From: Amia ocellicauda | Taxonomy: Eukaryota > Chordata > Actinopteri > Amiiformes > Amiidae | Reading direction: 5' to 3' | DNA length: 64,000 bases | NCBI RefSeq assembly: GCF_036373705.1 | Contig: NC_089850.1 | Location: forward strand, 64,151,602 to 64,215,601 | In this document: positions 1 through 64,000 of the stretch, piece after piece | Layout of the letters: each line of letters begins with the position of its first letter | How positions within the stretch are numbered: the stretch's first letter is position 1 | Notes under the pieces: model-generated | Seen by the model: the letters and a program-made list of their open reading frames with translations, nothing else | Database searches by the model: none | What the model was told of the DNA's origin: nothing | Program-made: the position numbers and the translations under genes

Positions 1-400
1 TTCCAGGATGGCGTGAAGAGGGGCGCCGGGGAGAACCTGGCCAGTTGGCATCCCATCAAGCCAGGGGGCGTCTTCATCCTGGGCCAGGAGCAGGTACGAC
101 CTCTGACCTCTGAAGCAAGCAACCAGTCAGTCAGTCAGTCAGTCAGTCTGTGTTAAGGTACTGTATTAACCCATGTGGACCCCCTCTCAGGACACGCTAG
201 GGGGCCGCTTCGACGCGACGCAGGCGTTTGTGGGGGAACTGGCCGGAGTGCAGCTGTGGTCGCGCGCCCTGTCTGCCCACGAGGTGTACAGCCTGGCCTC
301 CTGCACCAGTCACATGACGGGGGACGTCATCGCCTGGACTGAGTCTGCCGTCGAGCTGCACGGTGGTGTCACCAAGTACCCCTTCGACCCCTGCCACTGA
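1..400 (+). CDS. Neuronal pentraxin family protein, C-terminal end (last two coding exons, partial)
   Basis: Two in-frame exons encode the end of a pentraxin (LamG-like) domain. Exon 1-93 (31 codons, cut by the window edge) ends at a GT donor at 94. Exon 191-400 follows a CTCTCAG acceptor and ends in TGA at 398-400. Joined in phase 0 they give 100 residues including WHPIKPGGVFILGQEQ, then DTLGGRFDATQAFVGELAG, then a C-terminus ending in DPCH. The GQ-QDTLGG-FDATQAFVGE block is the signature of NPTX1, NPTX2 and NPTXR, which are secreted or membrane-linked synaptic pentraxins that cluster AMPA receptors; it includes part of the calcium-binding face. The acidic QDTLGG segment and a late cysteine in ...LASCTS are present. 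Which paralogue this is cannot be decided from 100 residues; the tail resembles NPTX1 and NPTXR more than NPTX2. Upstream exons lie outside the window. Confidence 0.85.
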
Positions 401-476
401 CGACCCCTGACCTGCCCTCCTGTGTGTAACTGCTATAGTATTATACTATGGTGCAGTCCAGCAAACAAACATAGTA

Positions 477-560
477 CAGACACACAGTACAGTACACACA
501 CACACAGTACAGTACAGTACAGACACACACACACAGTACAGACACACAGTACAGTACTCT
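477..560. repeat. CA-rich ACAGTACAGACACACA microsatellite
   Basis: Interrupted repeats of ACAGTAC and (CA)n in the pentraxin 3' UTR. The same vocabulary recurs in the arrays at 20.44-21.63 kb and 25.01-25.54 kb. Confidence 0.8.
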
Positions 561-604
561 AACACAGACGTGTAAAATGGTACGATATGCATTTCACACT
601 ATAT

Positions 605-610
605 AATAAA
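605..610 (+). promoter_or_regulatory. Polyadenylation signal AATAAA, neuronal pentraxin gene
   Basis: AATAAA lies about 205 bases after the stop codon in an AT-rich stretch, after a short CA/ACAGTAC microsatellite (about 470-560). A second AATAAA at 1038-1043 could serve a longer 3' UTR. The sequence between them holds a GA tract and no coding signal. Confidence 0.55.
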
Positions 611-1104
611 ATAATAATTGTAATTATAATATAATCAAAATCTTTATTGTCTTCCTTGAACTGTATGACAATGTGTTCTTTCTACAGTATTACTCTCGCG
701 CGGCAACAAAGGGGCAGACTGACAGTACCAGTGCTGAGAGAGAGAGAGAGAGAAAGAGGGAGAGTGGGGACAAGAGGATGTCTCTCTAGTTGTCTATATA
801 TCCATCCAGGCGTCATCTCCCTCGCTCTCTCCAGAAGGCAATATCTTTCTCTCTTTCAGGCTGTTGCACTATTTTTCTAACTTTTTCTCTCCCTCTGAGT
901 TTAACCAACAGTCTCTATATAAGGCTTCCTCCACACCTTCTCTCCCTTCCCCCTCTCGCCAGTGTGTTACCTGCAGAATTAAGCTCTAGTTACACAATGT
1001 TAAAATAATAAGTGGGTGTCAATCCCCAGGGTTTGTAAATAAAGTTTCAACTTTTGACAAATTGGAGCGTCATTTCATCTGATTATTTTCAGCTCAGATA
1101 GACG

Positions 1105-1500
1105 AGACACACACACACACACACACACAGATAGACACAACAGAGAAACACACCTACAACACACAGAAATACAGGCACACTGACACACAGATAGACACAG
1201 AAATACAGAGACACACTCCGACACACACGACATACACAGAATCTGACACACACACACTCTCTCCGATGTCACGTCAACATCAGGGTGTGCTAACGAGGCC
1301 TAAGGAGATCAATTCGCACTAATAAGCTACTGACGTGCCTCAGAGCCAATTAATGACACAGAGAGAGTATGAAGGTGAATCTCTCCGTCACAGAGAGAGA
1401 CACACTGAGAGGGACACAGAGACAGAGACCAACACACACACAGGCAGAGACAGAGACAGACAGACAGACAGACAGACACACACACACACACTACCAATGA
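1105..1500. repeat. Degenerate CA/GACA microsatellite
   Basis: Low-complexity (CA)n, GACAGA and GAGAGACA tracts downstream of the ndufa3 3' end. Open frames across it in both strands are compositional only. Nothing else is visible from 640 to 1500 apart from the second AATAAA at 1038. Confidence 0.75.
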
Positions 1501-1536
1501 ACAGCCAGTAACAGACTGTGAATTCAATAATACATC

Positions 1537-1542
1537 TTTAAT
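1537..1542 (-). promoter_or_regulatory. Polyadenylation signal ATTAAA of ndufa3
   Basis: TTTAAT on the plus strand reads ATTAAA in the gene's sense, about 77 bases after the ndufa3 stop codon. Position and motif are typical. Confidence 0.55.
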
Positions 1543-1618
1543 GAGCGACAGCAGCAGCCAATCACAGCGACAGAGGGGCGTGGTCTGTACAGGAAGCACA
1601 GGAATTGGGGGGAGGGCT

Positions 1619-6740
<5,122 letters not shown>

Positions 6741-6790
6741 GTTCGACTCGATCCGTTCACCGGTCCAATCATCCACCACTCCCGGGGGCT

Positions 6791-6807
6791 TCTGGGAAGT
6801 GTAGTTT
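6791..6807 (-). promoter_or_regulatory. ZNF143/STAF-like (SBS) element in the ndufa3 promoter
   Basis: On the minus strand the sequence reads AAACTACACTTCCCAGA, close to the vertebrate SBS consensus ACTACAATTCCCAGAATGC. It lies about 50 bases upstream of the ndufa3 ATG. A second ACTACAAGCC lies next to it (6818-6827) and a CCAAT box at 6764-6768. This motif is common in nuclear genes for mitochondrial proteins. Assignment is by motif only. Confidence 0.6.
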
Positions 6808-6899
6808 CGGAGGAGCGGCTTGTAGTTCTGAATCGCAGGGCGGAAACTGAGGTTTTGTGAGACACCATTTTGGATCCAGCTCTGGGTGGGATTGGAGAG

Positions 6900-8390
6900 T
6901 TTAGTTCTAGGAACCAAAATGGCAGCTAGACACGAAACACTGTATTATCGTAAATCAGCAACTGTCCTGCTGTATTCATAATAGTATATGCCCAGCCTGT
7001 ACAACTGTGCTGTTAACACAGTAAAGTGTAGTGTGGTGGCCTGTGATTAAAAATACACATGATGAGCTGTTGTGTTGTTGTGTACTGAGATTAGATTTAC
7101 ACAGTATGTGTTGAGATCAAACTGCATCGAGGCAAAGTCAGTTTTTGGTATTATATACTGTAGTATAATGGGGTTATAAACAGCTGAATTAGTCTTGTGG
7201 TTATTTACATTGTATGATCAATAATAATGTGATGACTTCCGGTCGATCACAGTTGCAGAAAAGTAAAGTAAATAATAAAGACAAAAGGAGTTTGCACATC
7301 AAATAAAGTCACAAATAAACGGTTTATGTGTGCCCCTTTTCTCGGCTCGAGCACACAGCCTTATACAGTCAAAAGAGACAAACAGCTGTCCTCAGTATAG
7401 CCGAACTCATTGGAAAAGTACACAGTAAAACGAACAAGAGTTTCCCTCCTTTCCTCCATTCAACACTCTTCTCCCGTGCCGACTAGCGCACTTCCTCCTG
7501 CCGCTCCCAAGACTCCTCCGCCCGGACACTTCTCCCCTCTCTCCCCCTCCCCCCTTAGAGCGCTACAATAATAAGCATCCATTTACTTACATACTATTTC
7601 ATACCTGCTATTATAGGGTGAATTATCCATGTTTGAGTTCAGACTCACTCCATGTTTGAGGCCTGTTTGAGGGTCAGTCAGTCAGGGGTCTCTGCCAGGT
7701 TAGACACCCTGTATACTGGGTCAGAGCTTCCATATATTTATTTATTAAGATATCAGCCAAACAGCTTCAGTACCGTACACTCACCAGACAGCATGAAGAC
7801 TCAGTACATTTGTCATTAAAACGTATTACTATTTTATTCACATTTCATTGTCATATTTAAGTACACATATGTACATAGTAGGCCTATATAATGACACTTT
7901 CTTGAACTTTCTGTAACTGAACACTACGCTGTTCCCCACAACAGGCATCGGACACTTCAGAGCGCCAAACTTTCAAATATTGACATTGCGGTTTCTGGCA
8001 TGGGGGGCATAATAAATAAGGTTTCTCCTCTGTATATTTCCTGTCTATGTATTTATTACACTGACAGTAAATACCAAATTAAAACAATACCATCATTAAC
8101 CACCAATGACAATAAATACCACAAATGCAAAGATAAACGTAGATACAGAGACTGGACCAGATGCTCAGTGATATTCACTGCAATAAAAGTACACTTTTAA
8201 AAATAGTTAAACTTACACAGACGATTAAAATACATTACACTGAAAAAGTAAATGCAACTTTATTTCGCACATAAACACATACAAAATTACAAATTGGCTC
8301 CATCCTTATGAGTGTTTTACAGGGGCTTGAGTAGCTGTGACCCCGCGCATGCGCTGAGTGAGCGGGGTCTGTGAGTGAGAGAAACAGGAC
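6900..8390. other. Intergenic sequence between ndufa3 and the inverted repeat
   Basis: No exon or known repeat family recognised. A pyrimidine-rich stretch (about 7440-7560) and AT-rich DNA are the only compositional features. Confidence 0.4.
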
Positions 8391-8394
8391 GCAT

Positions 8395-8426
8395 CTATGG
8401 ACTCAAATTAGCGCCATAAGTACCGC

Positions 8427-8503
<77 letters not shown>

Positions 8504-8842
8504 AACAAAATTTAAAAAACTTGAGAAAAAATTGATGTCGAGATCCAAAATAAAAAAATCGAAAGCAAAATGTATAGAATTGTAAACAACAACAAAAAAA
8601 ATTATCAAAAGCAAAAAAAAAAAAAGTGAAACCGAGAGCAGCCCTGTGTCTGTTGCGATGCTGCGATCTTTGCTTTCGCGCCGGTTTCTCTGTTTTCGAT
8701 TTATTTATTTTCGTTACGAGTTTTGGCGCCGTTTTGTCGTGAGGGCGGGATTTACAGGGAGGCGTGGATGCTGGGTCTCCATTGGTCCAGCAGGTTTGAG
8801 TGACGGTTCTTCTAACCCAATCAGTGAGCAGGTGGGCTGGTC
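8395..8842 (+). repeat. Left arm of a long inverted repeat
   Basis: Runs from CTATGGACTCAAATTAGCGC to GAGCAGGTGGGCTGGT. Its reverse complement recurs at 11037-11384 with mostly substitutions, one deletion in the right arm and an (AT)n expansion (8428-8500) in this arm. Shared internal blocks include GAGAGCAGCCCTGTGTCTGT and ATTGGTCCAGCAGGTTTGAG. It is either the terminal repeat of one fold-back-like element or two inverted copies of a repeat I cannot name. Confidence 0.85.
8428..8500. repeat. (AT)n microsatellite
   Basis: Pure AT dinucleotide run of about 36 units inside the left inverted-repeat arm. It is absent from the right arm, where a poly(A)/(T) stretch occupies the position. Confidence 0.95.
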
Positions 8843-8980
8843 TGCATGGTATCGACTGTCTCGGTTTCGGCAGCAGCGCCGGTTCAGCGACTCATTAAAG
8901 CCCCTGTCTGCGCAGACCTGCAGTCAAGAGCTGCGCAATCACTGATCACCGCCATCGAGCCCAACATACAGCACTGACAC

Positions 8981-9281
8981 ACAAGTCTTCAACATCATGA
9001 AGGGCATCGACCACATCAACCCAGAGGAGCTTTTCCAGAGCAGCAGGGATAAATGGAAATTGGGCTTCAAGGCATTCAAGACAGAAAACAGGAGACACTT
9101 CTTCACACAGAGAGGCGTCACAATCTGAACAAACTCCCCAGCGATGTGGCTGAAGAGACAATTTGGGAACATTCAAAAACAGACTGGATAGGATCCTTGA
9201 TCACTTAGTTATTAATGGACAGCAAACGAGCACGATGGGGCGAATGGCCTCCTCTCGACTGGACACTGTCTTATGTTCTTA
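8981..9281 (+). mobile_element. CR1-type LINE, 3' end fragment
   Basis: Contains CATGAAGGGCATCGACCACA, AAATTGGGCTTCAAGGCATT, CTTCACACAGAGAGGCGTC and the terminal CACTGTCTTATGTTCTTA tail. This matches the 3' part of the CR1 copies at 38.6 and 51.3 kb. It is severely 5'-truncated and non-coding. It lies between the two inverted-repeat arms. Confidence 0.85.
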
Positions 9282-9487
9282 AAACACAGGATCCACCTGC
9301 TACGTGCACAGTAACATGTTTAATATCATGTTCATATTAATGTAACCTGCAGAGCACTTCAATTCAGCTGCTCAGATAACACAGCGCCAGACTGATGGAG
9401 ATCACGTCATTTAGCAAGAGGCAAGTGGAGGGGCATCGTATTCATTAAGAGCATGTGATGTCCCAGTTTATGTTTAGGTAAGAAACG

Positions 9488-9526
9488 CACACACACACAC
9501 ATACATACATACATACATGCACACAT

Positions 9527-9600
<74 letters not shown>
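9488..9600. repeat. Compound (CA)n/(CATA)n/(AT)n microsatellite
   Basis: CA, CATA and AT runs directly abutting the palindromic site that received the first DD36E element. Confidence 0.9.
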
Positions 9601-9604
<4 letters not shown>

Positions 9605-9624
9605 TAGGTGACTGTGCATATATA

Positions 9625-10845
9625 CACTCACCTAAAGGATTATTAGGAACACCTGTTCAATTTCTCATTAATGCAATTATCTAACCAACCAATCACATGG
9701 CAGTTGCTTCAATGCATTTAGGGGTGTGGTCCTGGTCAAGACAATCTCCTGAACTCCAAACTGAATGTCTGAATGGGAAAGAAAGGTGATTTAAGCAATT
9801 TTGAGCGTGGCATGGTTGTTGGTGCCAGACGGGCCGGTCTGAGTATTTCACAATCTGCTCAGTTACTGGGATTTTCACGCACAACCATTTCTAGGGTTTA
9901 CAAAGAATGGTGTGAAAAGGGAAAAACATCCAGTATGCGGCAGTCCTGTGGGCGAAAATGCCTTGTTGATGCTAGAGGTCAGAGGAGAATGGGCCGACTG
10001 ATTCAAGCTGATAGAAGAGCAACTTTGACTGAAATAACCACTCGTTACAACCGAGGTATGCAGCAAAGCATTTGTGAAGCCACAACACGTACAACCTTGA
10101 GGCGGATGGGCTACAACAGCAGAAGACCCCACCGGGTACCACTCATCTCCACTACAAATAGGAAAAAGAGGCTACAATTTGCACAAGCTCACCAAAATTG
10201 GACAGTTGAAGACTGGAAAAATGTTGCCTGGTCTGATGAGTCTCGATTTCTGTTGAGACATTCAGATGGTAGAGTCAGAATTTGGCGTAAACAGAATGAG
10301 AACATGGATCCATCATGCCTTGTTACCACTGTGCAGGCTGGTGGTGGTGGTGTAATGGTGTGGGGGATGTTTTCTTGGCACACTTTAGGCCCCTTAGTGC
10401 CAACTGGGCATCGTTTAAATGCCACGGCCTACCTGAGCTTTGTTTCTGACCATGTCCATCCCTTTATGACCACCATGTACCCATCCTCTGATGGCTACTT
10501 CCAGCAGGATAATGCACCATGTCACAAAGGTCGAATCATTTCAAATTGGTTTCTTGAACATGACAATGAGTTCACTGTACTAAACTGGCCCCCACAGTCA
10601 CCAGATCTCAACCCAATAAAGCATCTTTGGGATGTGGTGGAACGGGAGCTTCGTGCCCTGGATGTGCATCCCACAAATATCCATCAACTGCAAGATGCTA
10701 TCCTATCAATATGGGCCAACATTTCTAAAGAATGCTTTCAGCACCTTGTTGAATCAATGCCACGTAGAATTAAGGCAGTTCTGAAGGCGAAAGGGGGTCA
10801 AACACAGTATTAGTATGGTATTCCTAATAATCCTTTAGGTGAGTG
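9625..10845 (+). mobile_element. Tc1/mariner DD36E (Incomer-like) transposon, copy 1, full length 1221 bp
   Basis: Bounded by TA on both sides (9623-9624 and 10846-10847). The inverted terminal repeats begin CACTCACCTAAAGGATTATT, and the reverse complement is at the right end; the ITRs are about 29 bp with one mismatch. It contains one uninterrupted transposase gene (9773-10813). Length and sequence are nearly identical to copy 2 (13653-14873), which implies recent transposition. It is inserted at the centre of a palindrome. Confidence 0.95.
9773..10813 (+). CDS. Tc1/mariner transposase, DD36E type, copy 1 (open frame, third catalytic residue mutated)
   Basis: 346 codons, ATG to TAG. Residues about 8-120 form the paired-type DNA-binding region, with two helix-turn-helix segments (first: [19 protein letters not shown] at 22-40). 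The catalytic region has D155 in WSDESRF, D246 in QQDNAPCH, and the third position at 283 in DLNPIKHLW. Thirty-six residues separate positions 246 and 283, which defines the DD36E group described as Incomer. Here residue 283 is lysine, where copies 2, 3 and 4 have glutamate (AAG against GAG). The E-to-K change should abolish catalysis because this acidic residue binds the metal ion. The frame is otherwise open. The enzyme normally binds the ITRs and moves the element by cut-and-paste into TA sites. Confidence 0.95.
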   Translation: MGKKGDLSNFERGMVVGARRAGLSISQSAQLLGFSRTTISRVYKEWCEKGKTSSMRQSCGRKCLVDARGQRRMGRLIQADRRATLTEITTRYNRGMQQSICEATTRTTLRRMGYNSRRPHRVPLISTTNRKKRLQFAQAHQNWTVEDWKNVAWSDESRFLLRHSDGRVRIWRKQNENMDPSCLVTTVQAGGGGVMVWGMFSWHTLGPLVPTGHRLNATAYLSFVSDHVHPFMTTMYPSSDGYFQQDNAPCHKGRIISNWFLEHDNEFTVLNWPPQSPDLNPIKHLWDVVERELRALDVHPTNIHQLQDAILSIWANISKECFQHLVESMPRRIKAVLKAKGGQTQY

Positions 10846-11036
10846 TATATGCACAGTCACCTACAAAATTACTGGTGCCATTGATAAAGATGCGAATAAA
10901 GACTGTATGAAATAAACACACGTAATATGTAGAAAGCGATTGTCCACAACTTTGATTAAAAGCATGCTTTGTTTATAATTAAATTCCCATGTCGCTGCTC
11001 CTCTCAGTCTATGGGTCAGTCAGCGGTGACTGTCAC

Positions 11037-11384
11037 ACCAGCCCACCTGCTCACTGATTGGGTTAGAAGAACCGTCACTCAAACCTGCTGGACCAATGGA
11101 GACCCAGCATCCACGCCTCTCTGTAAATCCCGCCCTCACGACAAAACAGAGAAACCGGCGCTAAAGCAAAGATCGCAGCATCGCAACAGACACAGGGCTG
11201 CTCTCGGTTTCACTTTTTTTTTTTTGCTTTTGATACATTTTTTACATTGTTTACAATTCTATACATTTTGATTTCGATTTTTTTGTTTTTGATCTCAATA
11301 TCAATGTTTTCTCAAGTTTTTTTTTTTTGTTTACAATTTTTTTTTTTTGAATGCGATACTTATGGCGCTAATTTGAGCCCATAG
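11037..11384 (-). repeat. Right arm of a long inverted repeat
   Basis: Reverse complement of 8395-8842. It lacks about 38 bases present in the left arm (around 8698-8737, between two GTTTT runs) and the (AT)n tract. The loop between the arms is about 2.2 kb and holds the CR1 fragment, microsatellites and DD36E copy 1. Confidence 0.85.
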
Positions 11385-11399
11385 TATCGACCTGGAAAA

Positions 11400-11600
11400 A
11401 CGGCAAACGGGAAATGAATACATATTGAAATACATAAATGAATAAAGAAATAAATACATGTTGAAATACACAAATGATGAAAAAATAAATACTTGTTGAA
11501 ATAAATAGTTTAAATACATACATATTACTTAATAAATAAATACATGTTGAAATAAATGAATGTCCATTTATTTATTTATTTATTTATTTCAACATGTATT
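11400..11600. repeat. AAAT/ATAC-rich low-complexity tract
   Basis: Interrupted repeats of AAATAAATACATGTTGAAAT, ending in (TTTA)n. Intergenic; no coding signal. Confidence 0.7.
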
Positions 11601-11876
11601 ATATCTTGAATTTTTGGCAACAAAATGCTTCCATATATACAAACTGCCACGGTAATGCATACTCCTCCTAACCTCAATTATGCTACTGATGCCACCATTG
11701 AAAATATACCACTGTAGTTAGCCTGCATACTCCATAAAAACCAGACGCACCCACTCAGATATGACAGACACTGACGTGCAGACAGGTGTATTCTGTCAGT
11801 GATGGAAACCATCTGACCGAAAACATGGGAGTCGAAACATTTACATGCTTTACGGTAGAAGCCAGGGAGTCACTGA

Positions 11877-11884
11877 TGACGTCA
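11877..11884 (+). promoter_or_regulatory. Palindromic CRE (TGACGTCA), probable tfpt promoter
   Basis: A full TGACGTCA lies about 180 bases upstream of a consensus splice donor (CTCTACG|GTAAGA, boundary after 12061). The intervening sequence is CpG-containing (GTCGCGGAAATCTTC, GACGCCCGGC). I infer that 11.9-12.06 kb is the tfpt promoter and 5' UTR exon, because the first coding exon (15349) starts only two bases before its ATG after a good acceptor, so an upstream non-coding exon is needed. Confidence 0.55.
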
Positions 11885-12092
11885 CATTCCAGCGCCAATC
11901 TTTGGATGCTGTGTGGCTGCAGCCGAGCGCTCAGCGTGTCAATGAGACAACAACGACCATATTAATAGTCGCGGAAATCTTCATTTAATTATATTTGATA
12001 CCGGGATGCGAGGTTTATGACGCCCGGCACTCTTTGTTGGTTACGAAAGTTAGTCTCTACGGTAAGATGATATGATGAATAATATATTGTTA

Positions 12093-12960
12093 TATGTGCT
12101 GTAGTGTCCAGTCAGTCAGTCAGTGTTAATGTGCTGTATTGTCCAGTCAGTCATTCAGTGTTAATGAGCTGTAGTGTCTAGTCAGTCAGTCAGTGTTAAT
12201 GTGCTGTAGTGTCCAGTCAGTCAGTGTTAATGTGCTGTAGTGTCCAGTCAGTCAGTGTTAATGTACTGTAGTGTCCAGTCAGTCAGTCAGTGTTAATGTA
12301 CTGTGGTGTCCAGTCAATCGGGGGTAATGTGCTGTAGTGTCCAGTCAGTCAGTGTTTATGTGCTGTAGTGTCCAGTCAGTCAGTCAGTGTTAATGTGCTG
12401 TATTGTCCAGTCAGTCAGTCAGTGTTAATGTGCTGCAGTGTCCAGTCAGTCAGTGTTAATGTGCTGTAGTGTCCAGTCAGTCAGTCAGTGTTAATGTGCT
12501 GTATTGTCCAGTCAGTCAGTCAGTGTTAATGTGCTGCAGTGTCCAGTCAGTCAGTGTTAATGTGCTGTAGTGTCCAGTCAGTCAGTCAGTGTTAATGTGC
12601 TGTAGTGTCCAGTCAGTTAGTGTTAATGTGCTGTAGTGTCCAGTCAGTCAGTGTTAATGTGCTGTAGTGTCCAGTCAGTCAGTGTTAATGTGCTGTAGTG
12701 TCCAGTCAGTCAGTGTTAATGTACTGTAGTGTCCAGTCAGACAGTCAGTGTTAATGTGCTGTTGTGTCCAGTCAGTCAGTCAGTGTTAATGTGCTGTAGT
12801 GTCCAGTCCGTCAATCAGTGTTAATGTGCTGTAGTGTCCAGTCAGTCAGTGTTAATGTGCTGTAGTGTCCAGTCAGTCAGGGTTTATGTACTGTAGTGTC
12901 CAGTCAGTTTTAATGTGCTGTAGTGTCCAGTCAGTCAGTGTTAATGTTCTGAACTGTCAG
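12093..12960. repeat. Minisatellite, 27-31-bp unit (CAGTCAGTGTTAATGTGCTG type)
   Basis: About 28 units of (CAGT)1-3 GTTAATGTGCTGTAGTGTC. The number of CAGT tetramers varies, so the unit is 27, 31 or 35 bp. It lies in the inferred first tfpt intron, starting about 30 bases after the donor. The same unit recurs at 30865-32490, 41845-41885 and 61605-61675. Confidence 0.95.
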
Positions 12961-12974
12961 GTTATTCTCTCTCT

Positions 12975-13160
12975 TTCTAATTCAAATTCAAATGTGCTTT
13001 ATTGGTATGATATTAATAGTTTTGCCAAAGCTGATACATACGCATTAACAATAAAAATTGTAAACAGTGAAAATAAAACTTGCTGATTATTGTAATAAAG
13101 AATGCTAATGGAACAGTAGATGGAGAAATAACAAATAAATACATAAATAGAGTAAAATAT
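12975..13160 (-). mobile_element. LINE 3' tail fragment
   Basis: AATTCAAATGTGCTTTATTG, GTATGAT and TTTTGCCAAAGCTGATACAT match the 3' end of the LINE at 46443-50600 (AAATTCAAATGTGCTTTATT, TTGCCAAAGCAGATACAAAT). It is minus-oriented and severely 5'-truncated. Confidence 0.75.
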
Positions 13161-13162
13161 TT

Positions 13163-13641
13163 ACACACAGACAACCGGTCAAAAGTTTTAGAACACCTCC
13201 ATGTTTCCAGTTTGTGTTGAAATGTACGCAGTTTAATTTCTCAATAAACACTCAGAGATAAAAAAGAAATTATGGAATCTTTTTGTTTAACAAACTGTAA
13301 CCCCTTAAGCAGACAAACCCCTCTGGACCCTTAAAAAGCACCAAATCCGTGTGCTTCTCTTTAATCCCATGGGCACTCTGCACTGCTGTGTTGTTTGCCA
13401 AGTGTTTGGTATCCCATGAAAACTGAGACTCCCAGCTTCCTAATGATGTGAAGCAGTCTCTGATGTGAAAAATGTGTTTTTTATACCCCCGCCCCCCCTC
13501 CGCATTCTGAAATGGGGGGGATGGGGGGATACTTGGTCTGAGTAGGAATACAAATTCAATAAATTTATAAATTTATAAATAAATACATTTCAATAAAATT
13601 GGAAATATGGGGGTGTACAAAAGTTTTGACAGGTAGTGTGT
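13163..13641. mobile_element. Tc1-like MITE
   Basis: Left end GGTCAAAAGTTTTAGAACAC and right end TACAAAAGTTTTGACAGGTA are inverted to each other. The interior is non-coding and AT-rich with a short GC-rich patch. This end type (GGTCAAAAGTTTTAGAACACC) is common in fish Tc1/mariner elements. No transposase remains. Confidence 0.65.
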
Positions 13642-13652
13642 ATATATATATA

Positions 13653-14870
13653 CACTCACCTAAAGGATTATTAGGAACACCATACTAATACTGTGTTTGA
13701 CCCCCTTTCGCCTTCAGAACTGCCTTAATTCTATGTGGCATTGATTCAACAAGGTGCTGAAAGCATTCTTTAGAAATGTTGGCCCATATTGATAGGATAG
13801 CATCTTGCAGTTGATGGAGATTTGTGGGATGCACATCCAGGGCACGAAGCTCCCGTTCCACCACATCCCAAAGATGCTCTATTGGGTTGAGATCTGGTGA
13901 CTGTGGGGGCCAGTTTAGTACAGTGAACTCATTGTCATGTTCAAGAAACCAATTTGAAATGATTCGACCTTTGTGACATGGTGCATTATCCTGCTGGAAG
14001 TAGCCATCAGAGGATGGGTACATGGTGGTCATAAAGGGATGGACATGGTCAGAAACAATGCTCAGGTAGGCCGTGGCATTTAAACGATGCCCAATTGGCA
14101 CTAAGGGGCCTAAAGTGTGCCAAGAAAACATCCCCCACACCATTACACCACCACCACCAGCCTGCACAGTGGTAACAAGGCATGATGGATCCATGTTCTC
14201 ATTCTGTTTACGCCAAATTCTGACTCTACCATCTGAATGTCTCAACAGAAATCGAGACACATCAGACCAGGCAACATTTTTCCAGTCTTCAACTGTCCAA
14301 TTTTGGTGAGCTTGTGCAAATTGTAGCCTCTTTTTCCTATTTGTAGTGGAGATGAGTGGTACCCGGTGGGGTCTTCTGCTGTTGTAGCCCATCCGCCTCA
14401 AGGTTGTACGTGTTGTGGCTTCACAAATGCTTTGCTGCATACCTCGGTTGTAACGAGTGGTTATTTCAGTCAAAGTTGCTCTTCTATCAGCTTGAATCAG
14501 TCGGCCCATTCTCCTCTGACCTCTAGCATCAACAAGGCATTTTCGCCCACAGGACTGCCGCATACTGGATGTTTTTCCCTTTTCACACCATTCTTTGTAA
14601 ACCCTAGAAATGGTTGTGCGTGAAAATCCCAGTAACTGAGCAGATTGTGAAATACTCAGACCGGCCCGTCTGGCACCAACAACCATGCCACGCTCAAAAT
14701 TGCTTAAATCACCTTTCTTTCCCATTCAGACATTCAGTTTGGAGTTCAGGAGATTGTCTTGACCAGGACCACACCCCTAAATGCATTGAAGCAACTGCCA
14801 CGTGATTGGTTGGTTAGATAATTGCATTAATGAGAAATTGAACAGGTGTTCCTAATAATCCTTTAGGTGA

Positions 14871-14873
<3 letters not shown>
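13653..14873 (-). mobile_element. Tc1/mariner DD36E (Incomer-like) transposon, copy 2, full length 1221 bp
   Basis: Inverted orientation relative to copy 1. Ends CACTCACCTAAAGGATTATT and its complement, flanked by TA within (TA)n on both sides. Length is the same as copy 1 and the sequence differs at only a handful of positions. It carries an uninterrupted transposase (14725-13685) with all three catalytic acids. It sits in the inferred first tfpt intron. Confidence 0.95.
13685..14725 (-). CDS. Tc1/mariner transposase, DD36E type, copy 2 (intact catalytic triad)
   Basis: 346 codons. D155 (WSDVSRF), D246 (QQDNAPCH) and E283 (NPIEHLW) are all present with 36 residues between the last two. It differs from copy 1 at V156 (E in the other copies), I211 for T, I223 for F, E283 for K, L303 for I and H331 for R. 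Position 156, directly after the first catalytic aspartate, is glutamate in all three other copies, so V156 may lower activity. This is the best candidate in the window for a functional or recently functional transposase. Paired-type DNA-binding region at residues 8-120. Confidence 0.95.
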   Translation of the reverse strand: MGKKGDLSNFERGMVVGARRAGLSISQSAQLLGFSRTTISRVYKEWCEKGKTSSMRQSCGRKCLVDARGQRRMGRLIQADRRATLTEITTRYNRGMQQSICEATTRTTLRRMGYNSRRPHRVPLISTTNRKKRLQFAQAHQNWTVEDWKNVAWSDVSRFLLRHSDGRVRIWRKQNENMDPSCLVTTVQAGGGGVMVWGMFSWHTLGPLVPIGHRLNATAYLSIVSDHVHPFMTTMYPSSDGYFQQDNAPCHKGRIISNWFLEHDNEFTVLNWPPQSPDLNPIEHLWDVVERELRALDVHPTNLHQLQDAILSIWANISKECFQHLVESMPHRIKAVLKAKGGQTQY

Positions 14874-14938
<65 letters not shown>

Positions 14939-14940
14939 TT
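14874..14940. repeat. (TA)n then (TG)n microsatellite
   Basis: (TA)n run that contains the right-hand target duplication of DD36E copy 2, followed by a short GTGTGTGT. Confidence 0.9.
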
Positions 14941-15350
14941 TTGAAATATAACTAATAAGTAAAGTATTATTTTTTGTTTTGTTTGCCGGTGGGCAGGGCT
15001 GCGTGGTGGTGTGTCTGCAGGCTGTGTGCAGTAGTTCAGCACCCACTCTGTATGGAGTGCAGTCAGGGGCACCGGCCCAACCCGGCCCTGCTGGCGCTGC
15101 TGGCTGCGCTCTGTGAACCTGCAGGAGGGGTTTCAGAGCTCCCAGTGGACATTCTGTTGGGCTTTCATCCCATGTGTTGGTTCATAAGGGACCGCTGGCT
15201 TCACTGTCAGACATTTGAACCACACTTGTACTGGAGGTTTGATTTTGTAGATTTTGTGTCAGAGCGCAGCAGCCCAGTCTGAGCTCTGTGTTGTGTGGCT
15301 CTTGTGCTTCTGGTTTGACAGGTTTCTCTCTCTCTCTCTCTCTCTCAGTA

Positions 15351-18300
15351 ATGGAGGATTTCTCAGGACTCGCTCTCCCTCCTCTCTTCGGTGGCAACAT
15401 CCTGGAGGCGGAGCTGGAGACAGAGGGGGTGGAGTATGTGGATGAGGGCGGAGTCACAGAGGTCCAGGGGAGCCTGGAGGAGGGGCTGGGGGAGCGGGAG
15501 GGACAGGGGGTGAGGCTTCTGCAGGAGAGAGAGAGGGAGGAGGAGCGAGAGAAGGAGAGAGAGAGAGAGAGGAGGAAGTACCTGACTCTGAGTCAGAGGT
15601 GCAGAGAGATTGAGCAGGTGAGAGTGATAGAGACGGACAGATGGACTGACTGACACACTGACTGACACACTGATTGACTGACACACTGACTGACTGACAC
15701 ACTTCAATGTATATTTTCTCTCTCTCAGGTGAACGAGAGAATACTGGGCCGTCTGCACCAGGTACACAGATTGACACGCCGCCTGAAGAAGGAGAGGAGG
15801 TGAGTAGAGGGATGGAGAGAAGGATGGATGGAGGGAGGGGTTTTATTGTTCTCTGAAACGAGGTGATATTTTACTCCCTCTAAAATTGATTGATTGATTG
15901 GCTCGACAAGTTTACACGCGTGTTGCCAGAGCGTTTACAGATGCATTAAATGAAATAGAATAAGTACAATAATAAATTAAAAGTTAAATTGCTTCATGGA
16001 TTAGTGTAGTGTAGATTCATTCTACATGTATGTACAGATATTTACAGGCATGTGTCAGGTGGTCTGTGGGGGCGTGTCTTCTGCTAAGGGCCTGTGTCTC
16101 TCTCTCCCTCAGGTTTCTGATGAAGACACTCTCCTCCTATGGGGATGATTTTAGAAACGCTCAGCTGACCATCCTCCTGGAGGTAAAATGACATGATATT
16201 GTCAGTCAGTTTCAATGTACTGCTGTCTGTCGCTCAGATTCAAATTCAGAGAGCTTTATTGACATGACCACTGTGTTGGTGCTTTATTGACATGACCGCT
16301 GTGTTCAGTGCTTTATTGACATGACCGCAGTGTTGGTGCTTTATTGACATGACCGCTGTGTTCAGTGCTTTATTAATGTGACTGCTGTGTTCAGTGCTTT
16401 ATTGACATGACCACTGTGTTCAGTGCATGACTGCTGTGTTCAGTGCTTTATTGACATGACCACTGTGTTCAGTGCATGACTGCTGTGTTCAGTGCTTTAT
16501 TGACATGACTGCTGTGTTCAGTGCTTTATTGACATGACCGCTGTGTTCAGTGTTTTATTGACATGACCGCTGTGTTCAGTGCATGACCGCTGTGTTTAGT
16601 GCTTTATTGACATGATTGCTGTGTTCAGTGCTTTATTGACATGACCGCTGTGTTCAGTGCATGACTGCTGTGTTCAGTGTTTTATTGACATGACCGCTGT
16701 GTTCAGTGCTTTATTGACATGACCGCTGTGTTTAGTGCTTTATTGACATGACCGCTGTGTTCAGTGCATGACTGCTGTGTTCAGTGATTTATTGACATGA
16801 CCGCTGTGTTCAGTACATGACCGCTGTGTTCGAAGTTTTATTGACATGACTGCTGTGTTCAGTGCTTTATTGACATGACCGCTGTGTTCAGTGCATGACT
16901 GCTGTGTTCAGTGATTTATTGACATGACCGCTGTGTTCAGTACATGACCGCTGTGTTCGAAGTTTTATTGACATGACCGCTGTGTTCAGTTGCATGACCG
17001 CTGTGTTCAGTGCTTTATTGACATGAACGCTGCGTTCAGTGCATGACTACTGTGTTCAGTGCTTTATTGACATGACCGCTGTGTTCAGTGCTTTATTGAC
17101 ATGACCGCTGTGTTCAGTGCTTTATTGACATGACCACTGTGTCCAGTGCTTGACCGCTGTGTTCAGTGCTTTATTGACATGACCGCTGCGTTCAGTGCTT
17201 GACCGCTGTGTTCAGTGCTTTATTGACATGAACGCTGTGTTCAGTGCATGACTGCTGTGTTCAGTGTTTATTGACATGACTGCTGTGTTCAGTGTTTATT
17301 GACATGACCGCTGTGTTCAGTGCTTTATTGACATGACCGCTGTGTTCAGTGCTTTATTGACATGACTGCTGTGTTCAGTGCTTTATTGACATGACCACTG
17401 TGTTCAGTGCTTGACCGCTGTGTTCAGTGCTTTATTGACATGACCGCTGCGTTCAGTGCTTTATTGACATGACCACTGTGTTCAGTGCTTGACCGCTGTG
17501 TTCAGTGCTTTATTGACATGACCGCTGCGTTCAGTGCTTTATTGACATGACCACTGTGTTCAGTGCTTGACCGCTGTGTTCAGTGCTTTATTGACATGAC
17601 CGCTGCGTTCAGTGCTTGACCGCTGTGTTCAGTGCTTTATTGACATGACCACTGTGTTCAGTGCTTGACCGCTGTGTTCAGTGCTTTATTGACATGACCG
17701 CTGCGTTCAGTGCTTTATTGACATGACCACTGTGTTCAGTGCTTGACCGCTGTGTTCAGTGCTTTATTGACATGACCGCTGCGTTCAGTGCTTTATTGAC
17801 ATGACCACTGTGTTCAGTGCTTGACCGCTGTGTTCAGTGCTTTATTGACATGACCGCTGCGTTCAGTGCTTGACCGCTGTGTTCAGTGCTTTATTGACAT
17901 GAACGCTGTGTTCAGTGCATGACTGCTGTGTTCAGTGTTTATTGACATGACTGCTGTGTTCAGTGCTTTATTGACATGACCACTGTGTTCAGTGCTTGAC
18001 CGCTGTGTTCAGTGCTTTATTGACATGAACGCTGCGTTCAGTGCTTTATTGACATGACTGCTGTGTTCAGTGCTTTATTGACATGACCGCTGTGTTCAGT
18101 GTTTTATTGACATGACCGCTGTGTTCAGTGCATGACTGCTGTGTTCAGTGCTTTATTGACATGACCGCTGTGTTCAGTGCTTTATTGACATGGCTGCTGT
18201 GTTCAGTGCTTGACCGCTGTGTTCAGTGCTTTATTGACATGACCGCTGCGTTCAGTGCATGACCGCTGTGTTCAGTGCTTTATTGACATGACTGCTGTGT

Positions 18301-20313
18301 TCAGTGCTTTATTGACATGACCGCTGTGTTCAGTGCTTTATTGACATGGCTGCTGTGTTCCGTGCTTGACCGCTGTGTTCAGTGCTTTATTGACATGACC
18401 GCTGCGTTCAGTGCATGACCGCTGTGTTCAGTGCTTTATTGACATGACCGCTGTGTTCAGTGCATGACTGCTGTGTTCAGTGTTTATTGACATGACCGCT
18501 GTGTTCAGTGCTTTATTGACATGACCGCTGTGTTCAGTGCTTTATTGACATGGCTGCTGTGTTCAGTGCTTGACCGCTGTGTTCAGTGCTTTATTGACAT
18601 GACCGCTGTGTTCAGTGCTTTATTGACATGGCTGCTGTGTTCAGTGCTTGACCGCTGTGTTCAGTGCTTTATTGACATGACCGCTGTGTTCAGTGCTTGA
18701 CCGCTGTGTTCAGTGCTTTATTGACATGACCGCTGTGTTCAGTGCTTGACCGCTGTGTTCAGTGCTTTATTGACATGACCACTGTGTTCAGTGCTTGACC
18801 GCTGTGTTCAGTGCTTTATTGACATGACCGCTGCGTTCAGTGCTTTATTGACATGACCACTGTGTTCAGTGCTTGACCGCTGTGTTCAGTGCTTTATTGA
18901 CATGACCGCTGCGTTCAGTGCTTTATTGACATGACCACTGTGTTCAGTGCTTTATTGACATGACCGCTGCGTTCAGTGCTTGACCGCTGTGTTCAGTGCT
19001 TTATTGACATGAACGCTGTGTTCAGTGCATGACTGCTGTGTTCAGTGTTTATTGACATGACTGCTGTGTTCAGTGCTTTATTGACATGACCACTGTGTTC
19101 AGTGCTTGACCGCTGTGTTCAGTGCTTTATTGACATGAACGCTGCGTTCAGTGCTTTATTGACATGACTGCTGTGTTCAGTGCTTTATTGACATGACCGC
19201 TGTGTTCAGTGTTTTATTGACATGACCGCTGTGTTCAGTGCATGACTGCTGTGTTCAGTGCTTTATTGACATGGCTGCTGTGTTCCGTGCTTGACCGCTG
19301 TGTTCAGTGCTTTATTGACATGACCGCTGCGTTCAGTGCATGACCGCTGTGTTCAGTGCTTTATTGACATGACCGCTGTGTTCAGTGCATGACTGCTGTG
19401 TTCAGTGTTTATTGACATGACCGCTGTGTTCAGTGCTTTATTGACATGACCGCTGTGTTCAGTGCTTTATTGACATGGCTGCTGTGTTCAGTGCTTGACC
19501 GCTGTGTTCAGTGCTTTATTGACATGACCGCTGTGTTCAGTGCTTTATTGACATGGCTGCTATGTTCAGTGCTTGACCGCTGTGTTCAGTGCTTTATTGA
19601 CATGACCGCTGTGTTCAGTGCTTGACCGCTGTGTTCAGTGCTTTATTGACATGACCGCTGTGTTCAGTGCTTGACCGCTGTGTTCAGTGCTTTATTGACA
19701 TGACCACTGTGTTCAGTGCATGACTGCTGTGTTCAGTGTTTATTGACATGACCGCTGTGTTCAGTGCTTTATTGACATGACCGCTGTGTTCAGTGCTTTA
19801 TTGACATGGCTGCTGTGTTCAGTGCTTGACCGCTGTGTTCAGTGCTTTATTGACATGACCGCTGTGTTCAGTGCTTTATTGACATGGCTGCTGTGTTCAG
19901 TGCTTGACCGCTGTGTTCAGTGCTTTATTGACATGACCGCTGTGTTCAGTGCTTGACCGCTGTGTTCAGTGCTTTATTGACATGACTGCTGTGTTGCTCT
20001 TCCAGGAGGAGGGAGGGACCCTGCTGGACTCCGCCCCTGTGGGAGAGGAGGAGAGCCTATTGGATGGCCCCAGCTCCTCCCCCTTGCCCCTCGTCCAATC
20101 AGCCGGTGGGACAAAGAGGAAGAGACACCGAGTGCCAAGAGAGAGAGAGACTCAGGTGAGACGACAACAACAACAACAACAACACTATGAGTGTTGTGGC
20201 GCTGCACTGACTCCCTCCCTCTCTCTCTCCCCCAGGTCGAGGGGCCGCTGTCAGTGCTGTGTGATCCTCCGTTCTCAGGGTTCCCCCCGCCCAGCCCCCC
20301 TGCCTACCCCTGA
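15351..20313 (+). CDS. tfpt: TCF3 fusion partner homologue (INO80 complex subunit F)
   Basis: Five coding exons: 15351-15617, 15729-15799, 16113-16182, 20006-20155 and 20236-20313 (TGA at 20311). All junctions are GT-AG and in phase, giving 211 aa. The start [20 protein letters not shown] is the conserved N-terminal block. Residues about 55-125 form a basic coiled coil ([19 protein letters not shown], then [20 protein letters not shown], then [21 protein letters not shown]). Near residue 180 is the nuclear basic motif [10 protein letters not shown]. All align with human TFPT, though the C-terminus is shorter (ends PPPSPPAYP). TFPT is a nuclear metazoan-specific subunit of the INO80 chromatin remodeller. 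The ATG chosen is the first in frame, two bases after the acceptor. A 5' UTR exon is inferred at about 11.9-12.06 kb. The intron before coding exon 4 holds a 3.7-kb minisatellite. Poly(A) signal at 20390. Confidence 0.94.
15630..15700. repeat. Short GACTGACACACT tandem repeat in tfpt intron
   Basis: Five to six copies of ACTGACACACTG/ACTGACTGACACACT between tfpt coding exons 1 and 2, starting just after the donor. Confidence 0.8.
15885..16000 (-). mobile_element. LINE 3' tail remnant
   Basis: GACAAGTTTACACGCGTGTT, GCCAGAGCGTTTACAGATG and AAAGTTAAATTGCTT correspond to 25730-25825 (GACAAGATTACACAAATGTT, GCCAAAGCATTTACAGAAAC). Both are relatives of the LINE tail at 46.45 kb. Confidence 0.5.
16238..19990. 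repeat. 3.7-kb minisatellite in tfpt, 29-bp and 20-bp units
   Basis: Long unit GCTTTATTGACATGACCGCT plus GTGTTCAGT (29 bp). Short unit GCTTGACCGCTGTGTTCAGT (20 bp, lacking the TATTGACAT part), also seen with GCATGAC. The two alternate in higher-order blocks that are themselves repeated (for example around 17.1-18.0 and 18.7-19.1 kb). The left edge starts with GATTCAAATTCAGAGAGCTT, TATTGACATGACC, which resembles the inverted 3' tail of the local LINE. The right edge is 6-20 bases before the coding exon 4 acceptor. Confidence 0.97.
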
Positions 20314-20389
20314 CCTCCCTGTGACCCCTGACCTCTCACCCCCAGGGCTGTATTGCTGTACAGAAGTAGTTTTTTTGTATCAATATGTA

Positions 20390-20395
20390 AATAAA
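20390..20395 (+). promoter_or_regulatory. Polyadenylation signal AATAAA of tfpt
   Basis: AATAAA 77 bases after the tfpt stop codon, in GTAAATAAACCAATTAG. The 3' UTR is very short. Confidence 0.8.
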
Positions 20396-20439
20396 CCAAT
20401 TAGCTGATTATCTTAACAATGGGTGTTGTCTTTGTAACC

Positions 20440-21625
20440 TGTTCACACACAGTACAGCACAACATAACACTCACAACACAGTACAACATGACATCCACAG
20501 AGAGGGAGACACTACAAGAAATGCAATATACAACTGCACAGACACACAGTGCAGACATACACACAGTGCACACACACAGTACACACACGCACACAGTGCA
20601 GACACACACACACAGTGCAGACACACAAACAGTACAGACACACAGTGCAGACACACACAGTACAGACACACACACACAGTACACACACGCACATTACAGA
20701 CACACACACACACAGTGCACACAGTACAGACACACACACACACAGTACACACACACACAGTGCACACACACAGTGCAGACACACACAGTACAGACACACA
20801 CACACACAGTGCAGACACAAACAGTACAGACACACACACACACAGTGCAGACACACACAGTACAGACACACACACAGTACACACACACAGTGCACACACA
20901 CAGTACACACACGCACACAGTGCAGACACACACACACACAGTGCAGACACACAAACAGTACAGACACACAGTGCAGACACACACAGTACAGACACACACA
21001 CACAGTACACACACGCACAGTACAGACACACACACACAGTACAGACACACAGTGCACACACACAGTACACACGCACACAGTACAGACACACACAGTGCAG
21101 ACACACACACAGTACACACACGCACAGTACAGACACGCACACACACAGTGCACACAGTACAGACACACACAGTGCACACACACAGTACGCACACAGTACA
21201 GACACACACACACACAGTACAGACACACACAGTGCACACACACAGTACACACACACACAGTACAGACACACACAGTGCACACACACAGTACAGACACACA
21301 CACACAGTACACACACGCACAGTACAGACACACACACACACAGTGCACACACACAGTGCACACACACAGTACACACGCACACAGTACAGACACACACAGT
21401 ACACACACACACAGTGCACACACACAGTACACACACACACAGTGCACACACACAGTACACACGCACATAGTACACACACAGTGCACACAGTACAGACACA
21501 CACACACAGTACAGACACACACAGTACACACACACATAGTACACACACAGTACACACACGCACACAGTACAGACACACACGCACACAGTACAGACACACA
21601 CACACGCAGTACATACTCACACAGA
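20440..21625. repeat. CA-rich tandem array (CACAGTACAGACACACACAGTG)
   Basis: About 1.2 kb of (CA)n interrupted regularly by AGTGCA and AGTACAGA, filling nearly all the space between the tfpt poly(A) site and the tmc4 5' region. The 250-400-residue open frames on both strands are due to the absence of stops in the repeat. Confidence 0.95.
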
Positions 21626-21918
21626 GTTATTAACTACAGCCACACCCAGCGTAAGCAGTCACCATGACAGCAGTCAAAGTCCGAGAGGGAGAGACGCTGC
21701 ACTTCCTGGAGAGAGAGGGACGGGTGGACCTACCTGGGACCCCACAGCACACACTGCGCTGAGAGAGAGGGATGGGACGTTCTTGTGTTTGTTTCCCACT
21801 TCCTGGAGACAGAAAGGAGAGAGAGAGAAGCCGGCAGTGACGGACTGAGACAGAGGGACAGATCGAGGAAGACGCACTGAAAGGACCAGTCCAGAGATTG
21901 GGAGGGAAAGACAGAGAG

Positions 21919-24900
21919 ATGGAGTGGAGTAGACAAGGTGATCGCTGGGGGTCAAGAGCTCAAGTCTGGCCAGAGACTAAAGGTCTGTGTGTGTGTGTCT
22001 CATAGTACAGTTTAACTGTCTCTCTCTCCTCAGTACCCCAGTGGGACTGTGTGTGTGTGTGTGTCTATAATATTCTACCAAAAGTGATTTATTGACATTC
22101 TTATTAGAAGAAGAATTATCTTGTAACAAGAAATATATTGGCCAGTTTACACAAGTTAATACACCTTGTGTTTTCTTGGTGTAAGAAACTAAATGGAATT
22201 ACAGCAATTGTAAAGTAAAATCTAACTTAACCTAAAATAACCTCCAGTTCCAGGTTATATTATTCAATTAATAATAATTATAGTAATATTCATTTTCTTA
22301 GCAGAAGCACTGACCAAGAGCGACTTACAGATTAAACTAAATATACACAGTGCAAGAATCATCATACAGTACAATAAACGACAAGAGCGCGTTTATTACA
22401 GTCATTGCGGACACAAATCTAAGATCTACTTCAAAATGAATCATTGTGTTTGCAAATGTCACAAGGGGTTAAAATAAATGGAAAGCATGTTTAAATAAGT
22501 TAGTTCAGTACAAACATAAAAACCATTTAAAACTTTTAAACGCAACCAAGTTCAAAGATAAATCAACGTGATAGAAATAATCTCTCTTTAAATTGTCCTT
22601 ACACTAATGATGTGCGTTTGAGTTTGTGAATTGGTTTAAAGAGCACGTTATCTGACGCAGTGCTTCGTGTGAGTGTTGACATTATGAACATTGTTAATTG
22701 TTAACAATGCGCAGTCATTGTGCTCGGCTCCGGTCACTGGTCACTGGTCACTGGTCACTGGTCAGCGGCGCAGTCCGGCTGAACCGCCGTCCCAACGTCT
22801 CCCGACGAATGAAGAGCAACTGCAGCGCTCCCGGGGTGAGTCGCTTCCACGCATGCGTCAATCAGCGCACACGGAATTCGATAACACGGAGCTCATTAAT
22901 TGAATCGGTTTGGTATTTCGTGAAATAGTGCGCGTATTTGTCTATAATATTGCTTTGTTATTGTTGCGAGTGAACTCACTGTATGCAGAATTGGGTATTT
23001 GGATGCTGTTGTCACAGTGGAACGTGCCGTTCAAACTCACAACTCCATAACGTCATGGAGACGCGATAGTGCTACTACACATTTAAAACTATCCATGACA
23101 TATCGGGTTGTGTAAAATAAGTTTTGAGCTGAATGAAGTTGCGGGCTGCTAACACAACGTGCATCAGAGGACTTCTCTTCTACTGTACAGTTAGGAGCTC
23201 CCAATACAATGATCTCATTTCAGCACAGACATCTGTGAACCGTCTGGCAGTGTAACATTGTGACGAATCCTGTTCCACAGATGTGCTTAAAGACAACAAT
23301 GAAATGTATGCCATGCAGCCACTTCCGGAAAGCGAAGGCTGTGCTAAAGCTGGAGTAGCAGGTTTGCTCTTTGCTCCAGAGAAGAAGAGAAGCAAGGCTC
23401 TTCTGCCAGGTCTCTCTCCTGCGGGGCAATCTGCTCCTCCTGGCTTGAAAAAGAGTGTGATGCAGCTCCAGTCTGTGTATTTTGATGGGACAATGAATTC
23501 AATCTTCAATGTAATACAACACTCCATGTTTTTTGTGTTTGTTTTCCATTGATTTTAGGCTTTTGCACTTAGTTAAGAAAGTGAAAGAAATATGAATACA
23601 ATCTTAAGTTAAGAAAGCAAGAAAGTTAAGAAATTTGAATCATTACTCAACACATTAAATAAGTTCTTGTTCTCTTGATAGAAGAAACTGATCTCGAAAT
23701 CATTGGAGTAATTTAACATAAGAAATAACTTCTTGACAAACCCATGGGATGTGAATACATTTCTTGAGCCAAGAGGAATTGTTGTTGGTGAGGAGACATT
23801 GCTGTGTGTTTGTCTATAGTACAGTATAACTCTCTCTCTCTCTCTCTCAGTACCCCAGTGGGACTCTGTGCGCTCCAGACGCACCTCCCTGGGTGTCGGT
23901 GCTCGGGAGCCCCCCGGCCCCCCGCGGAGCCCCAGCCCCTCAGCACAGAGTGAGCAGGGCGACACAGAGGGGGTCCAGATGCTCAGAGAGCTGCCACTGC
24001 CCATGGGTCTGAAGAGAGCGGTCAGGTACCTGTCCATTGACACCCTACACCCACTGACACACATACACACACACACACAACACCCTGACACACACACAGA
24101 ATCAAGGAGACACAGTGACTGACTGACAGACACAGGGACACACACACACACACAGACACTGAACGAGATGCACAATATTGACTCTCAGACAGGTGCGGGA
24201 CCTGCAGGTGCCTGCGATGTCATCACGCTGGCAGTCCTGGCTGCGCAGCCAGAACACACGCCTGCGCAGACTGCAAGAGGAGGCAGGGGAGCTGCTGGGC
24301 CGAATGCAGCTGTGGAGGAAACCCCTGGAGACCATTGGGGGTGAGAGAGAGAGACTGGACTGTCTTGTACTCTGTCTCTGTGTCTCTATGTGTGTATCTA
24401 TGTCTCTGTGTCTCTCTGTGTCTCTATGTGTGTGTCTGTGTTTCTGTGTGTCTCTATGTGTGTCTCTGTGTCTCTATGTGTGTGTCTCTATGTGTGTTTC
24501 TCTGTGTGTCTCTATGTGTGTATCTATGTCTCTGTGTCTCTATGTGTGTGTCTGTGTTTCTCTGTGTCTCTATGTGTGTCTCTGTGTCTCTATGTGTGTT
24601 TCTCTGTGTGTGTCTGTGTCTCTGTGTGTCTCTATGTGTGTGTTTCTGTGTGTCTCTATGTGTGTGTCTGTGTGTGTGTGTGTGTGTCTGTGTCTCTATG
24701 TGTGTGTCTGTGTGTCTCTATGTGTGTATGTCTCTGTGTGTGTGTCTCTCTTTCTCTGTGTTGCTCTTTCTCTCTCTTTGTATAGTAGAAGATTAATAAT
24801 TATCCCTCCTCCACTTTCACTCCTCTCTCTCTCTCTCAGGTCAGTTTGGGGGCGGAGTCCAGTCATACTTTCTGTTCCTGCGCTTCCTGGTTCTACTCAA

Positions 24901-27900
24901 CTTCCTGTCCTTCACACTGATCGCCGCCTTTGTACTAATCCCCAACCTCGCCCTGCCAATCAATAACACCGATCAGTACAGCAGCAACGCAAGTACTGGT
25001 AAGAGTTCAGTACAGACACACACACACACAGTACAGACACACACACAGTACAGACACTCACAGTACAGACACACACACAGTACAGTACACACACACACAG
25101 TACAGACAGACACTCACAGTACAGACAGACACTCACAGTACAGACACACACACAGTACAGTACACACACTCACAGTACAGACACACACACAGTACAGTAC
25201 AGACACACACACAGTAAAGACACTCACAGTACAGTACAGACACACAGTACAGTACAGACACACAGAGTACAGTACAGACACACACACAGTACAGACACTC
25301 ATAGTACAGTACAGACACACACACGGTACAGTACAGACACACACACACACACACACAAAGTACAGACACACACAGTACAGACACACACACACACAGTACA
25401 GACACTCACAGTACAGTAAAGACACACACACAGTACAGACACAGACACACACAGTACAGACACACACACAGTACAGACACACACACACACAGTACAGTAC
25501 AGACATACACACACACACAGAACAGACACACACACACATGTTCTAAGAGTTAAAGGTCACCCCTGGCAAACGTCTTTCAGTAACCTGTTGGACCAGGAAG
25601 TAAACAAGAAAAATAAAAACAATTCAAAAGAACCTCCTCCCTGTCTCTCTCATCCCCTCTCCCCTCTCCGTCTCTCCCTCTCTCTCTAACTCAATTCAAA
25701 TTCAAATGCAAATTGAAAATGAGTTTTATAGGCATGACAAGATTACACAAATGTTGCCAAAGCATTTACAGAAACAGTATAGAGAACAGAATAAACACAG
25801 TATGTTAAATTGCTTTGCACAGTTTACACGTGTGCAGTTATCTTTCCAGTCCGAAGCACTACCCAAGGGGGAGGGGTTTCTGTGCAGTTCCGTAGGAAGA
25901 AGGAAACGTGTCTCTATCAAAGCTGCCATTGGCCCCTGCGCCCGTCACTCAAACAGGTCCCTTCCACTTCCGGTTTGTATATAAGGTGACGTCTGCGCAG
26001 GTTTGTCCTCTTTTGCCTCTTTGCTGGACTTGAGACGTGAGTTCTCTGTGTCTGTGTTTGCAATTAGACCCTTCAATACTGCGTGTCTCAGTGGCTGGCT
26101 TCACTCTGTAGTGTTGTCCACTGTTGTTGTAGGTGTGTTATTATTATCTTATTCCTGCTTCTGCTCCATTCGTGCCTCAGTTCAGTATCGGTAATAATCG
26201 TGTTAATATAGTGTTTTCTCCACAGCAGGAGCGCTAGCAGCGGCAGTAAAGTCCGGCTGCCCGGCCTGAGCCTTGTTGTGTCATAAGAGATCTTGCCCGT
26301 GTGAGGGGCTCCTCCGCCGGCTTGCACCCACACTACAGCCCTCGGCTGCGGCTGTAGGAGATCTCGCTCTCTCAGCTTGCTGGGATTGAGCTCTGCTGCA
26401 TTCCACTGTCCGCAAACTTGGTTCTAGGCCCCGCTTCAGCTGGTGGTCTACTACCCTCGACTCCCCGGACCCCGGACCTGCGTCACCCGGTGTCCCCGGA
26501 AACCCCGGAACACATGGTGTGGTTAAGCCTTCGGGCCTACGCGGCGCTTGTATCCCACACTCCGGTGTCTGGATACACAGTGTTCTGTCTGGCAGCAGCA
26601 AGGTTATGTGTTTGGTGTCGCAGTGCCACCGTGTCTGCTAGTGTTGCCGGGAGGAGATGTGCTCACAGCTCACAGTGGCGGCCCAGTTGTTGTGTGAACC
26701 CGCCACTGCGCCTGACGAATCCCCTTCTGCGGCGAGTGCCAGCAGGGTGGCCTTGGACCTCCACCCCTCCCCGAGCCCCTCTGTCTCCTCCTCCTCCTTT
26801 ACCTGCCCCAGCTGGCCGAGCCCTCGGTCGCAGCCGACGTTTCACCACCCCGCCCCCTATCTGGGAGAGAGTGGCGGCTGACCTGGCAGACAGTGAAGGT
26901 CTGTTCACACCGGACACACCACGATTTGTCGTGTGGCAAAGCGATTTTGTCCCCGCAACACAGCCTGTCACACTGGTAGCCACACATGTCTGTCACAGGC
27001 ACGACGGGTCCCTGAGGCAGACAGGACCTGCCTTATGGATGCCCCATTTCACCGTGTTTCACTTTTGGCCCTCCGTGGAGGAGATGCTGACACGCTGTGT
27101 TGTTGGTGGTGAGGAGGAGACATGGCTGTGTTGGTGGTGTTGTTGGTGAGCAGACATGACTGTGGTGTTGGTGTTTGTGAGGAGACATGGCTGTGTTGGT
27201 GATGTTGTGGGTGAGGAGACATGGCTGTGTTGTTGATGGTGGTGAGGAGACATGGCTGTGTTGTTGGTGTTGTGGGTGAGGAGACATGGCTGTGTTGGTG
27301 AGGAGACATAAGAACATAAGAAAGTTTACAAACGAGAGGAGGCCATTCGACCCATCGTGCTCATTTGGTGTCCATTAATATCTAAGTGATCCAAGGATCC
27401 TATCCAGTCTATTTTTAAATGTTCCCAAACTTTCAGCTTCTACCACATCGCTGGGTAGTTTATTCCAGATTGTGACTACTCTCTGTGTGAAGAAGTGTCT
27501 CCTGTTTTCCGTTTTGAATGCCTTGAAGCCCAATTTCCATTTGTGTCCCCGGGTGCGTGTGTCCCTGCTGATCTGGAAAAGCTCCTCTGGTTTGATGTGG
27601 TCGATGCCTTTCATGATTTTGAAGACTTGGATCAAGTCCCCACGTAGTCTCCTCTGTTCCAGGGTGAAAAGGTTCAGTTCCCTCAGTCTCTCCGAGTAGG
27701 ACATTCCCTTCAGACCTGGAATAAGTCTGGTTGCTCTCCTCTGAACTGCCTCTAGAGCCTCTAAGTGTGGAGCCCAGAACTGTCCACAGTATCCAGATGA
27801 GGTCTAACTAGTGCATTGTACAGTCTGAACATTACTGCCCTTGTGCTCAATTCTACACTTTTGACAATATACCCTAGCATTGTGTTTGCCTTTTTTATTG

Positions 27901-30900
27901 CTTCCGCACATTGCTTGGATGGACAAAAGTGAAGAGTCCACATAGACTCATAGATCTTTCTCATGCGTTACTTCATCTAGATCTGTACCTCCCATAGTGT
28001 AATTATAGTGGACATTTTTGTTACCTGCATGTATTACCTTGCACTTGTCCACATTGAATTTCATCTGCCAGGTGTCGGCCCACAACTGAATGTTATCTAA
28101 GTCCCTTTGAATAGCCTGTGCTGCCAAGATTGTATCTGCTGAGCCACCTATTTTAGTATCATCTGCAAATGTGACAAGTTTGCTAACTATCCCAGAGTCC
28201 AGATCATTAATATAGATTAGAAACAGCACAGGCCCTAGTACTGATCCCTGTGGAACTCCACTAACAACCTCACTCCAGTTAGAAGTGACTCCTCTAATCA
28301 ACACCCTCCGTTTCCTATACATCAACCAGTTCATAATCCATCTACTTACATTACAATTACAATATTTTACAAGTGATGCAGGTGAGACTGATTGGTCTGT
28401 AATTTCCTGGCTCAGTTTTGTCCCCTTTCTTGAGGATTGCTATGACATTTGCTGTCTTCCAGTCAGTGGGCACATCCCCTGTTCTAAGTGTCATTGTTGT
28501 ATTGTAGTATTGAAAAAAGCTCCTTGCATTAGTTTTAGCTCCAAGAGCTATGTTTCTTTCTATTTCCCTCTTTGCTTTCCTGATCCCTTTCTTAAGATCT
28601 CTTTGCAGCTCAACACATGGCTGTGTTGTTGTGGGTGAAGAGACATGGCTGTGTTGTTGGTGTTGTGGGTGAGGAGACATGGCTGTGTTGGTGGTGGTGT
28701 TGGTGAGGAGACATGGCTGTGTTGTTGTTGGTGAGGACATGGAGGTGTTGGTGGTGTTGGTGAGGAGACATGGCTGTGTTGATGGTGAGGAGACATGGCT
28801 GTATAGGTGGTGTTGGTGAGGAGACATGGCTGTGTTGTTGTTAGTGGTGAAGAGACATGGCTGTGTTGATGGTGTTGTGGGTGAGCAGACATGGCTGTGT
28901 TGGTGGTGTTGGTGGTGTTGAGGTTGAGGAGACATGGCTGTATTGGTGGTGTTGGTGGTGAGGAGACATGGAGGTGTTGGTGGTGTTGTTGGTGAGGAGA
29001 CATGGCTGTGTTGTTGTTGTGAGTGAGGAGACATGGCTGTATAGGTGGTGTTGTTGGTGAGGAGACATGGCTGTGTTGGTGGTGTTGTTTGATGAGGAGA
29101 CATGGCTGTGTTGGTGGTGTTGTTGGTGAGGAGACATGGCTGTGTTGGTGGTGATGGTGAGGAGACATGGCTGTGTTGGTGGTGATGGTGAGGAGACATG
29201 GCTGTGTTGATGGTGAGGAGACATGGCTGTGTTGGTGGTGATGGTGAGGAGACATGGCTGTGTTGGTGGTGTTGATGGTGAGGAGACATGGCTGTGGTGA
29301 TGGTGAGGAGACATGGCTGTGTTGGTGGTGATGGTGAGGAGACATGGCTGTGTTGGTGGTGATGGTGAGGAGACATGGCTGTGTTGGTGGTGATGGTGAG
29401 GAGACATGGCTGTGTTGATGGTGAGGAGACATGGCTGTGTTGGTGGTGATGGTGAGGAGACATGGCTGTGTTGGTGGTGTTGATGGTGAGGAGACATGGC
29501 TGTGTTGGTGGTGCTGTTTGTGGTGTTGGTGAGGAGACATGGCTATGTTGGTGTTGGTGAGGAGACATGGCTGTGTTGGTGGTGTTGTTTGATGAGGAGA
29601 CATGGCTGTATAGGTGGTGTTGTTGGTGAGGAGACATGGCTGTGTTGATGGTGAGGAGACATGGCTGTGTTGGTGGTGATGGTGAGGAGACATGGCTGTG
29701 TTGGTGGTGATGGTGAGGAGACATGGCTGTGTTGGTGGTGTTGTTTGATGAGGAGACATGGCTGTATAGGTGGTGTTGTTGGTGAGGAGACATGGCTGTG
29801 TTGATGGTGAGGAGACATGGCTGTGTTGGTGGTGATGGTGAGGAGACATGGCTGTGTTGGTGGTGCTGTTTGATGAGGAGACATGGCTGTGTTGATGGTG
29901 TTGTGGGTGAGGAGACATGGCTGTGTTGGTGGTGTTGTTGGTGAGGAGACATGGCTGTGTTGGTGGTGCTGTTTGATGAGGAGACATGGCTGTGTTGGTG
30001 GTGTTGATGTTGAGGAGACATGGCTGTATAGGTGGTGTTGTTGGTGAGGAGACATGGCTGTGTTGATGGTGAGGAGACATGGCTGTGTTGGTGGTGATGG
30101 TGAGGAGACATGGCTGTATAGGTGGTGTTGTTGGTGAGGAGACATGGCTGTGTTGATGGTGAGGAGACATGGCTGTATAGGTGGTGTTGTTGGTGAGGAG
30201 ACATGGCTGTGTTGATGGTGAGGAGACATGGCTGTGTTGGTGGTGATGGTGAGGAGACATGGCTGTGTTGATGGTGTTGTGGGTGAGGAGACATGGCTGT
30301 GTTGGTGGTGTTGTTGGTGAGGAGACATGGCTGTGTTGGTGGTGTTGTTGGTGAGGAGACATGGCTGTGTTGTTGTGGGTGAGGAGACATGGCTGTGTTG
30401 GTGGTGTTGTTGGTGAGGAGACATGGCTGTGTTGATGGTGAGGAGATATGGCTGTGATGGTGAGGAGACATGGCTGTGTTGGTGATGTTGATGGTGAGGA
30501 GACACGGCTGTGTTGATGGTGAAGAGACATGGCTGTATAGGTGGTGTTGATGGTGAGGAGACATGGCTGTGTTGATGGTGAGGAGACATGGCTGTGTTGA
30601 TGATGAGGAGACATGGCTGTGTTGGTGGTGATGGTGAGGAGACATGGCTGTGTTGGTGGTGCTGTTTGTGACGCAGCTGTCCTCTGTGAATCTGGGGAGG
30701 AAGGCATCTCTCATTTGTGTGTATCTGGTCTGAGCCGGACCTCCTCTCTCTCTCTCTCTCTCAGGGCTGTGTAGGATCTATGACCCAACTCCTGAGGGAC
30801 TGGTGGACTTCTACAGCTACATCCTGGACCTGCTGTCAGGAACGGTGAGAGGGAAATAGACGGAGTCAGTCAGTCAGTGTTAATGTGCTGTAGTGTCCAG

Positions 30901-33900
30901 TCAGTCAGTCAGTGTTAATGTGCTGTAGTGTCCAGTCAGTCAGTCAGTGTTAATGTGCTGTAGTGTCCAGTCAGTCAGTCAGTCAGTGTTAATGTGCTGT
31001 AGTGTCCAGTCAGTCAGTTTTAATGTGCTGTAGTGTCCAGTCAGTCAGTGTTAATGTGCTGTAGTGTCCAGTCAATCAGTCAGTGTTAATGTGCTGTAGT
31101 GTCCAGTCAGTCAGTGTTAATGTGCTGTAGTGTCCAGTCAGTCAGTCAGTGTTAATGTGCCTGTAGTGTCCAGTCAGTCAGTGTTAATGTGCTGTAGTGT
31201 CCAGTCAGTCAGTCAGTGTTAATGTGCTGTAGTGTCCAGTCAGTCAGTGTTAATGTGCTGTAGTGTCGTCAGTCAGTCAGTGTTAATGTGCTGTAGTGTC
31301 CAGTCAGTCAGTCAGTGTTAATGTGCTGTAGTGTCCAGTCAGTCAGTCAGTGTTAATGTGCTGTAGTGTCCAGTCAGTGTTAATGTGCTGTAGTGTCCAG
31401 TCAGTCAGTTTTAATGTACTGTAGTATCCATTCAGTCAGTGTTAATGTGCTGTAGTGTCCAGTCAGTCAGTCAGTGTTAATGTGCTGTAGTGTCCAGTCA
31501 GTCAGTCAGTGTTAATGTGCTGTAGTGTCCAGTCAGTTTTAATGTGCTGTAGTGTCCAGTCAGTCAGTGTTAATGTGCTGTAGTGTCCAGTCAGTCAGTG
31601 TTAATGTACTGTAGTATCCAGTCAGTCAGTCAGTGTTAATGTGCTGTAGTGTCCAGTCAGTCAGTGTTAATGTGCTGTAGTGTCCAGTCAGTCAGTCAGT
31701 CAGTGTTAATGTGCTGTAGTGTCCAGTCAGTCAGTTTTAATGTGCTGTAGTGTCCAGTCAGTCAGTGTTAATGTACAGTAGTGTCCAGTCAGTCAGTGTT
31801 AATGTGCTGTAGTGTCCAGTCAGTTAGTTTTAATGTGCTGTAGTGTCCAGTCAGTCAGTGTTAATGTACTGTAGTGTCCAGTCAGTCAGTGTTAATGTGC
31901 TGTAGTGTCGTCAGTCAGTCAGTGTTAATGTGCTGTAGTGTCCAGTCAGTCAGTGTTAATGTGCTGTAGTGTCCAGTCAGTCAGTTTTAATGTGCTGTAG
32001 TGTCCAGTCAGTCAGTGTTAATGTGCTGTAGTGTCCAGTCAGTCAGTGTTAATGTACAGTAGTGTCCAGTCAGTCAGTGTTAATGTGCTGTAGTGTCCAG
32101 TCAGTTAGTTTTAATGTGCTGTAGTGTCCAGTCAGTCAGTGTTAATGTACTGTAGTGTCCAGTCAGTCAGTGTTAATGTGCTGTAGTGTCGTCAGTCAGT
32201 CAGTGTTAATGTGCTGTAGTGTCCAGTCAGTGTTAATGTGCTGTAGTGTCGTCAGTCAGTCAGTGTTAATGTACTGTAGTGTCCAGTCAGTCAGTCAGTC
32301 AGTGTTAATGTGCTGTAGTGTCCAGTCAGTCAGTGTTAATGTGCTGTAGTGTCCAGTCAGTCAGTGTTAATGTGCTGTAGTGTCCAGTCAGTCAATCAGT
32401 GTTAATGTGCTGTAGTGTCCAGTCAGTCAGTCAGTGTTAATGTGCTGTAGTGTCCAGTCAATCAGTGTTAATGTACTGTAGTGTCCAGCTCTTTATCTCT
32501 CTCTCTCGCTCTCTCTCAGGGCTTCATGGAGCTCTCAGTGCTGTTCTATGGGTGGTACGGGGGGGTTGGGACAGCAGGCGTGGTGGGGGGGTGGTACAAC
32601 GTGCCCGTGGCGTTCCTCCTCACCTCCATCTTCTACCTGCTGTTCTGCCTGTGCTGCATCATCGCCCGGTCAGTGATCAATAACCCACTAGCAATAATCA
32701 TTAGCCAGTGATCAATTCTGTCTCTTCTGTCAATGTAAATACAGTCATTGAGTCAATACAGGATCAAAACACTGTCAATCAGTAATCAATATATTGTTAA
32801 TGAGAGATTCATAGAGTATCAATTCAGAATCAATACACAATAAGCGTACAGGATCCATACAGAATCAATGCTGTATCAATAAAGAATCGATATCCTGTTC
32901 TTCAGTAATCAATAGTCTCTCAGTGTTGCCCTAGCATTGACAGGCCCAGTAGTGACAGACAGGTCCAGGACCCAGTGGGTATCTGCCTCTCAGCGTGGGG
33001 CAGGCAGTGATGCATTGTCTCTCTTTCTCCCTCCCTCCCTCTCACCCTCCCTCTCTCTCTCTCTCTGTGATTGACAGGTCAGGCAGTGCTGTGCGGGTTG
33101 CTGTGATGACAGGGGGCGGGACGGTGGGCGGGTACAGTCTGCAGGTGTTCACTGGCTGGGATCACAGAGTGACAGGAGAGAGAGACACTCAGCTCAAGCA
33201 CAGCAGCATCACCTACCAGCTACAGGTACTGACAGATATGCTGACTCCTGTCCTCTCTGTGTCCACCTCTCCTGTCTCTCAGTGACCACACTGTCCTCTC
33301 TGTGTCCACCTTTCCTGTCTCACAGTGACCACAGCGCCGGTCCTTTGATTTTCTGACAGCTACCAGGTATTCTGCCAGGGTGTTGTGTAACTTGGTTTAG
33401 TCCTGGGGTCTTCAACCTGTGGTTCTGGGGACGCAGCAGGTCTTTGAGACCTGGTTTATTATCAGCATACATTTAGTTAGTAGTTTTTTATGGTATTTTA
33501 AGTTAGACCCATAATCGGGTGTCTAAAATGTGTTCAGGGATGGTTTAACACTAAAATCGCCGACATTTCAAATGATGCTGCCTACTAAAAGCACCAAAAC
33601 TGGTCAAATGGACCAATATATTCAGTGTTAATTTAAACAGAGAATTGCCATCTCACGCACAAAACACCCGAAAACTGCAAATTCCCATGTCGTTTTACAC
33701 AAACATCACAGAGCACTGAGCCACTGAAACACCCCAGCAATATTGTACTGCTTATACACAAAAGAAGAAAAACACCTGGACATGAATACTGTGACTGGGG
33801 CAGAGAGCAGCAAAACTTCCACCGTCCTCCAGTCGCATTCCGAGGGGTCGCACCGGCGTTGAGGAAAGAAGTCTGCCAGTCTGAAGCCACTGGGGGCTGT

Positions 33901-34404
33901 GAATCCCGTCCCCTTGCACCTGGGATATCTAAGGAAATGTTTAACTGGCTGGGCTCATGGCTGCCTCCCTAACCCTCGTCTGGCATCTCCGTTCTCCTGA
34001 CCTCTCCCTCGCTCCCTCTCTCCCGCTCTCTCCCTCCCTCACTCCCTCCCTCAGGTGGAGCTGGAGGAGGAGACTCGTAGGCGGGTCAATGCGTCTCGCT
34101 CAGCGCTGGGCACGGCCGCTCTCTACTCAGTCCGGCTGCTGCTCAACATCCTGGTCCTGGGACTGATCGGGGGGGCCTTCTACTGCATCCACCGGTCCAC
34201 TGTGTTCAGCCAGGTGAGATTGTACTGTGTGTGTGTGTGTATGAGAGAGAGTGTGTGTCTGTACTGTGTCTCTGTACTCTGTACTGTGTCTCTGTACTGT
34301 GTCTCTGTACTGTGTGTCTGTACTGTGTGTGTGTATGTCTGTAATGTGTGTGTGTATGTCTGTACTGTGTGTGTGTGTGTCTGTGTGTCTGTACTGTGTG
34401 TCTG

Positions 34405-34461
<57 letters not shown>

Positions 34462-34625
34462 GTGTGTGTCTGTACTGTACTGTGTGTGTGTGTGTCTGTA
34501 CTGTACTGTGTGTGTGTGTCTGTACTGTACTGTGTGTGTGTGTGTGTGTGTGTGTGTCTCTACTCTACTGTGTGTCTGTACTGTACTGTGTGTGTGTGTG
34601 TCTGTGTGTCTGTACTGTGTGTCTG

Positions 34626-34662
<37 letters not shown>

Positions 34663-37600
34663 GTGTGTGTCTGTACTGTACTGTGTGTGTGTGTGTCTGT
34701 ACTGTACTGTGTGTGTGTGTCTGTACTGTACTGTGTGTGTGTGTGTGTGTGTGTGTGTCTCTACTCTACTGTGTGTCTGTACTGTACTGTGTGTGTGTCT
34801 GTACTGTACTGTGTGTGTGTCTGTACTGTGTGTGTGTCTGTGTGTGTGTGTCTGTACTGTACTGTACTGTGTGTGTGTGTGTCTGTACTCTGTGTGTGTG
34901 TCTGTACTGTGTGTGTGTGTCTGTGTGTTTGTACTGTGTGTGTATGTCTGTACTGTATGTGTGTGTGTGTCTGTACTGTGTGTGTCTGTACTGTACTGTG
35001 TGTGTGTTTCTGTACTGTGTGTGTGTGTGTGTGTGTCTGTACTCTGTGTGCGTGTGTGTGTGTGTCTGTACTGTGTGTGTGTGTGTGTGTGTGTCTGTAC
35101 TGTGTGTGTGTCTGTATTGTGTGGGATAGATGGGACCTGTACAAACCAGACAGTCTACATCTGAACAGAAGGGGGTGATGGGGATGAATACAAGTTGGAA
35201 AGATACACACAGTTTAGGAGAGACAGGCAAAATCAAAGAGGGGGTGGGGTAGCATTATATGTGAAAAATGACATTGAGGCAGAAGAACTCAAATTAGATC
35301 CCAGTAACGGAACATAATCTTTGTGGGTCAAACTTTTGAACAAGAGATGTGGAGGATTAGTGGTAGGAGTGTGTTACAGGCCACCAAACTCAGATATTCA
35401 GAAAGATGCTGCATTGTACAGTGTAATCAGGACTGCATGTAGCAAGGATGTGGCTGTTATAATGGGGGATTTCAATTTCCCAAACATAGACTGGGAAAGC
35501 CCGGTTGGGACTACAGAGGCAGAAATAGAAATGGTTGAGATGGTAAATGACAGCTTTCTAACTCAATTTGTCAGGGAACCAACCAGGGAGAGCGCAGGCG
35601 TGGATTTAATCTTTTCAAATGACCAAGATAGAGTCAGGGGGACAGTAGTTAGAGTACCAATGGCAAATTGTGATCACAACATGGTTAGCTTTGAGGCATT
35701 CTTTCAAAAAACAAGGTCCAAGTCTAAAACAATGGTCTACAATTTCAGAAAAGCAAACCTTGAAGGTATGAGGTGGCACTTAGAAGAGGTAGACTGGAGC
35801 ACACTGGATACAGATTCAGTTGAAAATGGATGGGTATATTTTAAGAATATACTACTTGAGGCTCAGGAGCAATTTGTACCAAAACTTAGCAAATTGAGGA
35901 ACAACAAACATTGGCCAAAATGGTTTAACAGAGGTATGCAAAAAAATATCAAGAGGAAGAAAATGTTGTATAGCGCATACAAAAGGGACGGAGACAAAAC
36001 AAAATACATAGAATACACTCGCCTAAAGGATTATTAGGAACACCTGTTCAATTTCTCATTAATGCAATTATCTAACCAACCAATCACATGGCAGTTGCTT
36101 CAATGCATTTAGGGGTGTGGTCCTGGTCAAGACAATCTCCTGAACTCCAAACTGAATGTCTGAATGGGAAAGAAAGGTGATTTAAGCAATTTTGAGCGTG
36201 GCATGGTTGTTGGTGCCAGACGGGCCGGTCTGAGTATTTCACAATCTGCTCAGTTACTGGGATTTTCACGCACAACCATTTCTAGGGTTTACAAAGAATA
36301 GTGTGAAAAGGGAAAAACATCCAGTATGCGGCAGTCCTGTGGGCGAAAATGCCTTGTTGATGCTAGAGGTCAGAGGAGAATGGGCCGACTGATTCAAGCT
36401 GATAGAAGAGCAACTTTGACTGAAATAAGCACTCGTTACAACCGAGGTATGCAGCAAAGCATTTGTGAAGCCACAACACGTACAACCTTGAGGCGGATGG
36501 GCTACAACAGCAGAAGACCCCACCGGGTACCACTCATCTCCACTACAAATAGGAAAAAGAGGCTACAATTTGCACAAGCTCACCAAAATTGGATAGTTGA
36601 AGACTGGAAAAATGTTGCCTGGTCTGATGAGTCTCGATTTCTGTTGAGACATTCAGATGGTAGTCAGAATTTGGCGTAAACAGAATGAGAACATGGATCC
36701 ATCATGCCTTGTTACCACTGTGCAGGCTGGTGGTGGTGGTGTAATGGTGTGGGGGATGTGTTCTTGGCACACTTTAGGCCCCTTAGTGCCAATTGGGCAT
36801 CGTTTAAATGCCACAGCCTACCTGAGCATTGTTTCTGACCATGTCCATCCCTTTATGACCACCATGTACCCATCCTCTGATGGCTACTTCCAGCAGGATA
36901 ATGCACCATGTCACAAAGGTCGAATCATTTCAAATTGGTTTCTTGAACATGACAATGAGTTCACTGTACTGCCCCCACAGTCACCAGATCTCAACCCAAT
37001 AGAGCATCTTTGGGATGTGGTGGAACGGGAGCTTCGTGCCCTGGATGTGCATCCCACAAATCTCCATCAACTGCAAGATGCTATCCTATCAATATGGGCC
37101 AACATTTCTAAAGAATGCTTTCAGCACCTTGTTGAATCAATGCCACGTAGAATTAAGGCAGTTCTGAAGGCGAAAGGGGGTCAAACACAGTATTAGTATG
37201 GTGTTCCTAATAATCCTTTAGGTGAGTGTATGTTGAGCTGCAAAGAGATCTTAAGAAAGGGATCAGGAAAGCAAAGAGGGAAATAGAAAGAAACATAGCT
37301 CTGGAGCTAAAACCAATGCAAAGAGCTTTTTTTCAATATTACAACAGCAAGAGGACAATAAGGGAGGAAAACGAACAAGATGTGGCAAATGTTCTAAATG
37401 AGTATTTCACAGAGGTTTTCAAAAAAGAAAAGACAGATAACATGCCACAGGTTAACAATCAGTCCAGTCAAACCCTAAGAGAGATCAGGATAAATGAGGA
37501 GGAGGTGCTAAAGGGACTAGCAGAATTAAAAACAAACAAATCACCTGGGCCAGATGGGATGTTTCCAACAGTACTTAAAGAAATGAGGGAAATTATGTAT

Positions 37601-39109
37601 AGGCCGCTAACTCAAATATTCAACATTACACTTAGAACAGGGGATGTGCCAACTGACTGGAAGACAGCAAATGTCATACCAATCCACAAGAAAGGGGACA
37701 AAACTGAGCCAGGAAATTACAGACCAATCAGTCTCACCTGCATCACTTGTAAAATATTGGAAAAAATGATTAGACAGAAAATAGAGGAGCATCTGAAAAC
37801 CATATTCTTGGAGATAGTCAACATGGGTTTAGACAAGGCAGATCATGTCTTACTAATTTATTAGAATTTTTTGAACATGCAACTGCAGCTGTAGATCACA
37901 TGAAAGCATATGATATGATATACTTAGATTTTCAGAAAGCTTTTGATAAGGTTCCACACCAAAGACTGATGCTCAAATTGGAAGCTGTAGGCAGGGTAAT
38001 GTAAGTACTAGGGCCTTTGCTTTTTCTAATCTATATTAATGATCTGGACTCTGGGATAGTTAGCGAACTTGTCAAATTTGCCAATGATACTAAAATAGGT
38101 GGCTCAGCAGATACAATCTCGGCAGCACAGGCTATTCAGAGGGACTTAGATAATATTCAGTTGTGGGCCGACACCTGGCAGATGAAATTCAATGTGGACA
38201 AGTGCAAGGTAATACATGCAGGTAACAAAAATATCCACTATAATTACACTATGGGAGGAATCGAACTAGATGAAGTAACGCATGAGAAAGACCTAGGAGT
38301 CTATGTGGACTCCTCACTTTCTCCATCCAAACAATGTGGAGAAGCAATAAAAAAGGCAAACACAATGCTAGGGTATATTGTCAAAAGTGTAGAATTGAGA
38401 ACAAGGGCAGTGATGTTCAGACTGTACAATGCACTAGTTAGAGCTCATCTGGATACTGTGGACAGTTCTGGGCTCCACACTTCAAGAAAGATATCGCTGC
38501 TCTAGAGGCAGTTCAGAGGAGAGCAACCAGACTTATTCCAGGTCTGAAGGGAATGTCCTACTTGGAGAGACTGAGGAACTGAACCTTTTCACCCTGGAAC
38601 AGAGGATACTACGTGAGGACTTGATCCAAGTCTTCAAAATCATGAAAGGCATCGACCACATCAAACCAGAGGAGCTTTTCCAGATCAGCAGGGACACACA
38701 CACCCGGGACACAAATGGAAATTGGGCTTCAAGGCATTCAAGACAGAAAACAGGAGACACTTCTTCACACAGAGAGGCGTGACAATCTGAACAAACTCCC
38801 CAGCAATGTGGCTGAAGAGACAATTTGGGAACATTCAGAAACGGACTGGATAGGATCCTTGATCACTTAGTTATTAATGGACACCAAACGAGCACGATGG
38901 GTCAAATGGCCTCCTTTCGATTGGACACTGTCTTATGTTCTCGTGTGTGTCTGTACTGTGCTGTGTGTGGGTCTGTACTGTGTATCTGTACTGTACTGTG
39001 TGTCTGCTGTACTGGACAGTTTATCTGTCACTGTAACTGGAGAAGAGCTACAGCAATGCATTATGGGGGTTTTGTCATTTTATATGCTCCATACATAAGA
39101 CATGTTAAG

Positions 39110-39154
<45 letters not shown>

Positions 39155-40007
39155 AGTTTTCAGTATCAGGACAATTTCTTTCTGAATCTGCTGGTGGAGT
39201 ACCTCCCCTCCATTGTTATAACGGCCGCCAACTTTGTGGTCCCCACCCTCTGTGACATCATTGCTCGGCTGGAGGGACACGGCCCCACCACCCAGATCAT
39301 TCTGTCACTCTTGCGGTGAGAGAGAGAGAGTTGTACAGTCCACTGTCAGGATGGTGGGGATAGTCTCTGAATTGATGAGTTATTTAATAAGCAGCCAGTC
39401 AGTGTGTCGGTGTGTCAGTCAGTGTGTCAGTGAGTCAGTCAGTGTGTCAGTATGAACTCTCTCGCTGTGCTTAATTGTCTCGCCCATCGTCGGCACTGTG
39501 GCCTCAGTTGACATCTTAACAGATGTTGGTGAACATGGAAGGGATGTGTTTGTGTAAATACACAACAGGGAAACCACAGGACCACAGAAAAAGAGTGATG
39601 GATATGGGAGGAGCAGGAGAGACAGATAGAGAGACGGATCATACCAATAAGACATGAATTAATAGAGTAGTTAAAGAGGCTATAGAATGAAATGTGTATA
39701 ACAATGTTACACCTCTCATTACATACTCATATCATTCTCTCTCTCCTCTCTCTCTCTCCCTGTGCAGCTCAGTGTTCCTCAGGCTCGCCAGTCTTGGGGT
39801 GCTGCTGGCGTCTCTGTGGAGTCAGATCACCTGTAAGGGAGGAACTGACACTTCAAACTGCAGAGCTTGTGGATACAACTACAAACAGTACCCTGTACAT
39901 AACAGCGACGCACTGCCTGACACACTGACACACTGACTAACTGATACACCAACTGACTGACTGACACACCCACTGACCGACCGACACTGGCTGACTGGAC
40001 ACTTCAG

Positions 40008-40042
<35 letters not shown>

Positions 40043-42085
40043 GCTGGGAGACCACGGTGGGGCAGGAGATGTATAAACTGGTGATCTTTGACTTCTTGAT
40101 CGTGGTGGCCGTGTTGCTGCTGGTGGAGTTCCCCCGATGGTAACCCCCTCACTGTGTTCTAATTCACAGTGTGTGTCTGTCAGTATGAGTCTGTGTGTGC
40201 TCATCTCAACCCACCCCCCTCTCTCTGAAGGATGGTCGTGGATTACTGCCCCTGCAGTCTGGCCCGCTGGCTGGGCCGTCAGGAGTTCTCTGTGCCGCAG
40301 TGCGTCCTGGGATTGGTGTACGGGCAGATGGTGGTGTGGACCGGGGCGTTCTACTGCCCCCTGCTGCCCCTCATCAACACGGTCAAATTCATCATCTTCT
40401 TCTACTGCAGGAGGGTCAGTCCTGTGTGTGTGTGTCTGAGTGTTTGTGTGTCTGAGTGTGTCTCTGTGTGTGTCAGTGTATTTCAGTGTGTGTCAGTGTA
40501 TTTCAGTGTGTGTCTCTCTGTGTGTCAGTGTATTTCAGTGTGTCTCTCTGTGTGTGTCAGTGTATTTCGTGTCTCTCTGTGTGTGTCAATGTATTTCAGT
40601 GTGTGTCACTCAGCGTGTGTGTGTGTGTGTCAGTGTATTTCAGTGTGTGTCTCTCAGTGTATCCGTGTCTCTGAGTGTGTTTCTCTTGTGTTGTCTCTGA
40701 GTGTTTCTGTGTGTGTGTCTCTCTCTCTCTCTCCAGAGAACTAGTAAAGTGGAAGTTGTTGCTCTGTAGTAGTGTAGTACACTGAACACAAATATATACA
40801 CAACATGCAACAATTAGAGGTGGCTTAATGGTAGAAAAATTTACATTCAGTTCTCTGGCAGCAGCTCTGGTGGACAGTCCTGCAGTCAGCAGCCAATCGC
40901 ACACTCCCGCAAAACCTGAGCCATCCGTGTGTTGTGTGACACAACTGCACATTGTAGAGTGGCGTTTCATTGTCCCAGCACCAGGGACTCCTGTGTAACG
41001 ATCACACAGTTTAATCAGTCACCCGCCAGGCAGATCATCTCGGCAAAAAGAAAAGCTCACTAATAGGGATGTAACAAACGTGTGCACAACATTTGAGAGA
41101 AATAAGGTTTTTTTGCGAATGGAACATTTCTGGGATCAACACTTTACATGTTGCGTTTATATTTGTGTTCATTCACTCTGTCTCTCTCCCTCTGATATTA
41201 ATAACAGTTGTTCTCATTTCCTCCGTGTCAGCTGTTTACACACACACCAGACGGGTCTGTTTGTCTATCTGCCATCGACGTGTGTGTCTGTGTGTAACTA
41301 GTGTATCTCTCTCTTCTCCTCTGTCATCCTCTTGATCTTCTCCACTCCTCCCTTCACCCCTCCACACAGAGTGCCCCCCCGAGCAGTGTCTAGTCAGTCA
41401 GTATCTCTACCCCTCCCCCCTCTCTTTCTGTCCCCCACTCTCTCGGGGCTTCATGGCTCTCATTGATAGTATTGACCCTCTCTCTCTCTCTCAGGTCTCT
41501 CTCTCTCTCTGTCGTCCGGCTCAGCGCACGTTTCGCTCCACCTCGTCATCCTTCTTCTTCCTCCTGGTGCTGCTGCTGGGACTGTGTGTGTCCTGTGTAC
41601 CGCTGGGCTGCAGCCTGGGACTGTGAGTCTGCTCAGCAAAAGCTACAGAGAAGAGACAGCAAGGCATTATGGGGGCTGTTGAAATACAGGTTTCACTGAA
41701 GCACGCAAGCAACTACAGCTGCCAGGGTCCTTTGGGCCAGAGCTCCACAGTACGGCATCATGGGGGCTTGTAGTCTTCCAGTTTCCAGTCTGCAAACAAT
41801 TCTGCAACACAACCACCACAACAACAACAACACCACCACCATCCTGTCAGTCCGTCAGTGTTAATGTGCTGTATCGTCCAGTCGTCTTGAATGTGTATAT
41901 ACATTGTACTAACCCTCTCTCTCCTCTCAGGTTGCAGCCCTCTCAATCCTGTGGTCCGTTCCGCTCTCTGCGCCGGATATGGGATGCTCTGCCTGACTCC
42001 TTCTCCTCCCTCCATCCCACCCTCCGCTCCTTCCTCCTATTCCTCGGAACCCAGGCCTTCGCTGTGCCTCTGTTCCTGCTGAGCA

Positions 42086-42138
<53 letters not shown>

Positions 42139-45100
42139 AATGTGGAAAAAATACTTTGAAAACCTTTATAAAGATGATAAACAAAGTTGATCTGACACAG
42201 GAACAAATTGAAACTAGGGAAAAACTAAAATTACTTGAACAATCACATTAAAAACAATCAAAACACACTTGACCCTCCAATCACCCTACAGGAATGATCT
42301 AGAAAGCTCCAGGCACTTAAACCCGGAAGAGCTGCGGTCCTGACGCATCAGCACTGAGATGCTCAAACACAGCAGCCCACAATTGCAGGAGGCTGTGCTT
42401 ACATTGTTCAACATGGTCCTCAGTACTAGTTACTTCCCTGACATCTGGAACCAGGGGCTGATCACCCCAATCTATAAGAGTGGAGACAAATTCAACCCTA
42501 ACAACTATCAGAGCATCTGTGTGAGCAGCAACCTGGGGAAGGTGTTTTGTAGCATCTTTAACGCCTGGATACTGGCCTTCCTCACCACACAGTGTCAGAG
42601 TAAGAGTCAGATTGGCTTCCTACCAAAACACCGCACTACAGATCATATTTACACCCTACACACCCTCAAGGACAAACACGTCCACAAAGAAAATAATTTA
42701 AGAAAGGCATTCGATTCCATTTGACACGAGGGACTTTATTACAGTCTGAGCCCAACACTGTTCAACATCTACATCAACAAGTTGACCACAGTGTTGGAGC
42801 AGTCTGATGCCCCTGGCCTCACCCTAAATGACACAGAAGTCAAATTCCTGCTCTACGCAGATGACCCAGTCCTGCTGTCGCCCACAGAGTAGGGGCTTCA
42901 GCAAAACCTGGCACTGCTAGAGCAGCACTGTCAGACCTGGGCCCTGGCAGTAAACATGAAGAAGACAATGATCATGATCTTCCAAAAAAAGGCCAGACCT
43001 CAGGGAAACAAATACACATCAATCTAGGCAGCACTGTCCTAGAACACACCTCAGACTACACTTACCTGGGCCTGACTTAGTGCGTCAGGGGGCTTTAATC
43101 TGGCAGTGAAGGCACTCAAAGACAAAGCAAGAAGAGCTTTCTACGCAATCAGAAGAAGATTCTATAACATTAATATTCCAGTCAAAATCTGCCTCAAACT
43201 AACTGACAGTGTGATCCAGCCCATTGCGCTGTACGGTAGTGAAGTATGGGGTCCACTCAGTCAACAGGACTACACTAGGTGGGACAAACACCCAATAGAG
43301 ACCCTGCATGCTGAACTCTATAAACACATACTGCAGGTGCACAGGAACACACCAAACCATGCCTGCTGGGCAGAATTACCCAACTCTCATCAACATCAAG
43401 AAAAGAGCCCCTCCTGACTGGATCTCACTGTGGTCACTGAGAGACAGGAGAGGTGGACACAGAGAGGACCGGCGCTGTGGTCACTGAGAGACAGGAGAGG
43501 TGGACACAGAGAGGAGTGGCGCTGTGGTCACTGAGAGACAGGAGAGGTGGACACAGAGAGGAGTGGCGCTGTGGTCACTGAGAGACAGGAGAGGTGGACA
43601 CAGAGAGGAGTGGCACTGTGGTCACTGAGAGACAGGAGAGGTGGACACAGAGGAGCGGCGCTGTGGTCACTGAGAGACAGGAGAGGTGGACACAGAGAGG
43701 ACAGTGTAGTCACTGAGAGACAGGAGAGGTGGACACAGAGAGGAGTGGCGCTGTGGTCACTGAGAGACAGGAGAGGTGGACACAGAGAGGAGCGGCACTG
43801 TGGTCACTGAGAGACAGGAGAGGTGGACACAGAGGAGCGGCACTGTGGTCACTGAGAGACAGGAGAGGTGGACACAGACGCACTTTCTCGTGCACTGCAA
43901 TAAATACACACCAATAAGGGAGACTTTTACACAACAAATCACCAATTCTGTCCCCTTTACCCCTAACAGACAGAGAGATAAGCTGGGTCCAGTCCTGGGA
44001 GACTGCAAAATATGTAGCAACATGTCACAGGGGCCACAGTGATCGCTCCGCTCAGCGCTGCGCCATATGGGTGCATGTGTGCATATAGGTATATTATCTG
44101 ATGTATTTTCTTTTATTTGTATACGTATTAGGGCTGTCAGTCGATTAAAATATTTGATTGGTTAATCAATGGGCATTAGCTGATTACTCGGGCACTTGTT
44201 AAAATAGGTGTACTGGTCTTTAAGTGGCTGTGATACACAGTAATACTTTAATAAACACCAGGCATTGATATAACAGTAATGTATATTTAAACACGTTGTA
44301 GATGTTGAGCGAGTGGGGGGGTTCTTCTCACAAATGATTCTGTGAACTCCTCACTGCCCTTGTGAGAAAAGCATCGCTTGCAAATTAAACAGAAAACCTT
44401 TACTTTGTCTTCAGTGTTTGTGTACGAATCCAGTTTGAACCCACAGCTCGACTGTAGTTTTTAGCGTCTGTAACCGTGCAGTTTGTGCCGATCCCGCACA
44501 ACAGCCTGCTTTATAACTGAACCGTATAATCGCCAGTCATTGTAATAAAAACAAAATCTGCTCGATTAAATAGAGAAAAAGTGTATCGTTGATTAATCAG
44601 TCCAATTAATAAATTAATCGAAGCAGCCCTAATATTTATATAATATACACTCACCTAAAAGATTATTAGGAACACCTGTTCAATTTCTCACTAATGCAAT
44701 TATCTAACCAACCAATCACATGGCAGTTGCTTCAATGCATTTAGGGGTGTGGTCCTGGTCAAGACAATCTCCTGAACTCCAAACTGAATGTCTGAATGGG
44801 AAAGAAAGGTGATTTAAGCAATTTTGAGCGTGGCATGGTTGTTGGTGCCAGACGGGCCGGTCTGAGTATTTCACAATCTGCTCAGTTACTGGGATTTTCA
44901 CGCACAACCATTTCTAGGGTTTACAAAGAATAGTGTGAAAAGGGAAAAACATCCAGTATGCGGCAGTCCTGTGGGCGAAAATGCCTTGTTGATGCTAGAG
45001 GTCAGAGGAGAATGGGCCGACTGATTCAAGCTGATAGAAGAGCAACTTTGACTGAAATAAGCACTCGTTACAACCGAGGTATGCAGCAAAGCATTTGTGA

Positions 45101-46363
45101 AGCCACAACACGTACAACCTTGAGGCGGATGGGCTACAACAGCAGAAGACCCCACCGGGTACCACTCATCTCCACTACAAATAGGAAAAAGAGGCTACAA
45201 TTTGCACAAGCTCACCAAAATTGGATAGTTGAAGACTGGAAAAATGTTGCCTGGTCTGATGAGTCTCGATTTCTGTTGAGACATTCAGATGGTAGTCAGA
45301 ATTTGGCGTAAACAGAATGAGAACATGGATCCATCATGCCTTGTTACCACTGTGCAGGCTGGTGGTGGTGGTGTAATGGTGTGGGGGATGTGTTCTTGGC
45401 ACACTTTAGGCCCCTTAGTGCCAATTGGGCATCGTTTAAATGCCACAGCCTACCTGAGCATTGTTTCTGACCATGTCCATCCCTTTATGACCACCATGTA
45501 CCCATCCTCTGATGGCTACTTCCAGCAGGATAATGCACCATGTCACAAAGGTCGAATCATTTCAAATTGGTTTCTTGAACATGACAATGAGTTCACTGTA
45601 CTAAACTGGCCCCCACAGTCACCAGATCTCAACCCAATAGAGCATCTTTGGGATGTGGTGGAACGGGAGCTTCGTGCCCTGGATGTGCATCCCACAAATC
45701 TCCATCAACTGCAAGATGCTATCCTATCAATATGGGCCAACATTTCTAAAGAATGCTTTCAGCACCTTGTTGAATCAATGCCACGTAGAATTAAGGCAGT
45801 TCTGAAGGCGAAAGGGGGTCAAACACAGTATTAGTATGGTGTTCCTAATAATCCTTTAGGTGAGTGTATATATATATATATATATAATATATATATATAG
45901 TGTAAAACTGCTTTGGCAACACAATATGTATGTCATTCCAATAAAGCAAACTTGAATCGAATTGAACTGAAAGAGAGGGAGAGATGATATGTGTTGCAGT
46001 TTCATTTGGTCAGTATTCTCTGACCTTCCCTCTCTCCCTCCCTCTCCCTCAGTGTGGCGCTGTGCTCTACCGTGGCCGTGGCGTTGGCCTACAGTCGCAG
46101 CGTCTCTCTCCTGCGCACACAGCTCAAACTGGTGAGTCCCTCCCTCCCTCTTTCCATCCCCCTCCTCCCTCTCTCTCGCTCTCTCTCTCTCTCTCTCACT
46201 CACACCATCTCTGTCTGTCCGTCTGCCTCAGGAGGGGCGGGACAAGCTGTTCTTGGTTAAACAGATAGCGGAACTCTCCTCAGCCAATCAGAAGAGCGCG
46301 GCACCCCGGGGTCCTTCAGGCATCGCTCTGGACAACTGGGACAGCAGTGGACCCCTGGAATAG
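21919..46363 (+). CDS. tmc4: Transmembrane channel-like protein 4
   Basis: Sixteen coding exons: 21919-21982, 23851-24025, 24189-24340, 24840-24998, 30765-30844, 32520-32668, 33078-33225, 34055-34213, 39155-39315, 39768-39894, 40042-40139, 40231-40414, 41495-41622, 41931-42086, 46053-46131, 46232-46363 (TAG). All GT-AG and in phase: 2151 nt, 716 aa (human TMC4 712). The N-terminus is polar and basic. Hydrophobic segments appear in exons 4, 6, 8, 9-15, including [20 protein letters not shown] and [20 protein letters not shown]. The TMC-family signature [13 protein letters not shown] starts exon 11 (residue 459), right after [26 protein letters not shown] and [14 protein letters not shown] near the end match TMC4 specifically, as do the tfpt and leng1 neighbours. 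Mammalian TMC4 is reported as an anion channel linked to salt taste. The first exon is the least certain: its phase (one extra base) fits exon 2, giving ...ETKVPQWDS. Introns carry many insertions, yet every exon is intact. Confidence 0.93.
21998..22050 (+). other. Duplicated tmc4 exon 2 acceptor (decoy splice site)
   Basis: CATAGTACAGTTTAACT, (TC)n, CAG, then TACCCCAGTGGGACT (22034-22048) copies the real acceptor and first 15 bases of exon 2 (about 23812-23865: TATAGTACAGTATAACT, (TC)n, CAG, TACCCCAGTGGGACT). Splicing here would add about 18 residues and then stop at TGA (22085-22087). Confidence 0.75.
22295..22345. repeat. Fragment of a common fish interspersed repeat
   Basis: CATTTTCTTAGCAGAAGCAC, TGACCAAGAGCGACTTACAG resembles the TTAGCAGACGC...GGGCGACTTACA motif dispersed in many fish genomes. 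Too short to assign to a family. Confidence 0.4.
22700..23540 (+). other. CpG-containing segment and exon-like open frame inside tmc4 intron 1 (unexplained)
   Basis: 22700-22870 is GC-rich with four TCACTGG heptamers (22736-22763) and a donor-like CCCGGGGTGAGTCG (about 22829-22842). At 23281 a good acceptor (CCTGTTCCACAG) opens a 230-base frame, read GAT GTG CTT AAA... if joined to a phase-1 exon, ending at AAT|GTAATA (donor after 23510). It encodes about 77 residues including [17 protein letters not shown] and [16 protein letters not shown] do not recognise it. It exits in phase 0 and would frameshift tmc4 exon 2, so it is not a simple cassette exon. It may be a separate transcript, a relic exon or chance. 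Confidence 0.3.
24362..24775. repeat. TG/TCTC tandem array in tmc4 intron 3
   Basis: TCTCTATGTGTGTGTCTGTG-type units filling most of the intron between exons 3 and 4. Confidence 0.9.
25013..25540. repeat. ACAGTACAGACACACACA tandem array in tmc4 intron 4
   Basis: Begins about 14 bases after the exon 4 donor. Same vocabulary as 20.44-21.63 kb. Confidence 0.9.
25690..25830 (-). mobile_element. LINE 3' tail fragment in tmc4 intron 4
   Basis: TCAATTCAAATTCAAATGCA, TTTATAGGCATGACAAGATT and GTTGCCAAAGCATTTACAG match the LINE tail family at 12.98 and 46.45 kb. Minus-oriented. Confidence 0.65.
25835..27080 (+). other. GC-rich promoter-like segment in tmc4 intron 4, unclassified (possible retroelement 5' region)
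   Basis: Unlike its surroundings this 1.25 kb is GC-rich and non-repetitive. It has a TATA-like TATATAA (about 25978-25984) followed directly by GTGACGTC, and then a pyrimidine-rich stretch resembling an initiator region. Downstream, a frame open from 26418 to the flanking minisatellite encodes a proline- and arginine-rich product with no motif I recognise; another frame starts at 26657. It could be the leader and start of an LTR or DIRS-type element whose pol is missing, or an internal promoter. No terminal repeats or target duplication were identified. Confidence 0.3.
27090..27307. repeat. Minisatellite (GTGAGGAGACATGGCTGTGT), left part
   Basis: Same unit as 28613-30670. The array is split by the CR1 insertion at 27308-28612. 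Confidence 0.9.
27308..28612 (-). mobile_element. CR1-type LINE, 5'-truncated and internally deleted
   Basis: Minus-strand ORF2 pieces: [20 protein letters not shown]; then, after a deletion, [16 protein letters not shown] and [16 protein letters not shown] (RT blocks); then, after another gap, [20 protein letters not shown] and [11 protein letters not shown] (RT active-site block, aspartates retained); then the C-terminal [19 protein letters not shown] and [19 protein letters not shown]. The 3' tail CTTATGTTCTTATGT lies at the left edge. It is inserted in the GTGAGGAGACATGG minisatellite, with ACAT on both sides as a probable target duplication. It is dead because of the deletions. Confidence 0.93.
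28613..30670. repeat. Minisatellite (GTGAGGAGACATGGCTGTGT + TGGTGGTGNTG), main part
   Basis: About 2 kb of units of roughly 24-36 bp, all multiples of three with variable GGTGGTGTTG spacers, in tmc4 intron 4. Because the length variation is in triplets, minus-strand frames of 715-785 codons (His/Ser/Pro/Thr-rich) stay open. They have no other support as genes. Confidence 0.95.
30865..32490. repeat. Minisatellite, 27-35-bp CAGTCAGTGTTAATGTGCTG unit, tmc4 intron 5
   Basis: About 55 units with one to four CAGT tetramers plus GTTAATGTGCTGTAGTGTC, filling the intron from 20 bases after the exon 5 donor to about 30 bases before the exon 6 acceptor. Same unit as 12.09-12.96 kb. Confidence 0.96.
32700..33060. 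other. tmc4 intron 6 sequence with degenerate AATCAATAC repeats
   Basis: Many near-copies of GAATCAATAC/GTAATCAATA between 32740 and 32915, then unique sequence and a (TC)n tract before exon 7. Confidence 0.6.
33245..33345. repeat. Two units of a 47-bp minisatellite, inverted relative to 43.4 kb
   Basis: CCTCTCTGTGTCCACCTCTC and CTGTCTCTCAGTGACCACA are the reverse complement of the 43430-43880 unit, including the variant ending AGCGCCGGTCC. Confidence 0.8.
33345..34020. other. tmc4 intron 7, no gene; possible old DNA-transposon remnant
   Basis: Contains TTTAACACTAAAATCGCCGA and ACTAAAAGCACCAAAACTGG, AAATGGACC, reminiscent of fish piggyBac-type repeats. Otherwise nothing recognised. Confidence 0.3.
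34214..35120. repeat. TGTG/CTGTACTG tandem array, tmc4 intron 8
   Basis: (TG)n with CTGTACTG interruptions, beginning at the exon 8 donor. It contains an internal duplication of about 250 bases (around 34.38-34.58 and 34.61-34.79 kb). Long frames on both strands are artefacts. Confidence 0.95.
35321..36013 (+). pseudogene. CR1 ORF2 endonuclease-domain fragment
   Basis: About 230 codons of the APE-like endonuclease and linker of CR1 ORF2, open up to the DD36E insertion. Reading across the empty site (...KYIE, Y, VELQRD...) restores the frame into the RT part, showing that the insertion broke a continuous ORF. Confidence 0.85.
36016..37228 (+). mobile_element. Tc1/mariner DD36E transposon, copy 3, 1213 bp, defective
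   Basis: Flanked by TA (36014-36015 and 37229-37230). ITR CACTCGCCTAAAGGATTATT (one mismatch). It is inserted in CR1 ORF2. Its length equals 1221 minus a 2-base and a 6-base deletion. Confidence 0.95.
36164..37196 (+). pseudogene. DD36E transposase pseudogene, copy 3
   Basis: Codon 46 (Trp in copies 1 and 2) is TAG (36299-36301). A 2-base deletion at about 36663 shifts the frame near residue 167. A 6-base in-frame deletion at about 36970 removes Asn-Trp before PPQSPDLNP, shortening the D-E spacing to 34. Amino-acid changes T90S, T144I and F200C are shared with copy 4. Confidence 0.95.
37226..38505 (+). pseudogene. CR1 ORF2 reverse-transcriptase and C-terminal fragment
   Basis: Frame 37226-37864 holds the RT N-terminal blocks. 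A stop and frameshift follow around 37860-38017. Frame 38017-38505 holds the palm motif (FANDT) and thumb region ([20 protein letters not shown]), then a stop at 38503. Not functional. Confidence 0.85.
39108..39154. repeat. (TC)n acceptor tract before tmc4 exon 9
   Basis: A (TC)20 run ending in CAG. The microsatellite serves as the polypyrimidine tract. Confidence 0.85.
40415..40735. repeat. GTGTGTCAGTGTATTTCAGT tandem array, tmc4 intron 12
   Basis: GTGTCTCTCTGTGTGTCAGT and GTATTTCAGTGTGTGT units starting at the exon 12 donor. Confidence 0.85.
40780..41178 (-). mobile_element. Tc1-like MITE with transposase N-terminal remnant, tmc4 intron 12
   Basis: Ends CACTGAACACAAATATATAC and the inverse of ACATGTTGCGTTTATATTTG with GTGTTCATT, the terminal type of a very common fish Tc1 family. 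A minus-strand remnant reads [30 protein letters not shown], the first helix-turn-helix of a Tc1 transposase with stops nearby. A TA dinucleotide precedes the left end (40778-40779). Confidence 0.8.
41749..41780 (-). promoter_or_regulatory. SBS-like motif ACTACAAGCCCCCATGATGC
   Basis: Minus-strand ACTACAAGCCCCCATGATGC in tmc4 intron 13 resembles a ZNF143 site. A partial second copy (GGCATTATGGGGGCTG) lies at 41663, and related sequences at 39055 and 61972. It may be a repeat-borne site rather than a promoter. Confidence 0.35.
42090..42135. repeat. (GA)n microsatellite after tmc4 exon 14
   Basis: (GA)22 run starting 3 bases after the donor. Confidence 0.9.
42140..44120 (+). mobile_element. 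Second LINE family, ORF2 fragment (RT to C-terminus), degenerate
   Basis: Plus-strand pieces: [86 protein letters not shown] and [12 protein letters not shown] (RT palm YADD); then [20 protein letters not shown] and [21 protein letters not shown] 47-bp minisatellite (43430-43880) has replaced part of the C-terminal region, after which [16 protein letters not shown] resumes. Its 3' tail appears at 45898-45970 beyond two later insertions. Frameshifts and stops make it dead. Clade not assigned. Confidence 0.88.
43430..43880. repeat. 47-bp minisatellite inside the LINE fragment
   Basis: About ten units of GTGGTCACTGAGAGACAGGA, GAGGTGGACACAGAGAGGAG, TGGCGCT. Flanked by LINE coding sequence on both sides, so it expanded after insertion. 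An inverted two-unit copy lies at 33245-33345. Confidence 0.93.
44129..44631. mobile_element. hAT-like MITE
   Basis: Ends TAGGGCTGTCAGTCGATTAA and the inverse (TTAATCGAAGCAGCCCTA). Flanks ATACGTAT (44121-44128) and ATATTTAT (44632-44639) match at 6 of 8 positions, consistent with an 8-bp hAT target duplication. Non-coding interior. Confidence 0.75.
44648..45866 (+). mobile_element. Tc1/mariner DD36E transposon, copy 4, 1219 bp, defective
   Basis: Flanked by TA (44646-44647 and 45867-45868). ITR CACTCACCTAAAAGATTATT (one mismatch). Length is 1221 minus the same 2-base deletion as copy 3. Inserted a few bases from the hAT-like MITE, within the LINE in tmc4 intron 14. Confidence 0.95.
44796..45834 (+). 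pseudogene. DD36E transposase pseudogene, copy 4
   Basis: TAG at codon 46 (44931-44933) and the 2-base deletion near 45295 are both identical to copy 3, as are T90S, T144I and F200C. It lacks the 6-base deletion of copy 3. D155, D246 and E283 codons are still present but no single frame links them. Confidence 0.95.
45898..45970 (+). mobile_element. LINE 3' tail, separated from its body by hAT and DD36E insertions
   Basis: TTTGGCAACACAATATGTAT, GTCATTCCAATAAAGCAAAC, TTGAATCGAATTGAACTGA is the plus-oriented form of the LINE tail seen inverted at 46443. It probably belongs to the LINE body at 42140-44120. Confidence 0.65.
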
Positions 46364-46425
46364 TTAATACCAGGAACTGGTCTCTGTACGCCCTGCACTG
46401 ATACTGTGTGTTTTAACTGTCACAG

Positions 46426-46431
46426 ATTAAA
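46426..46431 (+). promoter_or_regulatory. Polyadenylation signal ATTAAA of tmc4
   Basis: ATTAAA 63 bases after the tmc4 stop codon, immediately followed by (TC)n and then an antisense LINE. Confidence 0.65.
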
Positions 46432-48092
46432 TCTCTCTCTCTCTCAAATTCAAATGTGCTTTATTGGCATGATCTATCACAATATTGCCAAAGCAGATAC
46501 AAATGTTCTATCAAACAAAACAAAACATAACAATACAAGATTCAGTGGAACAAATATCGTACACATTGAAATAAAATAAAGTAGAATATAAACCATATTT
46601 GTTGTTTGTATCAAAATTTGTGTCATGACAACACAAAAATCATTGTTTTTATTATGTTTTGCAAATGGAGTCCCACAGGCTGGTGTCACACACTGTCTCG
46701 CAGGCTGTGGCAGGTGGACACATTGCGCTGCTAAGATGGCAGTGCGCTCCTCCTCTCCCAGCAGGACGGGGAGTTTGCAGCAATCAGGGATCATGCTGAA
46801 CTCAGGGATTTGCATTTTGAATATTTTAAAGTATGTCTCCCTGATTTTTGTGTATTTAGGGCAGGACAGCAGGAAATGCGCCTCTGTTTCGACTTCCCCT
46901 AGGTCACAGTGGCTGCACAGCCGCTCTTCTCTGGCCACCCAGAATTTTCTGTAGCGGCCTTTTTCAATGTCGAGGCTGTGGAGACTGAGCCTGTATTTAG
47001 TTAGATTTTGTCTCTCTTTTATATTTTGGATTTTTAAGTATTCAGCCAATTTAATGTTTCTATTCAGGGCCCGGTAGCATTTGTTTTGTAATTCTAATTC
47101 GTGTCTCCATTCTTTTGTGTATTTGCTTTTCAGATACTTGTCAATTTTCCCAATTGTTGTTGTTTTGGTCATTGTGTGTTCGGGCTCTGTGTGACCGGGC
47201 TCTGTGAGCCTCAGAGCCAGCCGGCCAAGGGGGTCCTTGTCTGGAGAGAGGTGGTTGCTCAGTAGGGCCTTGTATTGGTAGGACTGGGTCTCTGCTGTGT
47301 TTAGGTGCAGCCAGAACTTGGTTGCTCTTTCTTGTATGGCTATGTGCAGAGGGAAGAGTCCTAATTCGGCTCTGCAGGCGATGCTGGGGGCGTTTCTGTG
47401 TACACGGGCTGCTGTGCTTCAGCATCTCAGGGCTGATGCTGTCGGGGCCGCAGGCTTTCCTGGGTTTGAGGATTTTTAGTTGATATTTTAGTTCCTGTAT
47501 TGTAATTGGGTTATCTAAGGGATTTTGATTATTCTTAATGATTTCTTCCAATTTATTTAGGTTTTTTAATATTTTAACCTGTTCTGGGTTTGGATTGTTT
47601 TCAACATTTTGGTAAAGTTTTTCAAAGTGTGTTGTCCAGATTTCTCCATTTTGAATTGGTATTTCATTTTTTGTTTTTGGGGTATTTATTTTTTTGTATA
47701 GTTCCCAGAAAGAGTTTTAGTCAATAGCCTCTTCGATCTCTGTCAGTTTTCTGCCCATATAGTGGTCTTTTTTCTTCCTGAGGAGTTGCTTGTAGTGCCG
47801 CAGGGCCTGGCAGTAGCTGAGGCGAGCCTCCTGGTTGTCGGGCTCTCTGTGTTTAGTGTTGGAGAGATGTCTCAGGTGTTTCCTAGAAGTTTCACACTCC
47901 TGGTCAAACCACTGTTCTTTTTTCTTTTAGACGATTTTATATTTTGGTTTTTAATTGTTTTAATGTTTGATTTTAAAGCCAGTCTTTCAAATATTTCTTT
48001 CAATGTTTTGGTGGCTGAGTTTATTCCGTTTTGGTTTTTTTGATAGTGTGAGGATTGATATCTGTCTAACATGTTTTCAATCTCATTACTAT

Positions 48093-48950
48093 TCATGGCT
48101 CTTGTGTAGTTCTCTGTGCTGGGCTCTGACCATCTGTAACTGGGGGGCAGGGAGACCAGTTTTGTGGGAAGTTTGGCTCTGATTTTTTTAGGTAAAGTGT
48201 TATTTGGCTGTGGTCTGATAGTGGAGATTGTTGTCTGACTATAAACGCATTGATGGCTTGTGGGTCCAGGTCAGTTATGGCGTAGTCCACCACACTGCTG
48301 CCCAGAGCCGAGCAGTATGTGAATCTCCCCAGAGAGTCCCCCCTGGTCCTGCCATTGATGATATATAGACCCAGGCTTTTACATAGGCGCACTACCTGCT
48401 TCCCGCTCTTGTTTACCACGCTGTCGTGGCTGTGTCTCAGTGTGGAGGTGTGTGTGTGGCACAGCGGGGAGTCTCCGTACAGGTGTGTGTTCCCCTCTGT
48501 ATTGATGTAGTCCATCTCTCTGCCAGTCCTGACATTGAGATCGCCACACAGCAGTACAGAGCCCAGGGTCTGGAAATGGCAGATTTCTTTTTGAAGCTCT
48601 TGAAAACCTTCCTCATTATAGTAGGGGGAGTCTGCGGGTGGCATATAAATTGCACATAGGTATATATCTGTGTTATTTTGTAGGGTGTCTTTTCTGATTT
48701 TCATCCACAGGTGTGTGTCTCCTCTCTGTATTGGGCATAGGGCTGCTCGGAGCTCCTCCCTGTACCACACGATAATCCCCCCCGAGGCCCTGCCACACCT
48801 GACTTTGGTTTTTTTATAGGAGGGCACAATCAGCTCCCTGTATCCATTGGGACAATGTGTAGACATATCTGCACAGCACCAAGTCTCTACAAGAATGAAA
48901 ACATCTGAACTATTTACAGTGTTGATCAGTTCAGGGTCTGTGCTCTTCAT
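48093..48950 (-). pseudogene. LINE ORF2, APE-like endonuclease domain
   Basis: About 285 codons with VFILVETWC, GGIIVWYREEL, YLCAIYMPPADSPYYNEEGF, LLCGDLNVRTG, SSVVDYAITD and SPLSDHSQITLYL, i.e. E, Y, D-L-N, D and S-D-H motifs of an apurinic-type endonuclease in order. The frame is open but the rest of ORF2 is broken. Confidence 0.85.
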
Positions 48951-50563
48951 TCCAAAAGTTGAGGGGTCTCAGGGGCTGGGGCTGGGGCTGGGGTGGGGCC
49001 GGTGGCTGGGGATGTGGCCGGGGGCTGGGGGGTTTGCTCCTGGTCTCGAGGTGGGGGTGTGTGGGGTTTCGGCCCAGGGTTGTGTCCTTGAGGACCTTTG
49101 CGAAGATCCTCACACCCGTCTTGTTGAGGTGGACGTGGTCATACAGGTGATGTGGCAGGATGTCTCGGTGGTGTGCCAGGTGGACGTTGGGGAGGAGGGC
49201 ACATCTTCGGGACACTTCTGCGTTGATCGCCTGGATGATGTGCAGGGGCACGTCTGTGCGGGGCAGCAGTGTGGAGATTCCTCTGTGGCTTTCGTTGCCA
49301 CCTGTCTCAGGGCTGAGGCCACATCACCCCTGCGGGCACTCAGGTCGTTAGTGCCGGTGTGGATGAGGATGTGTTTGGCCTGGCACAGCCTCCTCTTGGA
49401 GAGCAGCTCCAGGGCTCTCTGTGCTGTCGGGCACCAAAGCTTTTTCACTTTTCGCCCAGGGAAGAGGCTCCTCTCATCCAGGAACTTCCCATTGGAGTCG
49501 CTCAGAATGACCACCTCTGCGTTGACCTGCCACTCCGGGTTTGCGTTGGGAGTGGTGGGGGCAGCGGGTGTGTTTTGGGGGAGTGGCTTTTCAGGGGTTT
49601 GTGTATTAGTGGCAGGTCTGGTGATAGTGGGGGTGTCTGGAGTGGTGGGGAGTGTGGGTGGGTCAGTGGGTGCGTCAGGGGTCGGAGGTGTTGTGGGGTC
49701 AGTGCAGTGCAGTCTCTGTGCTCCAGTGCTGTGTAGCTCCTCTCTTACCTCCTCCAGCTGGCTCTGCAGGCTCCTCAGCTGGCTGTGCTGGGGTGTCCTG
49801 GTCAGCTCCTCCCTCGCTCTGCGCAGCTCCGTCCTCAGGGTTTTGCTCTGCTCCTCCAGGTCTCTCACTGCTGCTCTCAGCTCATGGATCTCAGCCTTGT
49901 GCTGCATCTTTAGTCTGTGCATCTCATCCCGGAGCTGATCGCACAAGGAGGTCTGGGCCAGGGTGCTCAGGGTCTGCTCCCTGAACTCCGCAAACTCCAG
50001 CTCCAGCACTGATAGGCATTCCTTTAGTGTTTTAATGTTGCTGGAGAGTTTTGAGGAGATGGGGGGGCAGTCTGTGGGAGATGGGGCACTGTCTGGCTCC
50101 GTGTGGCTGGGGGCAGACTGCAGGGTGGCCGGCTCTGGCTCTTGTTTCTCTGCCTCAGTCTGCTGCTTTAAGGTGTGGAAGCAGAGAGCGAATTGGTCCA
50201 GGCTGCTCTCGCTGCCCTGCACCATGATGGTCCCGTTGTGGTATACATTAAAAGTGAGCATCACACTGTCTTTGTCTTTCTCTACCAGCACTGAGATCTG
50301 CCTGCCTCTGCTAATGCCCCTCTTGTTGTTATTGGGGTATGTCTGGCACAGGGTTTTGTAAAAGGCGGTGGGGTACTGGGTGTAGAACAGTAGATTGTTC
50401 TTGACCCTGTTTTCTCCTTTACCGGTGTAGTCTAGGATGAGGGTCTCAGGAGATGCTCAAAAGGCAGCTCTGCAGTCAGACTGCTGTTCGATACATTTGT
50501 ATCAGTCTCAGTGGCAGTTGGGCTCTCTCTAACTGTCACTCTATTCAAATCGGAGCTCTGCAT
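48931..50563 (-). pseudogene. LINE ORF1 with SGNH/GDSL-type esterase domain
   Basis: ATG at 50563, start MQSSDLNRVTVRESP. A frameshift near 50450 leads into LDYTGK, then a coiled-coil segment (LRDEMHRLKMQHKAEIHELR, LEEQSKTLRTELRRAREEL), a Pro/Thr linker, and an esterase-like domain: VVILSDSNGKFLDE (block I, Ser), ILIHTGTNDLSARRGD (block III, G-x-N-D) and DHVHLNKTGVRIFAKVL (block V, D and H). Another frameshift near 49250 separates the last part (49251-48931). Esterase ORF1 proteins are known from CR1 and related LINEs and may bind lipids or membranes. Confidence 0.8.
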
Positions 50564-50599
50564 TTTCATTGGCTACTACTCAAGTCAACTACTGAGAAT

Positions 50600-50901
50600 G
50601 CTTATTTATTTTATTTATATATATTTTTTAGTTTAATTTAATTTTTTGGTTAATTTGTCTCTATAGGTGAAAGGTCTTACCTCCAATTCTTGTCTTCAGC
50701 TTTTCTTTTCTGACTTTTCTTCCTTTGCTTTGCTTTCTTCTTTTTGCATTTCTCTTAAAATTATTATTTTTTGAATACTTTTTCTTCTGAATTTCTATTC
50801 CATGTCTTCTGTGTATGTTTATAGTGCTATATATTCATTTGTAAATCACAAATTAAACCTGACTATGTATAAAAACAAATGTTTTTTAGGAGCTCATATT
50901 C

Positions 50902-50957
<56 letters not shown>

Positions 50958-51075
50958 AAATATACTTTTTCAGATTTAAATATTTTCTGATATATTAATG
51001 TTTCTTATAATAAATTCATCATAATAAAAGTTTCCCTGTACAATCGTTGTTGTTGTTCTTCTTATTATTAGTGGT
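50600..51075. other. AT-rich intergenic sequence, nothing recognised
   Basis: Low-complexity T-rich and A-rich DNA with a (TC)n(AT)n microsatellite at 50903-50954. No gene signal. Confidence 0.5.
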
Positions 51076-51080
51076 TATAT

Positions 51081-51678
51081 GTGGGGAAGCAATAAAAAAG
51101 GCAAACACAATGCTAGGGTATATTGTCAAAAGTGTAGAATTGAGAACAAGGGCAGTGATGTTCAGACTGTACAATGTGCTAGTTAGAGCTCATCTGGATA
51201 CTGTGGACAGTGCTGGGCTCCACACTTCAAGAAAGATATCGCTGCTCTAGAGGCAGTTCAGAGGAGAGCAACCAGACTTATTCCAGGTCTGAAGGGAATG
51301 TCCTACTGAGAGACTGAGGAACTGAACCTTTTCACCCTGGAACTACATGGGGACTTGATCCAAGTCTTCAAAATCATGAAAGGCATCGACCACATCAAAC
51401 CAGAGGAGCTTTTCCAGATCAGCAGGGACACACGCACCCGGGGACACAAATGGAAATTGGGCTTCAAGGCGTTCAAGACAGACAACAGGAGACACTTCTT
51501 CACACAGAGAGGCGTCACAATCTGAACAAACTCCCCAGCGATGTGGCTGAAGAGACAATTTGGGAACATTCAAAATCAGACTGGATAGGATCCTTGATCA
51601 CTTAGTTATTAATGGACACCAAACGAGCACGATGGGGCGAATGGGCTCCTCTCGATTGGACACTTTCTATGTTCTTAT
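51081..51678 (+). mobile_element. CR1-type LINE, 3' fragment
   Basis: Encodes [36 protein letters not shown], then the frameshifted C-terminus (TCCAAGTCTTCAAAATCATG, GGACACAAATGGAAATTGGG), ending in CACTTTCTATGTTCTTAT. It is very similar to 38.34-38.94 kb. Confidence 0.92.
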
Positions 51679-51719
51679 ATAGGTGTGAATAGGAGAGTAA
51701 ACATGTAAAGCATAATTCA

Positions 51720-52063
51720 GTAGTCCATCCATCCATTTTCAAAACTGCTTATCCTTGTGGGTCACAGGGGATACTGGAGCCAATCCTGGCAGGTATAGGG
51801 CGCAAGGCAGGAATACACCCAGGACAGGATGCCAGTCCATCATTGGGTAACACACACACACACAGGGCAATTTAGTGTAGCCAATCAACCTAACCTGTAT
51901 GTCTTTGGATGGTGGGAGGAAACCAGAGAGCCCAGAGGAAACCCACGCAGACACAGGGAGAACATGCACACTCCACACAGACAGGCACGCTGATCCGAGA
52001 CTCAAATCCAGGACCTCTGGAGCTGTGCAGCAGCAGTGCTAACCACTGCACCACTATGCTGCC
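51720..52063. repeat. Common fish interspersed repeat (SINE-like, L2-3'-type)
   Basis: CCATCCATCCATTTTC, CACAGGGGATACTGGAGCCA, GGACAGGATGCCAGTCCATC, CCAATCAACCTAACCTGTAT, GTGGGAGGAAACCAGAG and GAGAACATGCACACTCCACA, then CTAACCACTGCACCACTATG, in the canonical order of a repeat present in very many fish genomes. Nearly full length. Confidence 0.85.
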
Positions 52064-52069
52064 CTAATT

Positions 52070-52660
52070 CAGTACTATTACACTAAATTAGAATCAGCAG
52101 GAATTGCATAAGTATAAATAATGTCAATCACATGGCAGTGAATCGGAAATGTAACTGTAGCAGTGGTCCTACTAATATGAAGAGTTCACTAGCAGCAGGC
52201 CGGCAGTGGGGGGGGGGGGTCGGCCTATAAAGCATCAGTCTGCTACTCGTGGTTTCTGGATCCCCCTGCTGGCCGCGGCGCGGAACTGCACACGCGCAGC
52301 GGTCAGCTTTACAGACATGCGCAGTTCTGTCTGTGCCTTTATTTACTGAGTCACGATTGTGTAAATATCTCAGACACGAGACTGGGAATATTATTTGTAT
52401 TAATAACATAATTATGCTTATTGTTGTTATCACGTATTGCTGTTGTTGTTTTTATTAGTATTAGGTAGGAAATCAGGTTAAAGTAATCTGAACACCAACC
52501 GATTAATTTCCATTTTGATCAAATTAATCGTTAATTCGCTTCAGAAAACAATCACGAATATAAATATGTTGCAGATATGTATCCGTGTGTTTCTTTATTT
52601 ATGTGTAATTTCATTCTTTTAATAACTGAGTTACATCTCCCTACCGTTAAAAGAGCGACT
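52070..52660. other. Intergenic sequence upstream of the leng1 CCAAT array
   Basis: Contains a G10-like homopolymer (about 52209-52219) and AT-rich DNA; no gene recognised. Confidence 0.4.
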
Positions 52661-52667
52661 CGCTCCT

Positions 52668-53267
52668 CCAATCAGAAATGCGGAACTGAGGGAGCGGGCG
52701 GGGACAGAACGATGGGCAAGGTCCTTATGTGGCAATTCTCACCAATCAGCATTAAAATACCTCCTGACTTACGGACAAGTTGACCAATCATAGAGAAGAG
52801 TAGGCGGAATCCTTACTGATTGAGCTCTAGAACTATCCAATCACGGTCATAGTGGCTTGCGAGACAAGGGGGCTGAGTGACAGAAAATGTTGTCCAATCG
52901 CAGGTCAGAACTGCAAGGTGAAAGAGGCGGGACTGCGAAGGTGGTCTCCAATCAGCGGCCTTGTGGTGGACAAATGCGGATGTGCTCGGAAAGAAAGGGT
53001 TTTTGCTCTTTTCTTGAGCGGCAGAGAGAGCGGGGTCGGCGGTGTGTCCCGGGCTCTGCGGATCCTCCTGCTCGGCTGCTGTGTTTCAACCCGCTGTACT
53101 CATCCGGCATCCGACACACAGCGGAGCAGGCAGAGGGCGGGTTCCCCTCGCCGACTGACAGTGGGTTCCACCAATCGCTGACGAAGAGTTCGTGACTGGC
53201 ACATGCGTGTCCAATCACAGGCAGACACAGCACGGTAAGGGGCGGAAGTCGAGTGGTGTGGACCAAT
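52668..53267 (+). promoter_or_regulatory. Array of nine same-strand CCAAT(C) boxes upstream of leng1
   Basis: CCAAT at 52668, 52742, 52784, 52837, 52894, 52948, 53171, 53211 and 53263, every one followed by C and most by CA or CG. The spacing is 40-74 bases except for one 223-base gap. Flanking sequences differ, so this is not a simple tandem repeat. NF-Y binding is the obvious reading. Confidence 0.65.
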
Positions 53268-53280
53268 CAGGCTCACTATT

Positions 53281-53416
53281 GCCGGAACCAAATGGAAAAG
53301 CGCCATCTTTATTTCTTCGTTTTTCGGAATAGTTTTGTTTACATGACGTAACACAGTTTACACTCCAGTATCAGGATATATCGCCGCTAAACTGCCAGCA
53401 TCGCGCCCGTCACCCG
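53281..53416 (+). promoter_or_regulatory. leng1 core promoter and 5' UTR exon
   Basis: A YY1-like GCCATCTT (53302-53309), a CRE-like TGACGTAA (53344-53351) and CpG-containing sequence precede a consensus donor (CACCCG|GTAAGA, boundary after 53416). The coding exon of leng1 has its own acceptor upstream of the ATG, so a 5' UTR exon is required and this is the best candidate. The exact start of transcription is unknown. Confidence 0.6.
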
Positions 53417-53479
53417 GTAAGACAACCGTATTGTGTTATTAGCGTCAGTTCCGCGGGCCTGCAAAATAAGACACTAGTA

Positions 53480-55260
53480 ACTGTGCAGTAGTGTAGTAGC
53501 AGTTCTAGTAGTGCAGTAGTGTAGTAGCAGTTCTTGCAGTGCAGTAGTGTAGTAGCAGTTCTAGTAGTACAGTAGTGTAGTAGCACTTCTAGCAGTGTAG
53601 TAGCAGTTCTTGCAGTGCAGTAGTGTAGTAGCAGTTCTAGTAGTATAGTAGTGTAGTAGCACTTCTAGCAGTGTAGTAGTGCAGTAGTGTAGTAGCAGTT
53701 CTTGCAGTGCAGTAATGTAGTAGCAGTTCTAGTAGTGCAGTAGTGTAGTAGCAGTTCTAGCAGTGCAGTAGTGTAGTAGCAGTTCTAGTAGTACAGTAGT
53801 GTAGTAGCAGTTCTAGCAGTACAGTAGTGCAGTAGTGTAGTAGCAGTTCTTGCAGTGCAGTAGTGTAGTAGCAGTTCTTGCAGTGCAGTAGTGTAGTAGC
53901 AGTTCTAGCAGTGCAGTAGTGTAGTAGCACTTCTAGCAGTGCAGTAGTGTAGTAGCAGTTCTAGTAGTACAGTAGTGTAGTAGCAGTTCTAGCAGTACAG
54001 TAGTGTAGTAGCAGTTCTAGTAGTACAGTAGTGTAGTAGCAGTTCTAGTAGTACAGTAGTGTAGTAGCACTTCTAGCAGTAGTAGCAGTTCTAGTAGTGC
54101 AGTAGTGTAGTAGCAGTTTTAGTAGTACAGTAGTGTAGTAGCACTTCTAGCAGTGTAGTAGCAGTTCTAGCAGTACAGTAGTGTAGTAGCAGTTCTAGTA
54201 GTACAGTAGTGTAGTAGCAGTTCTAGTAGTACAGTAGTGTAGTAGCACTTCTAGCAGTGTAGTAGCAGTTCTAGTAGTACAGTAGTGTAGTAGCAGTTCT
54301 AGCAGTGCAGTAGTGTAGTAGCAGTTCTAGTAGTACAGTAGTGTAGTAGCACTTCTAGCAGTGTAGTAGCAGTTCTAGTAGTACAGTAGTGTAGTAGCAC
54401 TTCTAGCAGTGTAGTAGCAGTTCTAGTAGTACAGTAGTGTAGTAGCAGTTCTAGTAGTACAGTAGTGTAGTAGCAGTTCTAGCAGTGCAGTAGTGTAGTA
54501 GCACTTCTAACAGTGCAGTATTGTAGTAGCAGTTCTAGTAGTACAGTAGTGTAGTAGCAGTTCTAGCAGTACAGTAGTGTAGTAGCAGTTCTTGCAGTGC
54601 AGTAGTGTAGTAGCAGTTCTAGCAGTGCAGTAGTGTAGTAGCAGTTCTAGTAGTGCAGTAGTGTAGTAGCAGTTCTAGTAGTACAGTAGTGTAGTAGCAG
54701 TTCTAGTAGTGCAGTAGTGTAGTAGCAGTTCTAGTAGTGCAGTAGTGTAGTAGAACTTCTAGCAGTGCAGTAGTGTAGTAGCACTTCTAGCAGTACAGTA
54801 GTGTAGTAGCACTTCTAGTAGTACAGTAGTGTAGTAGCAGTTCTAGCAGTACAGTAGTGTAGTAGCAGTTCTAGTAGTGCAGTAGTGTAGTAGCAGTTCT
54901 AGCAGTACAGTAGTGCAGTAGTGTAGTAGCAGTTCTTGCAGTGCAGTAGTGTAGTAGCAGTTCTAGCAGTGTAGTAGCAGTTCTAGCAGTGCAGTAGTGT
55001 AGTAGCAGTTCTAGCAGTGCAGTAGTGTAGTAGCAGTTCTAGTAGTGTAGTAGCAGTTCTAGTAGTACAGTAGTGTAGTAGCACTTCTAGCAGTGTAGTA
55101 GCACTTCTAGCAGTGCAGTAGTGCAGTAGCAGTTCTAGCAGTGCAGTAGTGTAGTAGCAGTTCTAGCAGTGCAGTAGTGTAGTAGCAGTTCTAGTAGTGC
55201 AGTAGTGTAGTAGCAGTTCTAGTAGTGCAGTAGTGTAGTAGCAGTTCTAGTAGGGCTCTA
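53480..55260. repeat. 1.8-kb minisatellite, about 28-bp unit, leng1 intron 1
   Basis: About 65 units built on GTAGTGTAGTAGCAGTTCTA plus GCAGTGCA or GTAGTACA, with alternation of AGCAGT/AGTAGT and TGCAGT/TACAGT variants. It begins about 65 bases after the 5' UTR exon donor. Confidence 0.96.
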
Positions 55261-55426
55261 GTACAGTAGTTGTAGTAGAGCAGTAGCCTTAGTGTAGTAT
55301 TTAATCTGACAATGAGCTCCTCAGTATAGTAGTAACAGTATAGTATTATGTCACATCAAGGGGACCCTATAGTATCAATTAATGATTAATTAGGGGTGTG
55401 GATAAGGGTGTCTCCCAATAAATATT

Positions 55427-55462
<36 letters not shown>

Positions 55463-55519
55463 GTTGCTGCAGTTCTCCTCCCGGCCTGTGCACAGTGAGG
55501 GCTGCTGTAACCATCCACC

Positions 55520-57734
55520 ATGAACATTCTGCCCAAGAAGAGCTGGCATGTGCGCAACAAGGACAACGTGGCGCGAGTGCGCAAAGACGAGCTCGACGCT
55601 GCCCTGCAGGACAGAGAGACGCAGCGCCGGGTGCAGCGAGCACAGCAGGAGGTCAGTGAGTGGCTGTGTGTGTGTGAGAGTGACAGTGTGTGTATGTGAG
55701 AGTGACAGTGTGAGTGAATAACAGTGTGAGTGACGGTGTGTGAGTGACAGTGTGTGTGTGAGAGTGAGTGACTGTGTGTGTGTGAGTGTGAGAGTGAGTG
55801 ACAGTGTGTGTGTGAGTGAGTGACAGTGTGAGTGAATGACAGTGTGAGTGACATTGTGTGTGTGTGAGAGTGAGTGAATGACATTGAGTGATGGTGTGTG
55901 AGTGACCGTGTGTGTATGTGAGTGACAGTGTGTGTATGTGAGAGTGAGTGAACGTGTGTGTGTGAGAGTGACAGTGTGAGTGAATAACAGTGTGAGTGAC
56001 GGTGTGTGAGTGACAGTGTGTGTATGTGAGAGTGAGTGAACGTGTGTGTGTGAGAGTGACAGTGTGAGTGAATAACAGTGTGAGTGACGGTGTGTGAGTG
56101 ACAGTGTGTGTATGTGAGAGTGAGTGACTGTGTGTGTGTGAGTGTGAGAGTGAGTGACTGTGTGTGTGTGTGTGTGTGTGAGAGTGAGTGACAGTGTGTG
56201 TGTGAGAGTGAGTGACTGTGTGTGTGTGAGTGTGAGAGTGAGTGACAGTGTGTGTGAGTGAGTGACAGTGTGAGTGAATGACAGTGTGAGTGACATTGTG
56301 TGTGTGTGAGAGTGAGTGAATGACATTGAGTGATGGTGTGTGAGTGACCGTGTGTGTATGTGAGTGACAGTGTGTGTGTGTGTGAGGGACAGTGTGAGTG
56401 AATGACAGTGTGAGTGACGGTGTGTGAGTGTGAGAGTGAGTGACAGTGTGTGTGTATGTGAGTGACAGTGTGTGTGAGGGACAGTGTGAGTGACAGTGTG
56501 TGTGTGTATGTGAGTGACGGTGTGTGAGTGACAGTGTGTGTGTGTGTGTGTGTGTGTGTGCGGGACAGTGTGTGTGTGTGTGTGTGTGTGTGAGAGTGAG
56601 TGACAGTGTGTGTGTGAGAGTGAGTGACAGTGTGTGTGAGTGAGTGACGTGTGTGTGTGTGTGTGAGTGACTGTGTGTGTATGTGTGAGTGACTGTGTGT
56701 GTGTGTGTGAGGGACAGTGTGAGTGACAGTGTGAGTGTGAGAGTGAGTGACAGTGTGAGTGTGAGAGTGAGTGACAGTGTGTGTGACAGAGTGTGTGTGA
56801 CAGTGTGTGTGTGAGAGTGACAGTGTGAGTGACAGTGTGTGTGTGACAGTGAGGGACAGTGTGAGTGTGTGTGTGTGAGTGAGTGACTGTGTGTGAGGGA
56901 CAGTGTGAGTGACAGTGTGTGTGTGACAGTGTGAGTGTGAGAGTGAGTGACAGTGTGAGTGACTGTGTGTATGTGTGAGTGACTGTGTGTGAGTGAGTGA
57001 CAGTGTGAGTGACAGTGTGTGTGAGTGAGTGACAGTGTGTGTGTGAGAGTGAGTGACTGTGTGTGTGTGAGTGTGAGAGTGAGTGACAGTGTGTGTGTGA
57101 GTGAGTGACAGTGTGAGTGAATGACAGTGTGAGTGACATTGTGTGTGTGTGAGAGTGAGTGAATGACATTGAGTGATGGTGTGTGAGTGACCGTGTGTGT
57201 ATGTGAGTGACAGTGTGTGTATGTGAGAGTGAGTGAACGTGTGTGTGTGAGAGTGACAGTGTGAGTGAATAACAGTGTGAGTGACGGTGTGTGAGTGACA
57301 GTGTGTGTGTGAGAGTGAGTGACTGTGTGTGTGTGAGTGTGAGAGTGAGTGACTGTGTGTGTGTGAGTGTGAGAGTGAGTGACAGTGTGTGTGTGAGAGT
57401 GAGTGACTGTGTGTGTGTGAGTGTGAGAGTGAGTGACAGTGTGTGTGAGTGAGTGACAGTGTGAGTGAATGACAGTGTGAGTGACATTGTGTGTGTGTGA
57501 GAGTGAGTGAATGACATTGAGTGATGGTGTGTGAGTGACCGTGTGTGTATGTGAGTGACAGTGTGTGTGAATGACAGTGTGAGTGACGGTGTGTGAGTGT
57601 GAGAGTGAGTGACAGTGTGTGTGTATGTGAGTGACAGTGTGTGTGTGAGGGACAGTGTGAGTGACAGTGTGTGTGTGTATGTGAGTGACGGTGTGTGAGT
57701 GACAGTGTGTGTGTGTGTGTGTGTGTGTGCGGGA

Positions 57735-57767
<33 letters not shown>

Positions 57768-58881
57768 TGACAGTGTGTGTGTGAGAGTGAGTGACAGTGT
57801 GTGTGTGAGAGTGAGTGACAGTGTGTGTGAGTGAGTGACGTGTGTGTGTGTGTGAGTGACTGTGTGTGTATGTGTGAGTGACTGTGTGTGTGTGTGTGAG
57901 GGACAGTGTGAGTGACAGTGTGAGTGTGAGAGTGAGTGACAGTGTGAGTGTGAGAGTGAGTGACAGTGTGTGTGACAGAGTGTGTGTGACAGTGTGTGTG
58001 TGAGAGTGACAGTGTGAGTGACAGTGTGTGTGTGACAGTGAGGGACAGTGTGAGTGTGTATGTGTGAGTGACTGTGTGTGAGTGAGTGACAGTGTGAGTG
58101 ACAGTGTGTGTGAGTGAGTGACAGTGTGTGAGTGAGAGTGACAGTGTGAGTGACAGTGTGTGTGTGAGAGTGAGTGACAGTGTGTGAGTGAGAGTGACAG
58201 TGTGAGTGACAGTGTGTGTGTGAGAGTGAGTGACAGTGAGTGAGTGAGTGATTGTGTGTGTGTGTGTGTGAGAGAGTGAGTGACAGTGTGAGTGAATGAC
58301 AGTGTGAGTGACGGTGTGTGTGAGAGTGAGTGACAGTGTGTGTGTGAGAGTGAGTGACAGTGTGTGTGTGAGGGACAGTGTGTGTGTGTGTGCGGGACAG
58401 TGTGAGTGACAGTGTGTGTGTGTGTGTGTGTGAGTGAGTGACTGTGTGTATGTGTGTGTGTGTGAGGGACAGTGTGAGTGACAGTGTGAGTGTGAGAGTG
58501 AGTGACAGTGTGTGTGACAGTGTGTGTGTGAGAGTGACAGTGTGAGTGACAGTGTGTGTGTGACAGTGAGGGACAGTGTGAGTGTGTGTGTGAGAGTGAG
58601 TGACAGTGTATGTGTGACTGAGTGACAGTGTGTGTGAGGGACAGTGTGAGTGACAGTGTGTGTGTGACAGTGTGAGTGACTGTGTGACAGTGTGAGTGAC
58701 TGTGTGTGTGTGTGAGTGAGTGACAGTGTGAGTGACAGTGTGTGTGAGTGAGTGACAGTGTGTGAGTGATTGTGTGTGTGAGAGTGACAGTGTGTGTGTG
58801 AGAGTGAGTGACAGTGTGTGTGTGTGAGAGAGTGAGTGACTGTGTGAGTGAGTGACAGTGTGAGTGACGGTGTGTGAGTGA

Positions 58882-58916
<35 letters not shown>

Positions 58917-59125
58917 AGTGAGAGTGACAGTGTGTGTGTGAGAGTGAGTGACAGTGTGTGTGACAGTGTGAGTGACTGTGTGTGTGAGTGAGTGACAGTG
59001 TGAGTGACAGTGTGTGTGAGTGAGTGACAGTGTGTGAGTGATTGTGTGTGTGAGAGTGACAGTGTGTGTGTGAGAGTGAGTGACTGTGTGAGTGAGTGAC
59101 AGTGTGAGTGACGGTGTGTGCGGGA

Positions 59126-59162
<37 letters not shown>

Positions 59163-60354
59163 TGACAGTGTGTGTGTGAGAGTGAGTGACAGTGTGTGTG
59201 AGTGAGTGACGTGTGTGTGTGTGTGAGTGACTGTGTGTGTATGTGTGAGTGACTGTGTGTGTGTGTGTGAGGGACAGTGTGAGTGACAGTGTGAGTGTGA
59301 GAGTGAGTGACAGTGTGTGTGACAGAGTGTGTGTGAGTGTGTGTGTGAGAGTGACAGTGTGAGTGACAGTGTGTGTGTGACAGTGAGGGACAGTGTGAGT
59401 GTGTGTGTGTGAGTGAGTGACTGTGTGTGAGTGACAGTGTGTGTGTGACAGTGTGAGTGTGAGAGTGAGTGACAGTGTGAGTGACTGTGTGTATGTGTGA
59501 GTGACTGTGTGTGAGTGACAGTGTGTGTGAGTGAGTGACAGTGTGTGAGTGAGAGTGACAGTGTGAGTGACAGTGTGTGTGTGAGAGTGAGTGACAGTGA
59601 GTGAGTGAGTGATTGTGTGTGTGTGTGTGAGAGAGTGAGTGACAGTGTGAGTGAATGACAGTGTGAGTGACGGTGTGTGTGTATGTGAGTGACAGTGTGT
59701 GTGTGAGAGTGAGTGACAGTGTGTGTGTGTGTGAGGGACAGTGTGTGTGTGTGTGCGGGACAGTGTGAGTGACAGTGTGAGTGTGAGAGTGAGTGACAGT
59801 GTGTGTGTGAGAGTGACAGTGTGAGTGACAGTGTGTGTGTGACAGTGAGGGACAGTGTGAGTGTGTGTGTGAGAGTGAGTGACAGTGTATGTGTGACTGA
59901 GTGACAGTGTGTGTGAGGGACAGTGTGAGTGACAGTGTGTGTGTGACAGTGTGAGTGACTGTGTGACAGTGTGAGTGACTGTGTGACAGTGTGAGTGACT
60001 GTGTGTGTGAGTGAGTGACAGTGTGAGTGACAGTGTGTGTGAGTGAGTGACAGTGTGTGAGTGATTGTGTGTGTGAGAGTGACAGTGTGTGTGAGAGAGT
60101 GAGTGACTGTGTGAGTGAGTGACAGTGTGAGTGACGGTGTGTGAGTGACAGTGTGTGTGTGTGAGAGTGAGTGACTGTGTGTGTGTGTGTGTGAGAGGGA
60201 CAGTATGAGTGACAGTGTGTGTGTGACAGTGTGAGTGACAGTGTGTGTGTGAGTGAGTGACAGTGTGAGAGTGACAGTGTGAGTGACAGTGTGTGTGAGT
60301 GAGTGACAGTGTGTGTGTGTGTGTGAGTGAGTGACAGTGTGAGTGAGTGAGTGA

Positions 60355-60386
<32 letters not shown>

Positions 60387-60950
60387 TGAGTGACAGTGTG
60401 TGTGAGTGACAGTGTGAGTGAATTACAGTGTGAGTGACGGTGTGTGAGTGACAGTGTGTGTGTGTGTGTGAGTGAGTGACAGTGTGAGAGTGACAGTTGA
60501 GTGAGTGACGTGTGTGTGTGTGTGTGTGTGAGTGAGTGACAGTGTGAGTGAGTGAGTGATGTGTGTGTGTGTGAGAGAGTGAGTGACAGTGTGTGAGTGA
60601 GTGACAGTGTGAGTGACGGTGTGTGAGTGACAGTGTGTGTGTGTGGGTGTGAGGGACAGTATGAGTGACAGTGTGTGTGAGTGACAGTGTGAGTGTGAGA
60701 GTGAGTGACAGTGTGTGTGTGTGAGTGACAGTGTGTGAGTGTGAGAGTGAGTGACAGTGTGTGAGTGACTGTGTGTGTGTGTATGTGTGAGTGACAGTGT
60801 GTGTGTGTGTGTGTGTGTGAGGGACAGTGTTAGTGACAGTGTGTGTGTGAGTTAGTGACCGTGTGAGTGATGGTGTGTGTGAGTGAGTGACAGTGTGAGT
60901 TAGTGTGAGTGACGGTGTGTGAGTGACTGTGTGTGTGTGAGAGTGAGTGA

Positions 60951-60986
<36 letters not shown>

Positions 60987-61900
60987 GACAGTGTTAGTGA
61001 CAGTGTGAGTGTGTGTATGTGAGTGACAGTGTGAGTGACATTGTCTCTCTGTCAGGCACGCACAGAGTTCCTGAGGAACAGGGCGCGCGCTGCTCTGCCC
61101 CAGACTGAGGCAGGGACAGACGGAGGACAGAAGGAGACGCACCTCAACCTCTTCTCCCTGGAGGAGGGAGGAGAGAAGCTGCAGAACGAGGAGTACCTGG
61201 AGGAGAAGAGGAAGGAGAAGGTGAGAGTGTCATACTGGCAGACTTCAGCACCTTCCTCCTGACTGGTCCTCACACCTGTCTGTCTCCCCGCCATCAGGAG
61301 GGGCAGGAGCGTGCCATTGGCCTACTGGTGTCCCTAGGCCCCGCCCCTGGGACAGAGGCCACACCCTGGTATCTGCAGGAGAAGGGGAGCGGCGAGAGAG
61401 AGGGAGAGACGGAGAGAGAGAGCAAGAGGGAGAGGGGGAAGAGCGAGGGCGAGAAAGAGAAGAGAGACTTGAGGCTGAAAGACAGCCTAGACCCCCTGAG
61501 AGAGATGGAGAAAGCACTGGAGAAAAAGAACAGGAAAGAAAAGAAGAGGAAGAAGGAGAGGAGAGAGGGAGCAGGAACTGGAGCAGCAGAGGAGAGGTGA
61601 GAGAGGAGTGGTCAGTCAGTGTTAATGTGCTGTAGTGTCCAGTCAGTCAGTGTTAATGTGCTGTAGTGTCCAGTCAGTGTAAGAAGTCTCTCTCTGTCTC
61701 TCAGCTCCATGGAGCGATTGCATGCAGAGCGATTGCGTCGGGAGGCAGAGGAGAGGCGCAGAGCCCAGGCCCTGCTGGAGCGAGGAAGTGGGGTGGAGAA
61801 GGAGAAAGAGAGAGAGGAGGAGGAGAGGAGTGACAGAGATCGGCGCTACAACAGCCAGTACTTCCCAGAGCTGGCGAGGAAACGACAGAAGAGAGAGTGA
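55520..61900 (+). CDS. leng1: Leukocyte receptor cluster member 1 homologue (CIR_N-domain protein)
   Basis: Four coding exons: 55520-55651, 61056-61220, 61298-61596 and 61705-61900 (TGA at 61898). GT-AG junctions, all in phase: 792 nt, 263 aa (human LENG1 264). It starts [20 protein letters not shown], the CIR_N domain (Cbf1-interacting co-repressor N-terminal type) covering about residues 8-45. It continues through [31 protein letters not shown], a highly charged Lys/Glu/Arg middle, [36 protein letters not shown], and the conserved end [19 protein letters not shown]1 is a nuclear protein of poorly defined function, related through CIR_N to splicing-associated proteins. The ATG lies in a good context (CCACCATGA). 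Intron 2 is a 5.4-kb tandem array. Poly(A) signal at 62041. Confidence 0.95.
55655..61050. repeat. 5.4-kb TG-rich tandem array (GAGTGACAGTGTGTGTGTGA), leng1 intron 2
   Basis: Units of GAGTGACAGTGTG and (TG)n fill the whole intron, from 4 bases after the donor to about 6 bases before the acceptor. Higher-order blocks are visible: the phrase GAGTGAATGACATTGAGTGA with GACCGTGTGTGTATG occurs near 55870, 56310, 57155 and 57505. Minus-strand frames up to 712 codons (Ser/His/Thr/Leu) are artefacts. Confidence 0.97.
61605..61680. repeat. Two units of the CAGTCAGTGTTAATGTGCTG minisatellite, leng1 intron 4
   Basis: Starts about 12 bases after the coding exon 3 donor. Same unit as at 12.1 and 30.9 kb. 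Confidence 0.9.
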
Positions 61901-61971
61901 GAGAGGGATGGAGTGACAGAGGGAGGTGAGCTGAAGACTACAGCTCCCACTGCACACTGGAGCTTCACACT

Positions 61972-61991
61972 ACAGCTCCCATGATGCACCG
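61972..61991 (+). promoter_or_regulatory. SBS-like motif ACTACAGCTCCCATGATGCA
   Basis: In the leng1 3' UTR, with a partial copy (ACTACAGCTCCCACTGCA) at 61938. Matches most of the ZNF143 SBS consensus. Confidence 0.4.
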
Positions 61992-62040
61992 CAATGGCTG
62001 GTCTCAGCTCGGTGCAGCGCTGATCTTGTCAATACTTGTA

Positions 62041-62046
62041 AATAAA
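62041..62046 (+). promoter_or_regulatory. Polyadenylation signal AATAAA of leng1
   Basis: AATAAA 141 bases after the stop codon, in GTAAATAAACTGG. Confidence 0.8.
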
Positions 62047-62059
62047 CTGGTCCTTTTAT

Positions 62060-62690
62060 GGGTTTGTATTGTCACAACTCTCTCTTTCTCAGTGTCTTCA
62101 CACAAACACAGTGACACAGACACTGTGTTGTTAATGTGTGAGCGCTCAAAGGGCACAGTGTATGTTGTGTTAGAGTAAACAACACTGAAGTTTAAAAAAA
62201 ACATTCTTATCTCTGTTTTACTTATTTGTGTAAATAACATTATATATATTAATAATCAGTATCTTAAAATCACAAGCATCTGTTTAACCAGAAAATTGAC
62301 CAATAAAGATGTCTGTGCCAGTGGGGGCTGCCACCGGAGGGCATGTTACTGGACTGTGCGCTGACTGTGACCTTTGAGCCCCTGTGCGGTGTTATTGGAA
62401 GATGTCCAGTGATCCGTGATTCATTTTTAATGTTGTTACAATCTGCTGTCAACTCCACCCCCCCGTCGTCAAACTGCCAGCACTGCCGCTCGGTTGACGC
62501 TTCGACGTGCCCTGAGAGGCAGATTCACTTCTCGAACATCGAGGACTGCGTGTCCTGTATGAACTGTCAGTGCCAGGAAAACATTTAATACCATGAGTGG
62601 AGCGTGATGCATGAGCAGTAATTCTGTACATACGGAGATACACACATACACTACTGTACTGATACAGATGCACTGTCAAATATATACTCA
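62060..62690. other. Intergenic sequence downstream of leng1
   Basis: No gene recognised. An 81-codon open frame (62343-62588) is cysteine-rich near its end (NCQHCRSVDASTCPERQ, DCVSCMNCQCQ) but has no promoter, splice or family support that I can see. Confidence 0.4.
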
Positions 62691-62694
62691 AACT

Positions 62695-62880
62695 ATTGTA
62701 TGGATATACGCTACATGGCCAAAAGTAACGTCTCATTGCAGATTTTGGGCATGGGAGCTGGTCCCCCTCTGCTGCTCTCACAGCCGGCTCTCCTGGGAAG
62801 GCTCTCCACTCGAGGTGGGAACATTGCTGCAGGGATTTGCTTCCGTTCAGCCACCAGAGAGATCGTCATGGTTGCCTGTT
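62695..62880. mobile_element. Tc1-like transposon fragment
   Basis: ACGCTACATGGCCAAAAGTA, GATTTTGGGCATGGGAGCTG, TCCTGGGAAGGCTCTCCACT and AACATTGCTGCAGGGATTTG, TTCCGTTCAGCCAC follow the order of a fish DNA-transposon family whose end is TACATGGCCAAAAGTA. Heavily degraded; non-coding. Confidence 0.6.
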
Positions 62881-62889
62881 GTTGCTGTG

Positions 62890-63477
62890 CAGCATCTCCT
62901 CCCCGCAGCTCAAGTCCCTGCCCTTTGGAGACGGGGCCCTTCTGAAGGGGGGGCACTGAGGCTGCTGGCGCTGACTGCTGGTGCAGGGGTCCAGGGGGCT
63001 GTTAAATATATCACCTGTAACTAATTAGGATAGCGCGCACCTGAGTTGCGTTGAATGACACAAGGCTGGTCAGGATGGCCCTCCCTCCCATGCAGGACTG
63101 CTAATAGCACAATTAATGGCCACTTAATATCTGAATACAGACAAAGACAGTGCCAGACACACGCAGTTACACTGAACAATAGCTTGAAGTAATGTTAAAC
63201 AAATGCTAAATAATCACAGCCTACAGTGTAACGCTTCTGATTGCAGACAGGGCGTGTCGAGTGCGCCAAGTTACTTGCTAAATTCACTAACAGTCGCTCC
63301 TCTTACTACAAAACAGGTGCATGATATATAATTCGTAGCTAAACAACAAACCACATAAACAATCAATGTAACTCTTAACTAAATTAGGAAACGCGAGAGA
63401 AAAAAACGATACTTGGCTGCGGCGACTTGAGCGACTTCTCAGCTGGCTTGCCCGAAGTGTATTTTGTTTAATCTCCA
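62890..63477. other. Intergenic sequence, nothing recognised
   Basis: AT-rich beyond 63000. No gene, repeat family or RNA gene identified. Confidence 0.4.
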
Positions 63478-64000
63478 TCCCTTTTGTATGTGCTATACAA
63501 CATTTTCTTTCTCTTTATATTTTTTTGCATACCTCTATTAAACCATTTTGGCCACTGTTTTTTGGTCCTCAGTTTGCCAAGTTTTGGTACAAATTGCTCC
63601 TGAGCCTCAAGTAGTATATTCTTAAAATATACCCATCCATTTTCAACTGACTGTATCCATTGTGCTCCAGTCTACCTCTTATAAGTGAACCCTCATACCT
63701 TCAAGGTTTGCTTTTCTGAAATTGTAGACCATTGTTTTAGACTTGGACCTTGTTTTTTGAAAGAATTCCTCAAAGCTAACCATGTTGTGATCACAATTTG
63801 CCATTGGTTCTCTAACTAGTGTCCCTCTGACTCTATCTTGGTCATTTGAAAAGATCAAGTCAATGCATGCTCTCTCCCTGGTTGGTTCCCTGACAAATTG
63901 AGTTAGAAAGCAGTCATTTACCATCTCAACCATTTCTATTTCTGCCTCTGTAGTCCCCACTGGGCTTTCCCAGTCTAAGTTTGGGAAATTGAAATCCCCC
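63478..64000 (-). mobile_element. CR1-type LINE, endonuclease region, running off the right edge
   Basis: Minus-strand frame (63960-63679) reads [48 protein letters not shown] and [10 protein letters not shown], collinear with 35.5-35.98 kb. Beyond 63960 the endonuclease D-F-N motif region continues to the window end. Confidence 0.9.

Follow-up and report, generated by a model that had tools for sequence, protein, structure and literature searches.

Dead copies of a DD36E transposon in Amia ocellicauda share lesions at unrelated sites and were probably moved by full-length relatives

Two copies of a DD36E element, 8.6 kb apart in the genome of Amia ocellicauda, have inactivating lesions in common although they sit at unrelated sites, which is a pattern by which a trans-mobilised non-autonomous element can be recognised. 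The best reading, to which we give a probability of about two in three, is that these copies (copies 3 and 4 of the window, the window being the whole 64-kb stretch of DNA analysed) were mobilised in trans by full-length relatives, with local hopping. The first-pass annotation of the window had proposed that an already dead element was copied by transposase supplied from elsewhere. This proposal holds as the best explanation; it is partly supported, and gene conversion may instead have produced the shared changes in a local trio of copies to which both belong.

Results

The element family

The window contains four copies of one 1.2-kb element: two that carry the lesions, both on the plus strand, and two with a full reading frame. 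Copy 1 (9625..10845, plus strand) and copy 2 (13653..14873, minus strand) are each 1221 bp long, hold a full 346-aa frame and are free of the 2-bp deletion described below. Their frame matches the Pfam families HTH_Tnp_Tc3_2, HTH_23 and DDE_3, each above cut-off, and alignment with the Sleeping Beauty catalytic domain (5cr4) relates the catalytic half of their transposase to Sleeping Beauty. Motif positions and this alignment place the triad of the copy 2 frame at D155, D246 and E283; we take the catalytic residues within 5cr4, and the role of positions 155, 156 and 283, to be those described for Sleeping Beauty and its relatives. With 36 residues separating D246 from E283, the frame has the two Asp and the distant Glu of a DD36E transposase, copy 1 having Lys at position 283. 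The length and frame of copies 1 and 2 agree with those of DD36E/Incomer elements (about 1.2 kb, about 346 aa), the terminal inverted matches of 28-33 bp, which include flanking bases in part, with the terminal repeats of that group (22-32 bp), and the TA found on both sides of 27 out of 32 element copies with its TA target site. On these features, the four copies look like members of a single DD36E (Incomer-like) Tc1/mariner family, which is young and very abundant. Searching IMG/VR at the protein level returned zero matches.

Though the frames of copies 1 and 2 are full, E283K in the former and E156V in the latter (which also has R331H) sit at or beside catalytic residues, so that counting full frames gives too high an estimate of working copies. 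Copy 1 also has the arms of a larger, asymmetric inverted repeat (8588-11251) to either side of it, and lies inside a short palindrome, with 24-bp arms that adjoin the element on both sides.

Lesions shared by copies 3 and 4

Copy 3 (36016..37228, plus strand, 1213 bp) and copy 4 (44648..45866, plus strand, 1219 bp) are both dead, with limits confirmed as exact. Alignment of the copies confirmed four changes that the first-pass annotation had listed for both and that are absent from copies 1 and 2: a TAG in place of W46 (G285A), a loss of 2 bp at 647-648 that turns AGAG into AG and shifts the frame at codon 167, T144I (C579T) and F200C (T747G). A shared Thr to Ser change, which had been numbered T90S, is likewise real and absent from copies 1 and 2, at residue 89 (T89S, C414G), and the silent G802A, missing from the earlier list, is common to copies 3 and 4 as well. 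Between the two copies there are 3 substitutions (A6G in the copy 3 terminal repeat; G13A and T44C in copy 4), and 6 bp, positions 958-963, are gone from copy 3 only, just as had been noticed at first. Given the stop at codon 46 and the frameshift at codon 167, neither copy has a functional transposase of its own: the reading frame stops after 45 residues, and the 2-bp deletion shifts the frame ahead of the second and third catalytic residues.

Genome-wide counts of the deletion, the stop and the linked changes

Pattern counts in the 988-Mb genome are exact matches, and copies changed inside a pattern are missed. Counted in this way, the un-deleted junction has 13,033 matches and the 2-bp-deleted junction 85, on 23 contigs, the latter making up <1% of the junctions counted; the reversed junction patterns have 0 matches in the same 988 Mb. 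Control 2-bp tandem losses at two other sites gave 0 and 3 matches (the second control pattern, at 34 vs 23 letters, is longer and somewhat less sensitive) as against 85, and the deletion is therefore mostly inherited, with perhaps a few independent origins besides the main one. We typed 65 deletion copies, that is 64 of the 85 pattern matches plus L010, where a private change breaks the pattern; 21 of the 85 lie outside the typed set. These copies stand on average 6.8 differences from the majority sequence and un-deleted copies 6.7, which suggests that deleted and un-deleted copies may have spread over the same period and means that the case for a single deletion origin rests on rarity and not on linked markers. 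One typed copy, L042 (C2:34937961 region), has 35 differences from the majority, vs 1-12 in the other 64. A candidate lineage marker, 717C, present in 9 of 64 deletion copies and in 0 of 22 un-deleted ones, was dropped, as it sits in a GGT repeat.

The codon-46 stop has 44 exact matches genome-wide, where 36-48 are expected from the G-to-A rate of the family, and taken alone it is an ordinary recurrent mutation. Only two of these 44 fall in copies with the deletion pattern, namely copies 3 and 4. Among the 63 typed deletion copies besides these two, truncation removes the codon-46 position in two and the F200 position in one; W46* is found in 0 of the 61 that keep its position, and T144I and F200C in a single copy, L002 (63 and 62 copies keeping the respective positions). 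T89S is present in L002 and four other typed deletion copies, and 802A in L002, two other typed deletion copies and 2 of 22 un-deleted copies. Contigs numbered C12-C17 hold 0 of the 85 deletion matches and 0 of the 44 stop matches, which may be only a matter of numbering.

T144I combined with F200C gives exactly three exact matches, all within 82 kb (C1:64188192-64269758). They are copies 3 and 4 and L002 (C1:64269112-64270331), which retains W46. Since this combination occurs three times in 988 Mb, chance cannot give the set of changes common to copies 3 and 4. The members of the trio have unrelated flanks and one is in opposite orientation; assuming an even spread, their closeness would arise by chance with a probability of about 3e-8, and their movement looks local. 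The window itself sits 164 kb from the end of contig C1.

The lesions, first presented as one shared set, thus differ in rarity and in age: the deletion is inherited (85 matches), old and widespread, while the stop is recurrent in the family and is the youngest lesion in the lineage of copies 3 and 4. Because L002 has T144I and F200C but keeps W46, and because the deletion is widespread while the stop accompanies it only in copies 3 and 4, the simplest order of events would be the deletion, then T89S, T144I, F200C and 802A, then the stop, and finally the private changes.

Other dead copies at unrelated sites

The first-pass annotation had raised the possibility of a sub-family present at many loci, and one was found, made up of the 85 deletion junctions and including pairs with several lesions whose sites are unrelated. 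L003 and L006, on two contigs, have the same sequence across 1219 bp; L009 and L012 have two further changes in common, one of them nonsense; L047 (C2) and L062 (C6) have three lesions in common (the 2-bp deletion, a 1-bp deletion at 393 and W259*) together with seven other changes. Comparison of flanks over 0.9 kb gave no match within any of these three pairs. Distant, multiply-dead pairs of this kind, with flanks that do not match, argue that broken copies moved, and it is very likely from these comparisons that dead copies move across the genome as a whole. L008 and L028, which were set aside, have neighbouring repeats in common to the left and right of the element, though not at each of its ends.

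Movement or gene conversion

Movement by full-length relatives would have proceeded as follows. In one family member, two bases would have been lost from the part of the transposase gene that encodes the catalytic half. As the deleted element kept its ends, the transposase of full-length relatives could excise it and re-insert it at TA sites, and the dead sub-family would have expanded in this manner to 86 copies or more. A dead copy close to the end of contig C1 would then have gained T89S, T144I, F200C and the silent change and hopped locally, and one of its descendants would have gained the codon-46 stop and hopped again, giving rise to copies 3 and 4; the third local copy would descend from the stage before the stop, retaining W46, and copy 3 would have lost its 6 bp afterwards. 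We infer three parts of this history: that the trio arose by transposition rather than gene conversion, that every one of the hops was local, and which copies were the source of the enzyme.

Ectopic gene conversion is unlikely, though it is a serious contender for the trio. The three elements would have inserted independently, after which a stretch of some 0.4-0.5 kb or more, containing the deletion and the shared changes, would have been copied among neighbours. Within the trio, all of the shared substitutions (5/5) lie inside 285-802 and all of the private events (7/7) outside it, an arrangement that random order would produce in about 1% of cases (p about 0.01) and that a converted tract would leave behind. 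Copies within 82 kb of each other are close enough for such an exchange, and at a family density of 13 elements per Mb, independent insertions in that stretch are ordinary. Neither a donor site nor a footprint of excision was identified, which counts against movement. Conversion is however not easily reconciled with two other results. Outside the tract, the three copies carry 6 private substitutions, vs about 12 expected from the family average (calculated by hand, from 6.7 per copy), and in L047 and L062, on two contigs, the common changes extend from 393 to 1109 and enclose a private one, an arrangement better explained by a moved dead copy than by a tract. Flank homology or conversion tracts had been named at the outset as observations that would speak against the proposal; the former is absent, the latter finds some support in the order of changes in the trio.

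Supply of transposase

The un-deleted sample consisted of copies 1 and 2 and of 20 out of 13,033, these 20 being taken from C1:1.1-6.2 Mb. In 8 of the 20, the 346-aa frame and the motifs WSDE, QQDN and NPIEH are intact; L101 is full length but has STQEH where NPIEH is expected. On this basis, it is plausible that full-length relatives supply transposase to the dead copies. A source resembling copy 2, suggested earlier, is unlikely as such. In copy 2, E156V immediately follows the first catalytic Asp, and copy 1 has lost the catalytic Glu (E283K); both were rejected as sources for these reasons.

Alternatively, the element might still have been active when it moved, either through frameshift recoding or through a functional N-terminal product, which we regard as highly improbable. 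A 171-aa frame covering the DNA-binding half is indeed open in 46 of the 57 typed deletion copies that have the exact start motif, and nonsense changes in deletion copies are fewer than expected in codons 1-166 (3 vs 10.7) and as expected in the remainder (9 vs 9). Missense changes, however, are not depleted in codons 1-166 (104 vs 109 under neutrality, silent changes 31 vs 34; beyond codon 166, 132 vs 115 and 39 vs 37), frameshift deletions are present in this first half, the 2-bp deletion throws two of the three catalytic residues out of frame and the frame of copies 3 and 4 is cut off at 45 residues. The same counts were considered for a selected N-terminal repressor protein: nonsense changes look depleted, but missense changes are neutral and frameshifts occur, which leaves a weak lead only.

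Insertion sites and flanks

Copy 3 is flanked by a TA at 36014..36015 with its partner at 37229-37230, and interrupts a non-LTR retrotransposon. To its left lies the endonuclease part of ORF2 (35321..36015, plus strand), with a Pfam endonuclease match above cut-off. Comparison of the flanks and Pfam show the same retrotransposon continuing on its right (37229..38960, plus strand), where a reverse-transcriptase match falls below cut-off. The earlier placement of copy 3 in CR1 ORF2 is thus borne out as regards a non-LTR ORF2, the retrotransposon being presumably CR1. Part of the 35321..36015 sequence recurs at 63458-64000 (minus strand). Restored to its unfilled form with a single TA, the host sequence at this site is matched exactly at 1,005 places in the genome, which shows that copy 3 was inserted precisely. 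A TA duplication had been claimed for each copy and stands for copy 3; for copy 4 (left TA at 44646..44647) it is compatible rather than proven, because the right flank is a (TA)n run. Beside copy 4 is an element with TAGGGCTG..CAGCCCTA ends (44129..44631), presumably a hAT-type MITE, judging by its ends. Exons of a TMC-type membrane protein are found in 39156-46330 (Pfam TMC, E 3.2e-37, two pieces within 40041-40416), and the layout suggests that copies 3 and 4 lie within introns of one host gene.

Elsewhere in the window, a satellite array (28357-30714, minus strand), open in several frames, abuts retrotransposon sequence, and this junction is within two bases of the point at which copy 3 entered the retrotransposon copy that hosts it. 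At 55379-57517 and 16200-19840, the window holds long CA/TG-rich and 29-bp-step tandem arrays.

Segmental duplication of one insertion together with its flanks is a process that the genome does display for copies with the codon-46 stop: L103-L105 (C26:7.93-8.07 Mb) and L106-L107 (C7:96-108 kb) are segmental duplications carrying such an element, and their 40-base flanks are identical in the C26 trio and nearly identical in the C7 pair. Another pair, L108 and L109 (C1:40.07 Mb), shares a 33-bp deletion and four changes in addition to the codon-46 stop; here the stop codons are 2.4 kb apart in opposite orientation, and the flanks differ over the 40 bases compared. Inspection of the flanks can hence separate duplication from movement. 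Applied to copies 3 and 4, low-complexity-filtered comparison of 2.5 kb on each side gave zero matches, in line with the earlier remark that their flanks do not match, and same-side flanks of copies 3, 4 and L002 showed no match over 0.9 kb. Together with the 1,005 unfilled counterparts of the site that copy 3 interrupts, this makes duplication extremely improbable for copies 3 and 4.

Dead copies are clustered at short range. Deletion copies form 4 pairs within 100 kb, vs 0.7 expected, three of them being the local trio and one on C28; stop copies form 5 such pairs, vs 0.2 expected, and apart from three that belong to the C26 and C7 duplications, these are copies 3/4 and the C1:40.07 Mb pair. 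The expected numbers presume an even spread.

Finally, the probability that copies 3 and 4 acquired the 2-bp loss and the codon-46 stop separately is practically nil: the frequency of the stop alone is what recurrent mutation would give, and T89S and 802A are present in a few further copies, but there are six simultaneous shared changes, comparable 2-bp losses are nearly absent at the control sites, and the restriction of T144I with F200C to three neighbours refutes it for the whole set.

Discussion

The spread of non-autonomous copies on the transposase of their relatives, and local hopping, are already established and amount to a textbook process. In Drosophila, the non-autonomous mariner element peach spreads on the transposase of its autonomous relative Mos1 (PMC12393704, citing Robillard et al., 2016, as far as the accessible part of that source goes). 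The dependence on a helper would be the same here, with the difference that it concerns a frameshift and a stop in a natural genome and is read from sequence. The same partial source describes internally deleted P elements of Drosophila, non-autonomous copies of which multiply alongside autonomous ones; P elements lose internal parts, whereas only 2 bp were lost here. Sleeping Beauty hops locally, re-inserting near its donor, in frogs about 80% of the time within 3 Mb (PMC3271037, in the portion available), and the trio would be a case of similar hopping near the donor, deduced in this instance from shared marks in a natural genome.

The closest counterpart of the element itself is DD36E/Incomer, which, in the accessible part of its description (PMC6875036), resembles it in its 1.2-kb length, its 346-aa D-D36-E transposase, its repeats of about 28-33 bp and its TA target. 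That account gives 5,418 Incomer copies in Esox lucius, to be set beside 13,033 junctions here, the two numbers being counted differently and not strictly comparable. Unlike what we find here, a marked dead sub-family is not described in the part of it available. Nor is this dead sub-family named in the literature on trans-mobilisation and defective Tc1/mariner lineages, hyperparasitism, DD36E elements and local hopping, as represented mostly by titles and the openings of abstracts. Copies 3 and 4 look like a new instance of an established process, and their family, too, appears to be one already known.

If the trio was produced by gene conversion after all, then lesions common to unrelated sites, often read as evidence of movement in trans, can be an unreliable guide in young families as dense as this one. 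If copies 3 and 4 were moved by relatives, as we think probable, they would provide a clean natural example of dead, near-full-length Tc1/mariner copies mobilised in this way. Rare marks of the kind described here tag individual lineages among about 13,000 near-identical copies, and could thus offer a way to measure local hopping, trans movement and gene conversion in an animal germline without experiment.
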